Made by a program: the position numbers and the translations under genes
Notes under the pieces: model-generated
What the model saw: the letters and a program-made list of their open reading frames with translations, nothing else
The model's database searches: none
Told to the model about the DNA's origin: nothing
Shown here: positions 1 through 64,000 of the stretch, piece by piece
Layout of the letters: each line of letters opens with the position of its first letter
Numbering within the stretch: the first letter of the stretch is position 1
Assembly: GCA_026393755.1 (NCBI GenBank)
Contig: JAPKZO010000007.1
Span: forward strand, 1-64,000
Direction: 5' to 3'
Source of the DNA: Acidobacteriota bacterium
Lineage (GTDB): Bacteria > Acidobacteriota > Vicinamibacteria > Vicinamibacterales > JAKQTR01
DNA length: 64,000 bases

Positions 1-54
1 CTTGCCCACCCCCAGTTTTGAGCATCACTGAAAAATGACACGGAAGCGTGCCTG

Positions 55-83
55 TTGAAACGGCGAGGTATGTGTGTTACATT
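55..83 (+). promoter_or_regulatory. Likely sigma-70 promoter of the insertion sequence
   Basis: TTGAAA at 55-60 and TACATT at 78-83 are separated by 17 bp and lie 11 bp before the ATG at 95. The interval also holds an inverted repeat (GTATGTGT ... ACACATATAC), which could be an operator. This is a prediction from spacing and consensus only. Confidence 0.5.
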
Positions 84-94
84 ACACATATACT

Positions 95-430
95 ATGGCT
101 ACCCGCGCATCTGAGACCGTGACCGACGTCGAGCGCTGGTTCCGCGAGCAGGCGACCCGGTTGTGGCCGGTGGCGTTGGGCTCGCTGAGCCTGCGGCGCA
201 GTCCGTGCGTCCGGGCGGGGTGCCAGGCGTGCGCCACCGGCGAGCAGCACGCCAGCTATGTGCTGTACGGCCGACACCGGGGTCGGCGCTTTGCGGTGTA
301 CGTCCCCGACGACGTGGCAGCGGACGTCCGCCGGGCGCTCGAGAATGGCCGCACGCTGCAAGCGCTCCTCGTGGAGGCGGGACGCCGCTATGCCGAGGCC
401 TGCAAGCGCGACCGCCGCGCGCGGCGGTGA
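95..430 (+). CDS. DUF6788-like accessory protein of the insertion sequence
   Basis: A 111-residue protein encoded just before and overlapping the transposase gene by 41 bp. Its middle contains a cysteine cluster (CVRAGCQACATG followed by HASYVLY) and then a short beta-rich stretch ending in YVPDD, the pattern of DUF6788 proteins, which are common companions of transposases of this kind and have a C-x-C zinc-finger-like core. I prefer the ATG at 95 to the one at 74 because it follows the promoter and starts the more natural sequence MATRASE. Its role in transposition is not known; it may bind DNA or regulate expression. Confidence 0.65.
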   Translation: MATRASETVTDVERWFREQATRLWPVALGSLSLRRSPCVRAGCQACATGEQHASYVLYGRHRGRRFAVYVPDDVAADVRRALENGRTLQALLVEAGRRYAEACKRDRRARR

Positions 431-1634
431 GCCGATCCCGGATGTGGTCGCGGTCGTGGAGGCCGCCGTCCTGGACACGTTCGCCGACTTGCGTCGCCCG
501 GTGCAGCGTAATCTCGCGGTGCTGACGGTGGCGTTTTTGCGCGTGCTCGGCGCGGCGCGCTCTGGGCACGGGCGCCTGTCGTTGGGCGCGCTGTTTCGCG
601 TCCTGCCGACCGAGGGGACGGCCCACGCGCGGGAAAAACGACTGCGGCGGTTTTTGGAGAATCCGCGCCTGGATCCCCGCGGCGTGACCGGCGGCCTGGC
701 GCGCGTCATCTTCGGGCAGCGCGGCGCCGGCGTGTGGCCGGTGGTCCTGGACCAAACGGCGGCGGGCTCCACACAGGCCTTGGTGGCGGGCGTGCCCTTT
801 GCCGGGCGCACCTTGCCGCTGGCCGTCTACACGTTTGACTATCCGTGGCGGGAAGCGGCCGTCGACAGTCAGAATCAACTCGAGCGGGTGTTTCTGCTCG
901 ACGTCGAAGCCGCGCTGCCGACCGGCGTCACCGGGGTGTGGATTGGCGACCGCGGCTACGCGCGGGCGGCGTTGCTGCGGCAGGCGTGGCTCGACCAGCG
1001 GCGCTACGTCATCCGGGGCCGGGCGGGCACCTGCGTCGAGTGGGCCGGCAAGCGACGCAAACTGGGCGAACTGCCGCCCGGGGTGGGGCACGCGATCCGC
1101 TACCGGCACGTGCTGTATCAGGCGCACACGCGGGTCCCCGTCGATGTGATCGCCTTGCACGATCCGGCCTTCAAGGAACCGTGGTGGCTGCTGGTGCCGC
1201 CCGACAGTGCAGCGGTGCTCCCCACCGCGCTGGTCGTCCAGCTCTATCGGGAACGCATGCAGGTCGAGCACACATTTCGGGACTTCAAGACCCACCTGGG
1301 GTTGCGCGGGCTGGACCTCCGTGTCCATGTCGCGGAACGGACCGGACGCCTCCTGCTCGCCTTCTGTCTGGCCTACGTGCTCGCGATCGCCCTCGGGAGT
1401 GAGCCCGAGGCCGCGCCCGCTCGACGCGATCTCGAAATCCTCCGGCGTCGCCCTCGACACGGCACGCGGCGTACGCTCAGCGTCCTATCGCTCGCCATGC
1501 AGATGCTGGCGCACCCCCGGTGGCGACACCGCGCCCTCACCGGTCTGCGCCGGCTGATCGATCGGCTCGCGCGTGGCCTGCCCGTGCTTCGGCATCCGCC
1601 GCCCACCCTCGACGACCGCCTCGCCCGCGCGTAG
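390..1634 (+). CDS. IS4-like DDE transposase
   Basis: A 414-residue transposase that cuts and joins DNA at the terminal repeats. The catalytic triad is visible: first Asp in VVLDQTAAGS, second Asp in WIGDRGYARAALL, and Glu inside LYRERMQVEHTFRDFK, which matches the IS4 signature Y-(2)-R-(3)-E-(6)-K exactly. The open frame continues upstream to 258, but the ATG at 390 starts after most of the overlap with the upstream gene and is the more likely start. No frameshift or internal stop is present, so the enzyme is probably active. A GTG start further in (444 or 456) cannot be excluded. Confidence 0.85.
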   Translation: MPRPASATAARGGEPIPDVVAVVEAAVLDTFADLRRPVQRNLAVLTVAFLRVLGAARSGHGRLSLGALFRVLPTEGTAHAREKRLRRFLENPRLDPRGVTGGLARVIFGQRGAGVWPVVLDQTAAGSTQALVAGVPFAGRTLPLAVYTFDYPWREAAVDSQNQLERVFLLDVEAALPTGVTGVWIGDRGYARAALLRQAWLDQRRYVIRGRAGTCVEWAGKRRKLGELPPGVGHAIRYRHVLYQAHTRVPVDVIALHDPAFKEPWWLLVPPDSAAVLPTALVVQLYRERMQVEHTFRDFKTHLGLRGLDLRVHVAERTGRLLLAFCLAYVLAIALGSEPEAAPARRDLEILRRRPRHGTRRTLSVLSLAMQMLAHPRWRHRALTGLRRLIDRLARGLPVLRHPPPTLDDRLARA

Positions 1635-1771
1635 CGCCCCGCCAACACGCACCCCTTGCGCTGGGGGTGTCGACCGGGTCCGGCGCCCCGCGTCACAGCA
1701 CACCACCATCTCCGTGGATACGGACGCCGACCGGCCCTCGACCGCGGTCCCACCACGCAGCCAAACGCGCC

Positions 1772-2224
1772 TCAACGGAAACTGGGGGTGGGCAAGCCCA
1801 GAATCTCGATGGCCTGATTGACCTCTGCCAGATCCCTGAGCAGCAAGTGGAAGCCGGTGAACTGATTGGGAATCACAACCTTGCGGCCCGAGCCCTTGAC
1901 CACCAAGAAGCCGAACTGGAAGCTGTGCGGTCGGACCGCCACGACATCTGTGGCTGCTAAGGTCCGTCGTCGTAACACAGCAACGAATGTGATACGCCCG
2001 TCGTCACTCACGACGATCCGGTGCGGTACGGCCAACATGAACAGCCATGCGATCGTGACGGCGCCAATGAACATCGCACTAACGAACACGGGTGGACCGT
2101 CAGGCTCGGACGCCGACACGAGCAAGGTGGCCGGAACGGCCAGCGAGAAGATGACGAACAACCCTAGCCACACCTTGAAGATCGGCGTCAGGTAGAGGTC
2201 GTATGTCCGAGGTGTCATCGGCAT
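1772..2224 (-). CDS. Small membrane protein with PH-like domain, C-terminus altered by the IS
   Basis: About 150 residues with two predicted membrane helices near the N-terminus (around residues 12-35 and 47-68) followed by a soluble beta-rich region that begins IVVSDDGRITF, like bacterial PH-type membrane-anchored proteins of unknown function. The ATG at 2224 has an AGGGAAG ribosome-binding site about ten bases upstream; a TTG at 2257 would add eleven residues. The last seven codons (LPTPSFR) and the stop are made of IS inverted-repeat sequence, so the native end of the protein has been replaced. Function unknown. Confidence 0.65.
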   Translation of the reverse strand: MPMTPRTYDLYLTPIFKVWLGLFVIFSLAVPATLLVSASEPDGPPVFVSAMFIGAVTIAWLFMLAVPHRIVVSDDGRITFVAVLRRRTLAATDVVAVRPHSFQFGFLVVKGSGRKVVIPNQFTGFHLLLRDLAEVNQAIEILGLPTPSFR

Positions 2225-2538
2225 TTCTGACGCTTCCCTCAGGCGCCTAACATCCAATAACCAACACGCGGGCTTTCCCGGTCCGCCAAGGGAATTGTCC
2301 CTAACGGACTGGTGAGAAGCAAGAACATGCTGCGGTCTGGATTGTGACGACGATCACGTCTCCCGCGATCCCCGTCAGCACGTCGATAGAACCATGGGCA
2401 GAACTTCTTGCGTCAGTCCGACTCACCGACGATAATCCGGTCGGCAACCGACGACGGCGCCACGTGGCCTGGGCGCCGTTTACATCCGAGTCGTGCGATG
2501 GCCCTTTCTGCCTATTGAACGTTCGCCCGACAACGCGC

Positions 2539-3267
2539 ATGCATACTGGAAACACGAGGCCGATCACCTTGCCATTGCCAGTCAGGATAGTCGGGGGGCT
2601 GTCGGTACTGGCCACGGCACTTCTGGCGGGTCGGTTGGTCTGGGAACAGACGATCCTGACCTGGCGCAACGGCCCGCAGATGGTCGGCTTCTCGCTGGTG
2701 CACGGTTCCTACGCCCCGCTCATCTTTGCGCCCATCGGTTTGCTCTTGTGGATTGCGGTGCTGGTCGCCGTGATTCTGATTGCGTTGGCGCGCCGTCGCC
2801 GGATGGCTCGTGCGATGTGGATCGACCTTGGGTGCTCCGCTGTCGTTGCCGGCGTTCTCGCAGTGCCGTACGGTACGTGGCAACGGTTGTTTGTCGGTCA
2901 CCTTGCGAGCGGACCACACGCGGGTCGTTTCCTGACGGCCGCGGCCGGTGGTGGCGATCTCCGTCTGGTTCGTGCGCTCATGTCACATGGCGTCCGAGTG
3001 GACGCCACCGACTATTACGGACAGACTGGCCTTCATACTGCTGCATCGGGAGACCATTTGGACGTCCTGGCTTTCTTGGTAGAGCACGGCGTCACCCTCG
3101 ATAAATTAGATCGTTACGGAGATTCAGCCTTGGAGAAAGCTGCGGAGCAGGGAGCGACTCAGGCCGCTCGCTTTCTCGAGCTACAGGGCGCCCATCTGGT
3201 TCGAGGAACGGCGGCCCGGCATGAGAAGGTCGTCGATGAGATGGTGCGAGAAGCGATGAGCAAGTAG
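2539..3267 (+). CDS. Membrane-anchored ankyrin-repeat protein
   Basis: The N-terminal half has three hydrophobic segments (from VRIVGGLSVLATALLAG, the LIFAPIGLLLWIAVLVAVIL stretch, and CSAVVAGVLAVPYG). The C-terminal 110 residues form about three ankyrin repeats, recognisable by GDLRLVRALMSHGVRVDATD, YGQTGLHTAASGDHLDVL and YGDSALEKAAEQGATQAARF. Ankyrin repeats bind proteins, so this is probably a membrane-bound interaction protein. The frame is open back to 2344, but the upstream residues look non-coding; the ATG at 2539 is preferred although no good ribosome-binding site precedes it. No clear operon partner. Confidence 0.6.
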   Translation: MHTGNTRPITLPLPVRIVGGLSVLATALLAGRLVWEQTILTWRNGPQMVGFSLVHGSYAPLIFAPIGLLLWIAVLVAVILIALARRRRMARAMWIDLGCSAVVAGVLAVPYGTWQRLFVGHLASGPHAGRFLTAAAGGGDLRLVRALMSHGVRVDATDYYGQTGLHTAASGDHLDVLAFLVEHGVTLDKLDRYGDSALEKAAEQGATQAARFLELQGAHLVRGTAARHEKVVDEMVREAMSK

Positions 3268-3338
3268 GTCGGCTACTACGGGGCTGCACCATAATTGACC
3301 TCTGAAGCAGCAAGGACTCACTTCGCAGTGCAGGGGGC

Positions 3339-3635
3339 TTGAGGCGCCGCGAGGGGGTCGAGTGTGCGCATTTCGGCCATCGTGATCGCCCGTTCCAGGC
3401 ATCGCAATCGGGGTCCCAGTTGGGACACGCCGATCCCAAGATGACCCGTCGCTACCTGAATCTTGGGGACGAATCCCTGATGACGGCGGTGAACCGGATG
3501 AAGGACCCCACAGAGACGCAGACGCCGGCGGAAGCGATTCCCGATCAGTCAGAAGATTCACATTCCTTGCACAGTCCAGCCGAAAGCGAGCCGGACACCC
3601 AGTCCGGTCCTACGGAGAATCCGCTAGTTTCTTAG
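3339..3635 (+). pseudogene. C-terminal remnant of a tyrosine recombinase
   Basis: The translation contains LGHADPKMTRRYLNLGDESL, the end of the catalytic domain of phage-type integrases: the LGH histidine, and the nucleophile tyrosine in RRY. The Arg and HxxR parts of the active site and the whole N-terminal domain are missing, so this is a scrap that cannot recombine DNA. It is followed by about 50 residues of low-complexity acidic tail. It ends a few bases before tRNA-His, a typical integration target, which suggests an old element once integrated there. Confidence 0.65.
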
Positions 3636-3643
3636 GGAAGTTG

Positions 3644-3719
3644 TGGGGTGGGTAACGGGGTTCGAACCCGCGACTTCCGGAGCCACAGTCCGGCGCTCTA
3701 CCGCTGAGCTATACCCACC
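3644..3719 (-). tRNA. tRNA-His (GTG), CCA encoded
   Basis: Read on the minus strand, the sequence begins GGTGGGTATAGCTCAG and folds into a full cloverleaf. The anticodon loop CTGTGGC gives anticodon GTG. The extra 5' G at -1 faces C73, the identity element of tRNA-His. The T arm contains GGTTCGAACCC, and the 3' CCA is encoded at 3644-3646. An integrase remnant ends directly downstream of it. Confidence 0.95.
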
Positions 3720-3788
3720 GTGCGGAGAAGATCCAGTGTAGCAAACGCGGTCGGGATGCCGCAATCAATGACGGGGCGGGGCGTCTGG

Positions 3789-4238
3789 CTACTCCGCCGC
3801 CGAGAGCACGACGAGGTCGCGGGCGGTAGCGCCACGCACGGCTCGGATGGGAATGCTGCGATCGAAGGTCGCCAGCCGGCCGCCGTGCGCGCGAGCGACG
3901 GCGAGCAGGTAGGCGTCCGTGATCTGGCGGTAACCGGCGAGGCAAGCCACGTCGAACACCTTGCGGTCTCGGAGCGACGGGCCGTCAGGCCAGAACTGAT
4001 GTCCGCCGCTGGCGCAGAAGCGGCGCAATCGCTCCACCATTTCTGCGGCGCGCACGTCCGGCGCCCCGTAGGCTGGATTCGCCACGACCCGGACCAGTCC
4101 GTTCTCGGTTATCGGGCACGTTGCCCAACCCGCCCGGGCGTTGTCGGCAAACCAGTCGTGGGCGATGTCGTGATGGACGTGGTCAGGGTCGAACAGTGCG
4201 ACCAGCACATTCACGTCGAGCAGCCACGCGTTGCTCAC
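3789..4238 (-). CDS. PIN-domain toxin (VapC-like ribonuclease)
   Basis: A 149-residue PIN-domain protein, predicted to be a metal-dependent RNase that cleaves tRNA or rRNA. Acidic residues of the fold are visible in LLDVNVLVALFDPDH near the start, the conserved PITENGLVRV in the middle, and DAYLLAVARAHGGRLATFD near the end. It overlaps the upstream RHH gene by four bases (ATGA), the usual arrangement of VapBC pairs in which the antitoxin is translated first and neutralises the toxin. Length and architecture are normal for the family. Confidence 0.85.
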   Translation of the reverse strand: MSNAWLLDVNVLVALFDPDHVHHDIAHDWFADNARAGWATCPITENGLVRVVANPAYGAPDVRAAEMVERLRRFCASGGHQFWPDGPSLRDRKVFDVACLAGYRQITDAYLLAVARAHGGRLATFDRSIPIRAVRGATARDLVVLSAAE

Positions 4239-4462
4239 GCGTCATCCCTCAGACTGTTCACCAGCTTCATCGTCGGCCGTTCCCGACCCGCTGGCCGGCG
4301 TGCCAGCAACGGCACTCCGTTGCGTTCCCTCGCAGCGCGCGGGCGCGCCATCCCGCGACGCGCCAGATCCGACAGCATCTGGCCGGCGGTCGTGTGATGC
4401 GCGCTCGCCAACTCCTTGGCCGCCTGTAGCACATCTTCGTCGATGTCGAGCGTCGTTCTCAT
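4235..4462 (-). CDS. Ribbon-helix-helix antitoxin (VapB-like)
   Basis: A 75-residue protein whose first 45 residues (MRTTLDIDEDVLQAAKELA ...) form a ribbon-helix-helix DNA-binding domain; the remaining basic tail would wrap the PIN toxin encoded next. I chose the ATG at 4462 rather than 4483 because family members start with this M-R-T-T-L beta strand. Antitoxin and toxin complexes of this type usually repress their own promoter, which would lie in the 4463-4586 gap shared with the divergent MFS gene. Confidence 0.8.
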   Translation of the reverse strand: MRTTLDIDEDVLQAAKELASAHHTTAGQMLSDLARRGMARPRAARERNGVPLLARRPAGRERPTMKLVNSLRDDA

Positions 4463-4586
4463 GGGGCAAGCATCTCGCATCACGCATCAGATGTCAAACT
4501 TCGTTCTCCGGCCGCCGTTCTGTTTGTGCTGACGACGCTGGAGATCAACGCCGGCCACGTAAGCCCAGGTATATGATGCCCGGACC

Positions 4587-5831
4587 ATGCTCATGAGCGG
4601 CCCCCAATCCACCGACGTGCCTCGTGTTGCGCCTCATCCCTGGGTGTGGGCCGTTCTGTACTTTCCGCTCGGCATGGCCATCGGGTATCCATCGGTGGCG
4701 CTCGGTTATCTGGGAAGCCGGGCCGGGCTCAATGTCGACGCGGTTGCCACCATCGTCGGAATGACGTTTGTCGCGAGCGGCTGGAAGTTTCTGTGGGCGC
4801 CTGTTGGCGACTACACCTTGTCGCGCAAGACCTGGTACGTGATTGCCGTGTCGCTCGTCGCGGTCGGCCTGGTCGCGTTGACCGTCGTTCCCGTGTCCTC
4901 GAAGACAACCGGGCTGCTTTCGACGCTCACGCTGATGACGACGGTGGCGGCGACGTTCATCGCGTTTGCGACTGAAGGCCTGATGGCGCACAACACGCCA
5001 GTGGCCGCGCGCGGGCGAGCGGCGGGCTGGTTTCAATCGGGCAACCAGTTCGGCCAGACGGCGGGTGGCGGGATCGGCTTGTGGTTCGTCGTGCACGCGC
5101 CCTCGACGTGGATGGCTGGCCTGGCGCTTGCGGCCATCGTGCTGGCGTGCGCGCTCCCGCTCCTGCGTCTCGAAGAGCCACCTCGTGCGCTTGGCGGCGC
5201 GTCGGTTGGCAGTCGCGTGCGGGACGCGTGGCAGGAACTGGCGTCAGTGCTTCGGGCACGCGCCGGGCGGCTGGCGCTCATCCTGGCGATTCTGCCGATC
5301 GGCACCGGTGCGGCGATGTTCCTGTTCAGTGCGATTGGCGACGAGTTCCACGCCTCAGCCGACGTCGTGTCGGGCGTGCTTGGCCTGGGCGGCGGCGTGG
5401 CGATCGTGTTGGGCTGTATTGCTGGCGGCCGCCTGGCCGATCGAGTGGCGAAGCCCACGGCGTACGCCGTATCGTGCGGGCTTGGCCTGGTCGCGTGCGT
5501 GGTGATCGCCTGGTCGCCGCGATCGTCGGAGGGCTACGCCTTCTCGACGCTGTTCTACACCTTCACGCTGGGGATGGTCTCGGCGTCGTTCACCGGGCTC
5601 GTGCTGGCCATCATTGGCGACACCGCGGCGGCCACCAAGATCAATCTCTTCTTCGCGCTCAACACGTTGTTCAGCCTGGGCATGCTGCGGCTGGTCGGAC
5701 GGGTGCACGATGCCTCGTCCACCAATGCGATGCTGTACACCGAAGCGCTGATCGGCGTGGCTGCCCTGGTGCTGTTCGTCGCGCTCTCGCGGTATGTGCG
5801 GGGCGGGGACGTGGCTCCTATCGCTTCTTGA
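4587..5831 (+). CDS. Major facilitator superfamily transporter
   Basis: A 414-residue integral membrane protein with about twelve hydrophobic helices and a central cytoplasmic loop around residues 190-230, the MFS layout. The motif between helices 2 and 3 is degenerate (APVGDYTLSRK), while GGRLADRVAKPTAY in the second half is a good copy of the same loop. The sequence resembles the AmpG/MFS-1 type, but the substrate cannot be read from it. The end of the gene overlaps the convergent DUF4097 gene by 14 bp. No operon partner. Confidence 0.8.
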   Translation: MLMSGPQSTDVPRVAPHPWVWAVLYFPLGMAIGYPSVALGYLGSRAGLNVDAVATIVGMTFVASGWKFLWAPVGDYTLSRKTWYVIAVSLVAVGLVALTVVPVSSKTTGLLSTLTLMTTVAATFIAFATEGLMAHNTPVAARGRAAGWFQSGNQFGQTAGGGIGLWFVVHAPSTWMAGLALAAIVLACALPLLRLEEPPRALGGASVGSRVRDAWQELASVLRARAGRLALILAILPIGTGAAMFLFSAIGDEFHASADVVSGVLGLGGGVAIVLGCIAGGRLADRVAKPTAYAVSCGLGLVACVVIAWSPRSSEGYAFSTLFYTFTLGMVSASFTGLVLAIIGDTAAATKINLFFALNTLFSLGMLRLVGRVHDASSTNAMLYTEALIGVAALVLFVALSRYVRGGDVAPIAS

Positions 5832-6636
5832 TGGACATCGGGCCGTTCGTGGTCGCGACGCGAACAGGCGCTCCGCCCGAGCCAATCGGGGTCTTGATCG
5901 AACGCGTCCGCGAGTTGGGAAGTTCCCCCTGTATCGTGACTGGAATGTCCACCCGGAATGGGCCGTTGACGGTTCGCGCCTCGAGCTGGGCCGAGTAGCC
6001 GTCCGGCACGGCGACCGAGACCGGGCCGTTCTGGGTCTGGGCATCAAGGCCCTCACCGTCCCACGACGTTCCCGCCAGCACAATGCTGAGCGGTCCGTTC
6101 GTGGTTCGCGCGCGGACGTTGCCTCCGAGCTCGGTGAGCGACATCGGACCGTTTGTTGTCGTCGCCTCGATTTGGCCGCTGATGCCCGTAATCCCGACCG
6201 GGCCGTTGAGGGCTTTGATTTCGACGTCGCTGTGGCGGGGTGCGGACAACACGAAGCTCACCGACCAGGACCGGCCGCTCTTGGAGGCCGGGCCATCAGC
6301 CCTGAGCGCGCCGCTGCTGGTGCCGACGACGATCTGGCCGGCGATATCACGGGCTGTGACTTCACTGTCGGCCTGGATCTGAATTCGGGCGCTGCCAGCG
6401 ACCGTCGCCTGGTCCCAGCCCGTCAGCTGGACCCCGCCGTTTGGCTGGGCGTCCACATGAAGGGAGCCTCCTCCCGGCAAATTGACCGGTCGCACCTCAC
6501 AGTGGCGGAACTGCCCGCCCTGCTGCTCCTTGCACTGGGCGAGCCAGTCGGCGTCGCTCTGCTGGGCAACAGCCGCAGAGCCTGTCAGCGACATACCAGC
6601 GACCATCGTCGCTGCAAGCATCCATTTCGTGCGCAT
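5818..6636 (-). CDS. Secreted DUF4097-type beta-helix adhesin-like protein
   Basis: A 272-residue protein with an N-terminal signal peptide (MRTKWMLAATMVAGMSLTGS, cleavage near AVAQQ). The mature part is a repeating series of short beta strands with the NGP motif (LNGPVGITGISG, TNGPMSLTELGG, TNGPLSIVLAG, QNGPVSVAVP, VNGPFRVDIP, TNGPMSIKKR), typical of DUF4097 putative adhesins that fold as a beta-solenoid. A clear ribosome-binding site AAGGAGA lies seven bases upstream of the ATG at 6636. The open frame extends to 7050 but that portion is non-coding in character. Probably periplasmic or surface exposed; function unknown. Confidence 0.8.
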   Translation of the reverse strand: MRTKWMLAATMVAGMSLTGSAAVAQQSDADWLAQCKEQQGGQFRHCEVRPVNLPGGGSLHVDAQPNGGVQLTGWDQATVAGSARIQIQADSEVTARDIAGQIVVGTSSGALRADGPASKSGRSWSVSFVLSAPRHSDVEIKALNGPVGITGISGQIEATTTNGPMSLTELGGNVRARTTNGPLSIVLAGTSWDGEGLDAQTQNGPVSVAVPDGYSAQLEARTVNGPFRVDIPVTIQGELPNSRTRSIKTPIGSGGAPVRVATTNGPMSIKKR

Positions 6637-7050
6637 TGATCTATCTCCTTCTTTCCGATGTGAGGATTGTTCCGCGACCAGCACGCGTTGCCTGGCGGGC
6701 CGTGTTCGGCCCTCCGGGTTCTCGTCGGAGGCGCCGCTGAAACTATGACGAGATCGAACCGCGGTGCGTTGCCCGGACGTTCGTGCTTTTGTGGTGCTGG
6801 CGCTGAGCAGGGTCCGCTTGGCACGCCTGGGATCGCCCCCCCTCGACCCTTCGGTGAACTCAGGGTCGTCCCGAGCGTGGCCGAGGGGCGACTTTGCTCG
6901 GGGCGTCCTGAGCAACGCCAAAGGCCGGGCTCCCCGACTTCGCCCTTTGGGCTGCGCCGAGGTCTCGCCGTAGCGCTTCGCGCGGAGGCGGACAGCCCGG
7001 CAGACGGTCCGATTGGGTGTACTCGTCGTAGAATGATGGGAGTCAGCCAC
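6637..7050. other. Intergenic stretch with dispersed-repeat-like sequence
   Basis: No convincing gene. Between about 6835 and 7000 there are GC-rich palindromic stretches (CCCTCGACCCTTCGG ... CTCAGGGTCG and a run ending TAGCGCTTCGCGCGGAGGCGG) of the kind that occur as short dispersed repeats in high-GC soil genomes. That they are genomic repeats cannot be shown from one window. Confidence 0.35.
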
Positions 7051-7092
7051 GCGCCCCTAGCTCAGCCGGATAGAGCACCGGCCTGCTAAGCC
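7020..7092 (+). repeat. Direct repeat of the tRNA-Arg promoter and 5' half (partner 7746-7818)
   Basis: These 73 bp match 7746-7818 with roughly nine to ten differences, including the upstream CTCGTCGTAGAAT segment and the tRNA from its first base through the anticodon stem. The second copy belongs to the intact tRNA-Arg gene. The DUF2442 and DUF4160 genes lie between the two copies. Confidence 0.8.
7051..7092 (+). pseudogene. tRNA-Arg 5'-half remnant
   Basis: The sequence GCGCCCCTAGCTCAGCCGG and what follows reproduce the acceptor 5' strand, D arm and anticodon arm of the intact tRNA-Arg at 7777, with the anticodon position changed from TCT to GCT. After 7092 the similarity stops; no proper T arm or 3' acceptor strand follows, so it cannot be a functional tRNA. 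Confidence 0.7.
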
Positions 7093-7166
7093 GTGGGCCG
7101 CTCCGGTTTCTGGTTCGCGGGAACGACAGCTCGGGCGCAGGACTTGCGATGGAGGCGAGAGACGGC

Positions 7167-7451
7167 ATGAATCGGATCACTCGCGTTACGCCGTTGCCCG
7201 GGTACCAACTCCGCCTGGTCTTCGACAATGGAATCGAAGGCGTGGCGGATCTTTCCGGCCTGGTCGGCTGCGGCGTTTTTGCCGCCTTGGCCCAGGATAC
7301 CGCCTTCGACAATGTCCAGATTGGCATGAGCGGGGAGTTGGTGTGGCCGAACGGGCTGGATCTGTGCGCGGACTCGCTGTACTTGCGCATCACAGGTCAA
7401 TCGCCTGCCGACGTGTTTCCGTCGCTGAGGCGCGAGGCGAAGATTGCCTGA
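7167..7451 (+). CDS. DUF2442 protein
   Basis: A small protein of about 94 residues with the DUF2442 layout: an N-terminal strand pair NRITRVTPLPGYQLRLVFDN, then a helix, and a late LVWPNGLDLCADSLY motif, which is highly characteristic of the family. It overlaps by eight bases the following DUF4160 gene. DUF4160-DUF2442 neighbours occur widely as small two-gene cassettes suspected to be toxin-antitoxin pairs, but their activity is not established. The ATG at 7167 follows a GGAGG element; 7149 is an alternative start. Confidence 0.75.
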   Translation: MNRITRVTPLPGYQLRLVFDNGIEGVADLSGLVGCGVFAALAQDTAFDNVQIGMSGELVWPNGLDLCADSLYLRITGQSPADVFPSLRREAKIA

Positions 7452-7704
7452 GATCTGCCGCTTCTACGGGATCGTGATCAAGATGTTCTGGGACGATCAC
7501 GAGCCGCCTCATTTTCACGCCGAATATGGCGAGCACGTGGCCATCGTCGACATCCAGTCGCTTGCTGTCATCGATGGCTGGTTGCCGTCGCGAGCCCTCG
7601 GGTTGACGGTGGAGTGGGCATCTGCGCGGCGCGACCAGTTGCTCGGGCTGTGGATCCGGGCCCGGGCGCTGGAACCACTGGAACGCTTGGCTCCGCTCGA
7701 CTGA
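7444..7704 (+). CDS. DUF4160 protein
   Basis: An 86-residue protein beginning with a TTG codon inside the end of the DUF2442 gene. It shows the family signature FYGIVIKMFWDDHEPPHFHA followed by EYGEHVAIVDI, with the conserved acidic and histidine residues. Proteins of this family usually sit next to DUF2442 proteins in mobile regions. Here the pair lies between a broken and an intact copy of tRNA-Arg, which supports recent acquisition. Confidence 0.8.
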   Translation: MPEICRFYGIVIKMFWDDHEPPHFHAEYGEHVAIVDIQSLAVIDGWLPSRALGLTVEWASARRDQLLGLWIRARALEPLERLAPLD

Positions 7705-7776
7705 AGCTGACTAAGTCTGAACGGGTCGAGTGTGCGCCGGCCCGATGCTCGTCGTAGAATCGTGAGAGTTAGCCAC

Positions 7777-7853
7777 GCGCCCGTAGCTCAGCTGGATAGA
7801 GCACCGGCCTTCTAAGCCGGGGGTCCCGCGTTCGAGTCGCGGCGGGCGCGCCA
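7777..7853 (+). tRNA. tRNA-Arg (TCT), CCA encoded
   Basis: A full cloverleaf: acceptor GCGCCCG paired with CGGGCGC, D arm GCTCAGCTGGATAGAGC, anticodon arm CCGGCCTTCTAAGCCGG with anticodon TCT, T arm CCGCGTTCGAGTCGCGG, discriminator G and an encoded CCA at 7851-7853. Related broken copies lie at 7051 and 15798, marking this gene as an insertion site for mobile DNA. Confidence 0.95.
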
Positions 7854-7996
7854 GTTCAGGCCAGATTCCGCAGATTGCCTTTGTGGCCTCCGAGTTCGGG
7901 CCATCTTCCCGCGCACTCGGGACCGGTCACCCTCTAGCTCGGTGAAATACTTCGTGGCTTTTCTTTCGGGATTCGAGGTAATCGTGATGACGCACG

Positions 7997-8626
7997 ATGA
8001 CTCGAAACCCGCCAACCACCGGCCCAAGCGAGATCCGCAGCCTTCGGTCGAGGCTGCAGCTTTCGCAACCGCAGTTCGCAGCCTTGCTCGGCGTTTCGGC
8101 GGAAACGTACCGGACTTGGGACTCAGGCCGGAGGGTCGTGCCCGAGACCTGGTTGGCCAACGCCAGAGAATTGGCCGCAGCCAAGGACCCGTGTCGCCAC
8201 TGGTCGCTGCAGCAACTCGCAACCGAACTCGGCGTCCACGTTCGCACATTGCGAGATGCCGCACGAAGTGGGCGCCTTGACGTGACGTACGAGAATAAGG
8301 TCGTATTCCGGAACCCGGTTCCGAGGTCAACGATCGCGGCTGGTCGGGCGTTCATGGAGCGGTACTACAGACAGTCATACTCTCGATTTGCGGCGAAGCC
8401 ACGGCCTCCTGAACGCATTTGTGTGCCGTCAGACTGGGCTCGGCAGCTACTGCGCGTCCGGCGCGAACTCCGGCTCACCCAGGGGCAGCTGGCGAAACAG
8501 ATCGGGGCCGCTGGCAAGGCTGTCGTATATCAATGGGAGTCGAGCAAGAGGACCCCGTCACCCGTCTTCTGGGAACGGATCCTTCGCCTGGAACACAGGC
8601 GTGCCAGCCAGGCATCGCGACGGTAA
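7997..8626 (+). CDS. Double helix-turn-helix (XRE-like) protein
   Basis: A 209-residue protein with two Cro/C1-type HTH units. The N-terminal one reads IRSLRSRLQLSQPQFAALLG then VSAETYRTWDSGRR; the C-terminal one reads LRVRRELRLTQGQLAKQIGA then VVYQWESSKRTPSP. A central part (LGVHVRTLRDAARSGRLDV) looks like an excisionase/MerR-type helix. It is probably a transcription regulator, acting on an accessory element. Two decayed relatives of its 3' part lie at about 11.1 kb and 16.5 kb, making this the only intact copy. Confidence 0.7.
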   Translation: MTRNPPTTGPSEIRSLRSRLQLSQPQFAALLGVSAETYRTWDSGRRVVPETWLANARELAAAKDPCRHWSLQQLATELGVHVRTLRDAARSGRLDVTYENKVVFRNPVPRSTIAAGRAFMERYYRQSYSRFAAKPRPPERICVPSDWARQLLRVRRELRLTQGQLAKQIGAAGKAVVYQWESSKRTPSPVFWERILRLEHRRASQASRR

Positions 8627-8978
8627 AGCGGTGGCTCAACGTCGTCACAATAACCCCGGCATTTGGCCTGACCTCTCCCCAGAAAACCCCAGCACATTGA
8701 GACCGCCGACTTCCCGTGGTCTCGGAAGCGCGTGATCGCCAATTGCTCAGCTTCGTGGTAATAGCGTAGTCGGTTGACACTGCGGCGTTTATCGCGAGCA
8801 ACCACGGATCGGAGGCGCCATGCGACAGCCGCAAAATTGATATTGGTCGCTCGGCACGTCTCGACGACACAGGCCGTGAGGACCACAATGGCCACAGCCA
8901 TGACTTCGGCCGGCGTCCGCTCCACACGTTGATGCCTACGAGATCGGAGCCGCACTGGCAGCACGCGCAGACCGCGAT
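8627..8978. other. Intergenic stretch without a supported gene
   Basis: Several short overlapping open frames exist on both strands, for example minus-strand 8530-8964, but none has recognisable motifs or a ribosome-binding site. The stretch may hold remnants of deleted genes. Confidence 0.4.
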
Positions 8979-9665
8979 CTACGTCACAGGGAAGGCGGGA
9001 CCGGCGACGATCTTGAGCGGCCGCAGCGACAACCGCGCTCTGCGGATGACCGGTGGTTCCGCGTACGACGCGACCGCAGATATGACCTCATCCACCGGCG
9101 TGGCGCACCTCACGCCAGGAATCACCTCGCGGAGCTTCAATGGGTCGGCGAAGTCCGCATAATAGAACGTCCCGTCGGGGTCCTCGAGCGCTGCGTAGAT
9201 CCGCATTTCGTCCTCGTACTTCCACGGCGCGAATTTCGAGAACAGCCAGTGGCGCGCGAGTTACTCGTTCAGTTGGCCGCGTCTCTCGACAACTTTCGAC
9301 CGCGTGATGTAATTCACGCGTTTTGCGTGTCTCCGCGTCACGTCGAAACCGAGACAGATGCCGCGGTGCTTGTCCGCGTAATGCGCCCATAGCAGCGCGT
9401 TGTTCCAGCTTCGGCAGAAGCAAAGCGCGCCAAAGCGCTCGTTCATTTGAGCGACGCACGCGTCGAGGTCGGGCTGGTCGGCTGCGTTCTTCACCTGCAC
9501 CGACATCAGCTCCATCGGGTCGTTCATGTCGGCGAGCTGGGAAATCTTGATCCGGCGCCGGCAGATGTCGTCGAGCGCCCATTTCGCCTCGAGGAACTTG
9601 TAGAGTCGCGGCATCGAAGCAGTGTAGATGCAAACGAGGTCGATTTCGACCTTGGTTTGATACAC
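8979..9665 (-). pseudogene. DUF2971 gene interrupted by an in-frame stop
   Basis: The first part (134 codons from ATG 9665) contains LWAHYADKHRGICLGFD, the signature of DUF2971 proteins found in defence and prophage contexts. A TAA at 9261-9263 interrupts the frame, and the very same frame then continues through APWKYEDEMRIYAAL, the second conserved DUF2971 block, to a stop at 8979. The total of about 228 residues is somewhat short for the family. Both halves remain well conserved, so the stop is recent, a sequencing error, or read through. The promoter would lie in the 42-bp gap to the divergent gene at 9708. Confidence 0.8.
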
Positions 9666-9707
9666 TCATAAATCGCCTAGCGGAACCGGCGGCAAGGAGA
9701 TAGCGGC

Positions 9708-11079
9708 ATGGCCCTGACCAAGGCCGAGATCGAGGCTGTGTTGGAAGCGAAGCGCGATGCGGCACAGGCGTTCGAACAGGCGCGCCACCTCGTCGAACCA
9801 GAGACCGTGCGGATGCTCCGGGAACAACACGAGCGAATGCGCGATCTAGTTGATCCGCCCGCGCTGAGGGCGCTCCGGGAGCACGAGGAGCAGGTGCGGA
9901 ATCTGATCGACCCCCCGGCCATCCGGGCGCTCATCGAGCAGCAAGGGCGGATGAAGAATGTCATCGACGCCGCGATGCTCGCACTGGCGGACCAGCGACA
10001 TGCGATTGCGGTTGCCTTCGATAGTCCTGCGATTCGAGGGATTGTCGAACAGAGCATGAGCATCAATCGCAAGATGGACGAAATGGCGGCTCTGTTTCCT
10101 ACGTTCGCGCCGATCATACCGCTCGAACTCGCCAACGAAACACTGTCGCGCTCGATGTTCGGCGGCGAGTTCGTGGAGCAAATGCGGCGGATCTCCGCCG
10201 AGCACGACATCTCGAGGTCATTCAGCGAGTCGGTCGTTGAGACGCTCGGCCGCATCAAGGGCCTCGGCCCGTACCCGGACGTCCGGATGCTCGCCGAGAC
10301 GTTCCGCGGCGCCATCGCCGATCGCCTGCACACGATCGGCGATCCGGCCTTCGTGAAGGTCGACGTCGACGCGCTCGCGAGCCCCGCGCGCATGGCGGCG
10401 CGGCGTCATCCATCCGGCGGAGCTCAAGCTCGGCACGATTCGCCTGAACAAATCCTATGCGCGATTCGCCGCGTCGGCTGCCGTCGCGCCGGACAGCATC
10501 ATCGAAGCGCCATTCACGGCGAAGATCCCGGCGCTCGCCGTCTACTCCCACGCCCGCCTCATGCGCTCGATCACGACGCACGGTCCGGACGAACCCATCA
10601 TCGAAATCTGGGGCGAGGTTCAGGCCGAGACGACGGAAACCATCGAAGCGATTCTGCCCCTTGTGAACCCGGCGCTACTCACGTCCTGGAGGGGAGGACT
10701 GGCGACTGTCCACCGCCGCGGCGAAGACTGGGTGCGGCAGGCGTCGGCGTCGCTCCGTTACGTCCTCGTCACGACGCTCGACACCATCGCGCCAAAGGCC
10801 AAGGTGCTCGCCGACGGCGTCGACAGGAAGTACCTCTCGGGTAAAGGCGAACCTACGCGGTCCGCGCAGGTTCATTGGCTCTGCAGGTCGCTGAAGAACA
10901 AGACATACCGCGAGATGATGGTGTCGGAGCTAGAGTCCGCGATCGAAGCCATCGACACGATGTCTGAGGCCGTGCACCGCGACGACTACCCGGAGATCGA
11001 ACAGGCGTTTGACAGGATCTGCGTCCGGGCTTCCGTCGCCCTGCGGGACCTCCTCGAGATCTTCAAGATCCGCAATTAG
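9708..11079 (+). pseudogene. Repeat/coiled-coil protein with pPIWI-nuclease-like C-terminus, frameshifted
   Basis: The first about 225 residues (frame from 9708) include a set of 19-residue repeats with the core LVDPPALRALREHEEQVRN, predicted helical. Near 10390-10410, within a GCG/GGC-rich tract, the coding character moves to another frame, which continues without stop (LGTIRLNKSYARFAASAAV ...) to 11079. The C-terminal part (ASLRYVLVTTLDTIAP, GEPTRSAQVHWLCRS) resembles the nuclease-like domain found beside pPIWI genes, an identification from memory with moderate confidence. One indel separates the two halves, so the gene is either broken or mis-sequenced. Divergent from the DUF2971 gene by 42 bp. 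Confidence 0.6.
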
Positions 11080-11118
11080 ACGACAGGCACGTCTGCTTGG
11101 CGCTGCGCGGCCGGCGAG

Positions 11119-11345
11119 AAGTTCATCGCGACCCACTACCGGAGATTCGCCTGGCAGTAGGAGGGTCCGTTGCCGCTCGTAGCGGTCTCAGACGATTACG
11201 ATGAGCAGCCCACGAATCTTCATCGTCAATTGCGACTGACCCAAGGAGCGTTGGCGCAACGCATTGGCGCTGCCGGCGAGGCCGTCGTGTACCAGTGGGA
11301 GTCGAGAAGAAGAACGCCACCATCACAGGTTCTTTGGCAACGAGT
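11119..11345 (+). pseudogene. Decayed copy of the double-HTH gene, 3' part
   Basis: The translation LHRQLRLTQGALAQRIGA then AVVYQWESRRRTPPSQVLW closely matches the C-terminal HTH of the intact protein at 7997-8626, also at DNA level. Just upstream, FIATHYRRFAW aligns with FMERYYRQSYSRFA of the intact gene but is followed by an in-frame stop (TAG near 11158). The N-terminal HTH is missing. An open frame runs on to 11574 but its tail shows no similarity to anything recognised. Confidence 0.65.
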
Positions 11346-11689
11346 CCTGCTGCTACAACGCGGCGGTGCGCAACCAGGCCGCGATGTGCGCCGCCGACGC
11401 ATCGTCGCCCGGAGGAACGCAGAAGCACACCAGGGCCAAACCGTCGGATACCGCCGCACGTTGGCAAGTTGCACCATGACTCGAGTTCGTGAGCGCGAAT
11501 GTCTGGTGCGCAGCCATCGATCAACACTGCTGCGATTGTCGTTGGTCATCAACGGTTGTTGCCCCCGCAGTTAGTCGCCAGCGGGCAAATTGCGGCATCG
11601 TCGGCCGCTGCCGGCGTCAAACGCGAGACTTGTGCGAAAGCGACTTTGGCCGCTCGTCCCGAAACGAGCCGACTTGTAGACGTGGGACT
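11346..11689. other. Intergenic stretch, no supported gene
   Basis: This stretch follows the HTH relic and precedes the end of the HSP90-like gene. Short open frames are present on both strands but show no motif or start signal. Confidence 0.4.
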
Positions 11690-14002
11690 CTACGGAATCG
11701 TGTCGAAGCGAACGTAGAACTCCTTCGCGCCATCGGTGATTTGGAACGCCGGCTCAAGCACTTTCGGCACTGGAACGAAGACGCGGTCTCTTGTCACGAT
11801 GGTCGTTGTCGGAACCATCGTTCCGCCGGTGGTCTGCGCTTCCAGCGGCTCTTTCAACTTGATGTCGTAGTAGAGACTCAAATCGCCGGTCGCGCCCGTA
11901 AATACGTAAATCACGCGGTGGGAGCCCCACATCAGCTTGGTGCTGTGCGGTTCGCGCAGAAACTCGCCCTCGCTCTTTGCCAGCCGGTCGGAAAGCGCGA
12001 GAAACATTCGGAATCCGTTCAGCTTTGAGTGCTCGGCCGCGACCGTCAGAACCTTCATAGCACTCGTCATATTAGGTCGTAGAATGGGCGGTGCGGCCTC
12101 GTACTTGTTGACGGCTGGAGCCTCGCTGGGCAACCCAATGATGTCCGGCAGTTCCTCTTCGACGGTGCCGACTTGTTCCTTGCGCACCTCCTGGCGCTGT
12201 CCCGCGCCGCGTCCCCCGGACGATCTGAGGACTTGCTCGAGGTCCGTCTTCCCGGCGAGGTAGTCCGCAAGAAGCGATTCAATTGCCCCGAACTCGCTTT
12301 GTTCATACCGGAACAACTCCTCGTTCTCCTTGAGGCGGCGGTACAACGCGTCACGGCCCTGTCTTGTCGAAGACGGAACATGATCCCGAATGTCCGGGTA
12401 GAGCTGTTGCCGGACGAAGTCCACTACAAAACCATGAAAAACCTCGCGCGCCGTCTTGTACGATTCCACAACCATGCGCACCGCCGGGATGTCGCGGGCG
12501 ATAGAGATGTGCAGGACATCGCCCTTCTTCTCGATGTGAAAGGCTACGCCGTGGCTGATCGACGCGAGAGCCGCATCAATGTCCGGCATGAAATATTCAT
12601 CTAGCAACACGCCACGCAACTTCACCAAGAACATCGCTTCATCTAACGTGAGTTGACTGGAGGGAATGCGATCGACAATCGTCTGCTCCGGTACCTCCGG
12701 GATCATTGACAGTTCCTTGAGATAGCGAAGCTGGAGCTTGCGCCTCGGGTTCGTTTGACTCACGTGAAACAGGTTGGCCTGTTCACTCGCGAAACGTCGC
12801 AAGATGGTTGCGTCATTTCCGGAATAGAAGTGCTTCGCCTTGAATGGTTCATACTCTGCGACTTCGCCTAACAACACCTCTTTATCGCCGGCGGGCAGGA
12901 TGGCTAGCGCTACATTCTTCGCGAGCTGGATAAGTCCCTGCGAGAGGATGTATTGCTGAAATTGCTGGTTCTGATCTGCCGCCGAGGTTTCGGCGAGGTC
13001 CCTCGACGCTTCGGCCTCCATCAGCGAGACGAGATTTGCGACGTGTTGGATGCTCTCGCGGCTGAGGGCTTCGCGACCTGCCGTCGGGTGAAGAATGTTG
13101 AGATTGACGAAGCCGCCGAACTCGTAGGCGCCGGAGACGGGAATCGGAGCAAGCCCGAACAAGTTGCGAAAGCCCAAGGTCTGCCCGCCCTGCTGGACGA
13201 AGAGGACCTCTCCGGACAGCGGATTGCCACCTAGCGTGATTCCGTCGAGCCGCGCGAGCACCCGCGCCTGCGGGTTGACGAATGTCCGAAGCGTACCGAC
13301 GAACTCACCGCGGGAGACTGGCCTTGATGAGATCTCCGTGAAGCCGGCAGCCTTGTTTCCAAGAGCGTCCTGAAAATGGTCCTGGCTGATCAACTGGCCG
13401 TTAAGAAACACGGGAACCGGAAGGAACCGCACGTACTGCCTAAGATACTCGCGTGCCTCCGGTTCACCGACGGAAAAGGACGGATCCAGGTCCGCCTCGA
13501 CGATCGTTCCCGGCTCGCGGTTATCAGTCAGGCGGTCAAGGTCGATGCAATTCTGCGCGATGCGCAAGTCCGCCCGCTTTGCCGAACTGACCAGCGTGAC
13601 ATCGGAATCAATGTGGCGGGTTTCGACTCGTAGGGCGGTAGAAACCCCGAAGTTAGCCATCGCTCCAATGCCGAATGTCCCTATGACCCCTGACCGTTGT
13701 GCCAGATCGGATGTCTTCCCGCTTGAGCCTGCCTTCCAGAAGTTATTTCTGAGGATCTCGTCGGTCATGCCAATGCCGTCATCTCGGACAGTGAGCCGCG
13801 CCTTCTCGACGGTGACGTCGATTCTGCGTTCCGCAATGGACAGTTGCTGAGCGGTGCAGCGCATCAGGATCGCGTCATAAGCGTTCTGAACGTTCTCGCG
13901 CAGAAACGCCTTCGGCGAGTCGTAGATTTCCGAGGAGAGAATCTGGAGGATTCGATCCGTCTGTACATCAAACGCGATGAGTTCTCTGGCTTGCTGGTTC
14001 AT
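11690..14002 (-). CDS. HSP90-like GHKL ATPase
   Basis: A 770-residue protein with an N-terminal GHKL ATPase domain of the HtpG/HSP90 type. The Bergerat-fold motifs are clear: LRENVQNAYDAI (N box) near residue 37, VRDDGIGMTDE (G1 box) near 75, and GVIGTFGIGAMANFG (G2 region) near 105. Housekeeping HtpG is shorter and lacks this C-terminal part, and the sequence beyond the ATPase domain is divergent. It overlaps the upstream phosphoesterase gene by four bases (ATGA), so the two proteins are made together. I infer a chaperone-like switch controlling a phosphoesterase, plausibly a defence pair; no function is established by the sequence alone. Confidence 0.8.
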   Translation of the reverse strand: MNQQARELIAFDVQTDRILQILSSEIYDSPKAFLRENVQNAYDAILMRCTAQQLSIAERRIDVTVEKARLTVRDDGIGMTDEILRNNFWKAGSSGKTSDLAQRSGVIGTFGIGAMANFGVSTALRVETRHIDSDVTLVSSAKRADLRIAQNCIDLDRLTDNREPGTIVEADLDPSFSVGEPEAREYLRQYVRFLPVPVFLNGQLISQDHFQDALGNKAAGFTEISSRPVSRGEFVGTLRTFVNPQARVLARLDGITLGGNPLSGEVLFVQQGGQTLGFRNLFGLAPIPVSGAYEFGGFVNLNILHPTAGREALSRESIQHVANLVSLMEAEASRDLAETSAADQNQQFQQYILSQGLIQLAKNVALAILPAGDKEVLLGEVAEYEPFKAKHFYSGNDATILRRFASEQANLFHVSQTNPRRKLQLRYLKELSMIPEVPEQTIVDRIPSSQLTLDEAMFLVKLRGVLLDEYFMPDIDAALASISHGVAFHIEKKGDVLHISIARDIPAVRMVVESYKTAREVFHGFVVDFVRQQLYPDIRDHVPSSTRQGRDALYRRLKENEELFRYEQSEFGAIESLLADYLAGKTDLEQVLRSSGGRGAGQRQEVRKEQVGTVEEELPDIIGLPSEAPAVNKYEAAPPILRPNMTSAMKVLTVAAEHSKLNGFRMFLALSDRLAKSEGEFLREPHSTKLMWGSHRVIYVFTGATGDLSLYYDIKLKEPLEAQTTGGTMVPTTTIVTRDRVFVPVPKVLEPAFQITDGAKEFYVRFDTIP

Positions 14003-15447
14003 CTCGTCAGCCTCATCGAGTACTTCTGTCGCATCTCAATGACCGAGAGGTCAGTAGCCTCCACGACTAGTGGAAGCAATAACACCTCGCCCAGGCGGTC
14101 ACGGCGTCCCTCCGCCCATAATGCATCAATGACATGGATAGCCTCTGCCACACTTGTCGGAGGATCGAAGCTGGCGATCAATGCCGGCATGTCTTTCAGT
14201 CTCAAGAGGGAGTCGAGTAACAAGGGCCGCGCGAGGTCATCCAGCGCAGCCAGCGGGGCGAGAGCATCTGCGGCCTCACGGTAATCCCCGAGGTCGTATA
14301 ATCGCTGCGCATCGATCAGAGCCGCCGTGTTCTCGTTGCGGTGAACGGCCGGCGCGGGCGGCGGCTCGAACTTGAAGTCGCAATAGGTCTTGGTGTTCGG
14401 AGGGAGAGCGCGGCGACCCCAGATGGGCAGGCTAAGGTTGTCATTCTGCATCTCGCGGACGTGAAGCCGGCCTTCCCTAGTTTCAGTGTCAAGTTCGACG
14501 ATGTTATAGGAACGGCCGTGTCGGACAGACGCGCTGCCGCAGAGCGTGCCGGCACTGATCACCGTAATTGTTCGGTTCGTCCCGTGTCGGAACCGTGTCT
14601 CGAGGAACTGCGGCCGGTGCTGGTGGCCGTGAAAGCCAAGACTGAACCCGCGATCGATGAGGTTCTGTACCAAGTCCGGGTCCATGTAGTCGGAATGCGC
14701 CGGCAGCCCTTCGGCGTTGTGGTGCCAGACGGCGATGCGCAGCCGATTGTTTAACGAAGAATGCCGTAGCCTCATTCCCGCGTCCGCGATGCAGCTAGGG
14801 TGAATGGCGCCTTGCTTGTTAAACAGATCATTGTTGTGGCAGCTCGAGAAGCCAACCACGGTCACGTCGAGCCCAGGGAAATCGAATAAGTCGAGCTGTC
14901 GTTCAGGGGCGATGTCGTAGGTGCGCGCGCCGCCATAGAACGTCGCATAGAACTCTGCGAAGGCGCCAAGCCGCTGCTCGTACAACTGCTGATCGGCGAT
15001 CTCGTAAAGCTCGAACCCAGACCAGGACCAGCGCAACGGCGAGCCCGGCGAGAAGAGCTGCGTCACTAAGCCTTTCTTGCGATCTGGAAGGATGTCAACA
15101 CGCCGAAGGCTCTTCTCGAAGTGATAGGCGCTCACGTCGTGATTGCCGGGCACGACGATGACGCGGTTGCGGTCTCCTCCGACGAAACGATCGGTGAGCT
15201 GGCCCAGATAGTCCAGTGCCTCCTGGTACTGACTCCGGAGTGCCTTCTCCGGGTCACGCGCATCGGGAGTGATGCCTTGAATGATGTCCCCGCTGACGAT
15301 GACGAGGTCGGGGGGGCGCGCCATCGGTGTTTCTTCAACGGCGTATCGCCGGCGATCGTTCTCAAGAGATTCCAGAAGCACGTCGTTTCGGATCGGGTTG
15401 GCCGGATCGCGATGCAAATCGGAGATATGGAGCACGCTCAGCTTCAT
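13999..15447 (-). CDS. Calcineurin-like metallophosphoesterase
   Basis: A 482-residue protein with the full metal site of the metallophosphoesterase superfamily in the first 270 residues: LHISDLHRD, VIVSGDII, VIVPGNHDVS, AVWHHNAEG and LGFHGHQHRPQ. Enzymes with this site include the SbcD/Mre11 nucleases and cyclic nucleotide phosphodiesterases, so the substrate could be DNA, RNA or a nucleotide. The last about 120 residues contain repeat-like helices (LIDAQRLYDLGDYREAADAL), possibly TPR-like. It is the first gene of a two-gene operon with the HSP90-like ATPase. No signal peptide, so cytoplasmic. Confidence 0.85.
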   Translation of the reverse strand: MKLSVLHISDLHRDPANPIRNDVLLESLENDRRRYAVEETPMARPPDLVIVSGDIIQGITPDARDPEKALRSQYQEALDYLGQLTDRFVGGDRNRVIVVPGNHDVSAYHFEKSLRRVDILPDRKKGLVTQLFSPGSPLRWSWSGFELYEIADQQLYEQRLGAFAEFYATFYGGARTYDIAPERQLDLFDFPGLDVTVVGFSSCHNNDLFNKQGAIHPSCIADAGMRLRHSSLNNRLRIAVWHHNAEGLPAHSDYMDPDLVQNLIDRGFSLGFHGHQHRPQFLETRFRHGTNRTITVISAGTLCGSASVRHGRSYNIVELDTETREGRLHVREMQNDNLSLPIWGRRALPPNTKTYCDFKFEPPPAPAVHRNENTAALIDAQRLYDLGDYREAADALAPLAALDDLARPLLLDSLLRLKDMPALIASFDPPTSVAEAIHVIDALWAEGRRDRLGEVLLLPLVVEATDLSVIEMRQKYSMRLTR

Positions 15448-15797
15448 CAGTTGTGCCTAGCTAGGTCTACGTGCGGCAGCCTACGAGCGTCTTGACCGAA
15501 GTTGTTCGACGCGACGACCTTGGCGCGCTGGCTGCCCAAACGTTGGCCCCAGCGGGGTAGGCCGACTTGCTTGCCGCGGTGTCAGTATAGCCAAGGTCGA
15601 CGCCTCCCGATCTAGTTCTAGTCGGAGCGGCTTTGTGCCGTCACCGTTGGCCTGGGATGAACCGGCCGAACGCCGGGCGACCCATCCTAATCAATATGAG
15701 GCAATCGACGACCGGAGCGTCGCGCCGAGGGCACGGTGTGCATTAGAGACACATCCCGAGTACCCGCCGAGCATTCACGTGAGCTTCCTCGTCCCGA
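15448..15797. other. Intergenic stretch upstream of the phosphoesterase operon
   Basis: No gene is supported. The promoter of the minus-strand metallophosphoesterase/HSP90 operon must lie in its first part; no strong consensus was noticed. The right end borders a broken tRNA-Arg. Confidence 0.4.
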
Positions 15798-15883
15798 GCG
15801 CCCGTAGCTCAGTTGGATAGTCTGAAGGCGCCCCCGGAGCTTCTAAGCCGGGGGCCCCGCGTTCGAGTCCCGGCGGGGCGCCA
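15798..15883 (+). pseudogene. Broken tRNA-Arg copy
   Basis: The sequence starts GCGCCCGTAGCTCAGTTGG and ends with TTCTAAGCCGGGGG, the T loop GTTCGAGTC and GCGCCA, so both ends resemble the tRNA-Arg(TCT) at 7777. Between the D loop and the anticodon loop about nine extra bases (GTCTGAAGGCGCCC region) replace the D-stem 3' strand, the T stem has a mismatch, and the acceptor strands no longer pair properly. It cannot fold as a normal tRNA and probably marks an old integration junction. Confidence 0.75.
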
Positions 15884-16380
15884 GTTTCCACATTTCGCCG
15901 CAGTCGCCGACCCGGTCCACAAACCGCCGCGACAAACGGCGGGGAGCCGCGACCGGTCGCAACGTGCCAACTGAAATGCCTATCTCGATTTCTGGCCGTT
16001 CTTGACGCGTGCCGATCGTCGCCCGCGCATCGCTCTCTGTTCGCTTCCCATGTGTCGCGCGTGAATGGCATCGTTACCAACGATGCGAGCCGAACCGGCA
16101 TCGATGAGCCCGTCGGTGCTGAGTGCGACCCGAACACGCCTCAATCTTCCGCAAGCCGCATGCGCCGCTGCGCTTCGCGTCGCGGTCGAAACATCTCCCA
16201 CCTAGGATGTGGCCGACGGCCCCCGGAAGCCGCCGTCGCGCGCCGCGCAAAGACGTTGACGCTAGACCGGCCACCGCATCCGCGGTTGCCCCTGCACCTC
16301 CTGGCCAACTAACTCCAGGTGCATCTGTAGACCTTGAGTGCTGCGGCGCATGGCGGGCGCCTCGCTGCGACGTCCGGCCC
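15884..16380. other. Intergenic stretch, no supported gene
   Basis: This stretch lies between the broken tRNA and the HTH relic. Overlapping short open frames on both strands lack motifs. It probably contains decayed DNA from earlier insertions at this tRNA site. Confidence 0.4.
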
Positions 16381-16690
16381 GCGACGGTATTTCGAGAGGC
16401 TCACCGCTACGGCGACGCGAGAGGCGGGAGCACGATTCATGGCGACGTCGTATCGACGGACCTATGGGTGCGGCCGGGGCCAACTCGTGACTGTCGGTCG
16501 CTTGACCGTGCCGCCGAATTACGCAGCCACCCGCGTGGGCCTGCGGCACCGGCGCGGCCTCAGTCAACAGCAGCCGGCCGCCAGGGTTGGCGCGGCCAGC
16601 AAGCCGCTGGTCTGCCAGTCGGGAAGGGGCAAGCGATAACCGTTGCCGGTGTTCTGGAACCGGATTGGGCGCCTTCTGCGCTACACGCCC
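16381..16690 (+). pseudogene. Third, most decayed copy of the double-HTH gene
   Basis: FMATSYRRTYG aligns with FMERYYRQSYSRF of the intact gene at 8.35 kb. The following LRHRRGLSQQQPAARVGA aligns with its C-terminal HTH (LRVRRELRLTQGQLAKQIGA), and the DNA GTGTTCTGGAACCGGATT matches the last part of the intact gene. Stops and small indels interrupt it; no single open frame spans the similarity. Confidence 0.55.
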
Positions 16691-16745
16691 TCGATATCAC
16701 CTCGCTGACCGGGACTCTGTCACAACAATATGGTGCGTCGTATTC

Positions 16746-18176
16746 TCAATTCAACCACACCTCAGCAATCAGGTCGCTTACCTCGCGGTCCAATGACGAC
16801 CGTCTGTTCTGCCGCACGAGATCTAGCCAACGCAGAATGGTCTCGTCTTCCAGCGGGAGAATCAGGCCGCGGTCGTCCCGAAACGTGTCCCGGCATCGCA
16901 TTATGAACCGATCTCGATCCTCGAACTGGCGACAGCAAAGGAACCCCACCTTTCCGCGTTCCCGCGAAAACCGCCCGGATAACTGATCGATCTCGGGATT
17001 GCCTACCTCCCGACTGTAGTTCTTACATTCGAAAGACACGTGCGCGGCAGGGTAGTGGCGAATCATCGCGAGGTCGGCGAACGGTCCACTCCTAGCGCTG
17101 TTCTCCATGACGATATCGATCCGCTTTCGACCCTCGTGAATCTCGAGCTCCTTACGCGGGTACACCAGTCTTGGAAAATACAAGAACTCGACAGCTCCGA
17201 TCATGAAGTTGTGATATTCCGTTGCATGGTCATTCCCGGGCGCGATCGTTGGAAGTGCCGCAGCGAGTGCGCCCGCGATCGTGGTCTCATCGACAGGATC
17301 GACCTCGGCTCGACGATCTCTCCGCTCGACGTGCGAGAGGTCCTCACGGTAGCGGGCCAGCACTTCAGGATGGGCGCGGGAGAATTCGTACAGAAACCCT
17401 TTCGAATATGGGAAGTCGCGTTTGAGGTCCTTCTTCCGGACTACGCGACGACCGTTTCTTAGGGTCTGGACGAGAGCTGACGCCGCGGTGAGCGCCTCGG
17501 CCTGAAGAAACTCAAGCACGTACTTGGTGTAGTAGTCGCCGGCTTCATACGCCGGGTCGTACCGGACCAAGACCTTTGGAACGAGCAGGATTGGTGCGCC
17601 TCTCCAGACAGGTAGATCGAGATACCGAGCTTCCCAGTCCCCCGTCTCGCGATTGAAGCAGGGCGGGAGGGCGACCGGCCGTACCGGAATGTTGAAGAGC
17701 GCACACTGATCTCGCGTGTACTGGGCGAGGTGGCCCCTAATCACGTTCGTGGTCAAGTCAGAAATCTTGTCGCGTGCCACACCCTCAACCATCAGTTCGC
17801 ATTCCTCGAGGGACCGAAGAAAGCCGGTCTGAACGGCGGTGGAGCCTTGGAGCGCTGCGAGCAATTGCCCCGCCTGCATCGTGCCGATTCCCGCACCCTG
17901 CGGACGCCGTCTGGAGTATCCGAGACGAGTCTCGTTTGGTTCGCGCAGCTGAAGGAATAGCGAGTGCGCATTCGCTGTTTGGCCCGCGCGAATGGCATCG
18001 ACGACTCGCTGAAAAAAGGCGTGTAGCGTTAAGTGGCACTCCTGCGAGAGTGCGTCCAGTCGCTGTGAGATCGCGAATGGGTCCACGAACAATGGCGCGT
18101 CTCGCGCGAGATCTACGTCGACGAAATCGAGCTCGGCCTGAGTCTTGCCCAGCCTGAAGGCCTCCGAGACTTTCAT
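16746..18176 (-). CDS. Restriction-endonuclease-fold protein (Mrr-like C-terminus)
   Basis: A 476-residue protein beginning MKVSEAFRLGKTQAELDFVD. The C-terminal 150 residues have a PD-(D/E)xK nuclease core: the acidic residue in GRKRIDIVMEN, then HVSFECKNYSREVG supplying E-x-K, and a following helix EIDQLSGRFSRERGKVGFL. This ending is like Mrr-type nucleases. The N-terminal 300 residues have no recognised domain and may sense the target. It is divergent from the BREX operon with a 315-bp gap, a position where extra type IV-like restriction genes often travel with BREX. No methyltransferase partner other than PglX. Confidence 0.7.
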   Translation of the reverse strand: MKVSEAFRLGKTQAELDFVDVDLARDAPLFVDPFAISQRLDALSQECHLTLHAFFQRVVDAIRAGQTANAHSLFLQLREPNETRLGYSRRRPQGAGIGTMQAGQLLAALQGSTAVQTGFLRSLEECELMVEGVARDKISDLTTNVIRGHLAQYTRDQCALFNIPVRPVALPPCFNRETGDWEARYLDLPVWRGAPILLVPKVLVRYDPAYEAGDYYTKYVLEFLQAEALTAASALVQTLRNGRRVVRKKDLKRDFPYSKGFLYEFSRAHPEVLARYREDLSHVERRDRRAEVDPVDETTIAGALAAALPTIAPGNDHATEYHNFMIGAVEFLYFPRLVYPRKELEIHEGRKRIDIVMENSARSGPFADLAMIRHYPAAHVSFECKNYSREVGNPEIDQLSGRFSRERGKVGFLCCRQFEDRDRFIMRCRDTFRDDRGLILPLEDETILRWLDLVRQNRRSSLDREVSDLIAEVWLN

Positions 18177-18491
18177 GGGTCGGCCGTTTCCGGGGACGCG
18201 CTATCATTGCCTCCCTTGCAGTCTGATTCAAGGCTCATCAACCCTGGGCGGGCTCTCGGGGGGAGACATGTCCCGTCCATGAACGGGCGCGGCGCTGCCG
18301 CTCCCCGATCGTTCGCTGCCAATGGTTGGGGGCAGTCGCGATGATCAGGTCTCCGGTTTGTCTCGGTCGAGGCTCGACCTACTTCGAAACTGGAGACGCT
18401 GAAGCCTGAGCCTTCCCTTGATGTATCCTCATCCACGACTACGAACGCCCGGACCGGCCCACCCGCCGGCCGGGGCTAATTGGCTGCTACC
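18177..18491. other. Divergent intergenic region between the endonuclease and BREX operon
   Basis: The promoters of both the minus-strand endonuclease gene and the plus-strand pglW operon should be here. No gene, strong palindrome or certain promoter consensus was recognised. Confidence 0.4.
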
Positions 18492-21400
18492 ATGGCACTT
18501 TCCTCAACTCGCTGGCACGTCATCGCCGAATCCCGCACTCCGTGGGAGAAGGAGGCGCTCGACTACCTGCGCGAGCGGCTGCCCGATCGCGAGCCGGTTC
18601 GGGTTTGGTCGAACTTCGAGTTCATCGCGGACGACGGCAGCATCAACGAGGTCGACGCGCTCGTACTGACGGCTACAGGGTTCTATCTCGTCGAAATCAA
18701 GAGCCGACCTGGCGTCATCGAAGGGGACGCCCATACCTGGTCCTGGCACGACAGCGGCCGCATCGTCACGGCCGACAATCCGCTCCTGCTTGCCAACCTC
18801 AAGGCCAAGCGGCTCAAGAGCTTGCTGCGTCGCCAGCGGGCCTTTCAGCGTGGGCACGTGCCGTTTCTCGATCCTCTGATCTTCTGCTCGGCTCCGGACC
18901 AACGGCTCAGGCTTCAAGGGGCGGCTGCGTTGCGGGTGCACCTGCGCGACGAGTCGTCGGACCACTCCAGGGCCGGACAGCCGGGAATCGTCGGCGCCTT
19001 GACGGCCGACCGTGTGGCGGCCAACGACCGGGGGCAGTCGCCGGCGCGCATCGACTTACAGGTGGCTCGCGCCGTCACGCAGGCGATGGAGCAGGCGGGC
19101 ATCCGTCCTGCGAATCGTACGCGCCGGGTTGGCGACTACCTACTGGAGACGCTGCTTGCCGAGGGCCCTGCCTGGCAGGATTGGGCGGCCACTCACGTGT
19201 CGCTCGCCAACCTGAAGCGCCGCGTCCGACTGTATCGCGTTCCGCTTGGGGCGCCGGCCGAACTGCGGCAGACGATCCGGCGCGCCGCCGAGCGCGAGTT
19301 TCAGATCCTCCAAGGGATCAACCACCCAGGCATTCTCAAGGCCCTTGACTTCCGGGAAGACGAGCGCGGTCCGGCGCTTGTCTTCGACCACGACCCCTCG
19401 GCCAGGCGCCTCGACCTCTACATCCGCGAGCAGGGCGCCACGCTCTCAGTTGCCGACCGTCTTCGCCTACTTCGCGAAATCGCCGAGATTGTCCGGGCCG
19501 CCCACGAGAAGCGTCTCGTGCATCGCGCGCTGAGTCCGCAGACAGTCCTTGTTTCGGCGCTGCCGAACACACTGCTGCCAAGCCGCGTCCAGATATTCGG
19601 CTGGCAGACCGGTGGTCGCGATGGCAGCACCACCGAGGGCGGTGCCGTGAGCGCCACGGCGCATCCCGATGCCCTCGTGGAAGACGCAACCACAGTGTTC
19701 ATGGCGCCGGAGGCCCACCTCGGCGTCGACACTGGCGAACATCTCGACGTCTTTTCCCTCGGCGCACTGGCCTGGTTCCTCTTCACAGGTCAGCCGCCCG
19801 CCGACTCGCTCCTCAGCCTCACCGAACGTCTTCGCGAGGGGCACGGCCTGCGGCTCTCATCAGCCATCAACGGCGCCGGCCGCCAGCTCGAGGAACTGGT
19901 TCAGTTCGCCACCGCACCATCGGTCGCGAGCCGCCTCGACTCGGTAGCCGATTTCCTGGAGTACCTGGACCTCGCTGAGCGCGAGTTACTGCCCGAGCAG
20001 ATCGAGCGGACCATTGAGCCCACCGAAGCACGTGCAGGTGACGAGTTACCGGGCGGCTACAAGGTCGTCCGCCGTCTGGGCAAGGGCTCCACGGCAGTGG
20101 CCCTGCTGGTGTTGCAGGAGAACCGGGAGCTGGTGCTGAAGGTGGCGTTGACGCCGGAACAGAACGACCGGCTTCAAGCAGAAGGCGATGTCCTCCGCCA
20201 GCTTCGCCATCAGCACATCGTCGAACTCCATGGCGAGTTGGAGATTGCCGGCCGGAAGGCGCTCGTCCTCGACCGAGCGGGCGACAAGACGCTAGCGGAG
20301 CGGCTCCGCGCCGAAGGCCGACTGCACGTGGAGCTGTTATTGCGCCTCGGTGAGGATCTGCTGCAGACGGTGGACTGGCTAGAGGCCAAGGGGATCCCAC
20401 ATCGCGATATCAAGCCCGACAACCTCGGCGTCAGCCCAATTGGCGAAGGCGACCGTCTCGAGCTGGTGCTCTTCGACTTTTCGCTCTCGCGCACACCGGC
20501 CGATCAGATTCGGGCGGGCACCCCGCCCTATCTGGAGCCGTTTCTGTCGCTGCGCCGCCCCGCGCGGTGGGATTTCCACGCGGAGCGTTTTGCGACCTCG
20601 ATCACGCTGTATGAGATGGCGGCCGGGACATTGCCCCGCTGGGGCGACGGTCAAAGCGATCCCGCCCTGATAGACGATGAGGTGACCATCGACGGGGAGC
20701 TGTTCGACGCCACGCTGCGCGAACCGCTCACCGAGTTCTTCCGACAGGCGCTGCGGCGACACCCGGACGAGCGCTTTCACACCGCCGAGGAGATGCTGCG
20801 CGCCTGGCGCCGTGTCTTCCAGATCGCCGAGAAGCCGGTGGACACCGGTGCTGGTGCCGAAGACAACAGCGCGAGACTTCAGGCGCTGCTTGCCGCGGCT
20901 ACGCTCGATACCACCATCGCGGCTCTTGGCCTGGGGACGCGGGCGCTGAACGCCCTCGATCGGCTGAACGTCATCACAGTCAGTGATCTGCTCTCGACGC
21001 CGACGACCAGCGTCTGGGGGATGCGGGGCGTCGGGCACAAAACGCGGCGCGAGATTGGCGAGCTGGTGAAGCGGCTCCAGGAGCGTTTCCCGCAAGCGGT
21101 GGTCGTGCCGCGCGCGGCCGTGCCGGACGCCGGCGAGGCAGTTGCTTCTGGACCGGCGGCGCACAGCCTGGATCTGATCGTTCCACACCTCGTGCCTCAC
21201 AGAGCCGGAGCGAAAGGCGCAGAGGAGCGAGTGCTGCGGCTGCTGCTAGGCCTCGAGCCACCGCACGCCCCCTACGAAAGTGGTGGCGCATGGCCGACAC
21301 AGACGGACGTTGCACGCGAGATAGGCATGTCGCGCGCGCGTGTCAGCCAGCTTGTGGCCCGGGCTCGCTCACGGTGGCTCAAGGATCCATCCGTCACAGC

Positions 21401-22694
21401 GCTGAGAACGACGATAGCCGCGGAACTGGAGCGTAACGGATCTGTCCTCACCGCCGGCGAGGTGGCCGAGATGCTCCTGCTCCGCCGCGGCTCGGTGCAA
21501 GTGGATCCTACGCGAAGCCTGCACGCGCTTGCGGCTGGGCGGGCGGCAGTGGAGGCAGAGCAGGCGCTCGGTGAGCCGCGTTACGTGGTGCGGCGCAACG
21601 GGTCGGTTATTTTCTGCGCGGCGGACGACGCGTGGGCGAACTACGCAGACCGCCTTGGCCAGATGGTCGACCGCCTCCTTGCCTCCGATGTCGTAGTCGC
21701 GCCGCAGCGGGCAATGGAGGTTCTTGGCGCCTATGACCCACCGGAGGGCGAGAAGCCGCCGACTTCAGCCCGGCTGATGACGCTGGCGGCGGCCGCTTCT
21801 CTCACGGGCGCCGTTTCCGCAAACCGGTTGGAGCTGTATCGCAAGGGGCTCGACGCCGCCCGCGCCCTCAAGCTCGCGTCCAGTGCACTTGTTGGCGTGG
21901 ACCAATTATCGGTGGAGGCGATCGGCGAGCGTGTGCGGAGCCGCTACCCGGAGGCGCAGCCCCTACCCGATCGGCCCGCGCTCGACGCGCTCCTCGAGGA
22001 AGCGGGCCTGCCATTGCGATGGGCACCAGAGGCAGCGGGCGGACGGGGTGCGTATTGCGGCACGCGCGGCCGATCCGGCACGTCGGTGCCAACGTCCACG
22101 TTCACACCTGCGACCGCCCCACGTCGCGGCGAGGGGCCGGTGTCGGCCGAAGAGGCCGAGGCCAAGGCGTTCGACGAACGTTTGCGCTACCTCTCCAGGC
22201 ATGGCGGTTTTGTCGCCCTCGCCGTTGCTGCGCGCTATGCGCGTCCGGCCGTCGAGCGACTCGTCAGCGAGTATGGCGTGGAGCGAGTGAGCGTAGACGA
22301 CCGGCTGATTGTCGCGATGCGGGAAGAGGCCGCGGAGGCAGGCGCAGAATGGTGCACGGTGATCGCGACCGACGCGGCAGGGCCTGGAAGTCCCGACTGG
22401 CCGCTTCTCGTCACGCTGGTGAAGGGGGCGGTGGAGCGGCTCGAACGGAGCTTTGCTCGGCCGGACGGCACGCTGCTCATCGAGCATGCCGGTCTGCTCG
22501 CGCGCTACGGCCAGCTTGGGCTGCTCGAGCGGCTGCGCGATCGCGCGGGCCGGCGCGACTCGGGACTGCACGGGGCGTGGGTGCTCGTTCCTTCCGGCCA
22601 GATGCCAGCCGTGGCTGGTCAGACTATTCCGGTGATCACGCCCGGGCAGTGGGCAGCAGTGCCAGACCTCTGGGCGCGCCAGAAGGCGTCGTAG
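18492..22694 (+). CDS. pglW: BREX type 2 serine/threonine kinase PglW
   Basis: A 1400-residue multidomain protein, first gene of the BREX operon. Residues 10-130 form a NERD nuclease-related domain with NEVDALVLTATGFYLVEIKS. Residues about 230-500 form a kinase-like domain whose catalytic loop reads LVHRALSPQTVLV, lacking the HRD aspartate, so probably a pseudokinase. Residues about 515-790 form a canonical kinase: GKGSTAVA glycine loop, HRDIKPDNLGV, LFDFSLSR. A helix-hairpin-helix domain like the RNA polymerase alpha C-terminus (RGVGHKTRREIGELVKRL) and a sigma region 4-like HTH (TDVAREIGMSRARVSQL) follow. In Pgl systems PglW phosphorylates other components or phage-derived signals. ATG at 18492 is preferred to a TTG at 18480. 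Confidence 0.9.
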   Translation: MALSSTRWHVIAESRTPWEKEALDYLRERLPDREPVRVWSNFEFIADDGSINEVDALVLTATGFYLVEIKSRPGVIEGDAHTWSWHDSGRIVTADNPLLLANLKAKRLKSLLRRQRAFQRGHVPFLDPLIFCSAPDQRLRLQGAAALRVHLRDESSDHSRAGQPGIVGALTADRVAANDRGQSPARIDLQVARAVTQAMEQAGIRPANRTRRVGDYLLETLLAEGPAWQDWAATHVSLANLKRRVRLYRVPLGAPAELRQTIRRAAEREFQILQGINHPGILKALDFREDERGPALVFDHDPSARRLDLYIREQGATLSVADRLRLLREIAEIVRAAHEKRLVHRALSPQTVLVSALPNTLLPSRVQIFGWQTGGRDGSTTEGGAVSATAHPDALVEDATTVFMAPEAHLGVDTGEHLDVFSLGALAWFLFTGQPPADSLLSLTERLREGHGLRLSSAINGAGRQLEELVQFATAPSVASRLDSVADFLEYLDLAERELLPEQIERTIEPTEARAGDELPGGYKVVRRLGKGSTAVALLVLQENRELVLKVALTPEQNDRLQAEGDVLRQLRHQHIVELHGELEIAGRKALVLDRAGDKTLAERLRAEGRLHVELLLRLGEDLLQTVDWLEAKGIPHRDIKPDNLGVSPIGEGDRLELVLFDFSLSRTPADQIRAGTPPYLEPFLSLRRPARWDFHAERFATSITLYEMAAGTLPRWGDGQSDPALIDDEVTIDGELFDATLREPLTEFFRQALRRHPDERFHTAEEMLRAWRRVFQIAEKPVDTGAGAEDNSARLQALLAAATLDTTIAALGLGTRALNALDRLNVITVSDLLSTPTTSVWGMRGVGHKTRREIGELVKRLQERFPQAVVVPRAAVPDAGEAVASGPAAHSLDLIVPHLVPHRAGAKGAEERVLRLLLGLEPPHAPYESGGAWPTQTDVAREIGMSRARVSQLVARARSRWLKDPSVTALRTTIAAELERNGSVLTAGEVAEMLLLRRGSVQVDPTRSLHALAAGRAAVEAEQALGEPRYVVRRNGSVIFCAADDAWANYADRLGQMVDRLLASDVVVAPQRAMEVLGAYDPPEGEKPPTSARLMTLAAAASLTGAVSANRLELYRKGLDAARALKLASSALVGVDQLSVEAIGERVRSRYPEAQPLPDRPALDALLEEAGLPLRWAPEAAGGRGAYCGTRGRSGTSVPTSTFTPATAPRRGEGPVSAEEAEAKAFDERLRYLSRHGGFVALAVAARYARPAVERLVSEYGVERVSVDDRLIVAMREEAAEAGAEWCTVIATDAAGPGSPDWPLLVTLVKGAVERLERSFARPDGTLLIEHAGLLARYGQLGLLERLRDRAGRRDSGLHGAWVLVPSGQMPAVAGQTIPVITPGQWAAVPDLWARQKAS

Positions 22695-22702
22695 GGACCT
22701 CA

Positions 22703-25700
22703 ATGATCGACCGAAAGGGCCTTCTCTCCGATCTTACGAAGCTCCTCCGCCACCTCCAGGATGACATCCGGCGTCGGTGTGACGACCAGTCGGACGTCGA
22801 TCGTTCAGCGCGTGCCGAATGGACCTTTACGCGCGAGGCGGGCCGGACGGCAGACGACTACACGGTCTGGCGCGACGGATGGATCACGCAGGCGGCCGCT
22901 GCGTGGATTCTCGGAACCGTGTTCGTGCGGTTTATGGAGGACAACGATCTGATCTCGCCGCCGCTCATCTCAGGGCCCGGCGAGCATCTTGCGGTTGCCC
23001 GCGATTGCCGCACGTACTACTTCAATGAGCGGCCGGCCGACTCGGACCGCGAGTACCTACTGCACGTTTTCACGACCGTCTCGAAGCTCCCGGCCGCGGC
23101 CGACATCTTCGACAGTCGCCACAATCCCATCTGGAAACTCGGGCCGACAGGTGATGGGGCGACCCAGCTGTTGGAATTCTGGCAGCGAATTGACCCGGCA
23201 AGCGGAACCCTCGCGCACGATTTTACGGACCCTGCCCTTGACACGAGGTTTCTCGGTGATTTGTACCAGGACCTATCAGAGGATGCGCGCAAGAAGTATG
23301 CGCTCCTCCAGACGCCGGAGTTCGTCGAGGAGTTCATCCTGGACCGCACGCTGACTCCCGCCATCGAGGAGTTCGGCTATCGCGAGGTACGCTTGATCGA
23401 TCCCGCGTGTGGTTCAGGGCACTTCCTGCTCGGGGCGTTCCGGCGGCTCCTCGATCTCAGCCAGCGACACGAGCCAGCGGTGAACGTACGCGAGCTGGCT
23501 CGCAGGGTTCTGGCGAACGTGTGCGGTGTGGATGTCAACCCGTTTGCGGTCGCCATTGCGCGATTCCGGCTGCTGGTTGCGGCGCTTCGCGCGTGCGGGA
23601 TTGCACGTCTGGATCAGGCGCCGGCGTTCCCGCTCAACGTCTACACTGGCGATTCACTGCTCCATGGGAAACGGTTCTCGGGCGAGGGCGAACTCCAGAT
23701 GTCGTTGCACGAGGAAGACCCGGTCCGGCGTGCGCTAGCGACCGAAGACGCCGAAGCGCTGAATCGTGTGCTCGGGCAGCAGTACCATGCGGTCGTTGGG
23801 AACCCGCCATACATCACCGTCAAGGACAAGGCGCTCAACGAGGCGTACCGCAACCGCTATCACTCCTGCTACAGGCAGTACTCGCTTGCAGTCCCGTTCA
23901 TGGAGCGGATTTTCGAACTCGCGCTGCCCGGTGAACGAGCGGGCTTCGTGGGAATGGTGACCGCCAACTCGTTCATGAAGCGGGCATTCGGCAAGGAACT
24001 TATCGAGAAGTACATGCCCCGCTGGGACGTCAGTCACGTCATCGACACATCGGGGGCGTACATCCCTGGCCACGGCACCCCAACCGTCATCCTGTTCGGG
24101 CGGAACCGCCAGCCGGACGCGTCGACGATTCGCGCTGTACTGGGTATACGTGGCGAGGCACAAGCGCCGGACGATGCCGCCAAGGGCAGTGTGTGGTCGG
24201 CGATACTTGCACAGCTTGATCTGGCCGGGTCCGAGAGTCATTTCGTCAGCGTCGCGGACGTGCAGCGGGAACGGTTCCACGTTCATCCGTGGACCCTGGG
24301 AGGTGGTGGGGCAGCGGATCTCAAAGAGCTTCTTGACAGTGGCTCAGCTCGGCGACTTTCTGAGGTTGTCCACTCGATTGGATTTGCCAGTTTTCCCGGC
24401 GCGGATGAGGTGTTTGTTGCGGATCTGTCCGCACTGCGACGGGCGCGGGTCACGACGTCCTATATCAAGGAGTTCGTTACAGGAGAGTCTGTCCGCGATT
24501 GGTGCATTGCAACGAGCCAGGCGGCATTCGTTCCATATGACGAATCTCTTTCTCCGATAGCCCTGGACCTCAATGCCCCGTGGGCGAGGCGCACTTGGCT
24601 CTTCCGGACGGTCGTCAACGGGACACTGTCGTTCGGCGGAAGAACGCGCGCTGACCAAGGTGACGATTGGTGGACGTGGTATCGGTGGGTGGCTGAGAAG
24701 TACCGCACGCCACTTTCGATCTCTTTCGCCGAGGTGGCCAGTCACAATCACTTCGTGCTCGACCGCGGCGGAAAGGCATTCAAGCAGACGGCGCCAGTCA
24801 TCAAACTGCCGGCGGGGGCCACAGAGGACGATCACCTAGCGTTGCTCGGCCTATTGAACAGTTCGACTGGGTGCTTCTGGATGAAGCAAGCTCTGCATGA
24901 CAAGGGGGGGGGCGGTATTGGCGGTGGGCTCGCCACCGAGAAATGGGAGCACTTCTTCGTTCACAACGCCGGTGGTCTTTCAGGCTTTCCTCTGCCTCCG
25001 GGTCAGCCGCTGAGTCTGGCGTCGGCGCTTGACTGGAAGGCTGTCGAGTTAGGGTCCCTGCGGCTGTCTCTGGGAGATGTTGAACGCTGGGAATCTAAGG
25101 ATGCGTTGGCGGCTAGGCGCCGTGGCTATGGGGAACTGTTGACCAAGATGCAGATGCTGCAGGAGGAGCTCGACTGGGAAGTCTACGGGTTGTACGGCCT
25201 GCTCACTGGTGACTACTGCTATCACCCCCAAGACATGCCGGGGATCCGTGTTGGAGAACGCGCGTTCGAGATTGTGATGGCGCGCAAGATGGTTGCGGGC
25301 GAACTCGAGACGACGTGGTTCGAGAGGCATGGATCGACGCCAATCACCGACTTCCCATCGGACTGGCCAGAGGCATATAGAAAGGTAGTTGAGCGCCGAA
25401 TTGCCCTCATCGAAGCCGACAAATGGATTGGTCTCATTGAGCAGCCTGAATACAAACGGCGATGGAACACTGAATCCTGGGATGTGCAGCAGGAACGTGC
25501 TCTTCGCTCGTGGCTTCTCGGCCGCCTAGAGTCGTCCGCGTACTGGCCATCGGTGGAGCTGACCACTTGTGGCCAGCTGGCCGAACGAGCGAAGCGCGAC
25601 GCTGAGTTCATGGAGGTGGCTGAGGCCTACCGAGGTCATGCGGACTTCGATGTGTTGAAGCTCGTGACTGAGTTGGTGATGGACGAGGCCGTGCCATATT

Positions 25701-26260
25701 CTCCGGGACAATGCTACAAGGAGTCTGGCCAACGCAAACGGGACGTGTGGGAGCGCACCTGGGAAGCGCAGCGGCGAGAAGATGCAATCGACGCGCGCAT
25801 TGACTTGCCTGAAGGCCACGAGCATCGTCTGACTGCAGAGCGGGCGAAGGTGCTCAAGGCAAGTGAAATTGGAGACATCCAGGTTCCGCCAAAGTACATC
25901 TCCGCGGACTTCAAGTCAGGCCCTTTCTGGCGCCTTCGCGGGAAGCTCGATGTCCCGAAAGAACGATTCATCAGCTACCCGGGCGCGAGTCGCGAGACGG
26001 ATCCGTCCCCCGTCGTTGCGTGGGCGGGGTGGGACCATTTGAGGCGGGCCCAGGCGTTGTCCGCATACTATGTGTTCGTCAAAGAGCAGGACGGTTGGAG
26101 TGCCGAACGCCTGCAGCGGCTCTTGGCGGGGTTGCGCGAGCTTCTGCCGTGGGTGAAGCAGTGGCACAACGATGTGGACCCCGAGACGGGGTTGCGACTA
26201 GGCGACTACTTCGCTGACTTCGTGGATGCCGAAGAGCGGGCGCTGGCCGGGCGCGGGTAG
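22703..26260 (+). CDS. pglX: BREX DNA adenine methyltransferase PglX
   Basis: A 1185-residue N6-adenine methyltransferase, the modification enzyme that marks self DNA in BREX. The AdoMet-binding motif LIDPACGSGHFLLG lies near residue 233 and the catalytic VVGNPPYITVKD near residue 367. A long C-terminal part (from about residue 650) acts as target recognition in such enzymes. The frame is open back to 22019, but the upstream portion is the antiphase of pglW; the ATG at 22703, eight bases after the pglW stop and preceded by TAGGGA, is clearly the start. Length agrees with type 2 PglX. Confidence 0.93.
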   Translation: MIDRKGLLSDLTKLLRHLQDDIRRRCDDQSDVDRSARAEWTFTREAGRTADDYTVWRDGWITQAAAAWILGTVFVRFMEDNDLISPPLISGPGEHLAVARDCRTYYFNERPADSDREYLLHVFTTVSKLPAAADIFDSRHNPIWKLGPTGDGATQLLEFWQRIDPASGTLAHDFTDPALDTRFLGDLYQDLSEDARKKYALLQTPEFVEEFILDRTLTPAIEEFGYREVRLIDPACGSGHFLLGAFRRLLDLSQRHEPAVNVRELARRVLANVCGVDVNPFAVAIARFRLLVAALRACGIARLDQAPAFPLNVYTGDSLLHGKRFSGEGELQMSLHEEDPVRRALATEDAEALNRVLGQQYHAVVGNPPYITVKDKALNEAYRNRYHSCYRQYSLAVPFMERIFELALPGERAGFVGMVTANSFMKRAFGKELIEKYMPRWDVSHVIDTSGAYIPGHGTPTVILFGRNRQPDASTIRAVLGIRGEAQAPDDAAKGSVWSAILAQLDLAGSESHFVSVADVQRERFHVHPWTLGGGGAADLKELLDSGSARRLSEVVHSIGFASFPGADEVFVADLSALRRARVTTSYIKEFVTGESVRDWCIATSQAAFVPYDESLSPIALDLNAPWARRTWLFRTVVNGTLSFGGRTRADQGDDWWTWYRWVAEKYRTPLSISFAEVASHNHFVLDRGGKAFKQTAPVIKLPAGATEDDHLALLGLLNSSTGCFWMKQALHDKGGGGIGGGLATEKWEHFFVHNAGGLSGFPLPPGQPLSLASALDWKAVELGSLRLSLGDVERWESKDALAARRRGYGELLTKMQMLQEELDWEVYGLYGLLTGDYCYHPQDMPGIRVGERAFEIVMARKMVAGELETTWFERHGSTPITDFPSDWPEAYRKVVERRIALIEADKWIGLIEQPEYKRRWNTESWDVQQERALRSWLLGRLESSAYWPSVELTTCGQLAERAKRDAEFMEVAEAYRGHADFDVLKLVTELVMDEAVPYSPGQCYKESGQRKRDVWERTWEAQRREDAIDARIDLPEGHEHRLTAERAKVLKASEIGDIQVPPKYISADFKSGPFWRLRGKLDVPKERFISYPGASRETDPSPVVAWAGWDHLRRAQALSAYYVFVKEQDGWSAERLQRLLAGLRELLPWVKQWHNDVDPETGLRLGDYFADFVDAEERALAGRG

Positions 26261-26271
26261 CGCACAGCGCG

Positions 26272-29200
26272 GTGGTGATTGCAAGAGAGCAGGCCGTGAC
26301 AACGTACATCAAAGACCTCATCGACATCCCCGAACATGTCCACGCGGGCGATTTCGTCCTCAAGCTCGCGGAGGGCGTGGAACGCGCCGACGATACGCTG
26401 CGCCAGTACGTCGTCACGCCCCAGCTTGCAGACTGCTTCGACCAGGCCCTCGCGCTCGTGCGCGGGGCGCTGACCGACGGCACGAGCAAGGGCGCCTACT
26501 TGCACGGGAGCTTTGGTAGCGGCAAGAGCCACTTCATGGCCGTGCTCCTGCTCCTGCTCCGCAACCACCCGGGGGCCAGGGGTGTTTCAGAACTGGCCGG
26601 TGTCGTGGCGAAGCATGGAGAGTGGGTGGCGGGAAAACGTTTCCTCCTCGTCCCGTACCACATGATCGGCGCCGAGTCGATGGAGGCCGCCATCCTCGGG
26701 CACTACGCGGCACACGTGCGCCAGCTCCACCCGGACGCGCCCGTTCCTGCCGTCTTCCAGTCGGAGTACCTGTTTGCCGATGCCCAGCGTCTGCGCGCCA
26801 AGATGGGCGATGACCGCTTCTTCGCGGAACTCAATGTGGCGGCCGGGTCGCCGCGAACCGGGTGGGGCACGCTGAAGGGAACATGGAACCGCGCGCGTTT
26901 CGATGTCGCGATCGTCGCGCCGGCAGGCGATGGCGAGCGGACGAAGCTCGTGTCGGCCCTCGTGCAGACGTACTTCGAGTCCTACGGCGAGGTAGCACAA
27001 GCGAACGACGCAGGCTTCGTCCCGCTCGAGGACGGCCTGTCGGTGATGTCGGCCCATGCGAAGGCGCTCGGCTACGACGCCGTGATTCTCTTCCTCGACG
27101 AGTTGATTCTCTGGCTCGCCAGCCGCGCGACCGACGCCGCCTTTGTGACCCGCGAGGGGCAGAAGCTGGTGAAGCTGGTCGAATACCAGAACACCAACCG
27201 CCCAATCCCGCTCGTGAGCTTCGTCGCCCGACAGCGCGACCTGAAGGATCTGGTCGGCGAGTTCGTCACGGGCGCTGACCAACTCCGCTTCGCCGACATC
27301 CTTAACTACTGGGAGGCTCGTTTCTCCACAATCCGCCTCGAGGATCGCAACCTGCCTGCCATTGCCTCGAAGCGCCTCCTTGCTCCCCGCACACCCGAGG
27401 GGAAGACGCTCATCGACGCCGCCTTCGATCAGACGACGAGGGTGCGGCAAGAGGTGATGGACATCCTCTTGGCCGGCGATGGCGACCGTGCCATGTTCCG
27501 CCAGGTGTATCCGTTCAGCCCCGCGCTCGTGCAGGCGCTGATTGCCGTCTCCTCGGCGCTCCAGCGCGAGCGGACGGCGCTCAAGATCATGCTCCTCCTG
27601 CTCGTCGAGCAGCGCGACCGCCTCACGCTCAACGACATCGTCCCGGTGGGCGACTTGTTCGACGTCATCGCCGAAGGCGACGAGCCGTTCACCGACGTGA
27701 TGCGGAAGCGCTTTGGCGACGCGAAGAAGTTGTACTTCCAGAAGCTGCTGCCGCTGCTCGAACGTGACCACGAAGTGATGTTGGACGAGGTGCGTCGGGG
27801 AACGGCGGATGCTCAGAAGACCCGAGCATTCCGCACCGACGACCGTTTGATAAAGACGTTGTTGCTTGCCGCGCTCGTACCGGAAGTGGCCGCGTTCAAG
27901 GCGATTACCGCAGCCCGGCTCGCGGCCCTCAACCACGGCACCATCAAGTCGCCCGTTCCTGGTGGCGAGGGGGGCATCGTCCTGGCGAAGTGCAGGCGAT
28001 GGGCGGCGGAGGTGGGCGAGCTCCGCGTCGGTGACGAGGATCCGAATCCGACCATCTCGCTACAGCTCACGGGAATCGACATCGAGAGCGTCATGGCGCG
28101 CGCCCGTGTGGAAGACAATACCGGCAGCCGACGCCGCAAGATCAAAGAGCTACTGTTCCAGCACTTCGGGGTATCGAACGAGGGCGAGCTATTCGAGCGG
28201 CACGAGTTCACCTGGCGTGGCACCCGGCGGCTTTGTGAGCTGACGTTCGGAAACGTGCGGGAGATGACCTATGAGGCCATGGCCGGCAGCGACGACTGCT
28301 GGCGCGTGGTCATCGACTATCCGTTTGACGAAGCGCCGCATACGCCGCTCGATGACCTGAGCAAGGTCGAGGACCTGCGCGCCAACGAGGACCCTGCCAG
28401 GACCATCGTGTGGGTGCCTGATTTCCTGAGCCCGGCCGCGCAGAAGGATCTGGCAACGCTCGTAATGCTGGACGAGATCCTCAAAGAGACGCGGTTTGAC
28501 GATTTCGTGTCGTACCTGCCGCCGGTCGATCGGCAGCCGGCGCGCATGATACTCGAGAGCCAGCGCAGCCAGCTCCGCCAGCGCGTCACGCAGTACATGG
28601 AGGCCGCGTACGGCTTGAGAACGCCAGAGGCCGGCTGGCTCGACACCCGGTCCGAGTTGCCGCTGCACTTGTGTTCGCTCGACGGTGCCTTCGAGCCCAG
28701 GATGCCAGCGGCCGGAACGCTGCGCCAGGCGTTCGAGCACCTGCTCGACCAGGCGCTTGCGCACCAGTTCCCTGGCCACCCGGAGTTTGGCACCAGACTA
28801 TCGAGGACCAACCTCAAGAAGGTGTTCGACGAGGTAGTGCGGGCGGTTGGCGCATCTGAAAACCGTCTTGCCGTCGAGCAGGGCCTGCGCCAGGACATGC
28901 GGCAAATCGCCGTCCCGCTGCGGCTGGGAGAGATGGGTGAGACGCACTTCGTGCGCGGCGAGCACTGGAAGACGCACTTCCTTAGGAAGCATGCGCAGGA
29001 GGGTGTCCAGGCGATGACCGTCGCGCGGCTTCGTGCCTGGACCGACGATCCGCAGGCGCTCGGCCTGCCTCGGGACGTGCAGAATCTCGTCATCCTGGTC
29101 TTTGCCGCCCAGACGGATCGCGCGTTTTTCCGTTCCGGCAGCGCGTTCAGCCCGTCGCTCGACTCGCTGCCAGACGATGTGGAGTTGAAGACGGAGGTGT

Positions 29201-29994
29201 TGCCGGAGAGCGGCGAGTGGAACGTGGCCGTGAGGCGGGCGGCTGCCATCTTCGGTGTGACCATGGCGCCGCTCTTGAGTGGGCAAAACGTGGCGAAGCT
29301 GGCGGGCGACGTGCGCGAGGTGGCGCGCGAGCGGCGCGACGGGTGCCGTCAACTGGTAGCGGGCCTGCAACGGGCCAGCGAGCCAGAGCGCCTGGGTGTG
29401 GACTTGCGAGGCGCGAGCAGGAGCCGGAACGCAGCTGTCGGACTAGCGCTCGTGGAGCAGGTGCTCGCGGCGGAAGGGCGCGGTCTGGTGGCCGCGCTTG
29501 CGAAGGCTCAGGTGCCGACCAGCGAGCACGCGTTGGGGATCAGCCTGAAGAAGGCGAGCGACCTGGCGGCCGTGCTCGAGGCAGCGGAGTGGGGGATTCT
29601 CCACGCGGCGTGCGAGTTGCCCGACGCGCGCGCGACAGAGGGACGGGCGATCAAGGCCATGCTTGCGCTCGCCTTCGAAGCAGACGAACTGGCGACCGCG
29701 CTCGGGTCCGCGTTGAAGACGGCGCAGGCGGAGGCGGTAACGCTGATCCGGCGCGTGCCGTCACCGCTACCCGTCGTGGTCGCTCCCGGTGGTTTTGGGC
29801 CTGGATCTGTCGTTGTCGATCCGGCACCGCCAGCTGGCACGTCGAGGCGCGTTGTGGATGAGGGACGCGTCACTGACGTAATGCCCGCGGAAGCAAGTGC
29901 GGAGTTCGACAAGATCAGAGACGCGATGAAGCAGTCTCGTGAGTGCAGGCTGACGCTGTCGTGGCGTGTAGACCGCGTGGAGGATCGGCGGTGA
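26272..29994 (+). CDS. pglY: BREX type 2 ATPase PglY
   Basis: A 1240-residue P-loop ATPase, the type 2 counterpart of BrxC. Walker A LHGSFGSGKSHFM lies near residue 77 and Walker B AVILFLDELILWL near 270. The start is a GTG at 26272, twelve bases after pglX; a second GTG at 26296 is possible. The rest is mostly helical without recognisable catalytic motifs. It is thought to form an oligomeric ATP-driven motor in the complex. It ends in a GTGA overlap with pglZ, so translation is coupled. Confidence 0.9.
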   Translation: MVIAREQAVTTYIKDLIDIPEHVHAGDFVLKLAEGVERADDTLRQYVVTPQLADCFDQALALVRGALTDGTSKGAYLHGSFGSGKSHFMAVLLLLLRNHPGARGVSELAGVVAKHGEWVAGKRFLLVPYHMIGAESMEAAILGHYAAHVRQLHPDAPVPAVFQSEYLFADAQRLRAKMGDDRFFAELNVAAGSPRTGWGTLKGTWNRARFDVAIVAPAGDGERTKLVSALVQTYFESYGEVAQANDAGFVPLEDGLSVMSAHAKALGYDAVILFLDELILWLASRATDAAFVTREGQKLVKLVEYQNTNRPIPLVSFVARQRDLKDLVGEFVTGADQLRFADILNYWEARFSTIRLEDRNLPAIASKRLLAPRTPEGKTLIDAAFDQTTRVRQEVMDILLAGDGDRAMFRQVYPFSPALVQALIAVSSALQRERTALKIMLLLLVEQRDRLTLNDIVPVGDLFDVIAEGDEPFTDVMRKRFGDAKKLYFQKLLPLLERDHEVMLDEVRRGTADAQKTRAFRTDDRLIKTLLLAALVPEVAAFKAITAARLAALNHGTIKSPVPGGEGGIVLAKCRRWAAEVGELRVGDEDPNPTISLQLTGIDIESVMARARVEDNTGSRRRKIKELLFQHFGVSNEGELFERHEFTWRGTRRLCELTFGNVREMTYEAMAGSDDCWRVVIDYPFDEAPHTPLDDLSKVEDLRANEDPARTIVWVPDFLSPAAQKDLATLVMLDEILKETRFDDFVSYLPPVDRQPARMILESQRSQLRQRVTQYMEAAYGLRTPEAGWLDTRSELPLHLCSLDGAFEPRMPAAGTLRQAFEHLLDQALAHQFPGHPEFGTRLSRTNLKKVFDEVVRAVGASENRLAVEQGLRQDMRQIAVPLRLGEMGETHFVRGEHWKTHFLRKHAQEGVQAMTVARLRAWTDDPQALGLPRDVQNLVILVFAAQTDRAFFRSGSAFSPSLDSLPDDVELKTEVLPESGEWNVAVRRAAAIFGVTMAPLLSGQNVAKLAGDVREVARERRDGCRQLVAGLQRASEPERLGVDLRGASRSRNAAVGLALVEQVLAAEGRGLVAALAKAQVPTSEHALGISLKKASDLAAVLEAAEWGILHAACELPDARATEGRAIKAMLALAFEADELATALGSALKTAQAEAVTLIRRVPSPLPVVVAPGGFGPGSVVVDPAPPAGTSRRVVDEGRVTDVMPAEASAEFDKIRDAMKQSRECRLTLSWRVDRVEDRR

Positions 29995-32777
29995 CACCGA
30001 CGCTGACGCTATCGCCGGCGCACGTTCGCGCCGAGGCGCTAGACGCCCTCCGGAAACGCGTGACTCACGCGGCACCGATCGTCGTCGGTATACGCTATCC
30101 GGGCCAGTGGAGCGGGCCATCGGCATTCGAGACCGAGCACGGGACGGTTTCCGTGCTCTGCAGCCAATCGCCCCTGGAGATCCGGGAGCGCCTCGTTGAT
30201 CACGAGCGGACCGGAGTGCCGCTCGTGATCCTGACCAGCCTCAGCGAGCAGGACCTGGGCGACGACGTGACGGCGCGCCTGGCGGGTCGCCGCCTGCGTC
30301 AACCCGATCGGTGGCGGCTCGTCGCGGATCTGTTCAAGGCAAGAGAGGTGGACGGCCGGTTGCCTCCCTGGCTGGTTGACGCGCTCGTAGAGGCTGCGCC
30401 CTCGTCTGGCTTCCCACCGGTCGCATCGGGGATTCTCGATCTCGATACCGCGTGGCGCGTGTTCCTTGGCGAGTTGCTCGGATTGCGCCACGAGCGTCCC
30501 GACCTGCAGATGCTGATCGAGTGGACGAGCGACGCCAGTCGCGTTGAGCGCTATCTGCGGGCCGACGACGCCGTGCGCCAGGGAGTTTCGGCGCGACTCG
30601 AAGAGACGGCTGGCGAGGCCGCGCGCGCTGTGCTCGCGATGGTGCAAGGGGGCACTGGTGCCGACGTAGTGCCGGCCGGCCTCGTGTGTCTGGTGTTGTA
30701 CGACTCGAACGTGCGAGGGGAGCCGACCGTTCGCGAAGCGGCCGTTCGGCTGGAACGCTTTCGGGCCGGACTTCCGATGGGCATCGAGGCGGGCGAACGA
30801 TGGGGGCGAGGTTCTCGCGAGCTGCTGGCCAAGGCGGACCCAGGTGAACGGCGTCGGTGGGTCGATCGCGCCGATGCCTTGCTGGTATCGCTCGGTGCTC
30901 GCGACTGGGCGTGGGTGGCGGACTGGTCGCCAGCAGGGTTCGAGCAAAGGCTCACGCGCTTCGCAGGGGAGTTGGGTGCGTTCGTGGCGGCCCGTGCGTC
31001 TGCCCAGGATCGGGTTGCACCGCTCAAAGACATCGAGAGCCTGGCGCACAGTGTCGGAGCGCACGACGAGGCGCGCACGCAGGCGGATAGGGCTGCTCGG
31101 GCGGTAATGGCCTTGCGCCTTGTCCGTTGGATCATCACCGAGACTGCTGACGCGTCCGGAACGCTCGACCAGGCGGCCACATCGTACGTGCGAGACGGGG
31201 CATTCGTCGACCGGGCGCGCATGGCGCTTCGAGACGGCGATGAAGTGCCCGCCGTGGCCGACGCCTACCGGGCGCTGGGCGACGGCGTGACGGTCGAACG
31301 CGAGAAGACGAACCGCCGGTTTGCCGAGAGACTGGCTGCGTGGCCGGGGGCTGGGCCAGACGAGCAGGTGTTGTTGCCGATCGAGCGCGTGCTTCAGGAA
31401 GTTGTCGCCCCGATCGCCCGATCTGTTCCCGTGCTCGTGGCTGTCATCGACGGGATGACCTGGGCCATCGCGCACGAACTTCTTGCGAGCCTTATGTCAC
31501 GCGGCTGGTCGCCGCTCGCTCCCGACGGGCGGGATCCGCTTCGGGCCGTCGTCGGCGTGCTGCCTACCACTACCGAGGTGTGCCGGGCGAGTCTGCTGTG
31601 TGGCGCGTTGACCCGGGGTACCGGCGAGGCCGAGCGCACGGGATTCGCCTCGCATTCCTCGCTTGTCGCAGTCTCGAAGGCGAAGTTCCCGCCGCGCCTG
31701 TTCCACAAGGGCCAGGTTGGCGCGGATGGACACGGGCAGCTTGCCCAGGATGTGCGCGACGCCGTGGCATCACCGGACGTTCGCGTTGTCGGCGTCGTGG
31801 TGAACGCCGTGGACGACTACCTCCACAAGGCGGATCAGGCAAGGCCACGCTGGAGTCTAGACTACCTTCCGCTTCTGGGCGCCCTCCTGTATGAGGCTCG
31901 CCAAGCAGGCCGAATCGTCGTTCTCACGAGCGACCACGGTCACGTCGTGGACGCGGAGATCGGCCTTGGTGGCGGTGAGGATGCCGACCGATGGCGCGTG
32001 ACGGGCGTGGCGCTGTCCAACGGCGAGATGATGTTCGGAGGGCCTCGGGTCGCGGATCTGTCGTCGGCCTGGCCGTCCGGCGCGAGCGACCGTCGGGCGA
32101 GCGCTTGGCGCCACGGTTCCCTTGTGCTGGCGTGGAGCGAGCGCGTCCGTTACGGGATGCGCAAGAACGGATATCACGGCGGCGCCACGCCGCAGGAGGT
32201 TCTCGTTCCGCTGCTTGTCCTCGGGACCGCAGAGATGCAGGCGCCGGGCCTTCAGTCGTCGATTATTCCGATTCCGACATGGTGGGACCCCGCGGTTGCT
32301 GCTCTGGCTCTCCAGCCTGCGGTTGCTGCTGTGGTGGCTGCACCGTCTCCGGCGCCCGTTCGGGAACCGCCTCGAAACTTGTTGGAAGTGGCCGAGTCGC
32401 CGGAACCTCCAACGCCAGCCGAGACGACACAGGCCCCAGCCGCGGTCGTAGCCACCGGCCAGCAGCCAGGGCCGCCCTGGCTAGACGCGCTGTTCACATC
32501 TCCGATCTACGTGGAGCAGCGGGGCCAGGTCGCGAGGCTTGGACTGGCCGATGACCGTGTGAGAGCGGTCTTGATGGCGCTGCACGAGCGAGGTGGCCGG
32601 ATGACGCGACCGGCGATTGGCCAGCGCCTGGAGCTTCCGCCTACGCGCCTGAACGGGCTGCTCGTTGCGGTAGCCCGACTCTTGAATCTCGATGGGCAGT
32701 CGGTCATCGAGATCGACGATCCGTCGGATACTGTTGTCCTGAACATCGAGCTCATGAGACTGCAGTTCGAGGTGTGA
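29991..32777 (+). CDS. pglZ: BREX alkaline-phosphatase-superfamily protein PglZ
   Basis: A 928-residue protein carrying the PglZ domain, the one component found in all BREX types. Metal-binding motifs of the alkaline phosphatase superfamily are visible: VLVAVIDGMTWAI near residue 483 and VVLTSDHGHVVDAE near 643, with DDYLHKADQAR between. A proline/alanine-rich linker (around residues 780-830) leads to a C-terminal winged-helix-like region. The GTG at 29991 overlaps the pglY stop and follows a GGAGG ribosome-binding site. Its exact substrate in BREX is unknown. Confidence 0.92.
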   Translation: MTPTLTLSPAHVRAEALDALRKRVTHAAPIVVGIRYPGQWSGPSAFETEHGTVSVLCSQSPLEIRERLVDHERTGVPLVILTSLSEQDLGDDVTARLAGRRLRQPDRWRLVADLFKAREVDGRLPPWLVDALVEAAPSSGFPPVASGILDLDTAWRVFLGELLGLRHERPDLQMLIEWTSDASRVERYLRADDAVRQGVSARLEETAGEAARAVLAMVQGGTGADVVPAGLVCLVLYDSNVRGEPTVREAAVRLERFRAGLPMGIEAGERWGRGSRELLAKADPGERRRWVDRADALLVSLGARDWAWVADWSPAGFEQRLTRFAGELGAFVAARASAQDRVAPLKDIESLAHSVGAHDEARTQADRAARAVMALRLVRWIITETADASGTLDQAATSYVRDGAFVDRARMALRDGDEVPAVADAYRALGDGVTVEREKTNRRFAERLAAWPGAGPDEQVLLPIERVLQEVVAPIARSVPVLVAVIDGMTWAIAHELLASLMSRGWSPLAPDGRDPLRAVVGVLPTTTEVCRASLLCGALTRGTGEAERTGFASHSSLVAVSKAKFPPRLFHKGQVGADGHGQLAQDVRDAVASPDVRVVGVVVNAVDDYLHKADQARPRWSLDYLPLLGALLYEARQAGRIVVLTSDHGHVVDAEIGLGGGEDADRWRVTGVALSNGEMMFGGPRVADLSSAWPSGASDRRASAWRHGSLVLAWSERVRYGMRKNGYHGGATPQEVLVPLLVLGTAEMQAPGLQSSIIPIPTWWDPAVAALALQPAVAAVVAAPSPAPVREPPRNLLEVAESPEPPTPAETTQAPAAVVATGQQPGPPWLDALFTSPIYVEQRGQVARLGLADDRVRAVLMALHERGGRMTRPAIGQRLELPPTRLNGLLVAVARLLNLDGQSVIEIDDPSDTVVLNIELMRLQFEV

Positions 32778-34096
32778 TGAGCCTGAGTGCGCAACGTCGA
32801 CATGACCTACTCGACGCGCTTCGACGCGGGACCGTGCCCCAGTCGAGTCTGGACGTACTTGCCGTAGGTCTCGAGCCGTTCGAAACGGCGCTGCAGGCGG
32901 AACTCGACACGGCGGCACGGGGCGGCGCCGTGTTCAAGGCGGTGCGCGGGGAGTACGGAAGCGGCAAGACGTTCTTGGCCAGATGGCTCCAGGAGACTGG
33001 GCGGCGGCGTGGGTTCGCGAGTGCCGAGGTGCAGATCTCGGAGACCGAGACGCCCCTGCACCGGGTGGAAACGGTGTACCGGCGCCTGATGGAGCGGCTG
33101 TCCACGGCTGCTGTGTCGTCAGGCGCGCTTCGGTCGGTGGTGGATGGCTGGTTCTTTGCGCTCGAGCAGGACGTGCTGGCCGAGGGTGTCATTGCCGAGG
33201 CCGACGGCGCAGGCTTGCTCGCTCGCACCAACGAACTGATGGAACAGCGACTGGCCGGCATCACTCGGACTGCACCCGGGATCGCCGCAGCACTGCGAGC
33301 CTACCGTGCAGCCATTGCGGCGGGGGAGCGGGCCGTGGCGGACGGTCTGGTCGCCTGGATATCCGGGCAACCGAACGTCGGCGCCGCGATCAAGCGCAGC
33401 GCAGGCATCAAGGGAGACATCGACCATTTCGGCGCGCTGAGCGCCCTGCAGGCCCTCCTCGTCATGCTGCGCGACTCTGGTCACGCCGGCCTCGTGGCGG
33501 TGCTCGACGAGGTCGAGACGCTACAGCGGATGCGTGGCGATGTACGCGATCGTAGTCTCAACGCCCTGCGGCAACTCGCAGATGAGGTGGATGCTGGCCG
33601 ATTCCCAGGTCTCTACTTGTTGATTACCGGTACGCCGGCCTTCTTCGACGGCCCACAAGGGATCTCGCGCCTGACACCTCTCGCGCAACGGCTGCACGTC
33701 GACTTCGCGACCGATGCTCGATTCGACAATCCGCGGGCGGTGCAGATTCGACTACAGGCCTTCACGCACGACCGGTTGATGGAACTAGGGCGAAAGGTCA
33801 GGGACATCTTTGCCGATGGCGGCTCGCACAACGAGCGGATACGGGCCGTTGTGGACGACGCCTATCTTCACGACCTGGCCAACACCGTGACCGGTTCGCT
33901 CGGAGGCAAGGTCGGCATCGTGCCGCGCATCTTTCTCAAGAAGCTCGTCGTTGACATTCTCGACCGTGTCGACCAGTTTCCCGACTTCGACCCGCGGCGC
34001 CACTACGCCCTGACGATTGGTTCCCAGGAACTCACGCCCGCGGAACGGTCTGCGCGGGGTGCTTCGTCGCCCGACGAAGTTGAAATCGATCTGTGA
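32774..34096 (+). CDS. brxD: BREX ATP-binding protein BrxD
   Basis: A 440-residue AAA-type ATPase. Walker A GEYGSGKTFLARW lies near residue 57 and Walker B LVAVLDEVETLQRM near 240. It begins with GTG-ATG overlapping the pglZ stop. BrxD is specific to type 2 BREX operons and occurs together with BrxHI, as here. Precise biochemical role not known. Confidence 0.9.
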   Translation: MMSLSAQRRHDLLDALRRGTVPQSSLDVLAVGLEPFETALQAELDTAARGGAVFKAVRGEYGSGKTFLARWLQETGRRRGFASAEVQISETETPLHRVETVYRRLMERLSTAAVSSGALRSVVDGWFFALEQDVLAEGVIAEADGAGLLARTNELMEQRLAGITRTAPGIAAALRAYRAAIAAGERAVADGLVAWISGQPNVGAAIKRSAGIKGDIDHFGALSALQALLVMLRDSGHAGLVAVLDEVETLQRMRGDVRDRSLNALRQLADEVDAGRFPGLYLLITGTPAFFDGPQGISRLTPLAQRLHVDFATDARFDNPRAVQIRLQAFTHDRLMELGRKVRDIFADGGSHNERIRAVVDDAYLHDLANTVTGSLGGKVGIVPRIFLKKLVVDILDRVDQFPDFDPRRHYALTIGSQELTPAERSARGASSPDEVEIDL

Positions 34097-36201
34097 GCAC
34101 CTTCGACCGCCTGCACCCCGCCGTACAACACCACGTCGTCAACTCTCTAGGATGGCGCGACCTTCGCCCTCTTCAGCTCGAAGCCATCGATCCTCTTCTT
34201 GATGGTGCACACGCGCTACTTGTCGCGCCCACAGCCGGCGGCAAGACCGAAGCTGCGGTGCTGCCCGTGCTGTCGAGAATGCTAGCGGAGCATTGGTCCG
34301 GTCTGTCCGTTCTCTACCTGTGCCCGCTGCGAGCGCTTTTGAACAATCTGGAACCACGCCTCGCTCACTATTGCGGTTTGGTTGGGCGGCGAGTCGCACT
34401 TTGGCACGGCGACATCGGTTCAACCGTGCGACGGCACATCCTCGATGACCCGCCTGATCTGCTGCTGACGACGCCAGAGTCGCTCGAGGTGATGCTCGTC
34501 AGCCAGCGCGTCGAGCACCGGCCGTTGTTCGGCGACCTGCGAGTCGTGATTGTCGACGAGGTGCACGCATTTGGGAGTGATGATCGCGGATGGCACTTGC
34601 TCGCCGTCCTCGAGCGGTTGCGTCGGCTGGCCGGACGAGAGCCGCAGCGAATTGGACTGTCCGCGACCGTCGGAAATCCCGACGCCTTGCTGGAGTGGCT
34701 GGCCGGCGCGGCCACGGGTGAGCGGGTTGTCGTGCGCGGAGGGGCCGGCTTCGATGCCGCGGCTGAAGTAAGTATCGACTTCGTCGGCAACGATGCGAAC
34801 GCCGCGACCGTGATTGCCGCGCTTCATCGAGGCGAGAAGCGGCTCGTATTTTGCGACAGTCGGTCGGGGGCGGAGACCATCGCGTCCGCGCTACGCGCAA
34901 AGGGAACGCAGACGTTCGTGTCCCATAGCTCGCTCAGCGCCGACGAGCGACGGCAGACCGAGCAGGCGTTCGCGGAGTCGTCTAGTTGCGTCATTGTCGC
35001 GACCAGCACGCTCGAACTCGGGCTTGACATCGGTGATCTCGACCGTGTCATTCAGATCGACGCACCCGGAAAGGTCGCGTCCTTCTTGCAGCGGCTCGGT
35101 CGAACAGGCCGACGCGCCGGGACGGTCCGCAATTGCCTCTTCCTCGCTCGCGACACCGGGGCGCTTGTTCGCGCGGTAGCGCTCCGTCAGCTATGGGCAG
35201 ACGGTTATGTCGAGCGCATCGAGGCTCCAGCCTCGCCGATGCACTTGCTGGCGCAGCAGATCATGGCGTTGTGCCTACAGGAGCGCGGGCTCCCGGCGGG
35301 AGACTGGCCGGCTTGGATCGGGCGACACCGTGGCTTCGCGGCGATGACGCCAGGCGAGCGCGACGAGGTCATCCGCTTCATGCTCGAGCGACAGTACCTC
35401 TTCGAGGACGGCGGGGTCTGGTCGCTTGGGACCGAGGCCGAGAGGGAGTTCGGTTGGCGGCACTTCATGGACCTGGTGTCGGCGTTCACCTCCGAGGGGC
35501 TGTTCTCCGTTCTTCACGGCGAGCTTGAACTCGGCTCGGTGCATCACCTGACATTTGCGTTGGGCCGCGAGGGCAACACCGTCTTGCTGCTGGGCGGTCG
35601 GTCGTGGGCTGTGGAGCGCGTGGATTGGGCGGCTCGGGTTGCTTACGTCGTGCCGACCGATGCTCCTGGCAAGTCGCGCTGGCTCGGTGACGGCGTGCCG
35701 CTTGGCTTCGACCTCTGCCGAATGATCGCGCGCGTCGTCGCTGGACGCGTGAACCTGCCTGCCGCCGCACTGACGCGCCGAGGCCGGAAGGCTTTCGAGG
35801 AAGCACTTAGCGAGTTCGCCTGGAATGATGGGCAGGGCACCAGCCTCCGAATGCGAGGCGATGGGTTGGTGGAGTGGTGGACCTTTGCCGGCGCGCGCGC
35901 CAACGCGAGCTTGGCGGCATCGCTAGGCGTGGCTGGTCTGGCGGCGCCGCAACATGACAACTTCTCGATCCGGCTGGCGGCGGACGGTATGTCCCAGGCC
36001 GCGATGGCCATCGACCGGCTCAAGAGCGGAGCCACGTCGATCGTCCTGCCAGCGGTGACAGACGACGCCATCGCCGGCCTCAAGTTCTCGTCCTGTCTCC
36101 CTGACCATCTTGCGCGACTGGTGCTTCAGCGCCGCGCGGAGGACTCGGAGGCGGTGGGGTGGGTACTCAAGCAGCCGGTGGCGACCATCGAATCCGCGTA
36201 G
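34093..36201 (+). CDS. brxHI: BREX helicase BrxHI (Lhr-like)
   Basis: A 702-residue superfamily 2 helicase. Motif I is VAPTAGGKTEAA near residue 45, motif II VIVDEVHAF near 152, motif III LSATVGNP, and motif VI RLGRTGRRAGT near 333. The C-terminal half resembles Lhr-type helicases. The GTG start overlaps the brxD stop by four bases, completing the six-gene operon. Probably unwinds or translocates on phage DNA during BREX action. Confidence 0.9.
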   Translation: MSTFDRLHPAVQHHVVNSLGWRDLRPLQLEAIDPLLDGAHALLVAPTAGGKTEAAVLPVLSRMLAEHWSGLSVLYLCPLRALLNNLEPRLAHYCGLVGRRVALWHGDIGSTVRRHILDDPPDLLLTTPESLEVMLVSQRVEHRPLFGDLRVVIVDEVHAFGSDDRGWHLLAVLERLRRLAGREPQRIGLSATVGNPDALLEWLAGAATGERVVVRGGAGFDAAAEVSIDFVGNDANAATVIAALHRGEKRLVFCDSRSGAETIASALRAKGTQTFVSHSSLSADERRQTEQAFAESSSCVIVATSTLELGLDIGDLDRVIQIDAPGKVASFLQRLGRTGRRAGTVRNCLFLARDTGALVRAVALRQLWADGYVERIEAPASPMHLLAQQIMALCLQERGLPAGDWPAWIGRHRGFAAMTPGERDEVIRFMLERQYLFEDGGVWSLGTEAEREFGWRHFMDLVSAFTSEGLFSVLHGELELGSVHHLTFALGREGNTVLLLGGRSWAVERVDWAARVAYVVPTDAPGKSRWLGDGVPLGFDLCRMIARVVAGRVNLPAAALTRRGRKAFEEALSEFAWNDGQGTSLRMRGDGLVEWWTFAGARANASLAASLGVAGLAAPQHDNFSIRLAADGMSQAAMAIDRLKSGATSIVLPAVTDDAIAGLKFSSCLPDHLARLVLQRRAEDSEAVGWVLKQPVATIESA

Positions 36202-36565
36202 CTGGGATTCGCCCTCTCTGCCCGAACCGGCCCGACTTGGCCGTTCTGCGTCGCTGTCAACGTGGTAGTCAGGCGCGAGGCGAGATGGTCAGGGAGTGAG
36301 GTTGAGATCATCATCTGCCTGTTGCTCAGGGATGGCAGGCGGGGGTCACTACCGAAAGTGCGGCAGACTGTTGACGCTCCCGGTGCTTGTCATGGGCGTC
36401 ATCTCGAACACCGTTGAGCCAGACAGAAGTCACCACTTTCACAAGTGCGAAGGAGACATTACTTTGTCGAAACCGACCAGCGCCGTGCAGGGACGGTAGC
36501 TCGTTCGACCCTCCACTCGCGCTCGAGGTTCCGCATCGTGAAAGCCGTCTACGGCCTGGCGATGC
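36202..36565. other. Convergent intergenic region between BREX operon and retron
   Basis: No gene is supported. The ends of brxHI (plus) and of the retron reverse transcriptase (minus) face each other here, so transcription terminators are expected, but no classical hairpin-plus-T run was found. Confidence 0.4.
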
Positions 36566-37519
36566 CTACACTGCGGGCTTCCAATTCATGTTCATCGAGC
36601 CAATGATCCGATCGCTGCCGAACTTAAGAACGAGTCGATTAATGAAGTCGGGCTCAAGACTCTTTGCATGAGCTAGCCATCCTGCTAGGTAGAGCCTTTC
36701 CTGCATGTCGAGCGACTCCAGGCGGTGAATCATCCCTCGGAGCAGTCGTTTTCGCTTCCGACCCAACGAACAGTGTCTACTTGAAGCCTGACGCTCACAG
36801 GTCAGGACCACGCCGGTCACCGCTCGCCGTGTCTTCATCGACGAGTACCGAGTCTTGTCCCTATTCAAGGCCAACCCGCGCGGGTACGACAGGCGACGGA
36901 GAATCTCGGCAACCCTCCGTTCCACGGCCCCTAGCTCGCCGATCCTATTCGTGGAAAAGAACAGGTCGTCAGCGTATCGTGAGTACGTCCCATCCAGTCC
37001 GCTTGCAAGAGCATCAAGATTCCGGTCCAACTCAATGCACACTGCGTTCGAGAGGGCTGGCGACGATGGTGCCCCAATACACAGCCTTCGGTCCTTCAGG
37101 ACAATGCCCAAGAAGAACCCGACGCTGTCCTCGTCCCACACAGTTGTGGCTCCCTCCACACTCGACTGGAGTGCGAGGAACGCGCGTATGTCATCTTCTT
37201 GAATCGAAGGAAAGAACTCCTTGAGGTCCAGGCGCAGCAGGAATCTGTTCTCGAGGTGGCGTTCCGCGTTCTGCCGAATCCCGAGACCCGGTCTGTATGC
37301 GGTCGCAGCTGGATGAACTGGAAATTTCGAGACGACGGTTTCTGCTAGCCAACGTTGCAGTAATTTGAGCTCCCGAGATGGATGGAACACCTCGCGTTTG
37401 GAACCATCTCGTTTAGGAAGGAACAGCCGTTTGTAGCGTCTGCTCGCTGACCGAGAGATAGCATCGAGGTACGGAGCGGGTAGCAACAGTGCGGACGCAA
37501 GATAATCCCGCAGATTCAT
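36566..37519 (-). CDS. Retron reverse transcriptase
   Basis: A 317-residue RT with all the retron landmarks: the NAxxH motif in GIRQNAERH, palm strand LLRLDLKEFFPSI, IGAPSSPALSNAVC, catalytic YSRYADDLFF (YxDD), and the VTG motif (RRAVTGVVLT) of the thumb region that recognises its cognate ncRNA. It would prime on the msr part of the ncRNA and copy the msd into branched DNA. It starts nine bases after the effector gene on the same strand. Length is typical for retron RTs. No maturase or Cas1 fusion. Confidence 0.93.
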   Translation of the reverse strand: MNLRDYLASALLLPAPYLDAISRSASRRYKRLFLPKRDGSKREVFHPSRELKLLQRWLAETVVSKFPVHPAATAYRPGLGIRQNAERHLENRFLLRLDLKEFFPSIQEDDIRAFLALQSSVEGATTVWDEDSVGFFLGIVLKDRRLCIGAPSSPALSNAVCIELDRNLDALASGLDGTYSRYADDLFFSTNRIGELGAVERRVAEILRRLSYPRGLALNRDKTRYSSMKTRRAVTGVVLTCERQASSRHCSLGRKRKRLLRGMIHRLESLDMQERLYLAGWLAHAKSLEPDFINRLVLKFGSDRIIGSMNMNWKPAV

Positions 37520-37528
37520 ACCGACATG

Positions 37529-38434
37529 TCACGCAAGTTCGCGAAAAAGTTGCCGCCACTCTGGTATCGCTGACAAGCCACCGAGGTACTGGGCACGGAG
37601 TCTAGGTAACTCGTCGACTCTCGGGGATGCTTCAGCGCTGATGCCAGCCCCTGGGACCGCGGAGTAGTAATCAGCGCCCTTGTACCTCTTGACAGTTACC
37701 TGAGCGAGCGCTTTGAGGATCGCCAAGGCCTCCTTCGTTGTGAGCGAAGTGTTCTTCCCCACGACTTCCTCGACCATGGCATCGCATTGCTCAGCCGTCA
37801 ATGGGCCCGCGATGAAAACGATGTCGGCCACCAAGAACATAAGTTGCTTCGGTTGGTTGGAGATTGGCCCCCTATCGACCTCCAACGGTCTCCCGATGCC
37901 AGTGGCCCGACTGAGTCGTTCGAAAATATCCTCGCCACTTAGCAGGATCGCGTCTAGGTCGCAGTAGATTGCCTTTCCGAAACGCGAATACTTGTCGATC
38001 AGAGACACCGGCCCGAAATTGATGAAGGATCTCTGGCCCAGATAGCGCCGATCCAGAATGGCTAACATTCTACGGCGAAGAGGTTCGCTCAGTGCAAACG
38101 CCCCGAGTTCAGCGATCGAGCCCGCACTTTCGACGATGACGACGACCAAATCAGCAAGGCGAGCAAGCTCCTCCTCGAGTTCAAGCATGTTCCGGCCGCT
38201 CGCCTGAATCTCCATCCAGACATCTTCCGCGTAGAAGACGAGCGGCAAAACGCTGTTCGGCCGCTGGGCGAGGTACTCCCGGAGGCGTGCGCGGCGTGGA
38301 CTGTCCTCCCGACCACAGAGAAGAACCAACGGCTTTAACTTTGAAGGGCGCGCGGCGCTACGCCGCAGAGAGACGACCAAACGCTCGCGAGCGCGGCCGG
38401 ACGCAGGGTGGCGGCTGAAGTCTAGTTTGCTCAT
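37529..38434 (-). CDS. Retron type II-A-like effector (NDT-like domain plus winged helix)
   Basis: A 301-residue protein. Residues about 30-150 have a Rossmann-like nucleoside deoxyribosyltransferase-like (NDT) fold: KPLVLLCGRE, then LARLADLVVVIVESAGS, IAELGAFALSEPLR. This is the effector type of the St85/Ec86 retrons (type II-A), where it is an NAD+-degrading toxin kept silent by msDNA. The C-terminal 90 residues (FLVADIVFIAGPLTAEQCDA onwards) look like a winged helix. The ATG at 38434, one base after the a2 segment of the predicted ncRNA, is preferred; the frame extends to 38575 through the ncRNA itself. Confidence 0.85.
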   Translation of the reverse strand: MSKLDFSRHPASGRARERLVVSLRRSAARPSKLKPLVLLCGREDSPRRARLREYLAQRPNSVLPLVFYAEDVWMEIQASGRNMLELEEELARLADLVVVIVESAGSIAELGAFALSEPLRRRMLAILDRRYLGQRSFINFGPVSLIDKYSRFGKAIYCDLDAILLSGEDIFERLSRATGIGRPLEVDRGPISNQPKQLMFLVADIVFIAGPLTAEQCDAMVEEVVGKNTSLTTKEALAILKALAQVTVKRYKGADYYSAVPGAGISAEASPRVDELPRLRAQYLGGLSAIPEWRQLFRELA

Positions 38435-38622
38435 CCTACCGTGAGCGGCCGGCGTTCCGAACGACGGCGGCTGCCCCAGCGGCCGACGTCGTTCGGAACG
38501 CCGGCTGCTATACGAAACAACTGGTACGGGCTGGCTATACACCAGCCACAAAGAGGCGCCCCGATGCCCTCTCATTGACTAGGAGTCAGACCCCAGCGCA
38601 CCACCCCGCGGACACGAGTAGG
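38435..38622 (-). ncRNA. Candidate retron msr-msd ncRNA
   Basis: On the minus strand, just upstream of the effector, the sequence has the layout of a retron ncRNA. A 5' segment CCTACTCGTG (38613-38622) pairs with CACGGTAGG next to the effector start (38435-38443), giving the a1/a2 stem. Between them are small hairpins (GGCTGG ... CCAGCC near 38531-38549 and GAGAGG ... CCTCTT near 38551-38573), the likely msr. The msd is a long hairpin with a perfect 18-bp arm (GCCGGCGTTCCGAACGAC, 38448-38465 with 38488-38505) and further imperfect pairing inward. Exact ends and the branching G are not determined. Confidence 0.75.
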
Positions 38623-38864
38623 CTCAGGCTACAAAATGGAACTCCCCAGACACTCGCGCCGGCCGGAGTATAGCGCTTCGAGCCGGCGACCACAAACAAC
38701 CGTATCGCGGTTCTACAAAGGTGGCGTCAGTGGGCGGATCGGCGCACAATACCCCCTTGATGACCTAAACCGTCACCATCTGCGCACGCGGCCGCGTGAA
38801 CGGAAGTATTTCCCGTCGCGGGTTGGCTGGCGCCGCGAGCGCCAGGGGTAGATTGAGGACAAGC

Positions 38865-40961
38865 ATGGCGACAGTACCAGGACTGCAGCAAGCAATCACG
38901 AACTTCGATCGGCGGGACGCACAGCAGAAGGAGAAGCTCGGTCAAGAACAACGGCAGGAGATCCTCAAGCGTTTCCCTCTTGAGGGTTGGCCGACCCTAC
39001 CGGTAGAGCGCTATGCACTAGGACAGGCGGATTCGAGCGACACGTACTGCCGATGGGTCGAGTTCAAGTCCTCTGAACTGGGCAGCGTCCGCGGTGGGTC
39101 GTCTGCGAAACTCATTCTGTACAAGCGCAGTGACAAGCCGGGCTGGTACGTGGCGCCATTCGCGAAGGACGAAGTCGAAGGTTGGGATCTCCTCCGCGGT
39201 ACCTTCGTCAAGGCGTTTGAGCTTGCCTCGCGTGAAGAATGGGCGGAGATCGAAGCGCTCGAGCCTCTCCAGTACGGTCCCGCACTCTTGCTCAAGACAC
39301 TCCACATCTACTTTCCCGAACACATCGTCCCGGTATGTTCCACCGCGCACCTTAAGCACTTCCTCGGGCTATTGGGAGAAGAGCCGTCATCGTTCAAGTC
39401 CCTGGGGCCAGTGCAACTCAACAGGCGTTTGCGAGACGTGGTCCGTGCGCGTCCCGAGTTCAGTGGGTGGTCCGACGGCGAGATCATGCGCCTAGTCTAT
39501 GTATGGCGAGACCCACGTCCCGGCGCCCGCCAGATTGTCAAGATCGCACCCGGTTCCGGAGCGCGGTTCTGGGAGGAGTGCCTCGCAGGCGGCTATATCT
39601 GCGTTGGATGGGACGCGGTGGGAGATCTCACAGAATACCAGGACGAGGCCGCCTTCCGGGCGAGGTTCGCTGAGCTGTTCGCGGAGGAGTACAAGACCAA
39701 TCCCTCCAACATTAAGAAGAAGGCCACCGAAGTCTGGACTCTCCGCGAGTTGAAGCCCGGTGACTTGATTGTCGCCAACAAGGGCAAGACGCAGATATTG
39801 GCGGTCGGTGAAGTTGTCGAGCCCGGGTACGAGTGGAACACGGAGCGCTCCGACCACAGACATACCGTGCGAGTGAAGTGGGACACCTCAATTGCCCGGG
39901 AGATTCCACCGCAGGAATCGTGGGGATTCGTCACGGTGGCAAAACTGCCGGCGGCACTCTACGAAGAACTGATTGGGGACGGCCCGGGCCCAGTGCCCGA
40001 GGATCCCCTTTTCCTGGAGCTGCAGGCTGCCCTTGATCGGAAGAAACAGGTGATCCTGTACGGACCACCAGGAACCGGAAAGACCTGGGTCGCGCGACGC
40101 TTTGCCATGTCCTGGTTGGCCCGGCGGAATGGCCGAAGCGACGCGGCCGCCCTCCTCGGCGACAAAGAGAAGTTCGCTCGTGCGGAAGCTGACCTCACGA
40201 ACAGCGGCCATCTTCTCCAGCTCACGTTCCATCCCTCATACAGCTACGAAGAGTTCGTAGAGGGATTCAGGCCCGTGAAAGGGGAGTCCGGGGCCTTGTC
40301 GCTGAACCTCGAGGATGGAGTGTTCAAGCGATACGCCAAGGCAGCAGCCGCGAAGCCAAAAGACACGTTCCTGTTGCTGATCGACGAGATCAACCGGGCC
40401 AACATCGCCAAGGTGTTCGGCGAGTTGATCACCCTCATCGAGGCCGACAAACGGGGGATCGGAATCGTCCTTCCACAGAGTCGTGACCGATTCGTCGTAC
40501 CCCCGAACCTGTTCATCATCGGCACGATGAACACTGCCGACCGCAGCATTCGCCTGATGGACTCAGCGCTGCGTCGCCGCTTTGCCTTCGTGGAGATCAT
40601 GCCCAGTGCCACGATCCTCACTGGCGCGAAGGTGGGAACACTCGCCTTGGAGGACTTCCTTGAGGCGCTGAACCGCAAAATCGCGTCGCGCGAAGGGCGC
40701 GAAAAGCAGATTGGGCACGCGTTCTTTCTCGATGGCACTCAGCCTGTCACCGACGTCACGGAATTCGGGCGACGAATGCGGTACGACGTCCTTCCCTTGT
40801 TGCAGGAATACTGCTACGACGACTATGCCCGCCTTGCGGAGTACGTCGGCCAAGAGTTGGTGGATGCGGAGGGCCGTTTGAACACGCAGTTGCTGGACGA
40901 TCCGGAATCAGTTGTGAGAGCGCTCGAGAAGCACCTGCTGGCCAAGTCGACAGAGGAATGA
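38865..40961 (+). CDS. mcrB: McrB-like AAA+ GTPase with EVE-like reader domain
   Basis: A 698-residue protein. Residues about 230-350 (ICVGWDAVGDL, LKPGDLIVANKGKTQILAVG, VGEVVEPGYEW) form an EVE/YTH-like domain that reads modified bases. The AAA+ motor follows with Walker A LYGPPGTGKTWVARR near 398, LLIDEINRANIAKVFGEL near 505 and the McrB-specific IIGTMNTADRS near 551. McrB uses GTP to translocate DNA. The ATG at 38865 follows GAGG seven bases upstream; the frame is open from 38796. It is the first gene of a four-gene operon and its stop overlaps mcrC by four bases. Confidence 0.9.
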   Translation: MATVPGLQQAITNFDRRDAQQKEKLGQEQRQEILKRFPLEGWPTLPVERYALGQADSSDTYCRWVEFKSSELGSVRGGSSAKLILYKRSDKPGWYVAPFAKDEVEGWDLLRGTFVKAFELASREEWAEIEALEPLQYGPALLLKTLHIYFPEHIVPVCSTAHLKHFLGLLGEEPSSFKSLGPVQLNRRLRDVVRARPEFSGWSDGEIMRLVYVWRDPRPGARQIVKIAPGSGARFWEECLAGGYICVGWDAVGDLTEYQDEAAFRARFAELFAEEYKTNPSNIKKKATEVWTLRELKPGDLIVANKGKTQILAVGEVVEPGYEWNTERSDHRHTVRVKWDTSIAREIPPQESWGFVTVAKLPAALYEELIGDGPGPVPEDPLFLELQAALDRKKQVILYGPPGTGKTWVARRFAMSWLARRNGRSDAAALLGDKEKFARAEADLTNSGHLLQLTFHPSYSYEEFVEGFRPVKGESGALSLNLEDGVFKRYAKAAAAKPKDTFLLLIDEINRANIAKVFGELITLIEADKRGIGIVLPQSRDRFVVPPNLFIIGTMNTADRSIRLMDSALRRRFAFVEIMPSATILTGAKVGTLALEDFLEALNRKIASREGREKQIGHAFFLDGTQPVTDVTEFGRRMRYDVLPLLQEYCYDDYARLAEYVGQELVDAEGRLNTQLLDDPESVVRALEKHLLAKSTEE

Positions 40962-42334
40962 TGACCGGGCCAAGGCCAGGCATTCTCTGCAGAACGGTGG
41001 CGGAGTGGCAGTCCATCCTGCTCGAAGGGTGTTCGCTCTCGCCCGGGGACCTACCCCTCCTCCGCACCCTCGCGAGTGGCGAGGAAGGGCGCTTGGTCGT
41101 TGAAGAGATGAAGCGAGGCGTCAGGGTCTCGGCAACGTCTTGGGTCGGCGTCGTTCGTTTCCAGCAGTTCGAGATCCGCGTGGTGCCGAAGCTCGCCGGC
41201 GATGCGCTGGATCTCCTGCAAATGATCCGATTCGCGAGCGGTCTGGAGACGCTACGCCGCTTACCTAGTTGCCGCGACGTCGATACCTCGAAGTGCGGCC
41301 TTCTCGAATTGTTCGTTCTGTTGCTGGCCGAACAGTGCGAGCGCCTTGTGCGCAACGGACTGTTGGCGGACTACGTCCACCAGAATGAGTGGCTGGGCGT
41401 CGTTCGCGGCAGGATTGACGTCAGGCGGCAAGTGACCGAGCGGTTTGGACGATGTGACCAGGTGGCGTGTAGTCACGATGACCGCAGACACGATATCGGC
41501 GAGAACCGCTTGTTGACGGCCGCCCTCCAAGCAGCACGTCGTTGTCCACTCCCACCGGCGCTCGGCCAGCGCGTGTCGCTGCTGGCCGACCTGTTCGGCG
41601 ACGTGGCGGGCGGGGATGACGGAAGGCCTGTGCGGAGAGCTGTTGAGTATCACCGTCTCAATGAGCACTACCGGGACGCCCACGTCCTCGCGAATCTGGT
41701 GATCGATGGTCTTGGTGCGGGCGACCTCCTGTCGGGCGGACGCGTCAACAGCTACGCCTTCCTGTTCGACATGAACTCGCTCTTCGAGCGCTTCGTCTGG
41801 CGTGCCTGCCACCGCCTTCTGAGCCCGCACCAGTTCCGAGTGCGCTATCAGTTGGCGGACGATTCAGTGATTCGCGAGGCTGGCGGACGACCGTACGGCC
41901 GTGTGATTCCAGATCTTGTCGTGGAGCGGGCACCGACGTTCGAGGTACGACTACCGATCGATGCCAAGTACAAGGCCTACGACGACCGGCATGTGGCGAA
42001 TAGTGATATCTACCAGGCGTTTGTCTATGCCCAGGCCTATGGAGAGGCCAAGAACCACATTCGCGACGCAGCGGTCCTACTGTATCCCTCTCAGCAGGCT
42101 ACGTCAGAACCGCTGCGGCTGCGTGTCAGGCGGGCGGACAACACATTCGCCGAGATCCTCGTGCTTGGCTGGCACGTGCCATCCGTGTTGAATGAACTGC
42201 AGACGGGCAAACACGGGCCGCAGTCTCAACGCCTGCTCGAGGCGGTGGAACGCTACACCAAGCCGGTCGTAGTTCCTGCTGTCACAAGCCCGCCGCCGGT
42301 AACGGCCGTGGTCGGTTTGTCTTCTGGAGGGTGA
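40958..42334 (+). CDS. mcrC: McrC-like nuclease subunit
   Basis: A 458-residue protein matching McrC of the type IV restriction enzyme McrBC. Conserved N-terminal pieces include VGVVRFQQFEIRVVPKL. The nuclease core of the PD-(D/E)xK fold is seen in RVIPDLVVERAP and LPIDAKYKAYDD (residues about 315-340). McrC activates the GTPase of McrB and cuts DNA carrying modified cytosines or related marks. It overlaps mcrB by four bases, and its stop codon directly abuts the ATG of the OLD-like gene, with the ribosome-binding site GGAGGG at its own end. Confidence 0.9.
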   Translation: MMTGPRPGILCRTVAEWQSILLEGCSLSPGDLPLLRTLASGEEGRLVVEEMKRGVRVSATSWVGVVRFQQFEIRVVPKLAGDALDLLQMIRFASGLETLRRLPSCRDVDTSKCGLLELFVLLLAEQCERLVRNGLLADYVHQNEWLGVVRGRIDVRRQVTERFGRCDQVACSHDDRRHDIGENRLLTAALQAARRCPLPPALGQRVSLLADLFGDVAGGDDGRPVRRAVEYHRLNEHYRDAHVLANLVIDGLGAGDLLSGGRVNSYAFLFDMNSLFERFVWRACHRLLSPHQFRVRYQLADDSVIREAGGRPYGRVIPDLVVERAPTFEVRLPIDAKYKAYDDRHVANSDIYQAFVYAQAYGEAKNHIRDAAVLLYPSQQATSEPLRLRVRRADNTFAEILVLGWHVPSVLNELQTGKHGPQSQRLLEAVERYTKPVVVPAVTSPPPVTAVVGLSSGG

Positions 42335-44392
42335 ATGCACCTCGCCACTTTGACAATTGAGAACTTCCGCTGTTTCGGATCGCCGGGTATCACGTTCGAG
42401 TTTCGGGCCGGCACCAACGTGGTCATCGGCGAGAACAACACCGGGAAGACGGCACTGATAGACGCCTTGCGCATTCTCTTCAGTCTTGGATCGGGCCGAC
42501 GCGACGTGTACGTATCGCAGGCGGACTTTCACTGTGGTGCCACCACGGTTCCGGCAACGGAAGTTCGGCTTGATGCTGTCTTCGAAGGGCTTTCCGAAGA
42601 CGAGCAGGGAGCGTTTTACGAGCTGCTCTCGGCTCATGACGTGCCCCGCGCTGAACTGCACGTTCGGTTCATTTCAGAACAGGTCAAGGGGCGCACCCGC
42701 ATTCATCCCATGGTATGGGGTGGAGAGTTGGAGGGCCAGTCGGTGAGCGGCAGCACGCATGAGCTGATTTCGCACATCTACCTGGGCGCTCTGCGGGATG
42801 CCGAGTCGGACTTGAGACCTGGGCGCGGCAGTCGACTGGGCCAACTGATTCGACACGTGATCGATAGCGAGGCGGATCGTGAGCGCATCCTCGGTCATGC
42901 TCGCACCGCTAACGAGAGCATTCTCAAGGAGAAGGGAGTGCAGAGGGCGGCCGAGACAATCAACGAACACCTAGTCGACCTGACTGGGCGGAGCTTGCGC
43001 CAGACTATCCGCGTTGGCTTCTTGCCCCCGGTGTTCGACCGACTCGCTGAGGCGTTGCGCCCACTGTTGCCACACGGCGGGGGAACTAGCTTTTTGGCGG
43101 TGTATGACCAGGCGGGTTTCGCCAATGTCCGCGAAGCGGCGGCTGAACACGCCGGCGTGTTGGACCGTGTGGCCCGACCAGAAGGATCGAGCATCGTGCT
43201 CGACTTGGGGCGGCTAACGAGAAACGAGCGTGAACTGCTCGGAGACGCCGTTGTTGAGGATCTCACGAACCATGTCCGTGGCGGCTTCGGCGTGGAACAG
43301 AACGGGATGGGCTTTAACAACTTGATCTACATGGGCGTCGTTCTTGGCGACCTTGTCGAGCTGCGTCGGGCGGATCCCCTAACGTTTAACGCGCTTCTCA
43401 TCGAAGAGCCAGAGGCCCATCTCCACCCACAGCTTCAGGTGCTCGTCTATGACTTTCTCGACCGCACCAGTGTCGTAGACAACGAGATGGGGCAAGTGCA
43501 GGTGTTCGTCACTTCACACTCTCCTACTCTAACGTCACGGGCGGATCTCGACAGCGTCGTTGTTATCCACAGAAGCGCCGACGCCTCTCTCGCGGCTACC
43601 GCCATCAGACGCTGCCCCCTCTCAGCCGTCGAGAAGCAGGATCTGAAGCGCTATTTGGACGTGACTCGTTCGCAACTGTTCTTCGCTCGAGGCGTGCTGC
43701 TCGTGGAGGGGATATCAGAAGCTCTCGTTGTGCCCGCTCTCGCCCTGCGGCTGGGTCGCCGAATCGACCACGGGGCGGTCGAGGTCGTGAACGTATCTGG
43801 GGTCTCGTTTGCGCCGTTCGCAAAGTTGTTCAACTCCAGTAATCCAAAGGAACGTCTCGACATCCCTTGCGCCATCATTACCGATGACGACCGATGCTCT
43901 GAGAAGACGGACGCGAATCGGGTGTCGGTCGATGACGACATACAAGAGAGCGTGCGCAAACTGAAGGCGGGCCTCCCATCCGCACGCTGCATGAAAACCC
44001 TCACGCTCAAAGGCGGACAAGTCGGCGTCCATGTCGCGCGCAAGACACTGGAGTGTGAACTTGGCTTTGACGGCATGAACGTCGCGTCCCTCGTGGAGGC
44101 TGTCCGAGGATCCGGGCACCCTGTGATAGCCAGCCGCCTTGAGAAGTCCTGCCAAGTTGCCATGGATGATTGGGAACGTGCTGCGACGGTGTGGTGGGCG
44201 CTCGCCGATGTCAAGGCCGAGGTGTCTCAACGCCTGGCTTCGTTGTTGGCTGAAAACGAAGGTAGCATCGGTGCCCGTCCGTTCCGCGTGCCGTCGTACA
44301 TAGACGAGGCATTGAAGCATGTTATGCCTACAGACGAGGCGTTGACCGAGGGGACCGATGCCACTGCCGTTGCCGAGCCCGGAACAGTCTGA
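42335..44392 (+). CDS. gajA: OLD-family ATPase/TOPRIM nuclease (GajA-like)
   Basis: A 685-residue class 2 OLD protein. The ABC-type ATPase has Walker A VVIGENNTGKTALID (residue about 30), signature/Walker B LLIEEPEAHLHPQ (about 353) and TSHSPTL. The TOPRIM nuclease follows with the glutamate in VLLVEGISEALVV (about 451) and acidic residues in AIITDDDR (about 512). In Gabija, GajA nicks DNA when nucleotide pools fall. It is placed immediately after mcrC and overlaps the UvrD-like gene by 35 bp, so all four are probably co-transcribed. Confidence 0.85.
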   Translation: MHLATLTIENFRCFGSPGITFEFRAGTNVVIGENNTGKTALIDALRILFSLGSGRRDVYVSQADFHCGATTVPATEVRLDAVFEGLSEDEQGAFYELLSAHDVPRAELHVRFISEQVKGRTRIHPMVWGGELEGQSVSGSTHELISHIYLGALRDAESDLRPGRGSRLGQLIRHVIDSEADRERILGHARTANESILKEKGVQRAAETINEHLVDLTGRSLRQTIRVGFLPPVFDRLAEALRPLLPHGGGTSFLAVYDQAGFANVREAAAEHAGVLDRVARPEGSSIVLDLGRLTRNERELLGDAVVEDLTNHVRGGFGVEQNGMGFNNLIYMGVVLGDLVELRRADPLTFNALLIEEPEAHLHPQLQVLVYDFLDRTSVVDNEMGQVQVFVTSHSPTLTSRADLDSVVVIHRSADASLAATAIRRCPLSAVEKQDLKRYLDVTRSQLFFARGVLLVEGISEALVVPALALRLGRRIDHGAVEVVNVSGVSFAPFAKLFNSSNPKERLDIPCAIITDDDRCSEKTDANRVSVDDDIQESVRKLKAGLPSARCMKTLTLKGGQVGVHVARKTLECELGFDGMNVASLVEAVRGSGHPVIASRLEKSCQVAMDDWERAATVWWALADVKAEVSQRLASLLAENEGSIGARPFRVPSYIDEALKHVMPTDEALTEGTDATAVAEPGTV

Positions 44393-46124
44393 CGCGATCA
44401 AGCGACCTGGCCGATTCGTCCTCCGCGCCTGTCCGGGTAGCGGGAAGACGTTGACCGTCGCACACCGAATCGCAAGACGGGTGGGCGAATGGACCTTGCC
44501 TCACGCCGGGTTGGCTGCTCTATCGTTTACGAACGTCGCGTGCGAGGAGATTCGAATAATGCTGGGTCTCCTCGGCGCCGAGAGGGCGAACGAAGCGCCG
44601 CACTACATCGGTACACTCGACTCGTTTATCAACCGGTTTGTCTTTCTCCCGTTTGGTCATAGGGTCATGAACTGTTCCGAAAGGCCAATCGTCGTTGGAT
44701 TCGGAGAGAGGCCCTGGTCGCAGACGGGTGCGTGGGCTTGGGGCGCTAAGGAATGCAACCGGGGTTGCAATCTGACGCATTTCTCGTGGGACCTGTCCGG
44801 AGAAGTGGTGGACATCAGGTCAACACCTTGGAAGTGCCCATTGAAGCACACCCGATGTACCGCGATGAAGAAGCGGTTCGCGAAAGCTGGATTCGCTACC
44901 CAGACTGATGCCGCATTTTGGGCCGTGCGCGTTCTGGAGACGTATCCGTGGATCGCGAAAGCCGTCGTTAGGCGTTTTCCCGAGCTACTCGTTGACGAGG
45001 CTCAGGACACGTCTCACTCTCAGATGCGGATGATCGATGTCTTGGTTGAGGCCGGGCTGAAAGAGGTGGTGTTGGTCGGCGACCCCGACCAGGCGATCTA
45101 CGAGTGGCGGACCGCTCATCCCGAGCTGTTCGTCCAGAAGGAAGGCGCACCGGACTGGGAGAGGCCCTCGGTGCTGACGGCGAACCTGCGAAGCTCACAG
45201 GCGATCTGTGACGCGACGTACCCGTTCTCCACGTTGTCCAAGGCGGCGAGGGGTCGGCAGGACCATCGGCGCCCAGTGCTCTGGACCTACGACGAGGAGA
45301 GCCCTGACGCGCTCATTCCTCGGTTTATAGGTTTCTGCAGATCGATGGGCGTCGAGCCGACACCGAAGAACAGCGTCATTTTGATCCGCGGAAGGACACT
45401 CCTTCGTCGCATTCTCAGGCTTTCGGATCAGGTGGACCCTTGGTCTGTATCGAATCCCGCAACGAAGCTGCTCGCGTCGGCCGCTTGGCGGAGAGAACAG
45501 AGCCAATTAAAGGAGGCGCGTCGGGCCTTGGAGGCCGCGCTAGTCTACCTTCTCGGCGGCGATTGGAGGGCCTTGAATCTCGATGATCAAGTCGGGGCCT
45601 TTCGGCGACCAGCCGCTGTGAGCGCGGCACTCCATAGGCTGATGAACCGCTTGCCCGCCACCTGCTCCCCGTTGAACGTATGGGTGTCGACCACGAGGGA
45701 CGTCTTCCGAGCCTGGGCGGGCACAGCCCCGTGGTCATTCCCTACGGACTCAGCGGACAGGATTGGGGCCAAGCAGCACAGAGTCGTGAAGGGGAAGAAG
45801 GGTGAGAAGGACAAGCATTCGAAGGATTTCCTAGATTGGCCGGTTGGCTCCTTTTTTGACGCTCCCGCGGCGCCGCAGCCGATCGCCGTGGAGACGATCC
45901 ATGCGGCGAAAGGGAAGACCTACGAAGCAGTACTGCTGGCGCTCAGCAGACACCCTCCCTGCACTCCGAAGCGGCTCTCCGAAGCTGGACATGGTTCGGA
46001 AGAGCTGCGGACCGCATACGTTGCGATGACGCGACCTCGGTCGGCTCTCGTTGTCGCGGTACCCGTCGGCACCAAGCCCGAGCACTTGGCGAAGTTCAAC
46101 GGGTTCGATGTCGAGCCAGGATGA
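44358..46124 (+). CDS. gajB: UvrD-like helicase (GajB-like) with cysteine insertion
   Basis: A 588-residue superfamily 1 helicase. Walker A ACPGSGKTLTVAHR is near residue 24, motif II LLVDEAQDTSHSQ near 212, motif III VLVGDPDQAIYEWR near 239 and motif VI YVAMTRPRSALV near 555. Class 2 OLD nucleases are regularly encoded with such helicases (Gabija). Unusual is a cluster of four cysteines at residues 133, 137, 160 and 167 (CX3C-X22-CX6C) in an insertion between motif Ia and II, likely a zinc or iron-sulfur site. Starts inside the gajA gene. Confidence 0.85.
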   Translation: MPLPLPSPEQSDAIKRPGRFVLRACPGSGKTLTVAHRIARRVGEWTLPHAGLAALSFTNVACEEIRIMLGLLGAERANEAPHYIGTLDSFINRFVFLPFGHRVMNCSERPIVVGFGERPWSQTGAWAWGAKECNRGCNLTHFSWDLSGEVVDIRSTPWKCPLKHTRCTAMKKRFAKAGFATQTDAAFWAVRVLETYPWIAKAVVRRFPELLVDEAQDTSHSQMRMIDVLVEAGLKEVVLVGDPDQAIYEWRTAHPELFVQKEGAPDWERPSVLTANLRSSQAICDATYPFSTLSKAARGRQDHRRPVLWTYDEESPDALIPRFIGFCRSMGVEPTPKNSVILIRGRTLLRRILRLSDQVDPWSVSNPATKLLASAAWRREQSQLKEARRALEAALVYLLGGDWRALNLDDQVGAFRRPAAVSAALHRLMNRLPATCSPLNVWVSTTRDVFRAWAGTAPWSFPTDSADRIGAKQHRVVKGKKGEKDKHSKDFLDWPVGSFFDAPAAPQPIAVETIHAAKGKTYEAVLLALSRHPPCTPKRLSEAGHGSEELRTAYVAMTRPRSALVVAVPVGTKPEHLAKFNGFDVEPG

Positions 46125-46200
46125 AAGCGCCGCAACCTGCACTGCCCGCGCACGACTTGGTTGCCAGTGGTGACGTCCTCGCTCGGTGTTACAAATAGCG

Positions 46201-47106
46201 CTAGGAACCGATCTTCGCGACATAGGCGGCCAGACGTTCCCCTGCCGTGAGCAGTTCCCGTTCGTTCACGATGTTGTAGCGATCAAACACTGCCCGCGTT
46301 TTGTGGCCGGTCAGCAGCATCGCGATTCGCTCCGGTACGCCGGCCCGGATTAGATTTCGCGCGGCCGTGCGGCGACAGTCGTGTAGGAGCCGATGCGGGA
46401 CCTTCGCCTTCCGGCAGGCGTCGCGCAAGGCGTAGCGCCACGCGCGGACCGTGACGCCGTCGCGCCGAAACACGCGCTGATCGCCGAGGCGACGCGCGCG
46501 CGTCCGACGATCCAGCACCTGCCGCAACGGCGCCGAGATCGGCAGCATGCGGCCCGTCTTGGTCTTGGATCGGCGCGCGGGCAGCCGAATCACCCCGCCG
46601 CCCAAATCCACTTCGTTCCAAGTGAGTTCCAGGATCTCATTCCGGCGCCACCCCGAGTAATACGCAAAGTCGAGCACGTCCTGATAGGACGCTGGCGCAT
46701 GGGCGCGGACCTTCAGGTACTCGTCATGTTCGAAGAACCCCTCGCGCGGCGGATTCTCTTCCAACCGGTTCGGAAACAGGGGCATGCGCTCCAATAGACC
46801 GCGCCGAATGGCCAACTGAAACATGCGGCTGAGCGCGGAGGTTTCGCGGTTAATTGTCGCGGCTTCCGCACCTTGCTTTCGGCGGTGCAGCTGGTAGCTG
46901 CGCACGCTGTCGCCGGTCATGGCCTCAGCGGCCCAGCCGCCGAAGAAGCCGCGCAGGTGTTCGACGCGCGGCCGCGCCGTGTTCATCGTCCGATAGCGCT
47001 GCAGCACGTAGTCTTCCAAGTACGCCCGCGCCATCGTGTCGAATGTCAGCGGCGTGCCTTCGGGTACCGGGGTCAGGTCAAGGGGAGGGTTCTTCTGTCC
47101 GCGCAT
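46201..47106 (-). CDS. Tyrosine recombinase/integrase
   Basis: A 301-residue phage-type integrase. N-terminal SAM-like DNA-binding domain about residues 25-110; catalytic domain with Arg in YYSGWRRNEILELTW, HxxR in RLLHDCRRTAAR, His in LLTGHKTRAVF and the tyrosine in DRYNIV. All active-site residues are present, so it may be active. The ATG at 47106 starts MRGQKNPPLDL; the frame is open back to 47325 without protein-like sequence. It faces the gajB end and probably belongs with the phage-like genes to its right. Confidence 0.88.
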   Translation of the reverse strand: MRGQKNPPLDLTPVPEGTPLTFDTMARAYLEDYVLQRYRTMNTARPRVEHLRGFFGGWAAEAMTGDSVRSYQLHRRKQGAEAATINRETSALSRMFQLAIRRGLLERMPLFPNRLEENPPREGFFEHDEYLKVRAHAPASYQDVLDFAYYSGWRRNEILELTWNEVDLGGGVIRLPARRSKTKTGRMLPISAPLRQVLDRRTRARRLGDQRVFRRDGVTVRAWRYALRDACRKAKVPHRLLHDCRRTAARNLIRAGVPERIAMLLTGHKTRAVFDRYNIVNERELLTAGERLAAYVAKIGS

Positions 47107-47382
47107 CGTCGTGGAATCTCCTCCGGTCGGTTGGAAGCCGCGACGTGCGGCTTCCCAGACCGGTGTCCGCACATTCGCTCTGTCCGGCGCCGAAGTGAAG
47201 TCCTTTGTGACCAGGCGAAGACACAGCGATGGACTCAGACAGACGTGTGACGGCCGAACGCGGACCCTGCATCGTGTGCCGGCGAGATCGAGGCCGGCAT
47301 GGGCCCACCCTGCAGGCTGAGTCAAACAAGCGGCGAATGCCCTTGCGTTCGTGGTGCCGAAGAGCGAATGTGCGTGTCGGAG

Positions 47383-47628
47383 TCAGTGTCGGCGGGGTCG
47401 GTGCGTAAAGGGCGCAAACAGCTCCGCGAGGGTGATGTCCAATCCGGCCGCCAGCTTCGCAATATTGAGGATCGCGACGTTGCGCTCGCCCCGCTCGATC
47501 CCGCCGACGTAATTGCGGTGCAGGCCCGCGCGCTCCGCCAACTGCTCCTGAGACAGATCGCGGGTGAGCCGCAACTCGCGGATACGACGACCAAAGTGCT
47601 TGCGAATCGCCGGCGGCATGCCTGTCAT
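47383..47628 (-). CDS. XRE-family repressor
   Basis: An 81-residue Cro/C1-type regulator: GRRIRELRLTRDLSQEQLAE, then RAGLHRNYVGGIERGERNV and ILNIAKLAAGLDITLAEL complete the five-helix HTH. It lies upstream of the integrase on the same strand and divergent from the NucS-like gene. A palindrome and direct repeats in the gap to the right are good candidates for its operator, so it may repress both directions. Confidence 0.85.
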   Translation of the reverse strand: MTGMPPAIRKHFGRRIRELRLTRDLSQEQLAERAGLHRNYVGGIERGERNVAILNIAKLAAGLDITLAELFAPFTHRPRRH

Positions 47629-47651
47629 GGTTGGCGGCCGGCTCTGGAGTG

Positions 47652-47677
47652 TCTACACACGATGAGTGTGATCTACA
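47652..47677. promoter_or_regulatory. Putative repressor operator
   Basis: In the divergent gap between the XRE gene and the NucS-like gene the sequence has CACAC-N5-GTGTG (47656-47670) nested between two direct TCTACA repeats (47652-47657 and 47672-47677) spaced 20 bp, about two helical turns. This is the form expected for a dimeric HTH repressor site. Prediction only. Confidence 0.5.
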
Positions 47678-47741
47678 ATCACGAGGGTCACTCGCGGCCA
47701 CGTCACAGATGGGTGCCGTGGCTCAGAGGGGAGAGCATCTG

Positions 47742-48464
47742 ATGGAACAGCCCGCAAGCAAGAGGTTGCCGTTGAAACAGGCGTATCCCTTCGCCGAACA
47801 GCACGGACTCGGGGCCGACGTCGAACGCATTCGAACCATGGAAATCGAGTGGGATCGCGGCTACGACTCGTCGGTCCGACGCGGCTACTTCGTGGAGCTG
47901 TTCCGGAGGCATGGGCTCCTGGACGCGTTTCGGGCCGAGTATTGGCCTCTCGGCGCGACGCCGTCAGGCGGACGGGAATGTGAGCGGGTGCTCCGTCTCA
48001 AGGACCAGTACGAGGCGTTCTTGGCCGACGGTAGTGACGGTGACGACCTTGAACTGCCCGGCGATGCCGAGGCGGCCGACCAGGAATTTGCCGCCGAAGC
48101 CGACCTCCGCGATTTTCTCGCGAAGAATCTGGGACTCATCGAGGCGGGGCTTCAGGTGGTCGAACGTGACGGCCGATCTGGGATCGAATTCCCGGTTGCC
48201 GACGGGCGGATCGATATCCTCGCGGTCGATCGGCAGCAGCACTTTGTCGTCATCGAGCTGAAGTTGTCGCGCGGCCGCAACAAGACGTTGGGGCAGGTGC
48301 TGTACTACATGGCGTGGGTGGATGCGCATCTCGGGAACGGCCCGTGCCGCGGGCTGATCATTGCCAAGGAGATCTCTCCGGATCTGACGCTCGCGGTGCA
48401 ACGCGCCACCGGCGTGTCCCTCTTCAACTATCGGCTCAGCATGTCGATCGCGCCGGTGGCGTGA
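47742..48464 (+). CDS. NucS/DUF91-like nuclease
   Basis: A 240-residue protein. The C-terminal half has the PD-(D/E)xK core of NucS/RecB-like nucleases: ADGRIDILAVDR, HFVVIELKLSRGRNKTLGQ, then a QVLYYMAWVDAHLG helix. The first 110 residues have no recognised domain. The ATG at 47742 follows GGGGAG and is preferred to an upstream start at 47631. Divergent from the XRE gene. It could be a DNA repair-like or defence nuclease carried by the element. Confidence 0.75.
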   Translation: MEQPASKRLPLKQAYPFAEQHGLGADVERIRTMEIEWDRGYDSSVRRGYFVELFRRHGLLDAFRAEYWPLGATPSGGRECERVLRLKDQYEAFLADGSDGDDLELPGDAEAADQEFAAEADLRDFLAKNLGLIEAGLQVVERDGRSGIEFPVADGRIDILAVDRQQHFVVIELKLSRGRNKTLGQVLYYMAWVDAHLGNGPCRGLIIAKEISPDLTLAVQRATGVSLFNYRLSMSIAPVA

Positions 48465-48499
48465 CCGCCGCCCCTCCAGTCTGATCGCGGACCGTCGCG

Positions 48500-49951
48500 T
48501 CACCACGTGGCGTGGATGCGACGGCGCCGCAACCCCCGCACGAGCAGTTGCGTAAAGGCGTCGACGTCGTCATCGTGCGCGCCGTTGGGGAACACCGTGA
48601 GCTGGTGAAGAAAGTCGTCGACCCAGGCCCGCTCTGGCAGCAGCGTGCCGTGCAGCCCAGGGTTCGGGAGGTAGACGTTGCCCGCTTCGACCTGCGGCTG
48701 CACCGCCTGCGCGCGGGCGACTTTGCCTCCTTCGGGCCTAATCGGCACGATACCGGATACGCGGTGCTTGAGCGCGTCGATGATCGCGGCGCCGTTGGCG
48801 GCCTCCTCGATCAGCTTGGTCCGGGACCGCGGGTACTTGCGCGAGAACGCTTCGAGTGCCTGGCAGCTGTCGCTGAAGCCCCATTGTCCTTTGGTCCGAT
48901 CGATCAGGTAAATATCGGCGCCGATCCGACCGGCGACGAGCCCGACGACATAATCACTGCAGTCGGTGCCCTTGAACGACATGTCCCACGACTGGGTCAG
49001 ATCCTGCACGTTCGGCAGCGTGTCGTAGAAGCGAAACCACTCCCGTTTGAAGATGAGGCCGCCCGCCGGAGCTGGTCGCTGTTGGTACTGCCCCGCGTAC
49101 GCCGCCGACCCAAGCAGTACTTTCTGTTGCGTCAGCACGGCAGCGTTTTCGCGTTCCGGCCACAACAGGTCGCCCGGCATCCGATCGTAGATGCGCTGGC
49201 TGCGAGGAAACACGAGCCGCGTCGGCACCTCGGCTTCGGCGGGCAGACACACGTGCGTGTACCCGAGATCGAGGCAGAGCGCGGCTAGGTCGCGTTCGTG
49301 CAGCCGCTGCATGACGACGACGATCGCGTCGTCGTTCTTGTTGTCCAGTCGCGTCGAGAGGGTGCGACTGAAATACGTCAACGCGGCGTCACGCTGGACG
49401 TCGCTCTCGGCTTGCACCGGATTGTGCGGATCGTCAACGACGATGCGGTTGCCGCCCTTGCCGGTGATGGACCCGCCGATGGAGGTCGCAATCATGTGCC
49501 CCCGCCGCGTGTTGAGGAATTCGTTCTTGACGTTCTGATCCGAGGCGAGACGGACCCGATCGCCCCACCGATCCTGATACCAGGGCGACTGGAGGATCGT
49601 GCGCCGGTCCACGGAGTGCTTACTCGACAGCGCCTCCGCGTAGCTGGCGAACACCCAGCGACGGTGGGGGGCCTGAATCCATTCCCATGTCGGCCACAGG
49701 ATCGACACCAGCAGAGATTTCATGTACCGGGGCGGCAGGGTAATGAGCAGACGCGTGATCTGGCCGGCCGTCACGGCTTCCAGGTGCTCCACGAGATAAT
49801 CGATGTGCCAGTTCGGGAGAAACGGCGTGTCGGGTTCAAGAACCGGCCAGGCCTGCTCCACGTAGGCGCGGAGCGACCGCTCCGCCTGCCGTTTCAGCAG
49901 TGCGTCTTCGAACTTGAGTTGACGAATCAGGCTTTCAGTGGTCGTTGGCAT
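48500..49951 (-). CDS. terL: Phage terminase large subunit
   Basis: A 483-residue packaging motor. The ATPase domain has a Walker A-like ITLPPRYMKSLLV near residue 70 and Walker B NRIVVDDPHNP near 160. The C-terminal RNase H-like nuclease has Asp in SWDMSFKGTDCSDYV, acidic LIEEAANG and NGAHDDDVDAF. All catalytic motifs are present. It overlaps the small terminase gene by 17 bp. No portal, protease or capsid gene follows, since the next gene downstream is the divergent NucS-like one. Confidence 0.9.
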   Translation of the reverse strand: MPTTTESLIRQLKFEDALLKRQAERSLRAYVEQAWPVLEPDTPFLPNWHIDYLVEHLEAVTAGQITRLLITLPPRYMKSLLVSILWPTWEWIQAPHRRWVFASYAEALSSKHSVDRRTILQSPWYQDRWGDRVRLASDQNVKNEFLNTRRGHMIATSIGGSITGKGGNRIVVDDPHNPVQAESDVQRDAALTYFSRTLSTRLDNKNDDAIVVVMQRLHERDLAALCLDLGYTHVCLPAEAEVPTRLVFPRSQRIYDRMPGDLLWPERENAAVLTQQKVLLGSAAYAGQYQQRPAPAGGLIFKREWFRFYDTLPNVQDLTQSWDMSFKGTDCSDYVVGLVAGRIGADIYLIDRTKGQWGFSDSCQALEAFSRKYPRSRTKLIEEAANGAAIIDALKHRVSGIVPIRPEGGKVARAQAVQPQVEAGNVYLPNPGLHGTLLPERAWVDDFLHQLTVFPNGAHDDDVDAFTQLLVRGLRRRRIHATW

Positions 49952-50633
49952 GGTCGGTGTCCTTTTCAGGTGAGCTGACAGGTGTAGACGTCACGGGTGC
50001 ATCGGTCGGTCCTTCGATCGGGACGGGATCGGTCGTCGCGGCATCGCTCGTGAGCGGCGCGGCCGGACCGATGAGGCGCGCGTGCCGCGCGATTTCTTCG
50101 CGCAGGGCCTCCTCGCTCATGTCGTCGTACGGGTCGCGGGTCGCCCGCAGGTCGACCTTTTGCGGCGCATCCAGCCCCCACAGTTTGCGGAGATCCAGCA
50201 GCGCCTTCCGGCCTTGCTCGAGATAGCGGGGATCGCCGTGCTGATCCTCGACGACGATCTCGGCGACGGTGTTGGCGGCTCCGCCCGCGCCCGGCTGGGA
50301 TTTTCGTTGTCGGCGCCGCGTCGTGTCCGCCTTACTGCGCTCCCAGGCGCGGATCGCTTCCGCGTACAGATGCTCGAGGCGGACGGTGTGCCGCGCCTTA
50401 TGTCGCTCCACCGCGCCGACCAGGTCACGCAGCACGCGTTCGTCCGCACGACGGAGCATCTTGGAGACGGCGGCCTGGCTGACGCCCAGCTCCGTGGCGA
50501 TCTGCGGCTGGCTCCAGCCCTGGATGGCCAGTTCCATCGCCCGCAGCTCGCGCGTACGAATGCGGGGGCGGGGTTCGTGCCCCCGTTGGCCGCCACGTCC
50601 GCGACGGCCTCGTCGCGTGGGTGCCGTACTCAT
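49935..50633 (-). CDS. terS: Probable terminase small subunit
   Basis: A 232-residue protein whose residues 25-75 form an HTH (LAIQGWSQPQIATELGVSQ, AAVSKMLRRADERVL). It is followed by a helical region and a disordered acidic tail. Position directly before the large terminase and overlap with it support a small terminase, the DNA-recognition subunit. The ATG at 50633 overlaps the methyltransferase stop (ATGA). The frame upstream of it is the antiphase of the methyltransferase. Confidence 0.7.
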   Translation of the reverse strand: MSTAPTRRGRRGRGGQRGHEPRPRIRTRELRAMELAIQGWSQPQIATELGVSQAAVSKMLRRADERVLRDLVGAVERHKARHTVRLEHLYAEAIRAWERSKADTTRRRQRKSQPGAGGAANTVAEIVVEDQHGDPRYLEQGRKALLDLRKLWGLDAPQKVDLRATRDPYDDMSEEALREEIARHARLIGPAAPLTSDAATTDPVPIEGPTDAPVTSTPVSSPEKDTDHANDH

Positions 50634-51901
50634 CGTGTCCTCCGTCGCACCCGCGGGCCGTGGGCGACACCGCGGTGCGCCTTCTGGCCGGTGAACGCCT
50701 CCCAGCGCGTGACTGTGGCCTGGACGTAGGTCGGATCGATTTCCATCGCGATGCAGACGCGCCCGAGCTTTTCGGCGGCGATGATCGCCGTGCCGCTGCC
50801 GCAGAACGGGTCGTAAAGAGCGTCGCCGGCGACCGTGTGATTGAGAATCGGGATCTCGAAGAGCCGGACCGGCTTCTGGGTGCCATGGCCAGTCACCGCG
50901 TTGTCGCCTGACCGCGTGCCGCCCATCGGATTCAAGTTGGCGACTTCCCAGACGGTGGTTTGCCGCCGATCGCCGCGCCACTGTCCGGTACCGCGGACGG
51001 CGTACCAAGCGGGCTCATGGCCCCAGTGGTAGTCGCCGCGACTGAGCGCGAAGTGCTGCTTCACCCAGATGATCTGGCTGCGAATCTTGAAGCCCGCCGC
51101 TTCAAGGTCGGCAGCGACCGTGGGCGCCTTGAGCGCCGCATGCCACACGTACGCGATCGCGCCCGGGAATAGCTGCCACGCCGCCGTCCACTCGGCACGG
51201 TCATCGTTCATCACCCTGCCGACCGCCGTGCGCTGGCTCGGGTTGACTCGATGCCGCCAGGCCGGATCGTAGGAGACGCCGTACGGCGGGTCCGTCGTCA
51301 TCAGCACCGGTGTCGTGCCAGCGAGGAGGCGGCCGACATCACCAGCAGAAGTCGAGTCTCCGCACAGCAGCCGGTGGCGGCCGAGGACGAAGAGCTCGCC
51401 GCGGACGATGTCCGTTGGCCCGGGCTCGACGACGGCGTTCTCATCAGTGAGGCCTGTCGTCGGCTCAGCAAACAGCGTCGCGAATTCGTCGTCGGTCCAG
51501 AATGCCGACAGATCGAGGCCCTCGGCGTGCAACTGCTTCAGCATCTCGACATCCCATTCGAGGTCGAGTTCGCCGACCCGGTTGTCGGCAATCGCCAGCT
51601 GCCGCGCACGCGGGTCGGTGACGAGATCCAGATCGTCACGCTGTACTGCGATGAGATGCCGGCCGTCCGTTCTTACGACGCGGAGCGGGATGTTCAACGC
51701 CTTGGCTTGTTCGACCGTCTTGTTACCGGCGATGACGCAGCCGTGCCGATCGATGAGGACAGCCCGGCCGGCGCCGTACTCTCGAAGCGATCGCGTGAGC
51801 GCCTCACGTCCGCGGTCGGTACCGCGGTTCGCGTTGTGTGGGTCGGATGTGAGATCGACGAGCGCGAAACAACGATGAGGAGATGCCTTCGACGATTTCA
51901 T
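50630..51901 (-). CDS. ParB-like domain fused to DNA adenine methyltransferase
   Basis: A 423-residue protein. Residues 1-120 form a ParB/sulfiredoxin-like N-terminal domain (HGCVIAGNKTVEQAKALNIP, RQLAIADNRVGEL). Residues about 165-405 form a beta-class methyltransferase, with catalytic DPPYGVSYD and the AdoMet-binding YDPFCGSGTAIIAAE in beta-class order. Such fusions are common in phages and mobile elements, where they modify the element's own DNA. No restriction partner is adjacent. It is the first of three overlapping genes with the terminases. Confidence 0.88.
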   Translation of the reverse strand: MKSSKASPHRCFALVDLTSDPHNANRGTDRGREALTRSLREYGAGRAVLIDRHGCVIAGNKTVEQAKALNIPLRVVRTDGRHLIAVQRDDLDLVTDPRARQLAIADNRVGELDLEWDVEMLKQLHAEGLDLSAFWTDDEFATLFAEPTTGLTDENAVVEPGPTDIVRGELFVLGRHRLLCGDSTSAGDVGRLLAGTTPVLMTTDPPYGVSYDPAWRHRVNPSQRTAVGRVMNDDRAEWTAAWQLFPGAIAYVWHAALKAPTVAADLEAAGFKIRSQIIWVKQHFALSRGDYHWGHEPAWYAVRGTGQWRGDRRQTTVWEVANLNPMGGTRSGDNAVTGHGTQKPVRLFEIPILNHTVAGDALYDPFCGSGTAIIAAEKLGRVCIAMEIDPTYVQATVTRWEAFTGQKAHRGVAHGPRVRRRTR

Positions 51902-52009
51902 GATGCGCGCCTCTCTGGAGCCAATGGCTCCAATACCAGGGAAAGCCTGTCGGCCAAGGCTCCGCCGAGCCGTGGTCGTGTGAGTTCAATCGAATGGGGG
52001 TGTTACGAC

Positions 52010-52702
52010 TTACGCGACGCCAGCGACGACGTCGGCGCCAGGACCTCGCCGTCGGGCCTGCGAAGCGAGCCAGTCGCGGTACGCCTGCCCGACGATGGCC
52101 ATCACCGCCTCACTCGGAGTCTGGGTGAAGTGGGCGGCTCCCAGTATGTCAAGCCAGCGTAGGAACTCCTGACAGTCCGAATCCGACAGGACGAATCTCA
52201 CCGTGCACGCCTTCGACTCGGCCTCCGAACCGGGGTAGCACGCGCGCAGTAGTTCGGCGATGGTGAGGTCACGCCCATCGAGCTGGGTATCCACGATGAA
52301 CCGCTCGAAATCCGGCTCGGCGATCGCCGCCGCCCGCTGCCACACGTTCGCTGTCTGGCGGCTGATGCCGGCCTGCTTGAGCGCAAACTGAAAACTGGTC
52401 AACCCGCTTGACGAGTTGTTCAGGGGCCGCCCGCCATCGCTCCGCTGCACCAAAGAGAGGAGCAGGCCGGCCTCGCGGATCCCGCGCAACTTCTGCTCGG
52501 CGGTCCTCTTCACCTCGACCGCGTAGCCCCGGACCCGGGCGCACGCTTCAATGGCGCGTGCGACCAACGTTTCGATCTTCGTCGAATCGACCGTAGGGAC
52601 GCGGGCCGCGCCCGATCGTAAGAAGGGGAGCCCAGACGCAGGGACCGGCAGAAGAGCAGAGCTGGATGCGATCGTGGTGTGTGGCATATAGCTACGATAC
52701 AT
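52010..52702 (-). CDS. Hypothetical phage-associated protein
   Basis: About 230 residues, no recognised domain by name. The centre has a helix pair SFQFALKQAGISRQTANVWQ like an HTH used in DUF3102-type phage proteins, preceded by a long helix ALKRTAEQKLRGIREAGLLL region. Start uncertain among ATGs at 52702, 52687 and further upstream. Located between the methyltransferase and another unknown gene on the same strand, so part of the phage-like operon. Confidence 0.55.
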   Translation of the reverse strand: MYRSYMPHTTIASSSALLPVPASGLPFLRSGAARVPTVDSTKIETLVARAIEACARVRGYAVEVKRTAEQKLRGIREAGLLLSLVQRSDGGRPLNNSSSGLTSFQFALKQAGISRQTANVWQRAAAIAEPDFERFIVDTQLDGRDLTIAELLRACYPGSEAESKACTVRFVLSDSDCQEFLRWLDILGAAHFTQTPSEAVMAIVGQAYRDWLASQARRRGPGADVVAGVA

Positions 52703-52751
52703 GTGCCACTCACGTGTGCGAAGCGTTTGAGAGTGCCGTCTTAGTGGGGGC

Positions 52752-53621
52752 TTACGCGATCCCGAGTTCGCGTCGAAACCAACGAAGCTGGCGAAGGATC
52801 TTGGCTTGCGTACCGGCCACATGGCGTGCCGTGGGGCCTGCGGCGTTGATGGCCAACTGCTTGAGGGGTTCGCCCGCGGCTTGCCGGTAGTACCACAGGA
52901 TCATCGTGGCCACCTGGTCGTCGTCATATTTCTCGCGGCTTCGACGCGTCGCCGAGAGTCGGCGCGGGCGCCGCGCGGCCGGGGCGTGCAACCCCCCGAT
53001 CAGATTCCGCAGCTCACCAACGACGCGCTCCAGAGGAGCATCCAGACTAATGGAGACCGTCAATTGGACGGGGCGCGGCCAATGGGGCGACGGACCCTCG
53101 TCGGGAATCCTATAGCTTTTGGGCTGAAGGTAGTCCGGCAGCGGTTCTTCAAGGTCGAGATCATGCGCGACGATGGTGATGACCCTCCGATCCTCAAGCC
53201 ACTGGTCGAGATGTCGGGGATGCAGAACCTCGCGACGCTGCTCGGACGTCATCGAAACGTACAGCTCATGGCCGCGCTTGACAGCGTCCGCCAGCACGGC
53301 AGATCCGAAGTAAGTGGAGCCGAGATGGTGGTCGACTGCTCCGCGCCGGTTCTGGTGCGTGACCAGTTCCTCTTGCTGTCGCCGCGACATAGCTCGCCAC
53401 TCGGCGTTGGAGACGTCGTACAAATCGAACTGGCGCTGGCCCAGCGCATCCAACACGGCGGCCAGACCGTCGACGTCGCTGCGAATGGCCCGTCGAGGCG
53501 TGGTAGGCGTGGCAACAGGTGTGGCAGGCGGCGGGCCCGTTCCGTCCTCCACTCCTGGAGCTGGGATGTGCTGCGTGCCCCGCAAGTTCACGCGCTTCTT
53601 CGAACGAAGGCTTTTGGTCAC
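52752..53621 (-). CDS. Hypothetical protein, phage-like region
   Basis: A 289-residue protein with a basic, proline-rich N-terminus (about residues 1-45) and a helical C-terminus (YDDDQVATMILWYYRQAAGE) that may bind DNA. No known family recognised. It precedes the 52010 gene on the same strand and probably shares its transcript. The ATG at 53621 is the first codon of the frame. Confidence 0.55.
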   Translation of the reverse strand: MTKSLRSKKRVNLRGTQHIPAPGVEDGTGPPPATPVATPTTPRRAIRSDVDGLAAVLDALGQRQFDLYDVSNAEWRAMSRRQQEELVTHQNRRGAVDHHLGSTYFGSAVLADAVKRGHELYVSMTSEQRREVLHPRHLDQWLEDRRVITIVAHDLDLEEPLPDYLQPKSYRIPDEGPSPHWPRPVQLTVSISLDAPLERVVGELRNLIGGLHAPAARRPRRLSATRRSREKYDDDQVATMILWYYRQAAGEPLKQLAINAAGPTARHVAGTQAKILRQLRWFRRELGIA

Positions 53622-53750
53622 GCGGCTCCTTTGCGGTGATGCTGGACGGAACTGTAGAGGCGAGACGTCTGACTGTCAACGCCGGCGCGTCGGGACCAAG
53701 GTCGGGAGAAAGGCAGCAGCCGTGGCGGGAAATGGCGGCGGCACGGATGA

Positions 53751-54494
53751 TCACCCTGTGGGAAACAGCCCGCTCTCATCAGCCACGACGGACACGGAGA
53801 TCCCCCATTCCACATAGAGAACCGCGTCAAACGGTTTCAGACCCTTCCGGGCCAGGACGCGGCTCACAGTATCGGCGGACGCAAGACGGTACTCGCCCAC
53901 GAGAAGGAGCAGCTTTCGAGAATATCCGGTGATGGATGCCATCCTCGGACACTTGTCGGCCAGAGCCTTGTCAATTGCGAACTCAACGTTCGACTCGATG
54001 TCTGCACCCACCGCTCGACCATCGGCTGTCATCACCTCCGGTCGAAGGCCGTGGACCGACGAAAACCTGTACGGTTCTCCCGGGGTTGTCTCCAGCGTGA
54101 ACATGCCCTTCGGATCGAGTGACCAGTAACCTTCGATGCCACTCGCAATATGGTCCATCACTTCCCGTTCGAGACGTTTGAGCGGCACCGATGTTGGCGG
54201 GAAGGCCCGCAGCACGTAGCTCCTGGTCAGGGTTCCGGCAGTCCGGGCACGGACTCTGTCGCACATCTTGATGATTGGATTGTCCATCGCCTCCCGGCTC
54301 TGTGGCGCCTGTCCGCGATAGCTGAAGTGCTGGTAGAGCCCCGTCACCTCACCGGCCCACACCTCGCCTGCGCCAACGTGGAACACAAGATCCGGGGGAT
54401 TGGGCCCCGCCTCCCAGTTTCCAGGAGGCGACACGTCACGCAAGTAGTCGCTCACCGCCTTCGCCGCGAACTGCTCGTTCCCCTTCAAGACCAT
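53751..54494 (-). CDS. Unknown protein, possibly nuclease-like fold
   Basis: A 247-residue protein starting MVLKGNEQFAAKAVSDYLRD after a strong ribosome-binding site (GGGAGG, eight bases upstream of the ATG at 54494). The segment PPDLVFHVGAGEVWAGEVTG has an acidic-strand arrangement reminiscent of PD-(D/E)xK folds but lacks the lysine, so the assignment is speculative. The last part (LLLLVGEYRLASADTVSRVL ... DAVLYVEWGISVSVV) is a clear alternating alpha/beta pattern. No family recognised. A small open frame overlaps its start. Confidence 0.6.
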   Translation of the reverse strand: MVLKGNEQFAAKAVSDYLRDVSPPGNWEAGPNPPDLVFHVGAGEVWAGEVTGLYQHFSYRGQAPQSREAMDNPIIKMCDRVRARTAGTLTRSYVLRAFPPTSVPLKRLEREVMDHIASGIEGYWSLDPKGMFTLETTPGEPYRFSSVHGLRPEVMTADGRAVGADIESNVEFAIDKALADKCPRMASITGYSRKLLLLVGEYRLASADTVSRVLARKGLKPFDAVLYVEWGISVSVVADESGLFPTG

Positions 54495-54694
54495 AGTCGC
54501 CTCCCTGACCCGGGCACCAGCCAGTAGACAGGATCGTAGGCCATGAGCTTCGGCTCGGACCAGAACTGGATGATGGGCGGGCGTGGTGAGAGGGTCCTGA
54601 CCGCGTTCACCCAATCCTTCCGCCTCGGCGCCGCGAGACCAAACACCGTCGCTCCGTCCCAAAATTGACTAGTGATCGCGAGCACCGGCCCCAT
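54485..54694 (-). CDS. Small hypothetical protein upstream of the unknown gene
   Basis: A 69-residue open frame starting MGPVLAITSQFWDGATVFGL that overlaps the start of the 53751-54494 gene by ten bases. The composition is protein-like, but it has no strong ribosome-binding site and no recognised homologue. It could be a real small gene or the eroded end of a deleted one. Confidence 0.35.
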   Translation of the reverse strand: MGPVLAITSQFWDGATVFGLAAPRRKDWVNAVRTLSPRPPIIQFWSEPKLMAYDPVYWLVPGSGRRLWS

Positions 54695-54878
54695 TGGCCA
54701 ACGATCACAACACGACGATTACGAAGGGAGTGAGAAACCGTTTTCACATGCTACCATCCCGCCGACGGAGCGGTGATCGTCCCCGCCGGATTGGGCCGCA
54801 TCGGCCCGCGAACCTCGGCGCTGGTTTGTACTTGCTGATCGGCGCCGAGACGACGCCCTGACTGGAGGTTAGCGACCG

Positions 54879-55499
54879 TTGGATCCGGATTTCGTCGACT
54901 ATCGAGCTTTGTGGCGAGAGGCCGAAGGACTCAATCCGGAGGAGGCAATCGTCTACTTCGAGGATCAATTGGCCTATGTCTGCCGCGACGCCTACGTTGC
55001 CAGGAATACCAGAGCAGCAGTGATCTTACGGGTACGGCAGGGTGGTTTCGAGTACGTCTTTGATCACTACACTTCGTTGGAGACCAGCGGGGCAATACCT
55101 TACAGCGCAACCGACGAGAGTCGACTGGTCGTGGCGTACGGTCGGTCGGCTCCGCGCCGTCGGGCTCGGGATGACTACCGGTTGCGCGGCTGGGTGGGCC
55201 CCACCGAGAAGGCGTTTGGTGCCGGTTGGGACAAGGGGCACTACATCGCTCACTCCATCGGCGGCGCGGTGGACGGAGTGGAAGCAAATGTATTCGTCCA
55301 GCGGAGGGACTTGAACCGCGGGTGGTCGTCCGACGGCAAGCGATTCCGACAGATGGAGCGGTACTGTTTCGAGAATCCAGGCATACTGTGCTTCGCCCGC
55401 CCGATCTATCTGGATGGGACCGCGAGGCCCGGCTGGGTCCAATTCGGCATCATTCATCCTGATTCAGGCCCTGAGGTCGTCACGTTTGACAACCGATAG
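54879..55499 (+). CDS. DNA/RNA non-specific endonuclease
   Basis: A 206-residue protein with the beta-beta-alpha metal nuclease core: WDKGHYIAHSIGGAVDG, matching the DRGH-type catalytic histidine motif, then VEANVFVQRRDLNRGW with the metal-binding Asn. The enzyme would cut DNA or RNA without sequence preference; no signal peptide or toxin-delivery domain is seen, so it is probably intracellular. The start is a TTG preceded by GGAGG about ten bases upstream. It is convergent with the E1 gene and stands alone on its strand. Confidence 0.75.
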   Translation: MDPDFVDYRALWREAEGLNPEEAIVYFEDQLAYVCRDAYVARNTRAAVILRVRQGGFEYVFDHYTSLETSGAIPYSATDESRLVVAYGRSAPRRRARDDYRLRGWVGPTEKAFGAGWDKGHYIAHSIGGAVDGVEANVFVQRRDLNRGWSSDGKRFRQMERYCFENPGILCFARPIYLDGTARPGWVQFGIIHPDSGPEVVTFDNR

Positions 55500-55706
55500 G
55501 GTGGCACAAGGGTCCAGCTCAAGTATTCTCCGACACAAACCGACACCCCAGAATCTGTCACCCCTTCTCTGCAAGCCGGTCCAATCGGACGCACGGGACC
55601 GCGGATCAGCGCGGCCTGTTCGGCCCTACCGACACCCTTGGCTGCCCCGTATAGTCCTCGTTACCCGTGCGGACGCACATCCTGCGGCAACCTTCGAAGC
55701 CGAGAG

Positions 55707-57092
55707 TCACTCGAACCGAAACAGGTTGCGATATCTGGTACGGCCATTGAACTGGTCGTGGAAAGCGACTCCCTGGTCTTGACAAATGCAGCCCGGCCGC
55801 GGCTTGCGATCCCACGCCTGAATGGATTCCATAGTACCGAACCAATCGAACAGGGCGAAATTCGGAACTTGGGGATAACCGGATAGCTGCGCCCTCACGA
55901 GATCAGCGGCGACAAGAAGCCCTGCGAAGAGCGACGCGAACGGCAACGCGGCGTCCACACCTGCTTCTAGCACTACGACTTCTGCGGTCGCACACGTGAG
56001 GCTCTCCGCAGAGACCTCCGTAGGAAAGCGGTCCGCCAAACAGTCATCCCGTCCCGGCATGTGGCGTCCGTGATTCACGCCCCAATTCGCGGTCGTGCTC
56101 GCGTGCACCATGAGCGGCGGGACGTTGTGCTGCATCCCAAGGCGCACGTTGCCCTCGTTTGCCAGCGGCAGCCAGACATCGAAGTCGAAGGACGATCTCC
56201 GGCGCTGCTTGAGGAACTCGTGCCACCAAAGGTCCACCGGCGTCGGGGTGAGCGCCGAACTGGCAAGGAAACGGGCGACGGCATCCGCCTTGGTGAGCCC
56301 GACGGTGCCGCGACCGAACACAGCCGACCGATTGAGGTTCTCCACCTTGACTCGATCCTTGTCCACGATGGTGATCGAGCCCGCCAGGCCGGCGAACCGC
56401 ATGCAATACGCGGCTGCCGACCCCACCGAGCCGGCTCCGACCATGAGGACATTCCCGACGTGAAGTTCTGGCGGCCAGGACGCGTGTCCGTTGTCGTGCG
56501 ACCAATTGAGCTGGAATAGATCGAACACGCCGTTGCGCACGAAGTGCATTGCCGGCATGTGCAGGGCAATCTTGAAGGCCTGGCCGACACCAAGGCATGC
56601 GGCTGCGATCGCCCCCAGCCAATTGGGCCCGGCCGTAGGCGGCAGTTCGAATGGGCGCTCCAGGGAAACCGCTGCATGCCACCCCGATGCATTGATAAAT
56701 ACGTTGGCGGCGTTCGATGTGAAGCACGCATCTTCGCCGATGCCAAGCGCAATCTCGACGGCGATGGCGCCGTCCGCCTTGATCACGAAATCACCGAACG
56801 GATCAGCATCGCGCATTTGCGCAAGAATCAGCTCGCCGAGATCGGCGATGCCCAGGCGGAGCAAAGGGTGGACGCTCGTCGGCGGCAGCACGATCGTGAC
56901 TCGTCGGCACCAGCGGCTAAGCAAATTGGCCGCGGCGAGGACCATCACCTGTCCAGCGGGTGTTGCCGCAGTGGCTTCGGATACGCACACCGCACATGAG
57001 GTCCTCTGATAGCTGCGGCTGCCGCTGCAGCGGTTCGTGCGGTCATCGCGCAGCGCGTAGAACTCCTCAGCGGATGCCGGGAAATCGCTCAT
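55707..57092 (-). CDS. E1-like ubiquitin-activating enzyme (ThiF fold)
   Basis: A 461-residue protein. Residues about 210-460 form a ThiF/E1 adenylation domain: nucleotide-binding NVLMVGAGSVGSAAAY, the acidic VDKDRVKVENLNRSAVFG with the key NLNR arginine, and a GRDDCLADRF segment with the likely catalytic cysteine. The N-terminal 200 residues are an extra domain of unknown fold. It would adenylate the C-terminal glycine of the Ubl and pass it to E2. It overlaps the JAB gene by four bases and is the last gene of the operon. Confidence 0.82.
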   Translation of the reverse strand: MSDFPASAEEFYALRDDRTNRCSGSRSYQRTSCAVCVSEATAATPAGQVMVLAAANLLSRWCRRVTIVLPPTSVHPLLRLGIADLGELILAQMRDADPFGDFVIKADGAIAVEIALGIGEDACFTSNAANVFINASGWHAAVSLERPFELPPTAGPNWLGAIAAACLGVGQAFKIALHMPAMHFVRNGVFDLFQLNWSHDNGHASWPPELHVGNVLMVGAGSVGSAAAYCMRFAGLAGSITIVDKDRVKVENLNRSAVFGRGTVGLTKADAVARFLASSALTPTPVDLWWHEFLKQRRRSSFDFDVWLPLANEGNVRLGMQHNVPPLMVHASTTANWGVNHGRHMPGRDDCLADRFPTEVSAESLTCATAEVVVLEAGVDAALPFASLFAGLLVAADLVRAQLSGYPQVPNFALFDWFGTMESIQAWDRKPRPGCICQDQGVAFHDQFNGRTRYRNLFRFE

Positions 57093-57625
57093 ACTCTCAG
57101 GTCCGCAAACTGATCGATCACGCGGAATTCGGCCTCGACTTCGGAGTCGGTCAGTCTGCGGAAGCGCGTGCCTTCGAACACGTGGACGCCGCAGATGCTT
57201 AACGGACGCATGCCCCGGCGCGCGAAGTGAGGTACGACGACAGAAACGAAACCGTGGTACGGCATGATCGCGCGCTCGTCGTCGCCGTCAGAATGGTCGA
57301 CAAGTCTGCCAGGATGACTGTGGACTTGACCGAGAAGCTGAAGTCCGGCGCGGGTGAGGTACATAACGACCCTCGCGTTTGTATGCGCCGACGTGTCGAA
57401 CGAGGCGTAAGTCGTGCGAGTCGCCGGCGCGATGCAGGTGGTGATGACGCACTCGTGACCGATACGACGGCCGGCCCAGTACGCGACGCCTTCGTGCGGC
57501 CCGTCGGCATCACGGCTTTGACGCAGAATCTCCATCGTCCGGTTCAGGACATCGGTAGTCACCCAGAACGTCGTCGCGGCCGTGTGTTCCGGCTCGCGTC
57601 TCAAGCGCTTGAACCAAGTCCACAT
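57089..57625 (-). CDS. JAB/MPN-type deubiquitinase-like protease
   Basis: A 178-residue metalloprotease of the JAMM family. The catalytic glutamate is in GPHEGVAYWAGRR, and the zinc site in QVHSHPGRLVDHSDGDDERA (HxHP ... SxxD). It would trim the Ubl to expose its C-terminal glycines and/or remove Ubl from targets. The ATG at 57625 (MWTWFKRLRRE) is preferred; the open frame upstream to 57832 is the antiphase of the E2 gene. It lies two bases after the E2 stop. Confidence 0.85.
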   Translation of the reverse strand: MWTWFKRLRREPEHTAATTFWVTTDVLNRTMEILRQSRDADGPHEGVAYWAGRRIGHECVITTCIAPATRTTYASFDTSAHTNARVVMYLTRAGLQLLGQVHSHPGRLVDHSDGDDERAIMPYHGFVSVVVPHFARRGMRPLSICGVHVFEGTRFRRLTDSEVEAEFRVIDQFADLRV

Positions 57626-57627
57626 GA

Positions 57628-58119
57628 CTACTGCATCCGGCCGCGGTACAAATCCGGCCGACTCAATCGCGTGTATATGAGACCGAGCATGTCGCCGAGC
57701 TTTGAGTAGTTTGCCCATCGTATACGGCTCGCGGTGGAGGTCTGCCAGTCGCCGAGCGCCCAGTCTCCGTGGAGCGCGCTGGGCCGGTCGCTCGACTTGT
57801 ATGCTTTGCGGTTGAATGGCGCACAGATGCACGGGCCAGTCTCGTTGAAAAAGCCGTCGTTACCTTTCGGGTACGCGTGCCGCGTGCCGCGCTCTCCGGT
57901 ATTCGGGTCGACGAACTCGAAGAACGGCGGCAGCTCCTTATAATCGTCGCACTGGACGTCCAAGATGAAGAGATCGCCGGTGTGGGCGTACATGGTGGCG
58001 AGGATCGTGAGGCGGACGTAATCGGGAACGATGTCCCAATGTTGGGTCGCGGCGAGTTCTTTCACGAGGGCAAGCTCCTGTCGCAGGTGCTGCCGCGTGA
58101 TCTCAGCGTCGACAGCCAT
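57628..58119 (-). CDS. E2-like ubiquitin-conjugating protein
   Basis: A 163-residue protein with an UBC-like fold of the prokaryotic E2 kind. The likely catalytic cysteine region is GPCICAPFNRKAYKS, followed by the conserved LHGDWALGDW helix start. It would take the activated Ubl from E1 as a thioester. It sits between the Ubl and JAB genes in the same operon, six bases after the Ubl stop. Confidence 0.78.
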   Translation of the reverse strand: MAVDAEITRQHLRQELALVKELAATQHWDIVPDYVRLTILATMYAHTGDLFILDVQCDDYKELPPFFEFVDPNTGERGTRHAYPKGNDGFFNETGPCICAPFNRKAYKSSDRPSALHGDWALGDWQTSTASRIRWANYSKLGDMLGLIYTRLSRPDLYRGRMQ

Positions 58120-58125
58120 CGGGGC

Positions 58126-58383
58126 TTAGACGCCGCCGCCGATGGCCGTAAGCACGAGGACGGTGCCGTCGGTGATGTGGTACGACACGAGCGGTCGCTC
58201 CGGCTGCAGCGACTCGGCCGGGTTCGTGGCGAGGACCAATTCGAACCTGTCCCCGCCCGCGAAGCCAAATGCCGCCACGGCGGCTGCGACCACGTCCGCG
58301 ACCTTCGTCTCTTTCGCGAACGAGAAATCGTGCGTGCCGCGGGTGGACTGAATCTGGATTTCCAGTGTTTTGTCGCTCATCAT
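58126..58383 (-). CDS. Ubiquitin-like protein (Ubl) with C-terminal glycines
   Basis: An 85-residue beta-grasp protein: strand MSDKTLEIQIQSTRG, a turn, strand HDFSFAKETKV, helix VADVVAAAVAAFGF, and late strands ending LVLTAIGGGV. The terminal glycine run preceding a single valine is the expected substrate for processing by the JAB protease, exposing Gly-Gly for activation by E1. First main gene of the Ubl-E2-JAB-E1 operon. A good ribosome-binding site (GGAG) precedes two consecutive ATGs at 58383 and 58380. Confidence 0.8.
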   Translation of the reverse strand: MMSDKTLEIQIQSTRGTHDFSFAKETKVADVVAAAVAAFGFAGGDRFELVLATNPAESLQPERPLVSYHITDGTVLVLTAIGGGV

Positions 58384-58469
58384 TATCTCCAGGTTGGTGA
58401 CGACGTTGGTCGGAGCCTAGTTTCCCCGGTGGTGGCGCCGTTCGTCGCGGCGGCGGTGTTCTCGTTCAT
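58383..58469 (-). CDS. Possible small peptide gene before the Ubl
   Basis: A 28-codon open frame (MNENTAAATNGATTGETRLR ...) whose TAA stop overlaps the first ATG of the Ubl by one base, with AAAAG upstream. The arrangement suggests translational coupling. It could be a leader peptide that regulates the operon or an unannotated small partner. No homologue can be judged. Confidence 0.3.
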   Translation of the reverse strand: MNENTAAATNGATTGETRLRPTSSPTWR

Positions 58470-58746
58470 TTGACTTTTCCTCGCATGTGGTGCGGAATGT
58501 GCCCGTCACTTCCCAATGCCGAGCCATCGAGCCCCCCGGACACGGCACCCGAGAAGAACTTGCAGGACCCGCGTGTCTGAGGCGCGGCGCCACCCACGGG
58601 AACGGTGCGCCTCCAGTATCCAATGCCGAGGCACGGGCCCATTCGGACATCGGGGCCGATATGGGCTCTTGCGACGGCGCGTCCGACGACTGGCCGTAGT
58701 CGGCATGTACTAGTAGACGCGAGGATGCGGCGATGGAAGTTCAGCG
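58470..58746. promoter_or_regulatory. Divergent promoter region of the Ubl and sigma-factor operons
   Basis: These 277 bp separate two divergent operons and must contain both promoters. No certain consensus or palindrome could be assigned. The shared region makes regulation of one operon by the regulator genes of the other plausible. Confidence 0.4.
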
Positions 58747-59346
58747 ATGAGCAACCCAAAGCGTCGCCCAGCTGACGAGCCGCCTGCGACCCTCGAAGAG
58801 GTCAAGCAGGCGATCGCAGCCTTGACGAAGGGCGATCTGCTTCGGCTCCGGAAGTTTGCCTACCGCCGTCACTGGACCCTTGGTCGCAGGGGCGCCGGGC
58901 GAAACCCGGAAGATCTCGTGTCTGACGCGCTGATCGCGATGCTCGAGGGAAGGCGGAAGTGGTGCATGAGCCGCGTCGACTTTGTGAAGTTCCTCGTCGG
59001 TGTGATTCAGAGTCTCTCAAGCCACATTTCTACCGGAAGGCCCGTCGATGCCTTTGACGACGTGGTCTCCTACTCCGGCCCGGCCGAAGATACGGACGCA
59101 CTTTCTCGGAAACTGGTGCCGGCAGCAGCAACGCCCCAAGAGGAACTCGAAGCGATCGAGCTGGACCGCCAGATTCGTGAGTACTTTAAGGATGATGACC
59201 CGGCGCTGACGGTATATCAGGGATTCTGCGAGAAAATGACGCCAGCCGAGATACGTGAGTGTGGATTCACGGTTCACGAATTCGACGCAACCGCAAAGCG
59301 ACTTCGCCGAGGCGTAACAAAGATGATTGAGGGAGGCCAGCGATGA
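58747..59346 (+). CDS. Sigma-70-like RNA polymerase factor
   Basis: A 199-residue protein with a weak region 2-like part (NPEDLVSDALIAMLEGRRKW, then VDFVKFLVGVIQSLSS) and a C-terminal helical part that may replace region 4 (MTPAEIRECGFTVHEFDATA). Such divergent sigma-like proteins occur in mobile regions, together with ImmA/IrrE proteases, as here. It would direct RNA polymerase to accessory promoters, perhaps of the divergent Ubl operon. It overlaps the next gene by four bases (ATGA). Confidence 0.65.
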   Translation: MSNPKRRPADEPPATLEEVKQAIAALTKGDLLRLRKFAYRRHWTLGRRGAGRNPEDLVSDALIAMLEGRRKWCMSRVDFVKFLVGVIQSLSSHISTGRPVDAFDDVVSYSGPAEDTDALSRKLVPAAATPQEELEAIELDRQIREYFKDDDPALTVYQGFCEKMTPAEIRECGFTVHEFDATAKRLRRGVTKMIEGGQR

Positions 59347-59771
59347 GCAAGCGGACGGAGCTCCGTGCTCTTCATGACGCGCTGGCGGAATCGGTGCTCT
59401 GCTCGTCGGACGAGGAACTGATCGAGGAGGTCCGCGAAGAAGGACTTAATCCAGATGCCGTCGCGGAGGACATGCGAGCGTTGCTGTTTAGAACGCTAAA
59501 GACCTTTCAGCAGCGTGCCCTCGTCGCAGCGAGAGAACAGCATCGTGAGAAGGCGGCGCGGCTCGCAGCGAAGAGCTTTCGACTTCCGACGAGCCCGGCA
59601 GAACGCCGACAACTCCTCGATGCTGTGATCGCTCAGCACCAGCAGGCTGGCCGGATGCTGACTGCGCAACACCGCGATTTCAACGAGATGACCGACGAAG
59701 ATGTCGAAAGTTGGCTACAGCAGTTCGGTCACCTTGGTCTTCTTGACGCGAAGCCGGAAACCGACGAATGA
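59343..59771 (+). CDS. Unknown helical protein between sigma and IrrE genes
   Basis: A 142-residue, highly charged, mostly helical protein (SSDEELIEEVREEGLNPDAV; then long basic helix around AAREQHREKAARLAAKSF). Coupled by four-base overlaps to the sigma-like gene before and the ImmA/IrrE gene after. By position it could be an anti-sigma factor or protease substrate, since ImmA/IrrE proteases cleave repressors, but this is inference. No known family recognised. Confidence 0.6.
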   Translation: MSKRTELRALHDALAESVLCSSDEELIEEVREEGLNPDAVAEDMRALLFRTLKTFQQRALVAAREQHREKAARLAAKSFRLPTSPAERRQLLDAVIAQHQQAGRMLTAQHRDFNEMTDEDVESWLQQFGHLGLLDAKPETDE

Positions 59772-60586
59772 CAACTCCGGCTCGATTCCGTCCAGCCGCC
59801 GATCTCCTGAGAGAATTGGGCGTCACCGAGCCCGACGAGATCGAGATCGAGGCGATCGCGCAGCATTGCGGCGCCACGGTGACCTACAGCACGCTGTCTG
59901 GCTCCGAAGCGCGCATCGTCGGAGCTGACGACAACGCCATCATCACCGTCAATCGAAATGCCAGCAGGGGAAGAGAGCGCTTTTCTGCGGCCCACGAGCT
60001 GGCTCACTGGTTGAGAGACGCTGGGGAGGTGGCGCTGCTCTGCAGCCCTGACGACGTATTTGACGAATCTGCCGGGACGAACACGGAGACAAGGGCAAAC
60101 GACTACGCGGCGGATCTACTGCTACCGAAGTTCATGTTCGCCCCGCGTAGCATGGGAAGGTCGATGACGCTGGGGACAGTTTCCGACCTGGCCGCCGTGT
60201 TCACGACGAGCCTCACAGCCACGGCCATTCGTCTCGTGCAGTTGGGTTCATTTCCCGCTGTGGTAGTTGTGTCTGACGCAAACCGTATGCGGTGGTTTCG
60301 ACGAGGTCCGGACGTACCCGGGTCGCTGTGGCTGCACGTTCCAGGTCGGAAGACGTTCGCCCACGACATTTTCAAGAGACAGGCGGAGAGCGGAAGCGGC
60401 AACGTATATGTCGACGAGTGGTTATCGGGCGCCGCCGAACGCCACAGTATTCACGAGGACTCGCGCCGGCTGACGGATGACCTTGTTCTGTCGATGCTGT
60501 GGTGGACAGACGAGACACCGCTAGAGGAGATCGTCGAGAGAGATGAAGGTCGTGCCGCACGAAGATCGGATTGGCGTGATGAGTGA
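59768..60586 (+). CDS. ImmA/IrrE-type metallopeptidase
   Basis: A 272-residue protein with the zinc peptidase motif RFSAAHELAHWLRD (HExxH) and a later ETRANDYAADLLLPKFMF segment holding the third ligand glutamate region, the hallmark of the ImmA/IrrE family. These enzymes cut regulatory proteins when a signal (DNA damage or mobile-element induction) appears. The C-terminal 120 residues are an additional unknown domain. Last gene of the sigma-unknown-protease operon; a likely target is the protein encoded just before it. Confidence 0.85.
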   Translation: MTTPARFRPAADLLRELGVTEPDEIEIEAIAQHCGATVTYSTLSGSEARIVGADDNAIITVNRNASRGRERFSAAHELAHWLRDAGEVALLCSPDDVFDESAGTNTETRANDYAADLLLPKFMFAPRSMGRSMTLGTVSDLAAVFTTSLTATAIRLVQLGSFPAVVVVSDANRMRWFRRGPDVPGSLWLHVPGRKTFAHDIFKRQAESGSGNVYVDEWLSGAAERHSIHEDSRRLTDDLVLSMLWWTDETPLEEIVERDEGRAARRSDWRDE

Positions 60587-60743
60587 GCCGACTCAGTTAG
60601 ACGCTCGGTAGGTACTCGGCTGCGTTCGTTGCGGGCTAGTCGCCGACGTCCAGTCCGTGACAGCTTGTCTACACTGACACTCATGCCTGCACGTGCTGGC
60701 ATCTTCATGCCCGCACTTTCCTCAGCCGGTAATTTACTTGTCA

Positions 60744-60770
60744 GTAGTATCTTTGTTAGTAATATACTAC
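60744..60770. promoter_or_regulatory. AT-rich palindrome before the zinc-ribbon operon
   Basis: GTAGTAT at 60744-60750 and ATACTAC at 60764-60770 form an inverted repeat with 13 bp between the arms, in an unusually AT-rich stretch directly before the operon starting at 60814. It is probably an operator/promoter element. Prediction only. Confidence 0.45.
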
Positions 60771-60813
60771 ACGGTAGCGAAGATTTAGCGAATATACACG
60801 GAAGGACGGAGAA

Positions 60814-61164
60814 ATGTCGCGCGTTCCGATCACTGTCATGGGGTATCGTTGTGACCGCTGCGGGCATGAATGGGTGCCCCGTGAGCTGGTGGCCGAGCCA
60901 AGGGTCTGCCCGAAATGCAAGAACCCCTATTGGAACAAGCCGAGAAAGCCGATGGTGAGTTACGAAGATTTCCAGGCGGCTATTCGGAAGACGCTACAGG
61001 ATGCCGAAGCCCCACTGACTTGGACGGAAATCAGAACGGCCGCGAAGTTGCCGCAGCTATTTCCAAACAACCAGTGGGTCCGCAGACTTGAGCGGGACAT
61101 CGGGCTTGAGCGGCAGCGCGACGACCACGGGATCATTCACTGGCGCATTAAGAGAGAGGCGTAA
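60814..61164 (+). CDS. Zinc-ribbon/winged-helix protein
   Basis: A 116-residue protein. An N-terminal zinc ribbon has two CxxC knuckles (YRCDRCGHEW and RVCPKCKNPYW). The second half (FQAAIRKTLQDAEAPLTWTE, WVRRLERDIGLERQRDDHG) looks like a winged helix. It may bind nucleic acid. First gene of a three-gene set with DUF488 and an unknown protein; a GGAGAA site precedes the ATG. Confidence 0.75.
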   Translation: MSRVPITVMGYRCDRCGHEWVPRELVAEPRVCPKCKNPYWNKPRKPMVSYEDFQAAIRKTLQDAEAPLTWTEIRTAAKLPQLFPNNQWVRRLERDIGLERQRDDHGIIHWRIKREA

Positions 61165-61170
61165 GCTCTG

Positions 61171-61698
61171 ATGCTACCGTCAGCTAGACTGAAACTGCCC
61201 ACTGCACCGGTTCGATCTCAGGTCGAGAACAAGGCGCTGTGGAACGAAGCCCGGTGCCGAGAAAATGCCGACTTCTTCACGATCGGCTACACCGGGCGCA
61301 AGACCGGCGAGTTGCTCGATGCGCTGGTCGCGGCCGGAGTTCGGACACTCGTGGACATCCGACAGAACGCTGTCAGCATGTACCGGCCGGAACTGAGCAA
61401 GGCCAACCTTAGGCAACTCGTTGAACACCGCGGCCTGCAGTACGTGCATCTTCCTGATCTCGGCGTGCCCCGCGATATCCGGGCAAGGGCTATCGCAACA
61501 GGGAGTCGCGACGTAATCTGGAGCTGGTACGACGAGCACGTGGTGTCTTCATATATTGGTCGCAACCTTCACCGATTCTTCAATGGTGTCGAGCATCCTG
61601 CAGCGTTCATGTGCGTCGAAATTGACCCGCGCGAGTGTCACCGCCATCGTTTGTCCGTAGCCCTTGAGTCGATTGGATTACGGGGTTTTGATCTCTAA
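61171..61698 (+). CDS. DUF488 protein
   Basis: A 175-residue protein with all the DUF488 landmarks: FFTIGYTGRKTGELLDALVA, TLVDIRQNAVSMYRPELSK, LQYVHLPDLGVPRDI, and CVEIDPRECHRHRLSVALE. DUF488 proteins are widespread and function is not established; they are often met in restriction or defence neighbourhoods. It lies seven bases after the zinc-ribbon gene. The first 30 residues are not part of the domain, so a later start is possible. Confidence 0.85.
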   Translation: MLPSARLKLPTAPVRSQVENKALWNEARCRENADFFTIGYTGRKTGELLDALVAAGVRTLVDIRQNAVSMYRPELSKANLRQLVEHRGLQYVHLPDLGVPRDIRARAIATGSRDVIWSWYDEHVVSSYIGRNLHRFFNGVEHPAAFMCVEIDPRECHRHRLSVALESIGLRGFDL

Positions 61699-61705
61699 GG
61701 TCCGC

Positions 61706-62509
61706 ATGCCCAAACCCGTCTTGACGAAAACCGCATTGGTCGTCGTCAGAACGTACCCGGTGCCTTCGATGAGTGGCGTCGAAGTCTCCTGCACCGGCGC
61801 AATCACAGCACAAGGCGAGTGGCTACGACTGCATCCGGTCCCGTATCGGTTGCTGGAAGAAAATCAGCGATTCCGCAAGTACCAATGGATCGAGCTGAAG
61901 GTGAGCAAGAGCGCCGATGCGCGCCTTGAAAGCTACAGGATCAAGCGGGACTCTATTCGGGTTGTCTCCGGCCCGCTTTCGACGGCGAAAGAGTGGCGGG
62001 CCAGGAAAGCCGTCGTCGTTCCAATGAAGTCACCAAGCCTCTGTTGGCTGAATCGCGAGTGCGGCACCCACGGTTATCTACATCCGACGCTCGGAGTCTT
62101 CAAGCCCAAGTCAATTAAGCGACTGATCATCGAACCGGATAGCACGACTTGGACGCCAGGCCAGTTGGTTGCCCTCCAGCAGGGAATGCTATTCGAACAA
62201 CCAAGACCCCAAGCAGTGCTTGAAAAGGTGCCGTTTCGCTTCAAGTACGAGTTCTGTTGTGAGGACGAAGCTTGTCTGGGCTCCCACACGCTGATGTGTA
62301 CAGACTGGGAGATGGGTCAGGCATGGCGTAGATGGAAGACCACATACGCGGACGATTGGCAGACGAAGTTCCGCGAGAGATTCGAAAGAGACATGATTGA
62401 GAAGTGCGATACCCACTTCTACGTGGGGACGGTCTTCGAACACCCAGGCACGTGGATCATCGTCGGCCTGTTCTATCCACCAAAGCCCAAGACTCTCCGA
62501 CTGTTTTAG
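61706..62509 (+). CDS. Conserved-looking unknown protein paired with DUF488
   Basis: A 267-residue protein starting MPKPVLTKTALVVVRTYPVP after an AAGG site seven bases before the ATG. It has cysteine-containing segments (CCEDEACLGSHTLMC) that may bind zinc, and a regular alpha/beta appearance (QGEWLRLHPVPYRLLEENQ). I do not recognise its family. Its position right behind the DUF488 gene suggests that the two products act together. Confidence 0.65.
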   Translation: MPKPVLTKTALVVVRTYPVPSMSGVEVSCTGAITAQGEWLRLHPVPYRLLEENQRFRKYQWIELKVSKSADARLESYRIKRDSIRVVSGPLSTAKEWRARKAVVVPMKSPSLCWLNRECGTHGYLHPTLGVFKPKSIKRLIIEPDSTTWTPGQLVALQQGMLFEQPRPQAVLEKVPFRFKYEFCCEDEACLGSHTLMCTDWEMGQAWRRWKTTYADDWQTKFRERFERDMIEKCDTHFYVGTVFEHPGTWIIVGLFYPPKPKTLRLF

Positions 62510-63096
62510 ATGGCGCTTGGGGGATTTCGGCCAGCCTGTTCTAACGGCTTCTCTGGCGAGTTTCCGGCATCTCCGTTGGGTGGGCTCTGCTGTCCGTGCT
62601 CTCCCACCCTTCGACGCCCCCCGTCCAGGCGTTCCCGCCCGCTTCCTCGACAACCTGCTTGGCGAGCTGGGCTGGACGAAATCGCCGCGGTCATACGAGC
62701 CTCCCTGTAGTGGTCGGCGCGTTCAATCGCACGTCCACGAGTACCAGGGTGCCGACGCTCTCGTCTGGAACCTAGGGAGATCTTGGGGTGGTCCTACTGG
62801 GGGCGGTGAGACAACTGGCCTACGCGGAGAAACTGCTCCTCAAGCCGGCGGATGCCGGTGACGCCTCCCCGGAAGACGACGACCAGCCCCGATGACTGGA
62901 GTTCACGTTCACCAGCGCGAATGACTGGTGATCGCGAGTTCCGGCCTCTTGAATCGGTGATCATGAGCACCGGCACTCAGTGACAGGAGTACAATGGCGT
63001 CGGCTGCAAACACTTCGTTAGGTGGCCAGACGGTTCTTCGTTGGCGACTATTGCTCGAGAGCCATCGCGTTCGTGGACAACACCATCCGATTAGGT
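62510..63096. other. Intergenic stretch, no supported gene
   Basis: About 590 bp between the unknown gene and a convergent minus-strand gene. Several short open frames on both strands have no motif or start signal. Possibly eroded DNA. Confidence 0.45.
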
Positions 63097-63420
63097 TTAG
63101 ACCGACGCCAAAACGCAGCGAATCTGTTGAATGGCTTCCAGCAGTTCCCGAAGCTGCAGCTTGGGTACGCCCGGGCCGCGGTCGCTCGCGTCCCAGGCAC
63201 TGAAGGTGGGCCCAACCAAAGGGAGTTGAAGGTCTTTTCGGATGCGATCCGCGATGTCGCAAACCGCGTCGGGAATGAACTCTCCCGTTGTTGGGTCTGT
63301 GGCGCGGACGGGATCGAGAGCGACCCCAACCGGAAGCGCCAACAGCGGATTGAGCCGACGCGCTAGCTCTTCGAGCTGCCGGTCGTAGTGCGTCACCAAG
63401 GCGTCGAATACTTCATACAT
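63097..63420 (-). CDS. Small hypothetical protein
   Basis: A 107-residue soluble protein (MYEVFDALVTHYDRQLEELA ... ELLEAIQQIRCVLASV), helical at both ends, not recognised. It starts 24 bases after the membrane-protein gene on the same strand and probably shares its transcript. Confidence 0.5.
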   Translation of the reverse strand: MYEVFDALVTHYDRQLEELARRLNPLLALPVGVALDPVRATDPTTGEFIPDAVCDIADRIRKDLQLPLVGPTFSAWDASDRGPGVPKLQLRELLEAIQQIRCVLASV

Positions 63421-63443
63421 AGTGCGATCCTCGCACGCAGTGT

Positions 63444-63857
63444 CTAGTCCGGTGCGGCAATAAGAAATGCTGCGCCGGTGAGCAGAAGCAGCACTACGAG
63501 ATTCCTAATGAACAAGACCCAAGCCACACCGTACGTCGCAGCAACCATGATATTGGATCCGTAGTCGACTGTCTCGGCAGCAGATCCAACTAGGGGTGGA
63601 ATGGCGATGAATCGATAATGCGCCGGCGGCGAGTGATCTTTCGACAAAGTGGCGTGCGCGTCGGCGCTCAGCTCGCTTGCCGTCTTGTTGGGCTCAGGAC
63701 GTACGCCTTCCGCAACTTTGAAGGGCTCGCCAGACAGCGGCCCTGGCTTGTATGTGAAGCTCGGCGCGATCGGAGGAAACAGCACCATTAGGATCAACGC
63801 CGTGACGAAGAGGATAACAATAGCACGCCGAGTTCGGTTCATCGCCATGATTGCCAC
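63444..63857 (-). CDS. Small membrane protein
   Basis: A 137-residue protein with an N-terminal hydrophobic helix (AIVILFVTALILMVLFPPI), a polar middle, and a C-terminal hydrophobic helix (VLFIRNLVVLLLLTGAAFLI). Both ends are membrane segments, so the middle would be on one side of the membrane. Function unknown. Start could be ATG 63857 or the ATG six or nine bases later. Confidence 0.5.
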   Translation of the reverse strand: MAIMAMNRTRRAIVILFVTALILMVLFPPIAPSFTYKPGPLSGEPFKVAEGVRPEPNKTASELSADAHATLSKDHSPPAHYRFIAIPPLVGSAAETVDYGSNIMVAATYGVAWVLFIRNLVVLLLLTGAAFLIAAPD

Positions 63858-63944
63858 ACCTTTACGAAGAAGAACGTCCGCCTAGATCGCGTTCACCCGC
63901 GCCGGCTCGTGATGGCGCCGGCCGGCGTCGGGTGCGACGCGTGG

Positions 63945-64000
63945 TTAGGCTTCGATTGTAAGGCGCTCGACCTCGTTCCGGATTTCGAAGTACGTCTCCA
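63945..64000 (-). CDS. C-terminal fragment of a gene running off the window
   Basis: The frame ETYFEIRNEVERLTIEA followed by TAA reads like the end of a protein whose beginning lies beyond 64000. Only 17 codons are visible, so this is a weak call. Confidence 0.35.
   Translation of the reverse strand, partial: ETYFEIRNEVERLTIEA

What the first reader, a model, noticed from the sequence alone, without database searches (positions are those of the whole stretch)
11690..15447. HSP90-like ATPase and metallophosphoesterase operon, candidate uncharacterised defence system
A 770-residue HSP90-type GHKL ATPase distinct from housekeeping HtpG is translationally coupled (ATGA) to a 482-residue metallophosphoesterase with all metal-binding motifs and a TPR-like tail. 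The pair is bounded by mobile-element scars next to a defence island. Such a chaperone-like sensor coupled to a phosphoesterase could sense infection and release nuclease or nucleotide-hydrolase activity. I do not know an established system with exactly this composition.
Basis: partly seen in the sequence, partly recalled or inferred. Interest (0 to 1): 0.8.

Follow-up and report, generated by a model that had tools for sequence, protein, structure and literature searches.

The report
HSP90-like ATPase plus phosphoesterase defence operon
A two-gene unit that travels between distant bacteria, an HSP90-like switch protein tied to a metal-dependent phosphoesterase, sits again and again among virus-defence genes and looks like an uncatalogued antiviral system; its action has not been tested.

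Summary
ORFs 11690-14002(-) and 13999-15447(-) encode a 770-aa HSP90-type GHKL ATPase and a 482-aa metallophosphoesterase (MPP), overlapping by ATGA. The pair is an evolutionary unit: all 13 full-length homologues found (at least three phyla, plasmids, chromosomes, two IMG/VR contigs; down to 26% identity) have the MPP gene directly upstream, catalytic residues are invariant in the 12 intact pairs, and the two proteins' distances correlate at r=0.96. It is rare and patchy, and here lies on a 63-kb element bounded by an exact 51-bp tRNA-Arg repeat, with BREX type 2, a type II-A retron and Gabija. Elsewhere it adjoins Lamassu (twice) and Septu, and is embedded inside an Hma operon. No PADLOC or NCBIfam model describes it. 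The MPP is a distant relative of the experimentally validated anti-phage MPPs DS-8 and DS-9. Best reading: an ATP-driven HSP90-like sensor/clamp that gates an MPP effector, perhaps docked through the MPP's TPR-like tail, in parallel to eukaryotic Hsp90-PP5. Defence is inferred from association, not shown; substrate and trigger are unknown. New variant of a known kind.

The parts
11690..14002 (-). HSP90-like GHKL ATPase, 770 aa: N-terminal ATPase (about 12-200), Hsp90-type middle domain (to about 420), further region to about 565, and a beta-rich C-terminal domain (about 600-770)
13999..15447 (-). Calcineurin-like metallophosphoesterase, 482 aa: catalytic domain 1-365, TPR-like helical tail 372-481
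13999..14002 (-). ATGA stop/start overlap coupling the two genes; ATGA or a similar junction is kept in homologues
7777..7853 (+). Intact tRNA-Arg(TCT); its 3' half (7806-7856) is repeated exactly (51 bp) at contig position 70794-70844, marking the ends of a 63-kb integrated element that contains the operon
15798..15882 (+). Degenerate tRNA-Arg copy 350 bp upstream of the MPP gene, likely scar of an older or nested insertion
18480..36201 (+). BREX type 2 system (PglW, PglX, BrxC/PglY, PglZ, BrxD, BrxHI): defence-island context, not part of the pair

Best explanation
A mobile two-gene anti-phage (or anti-element) system. The HSP90-like protein is an ATP-driven dimeric clamp that acts as sensor and switch. 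The MPP is the effector, held to the clamp by its C-terminal TPR-like tail. On infection the clamp changes its nucleotide state and releases or activates the MPP, which hydrolyses a phosphodiester substrate (most likely a nucleotide or nucleic acid), stopping phage growth or the infected cell. Shown: gene pair, coupling, co-inheritance, intact catalytic motifs, folds, mobility, defence-island association. Inferred from relatives: immune role of this MPP branch. Inferred only: complex formation, tail docking, trigger, substrate, outcome. My probability is about 0.8 for a defence role, about 0.55 for 'HSP90-like protein gates the MPP', and about 0.35 for nucleotide hydrolysis rather than nucleic acid cleavage as the main activity.
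For: All 13 full-length homologues have the MPP gene directly upstream on the same strand; Mantel r=0.96, p=2e-4. Catalytic residues of both proteins invariant in 12 pairs. Rare and patchy; on conjugative plasmids and, here, in a tRNA-flanked element. Known defence systems nearby in 5 of 11 scanned loci: window BREX type 2, retron II-A, Gabija; L013 and L005 Lamassu LmuA/LmuB; L015 Septu; L018 pair inside Hma; L012 adds the PADLOC candidate PDC-S01. Control: 0 of 52 proteins at 13 HtpG-type loci match PADLOC at 1e-40; 5/10 loci (window left out, PDC-S01 counted) vs 0/13, Fisher p=0.0075. MPP hits NCBIfam DS9_1_antiphage 1.3e-15 and DS8 2.2e-7; the L018 MPP hits DS8 at 2e-37; DS-8 and DS-9 MPP catalytic mutants lose defence (PMC13092281). 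MPP relatives without HSP90 lie in large WD40 (one with Roc GTPase) proteins or beside a CAP12-type TIR protein. Models: HSP90-like to Hsp90/TRAP1 Z about 25, MPP to Rv0805/GpdQ/SMPDL3A Z about 22.
Against: No phage assay exists. Several loci (L009, L016, L017) show no known defence gene nearby; L016 and L017 flanks include housekeeping genes. The control is small and taxonomically unmatched. Both NCBIfam DS hits are far below curated cut-offs. The tail's TPR nature rests on a model and weak matches. The HSP90-like protein ends ...VRFDTIP, without the MEEVD motif by which eukaryotic Hsp90 binds TPR proteins (sequence).
Confidence: 0.6

Rival explanations
1. The MPP is an Mre11/SbcD-like nuclease and the GHKL protein its DNA clamp, so the pair directly restricts foreign DNA, like MutL- or Shedu-type GHKL-nuclease systems.
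For: GNHD motif and fold shared with Mre11 (Z about 18); weak sbcd model hit; the GHKL ATPase of VcSduA is proposed to control a nuclease in a validated defence system (PMC12137116).
Against: The closest folds are phosphodiesterases (Rv0805, GpdQ, SMPDL3A, Z about 22), not Mre11; the ATPase is closest to Hsp90 rather than MutL or gyrase.
Confidence: 0.25
2. Toxin-antitoxin or addiction pair: the MPP is a toxin kept inactive by the HSP90-like protein, stabilising the mobile element; defence would be a side effect.
For: Two coupled genes, carried on conjugative plasmids and an integrated element.
Against: Both proteins are much larger than typical toxin-antitoxin partners; no toxicity data; repeated placement next to chromosomal defence systems and inside an Hma operon.
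Confidence: 0.15
3. Chaperone-type stress pair: the HSP90-like protein matures or protects the MPP and clients, giving stress tolerance rather than defence, and merely hitch-hikes on islands.
For: The ATPase has an Hsp90 N and middle fold; other HSP90-like ATPases pair with TPR or unknown proteins in non-defence surroundings (L006, L007, L096). The genome has no recognisable HtpG, so it could fill that role here.
Against: Absent from all near relatives, which live without it; recurrent defence neighbours and embedding inside the Hma operon; constant single MPP partner; MPP branch related to validated anti-phage MPPs.
Confidence: 0.12

Closest known systems
DS-8 (DefensePredictor; single protein MPP + NACHT)
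   Same: Related MPP domain; an NTPase module linked to an MPP; MPP and NTPase residues both essential there (PMC13092281).
   Different: NACHT STAND NTPase fused in one protein; here a separate HSP90-like GHKL ATPase in a second gene.
DS-9 (MPP + HAD phosphatase, two genes)
   Same: Two-gene unit; its MPP model is the best NCBIfam match to the window MPP (1.3e-15, below the cut-off).
   Different: The partner is a HAD phosphatase, not an ATPase; the match covers only about 195-481 of the 486-position model.
VcSduA, Shedu type I-D (GHKL ATPase + PD-(D/E)xK nuclease)
   Same: GHKL ATPase proposed to control an effector in phage defence (PMC12137116).
   Different: Fused nuclease of another fold; no MPP, GHKL not described as Hsp90-type.
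Eukaryotic Hsp90-PP5 (TPR metallophosphatase docked on Hsp90)
   Same: Hsp90-type ATPase with a TPR-bearing metallophosphoesterase-fold partner; PP5 appears among weak Foldseek matches.
   Different: Different phosphatase family, TPR at the other end, no MEEVD; probably analogous rather than homologous.
B. subtilis YydB-YydD
   Same: YydB is the best structural match of the MPP (Z 28.1, rmsd 3.4, 301 residues aligned); also modelled as a complex with a partner protein.
   Different: From my own knowledge YydD is a DUF2326 protein, not an HSP90; function unknown.
Tiamat (TmtA)
   Same: Best PADLOC hit of the ATPase, N-terminal ATPase domain only (3.8e-7).
   Different: Single protein of about 1300-1650 aa; no MPP.

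Membership tests
HSP90/HtpG chaperone | N-terminal GHKL ATPase with Hsp90-type middle domain | tested here: met
   Profile to PDB Hsp90s 2e-22 over the N domain; model Z about 25 to TRAP1/HSP90 through the middle domain
HSP90/HtpG chaperone | Passes the HtpG/HSP90 equivalog cut-off | tested here: not met
   83.5 of 455 and 67.2 of 371 bits
DS-8 | MPP fused to NACHT in one protein | tested here: not met
   No NACHT in either protein; 29 of 790 bits
DS-9 | DS9_1 equivalog MPP with HAD phosphatase partner | tested here: not met
   57 of 420 bits; the partner is a HATPase, no HAD domain
Tiamat | Full-length TmtA, about 1300-1655 aa | tested here: not met
   Only residues 17-121 match
Shedu type I-D | DUF4263 PD-(D/E)xK nuclease domain fused to GHKL | tested here: not met
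   No such domain in the Pfam scan
Calcineurin-like metallophosphoesterase | DxH, GD, GNHD/E, H, GHxH metal ligands | tested here: met
Anti-phage defence system | Genomic signature: recurrent location in defence islands or mobile elements, patchy distribution | tested here: met
Anti-phage defence system | Confers phage protection when expressed | not testable with these tools
   Needs plaque assays
Hsp90-PP5-like docking | TPR tail binding the HSP90-like protein | not tested
   Tail helices modelled, weak TPR matches; complex not predicted

The most novel reading that the evidence does not exclude
An unnamed bacterial immune system, spread across phyla, in which an HSP90-family ATPase is itself the infection sensor and directly licenses a TPR-tethered phosphoesterase effector: a prokaryotic counterpart of the Hsp90-TPR-phosphatase principle.
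Probability: 0.4. Interest if true: 0.82.

Novelty: new variant of a known kind. Interest (0 to 1): 0.64.

Why it matters
Sensor ATPases of bacterial immunity are mostly STAND/NACHT, AAA+ or SMC-like (own knowledge). An HSP90-type clamp in that seat, with a phosphoesterase effector already implicated in defence, would extend the modular scheme (swap the ATPase, keep the MPP) and tie the HSP90 fold directly to immunity. The unit is compact, two genes, and testable in laboratory strains; the Oceanibaculum and Rhizobium versions and the copy on plasmid pPUV-9 are natural starting points.

Tried and rejected
Housekeeping operon: rejected, absent in 59 relatives. HtpG duplicate: rejected, the genome has no other HtpG-like gene. 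Phage origin: no full-length hit in 50,697 phage records; the two IMG/VR contigs carrying the pair were not shown to be phages (one has a resolvase/recombinase and an RtcR gene; the RtcR hit was not counted as defence). E. coli: no DNA match in the complete-genome set. Literature: no paper found that describes the pair. Sigma-70 promoter and terminator scan uninformative. The annotation of Rhizobium sp. 007 splits its MPP gene into hypothetical ORFs; the frame is intact. The Methylobacter copy (L014) has its MPP in two frames, left as found.

Full report
Observation. The downstream gene encodes a GHKL ATPase (HATPase_c_3, 6.5e-9) and the upstream one a calcineurin-like metallophosphoesterase (2.5e-12). 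The ATPase matches HSP90-family models over its first 200 residues (PRK14083, 1.1e-23) but far below their cut-offs. The genome has no other HtpG-like gene.

The pair is a unit. Every one has the MPP gene directly upstream and in the same direction; a scan of IMG/VR with the MPP alone found the same two contigs. Junctions are ATGA overlaps in most, TGATG in pPUV-9, and a short gap in Poribacteria. Pairwise distances of the two proteins correlate at r=0.96 (Mantel p=2e-4), with no stop in 12 pairs and all chosen catalytic positions invariant except a second middle-domain arginine in two. Methylobacter L014 has a broken MPP frame, possibly an assembly error.

Distribution. None of the 59 nearest genomes carries it; in 396 genomes drawn from the phylum (own included) two have it. 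The 65-67% identity to alphaproteobacterial copies as well as to one genome of the same phylum, plus plasmid copies, points to horizontal transfer. In the window the operon lies in a 63-kb segment bounded by an intact tRNA-Arg(TCT) and an exact 51-bp repeat of its 3' half at contig position 70794-70844, with a degenerate tRNA-Arg copy 350 bp upstream of the MPP gene.

Defence context. The same element holds a BREX type 2 system, a type II-A retron, Gabija and the PADLOC candidate PDC-M36A. Elsewhere the pair is next to Lamassu (Oceanibaculum and P. aeruginosa, on different sides of the pair), Septu (Rhizobium), the candidate PDC-S01, and in Poribacteria between HmaA and HmaB-HmaC of an Hma system, about 10 nt before HmaB. 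A control of 52 proteins around 13 HtpG-type loci gave no PADLOC match at 1e-40; 5 of 10 versus 0 of 13 loci, Fisher p=0.0075, window left out. The control is small and not matched by taxon, and the scans covered the larger proteins of each locus only. L009, L016 and L017 showed no known defence gene.

The MPP branch. Its best curated matches are the anti-phage MPPs DS9_1 and DS8, below cut-off; the Poribacteria copy is closer to DS8 (2e-37). In the DefensePredictor study catalytic mutants of the DS-8 and DS-9 MPPs lost defence (PMC13092281). Two more distant relatives are parts of WD40 proteins of about 1450-1500 aa (one with a clear Ras/Roc GTPase), and a third stands beside a CAP12/Pycsar-type TIR protein. 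Calcineurin-like domains are listed among effector domains of STAND and TRADD-N conflict systems (PMC8195603). So the MPP is a module used with several switch proteins.

Structure. The MPP model (pLDDT 84) resembles YydB (Z 28) and the phosphodiesterases Rv0805, GpdQ and SMPDL3A (Z about 22), ahead of Mre11 (Z about 18). Its tail is an eight-helix bundle with weak TPR matches, among them a TPR domain solved with an HSP90 peptide. The ATPase model (pLDDT 79, pTM 0.51) matches the N and middle domains of TRAP1 and HSP90 (Z about 25); its beta-rich C-terminal domain (about 600-770) was not separately tested. Another HSP90-like family in the survey has a TPR-annotated neighbour gene, which makes tail docking plausible but is not evidence for this pair.

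Mechanism and rivals. I favour an HSP90-like sensor clamp that gates the MPP. A directly acting GHKL-nuclease pair, an addiction module and a stress chaperone pair are the rivals. What is shown stops at genes, folds, motifs, co-inheritance and neighbourhood.

Novelty. No PADLOC (2023) or NCBIfam (June 2026) model covers either protein as a system component at its cut-off, and no paper found in the library describes the pair. Because 'NTPase switch plus MPP' and 'GHKL switch plus effector' are both known separately, I class it as a new variant of a known kind.

Noticed in passing
window 7777-64000 (contig to 70844): 63-kb tRNA-Arg-bounded element carrying BREX type 2 (18480-36201), retron II-A (RT 36566-37519, NDT 37529-38575), a PD-T4-1/REase-like gene (38796-40961) and Gabija (GajA 42335-44392, GajB 44358-46124).
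   Followed up: partly
window 16746-18176 (-): 476-aa protein matching PADLOC candidate PDC-M36A (8.3e-43) with a weak Mrr_cat hit, between the pair and BREX.
   Followed up: no
window 9708-11079 (+): Two overlapping ORFs in different frames (378 and 172 aa); the first has no Pfam or PADLOC match. May be one gene broken by a frameshift.
   Followed up: no
window 11170-11574: Short HTH-like (Xre-like by eye) remnant just downstream of the operon; possible decayed regulator.
   Followed up: no
L110 2351-4827: MPP of the same branch directly followed by a protein with a CAP12/Pycsar-effector TIR domain: another possible MPP-based defence pair.
   Followed up: partly
L097 5400-9731; L109 2007-6503: Giant WD40 proteins holding an MPP of this branch (L097 also a Ras/Roc GTPase).
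   Followed up: partly
L008 6241-9563: Agrobacterium plasmid operon: PIN-like protein followed by an HSP90-like ATP-binding protein (about 545 aa); possible sister design with a nuclease effector.
   Followed up: no
L006 7881-12122; L007 7947-12170; L096 7962-12109; L111 3297-6280: Another recurring HSP90-like ATPase (about 620 aa) next to a TPR or unknown protein.
   Followed up: no
G000 genome: No recognisable HtpG in a genome rated 100% complete.
   Followed up: partly
L004 10547-12019: Rhizobium sp. 007 plasmid: MPP gene is intact but annotated as several hypothetical ORFs.
   Followed up: yes
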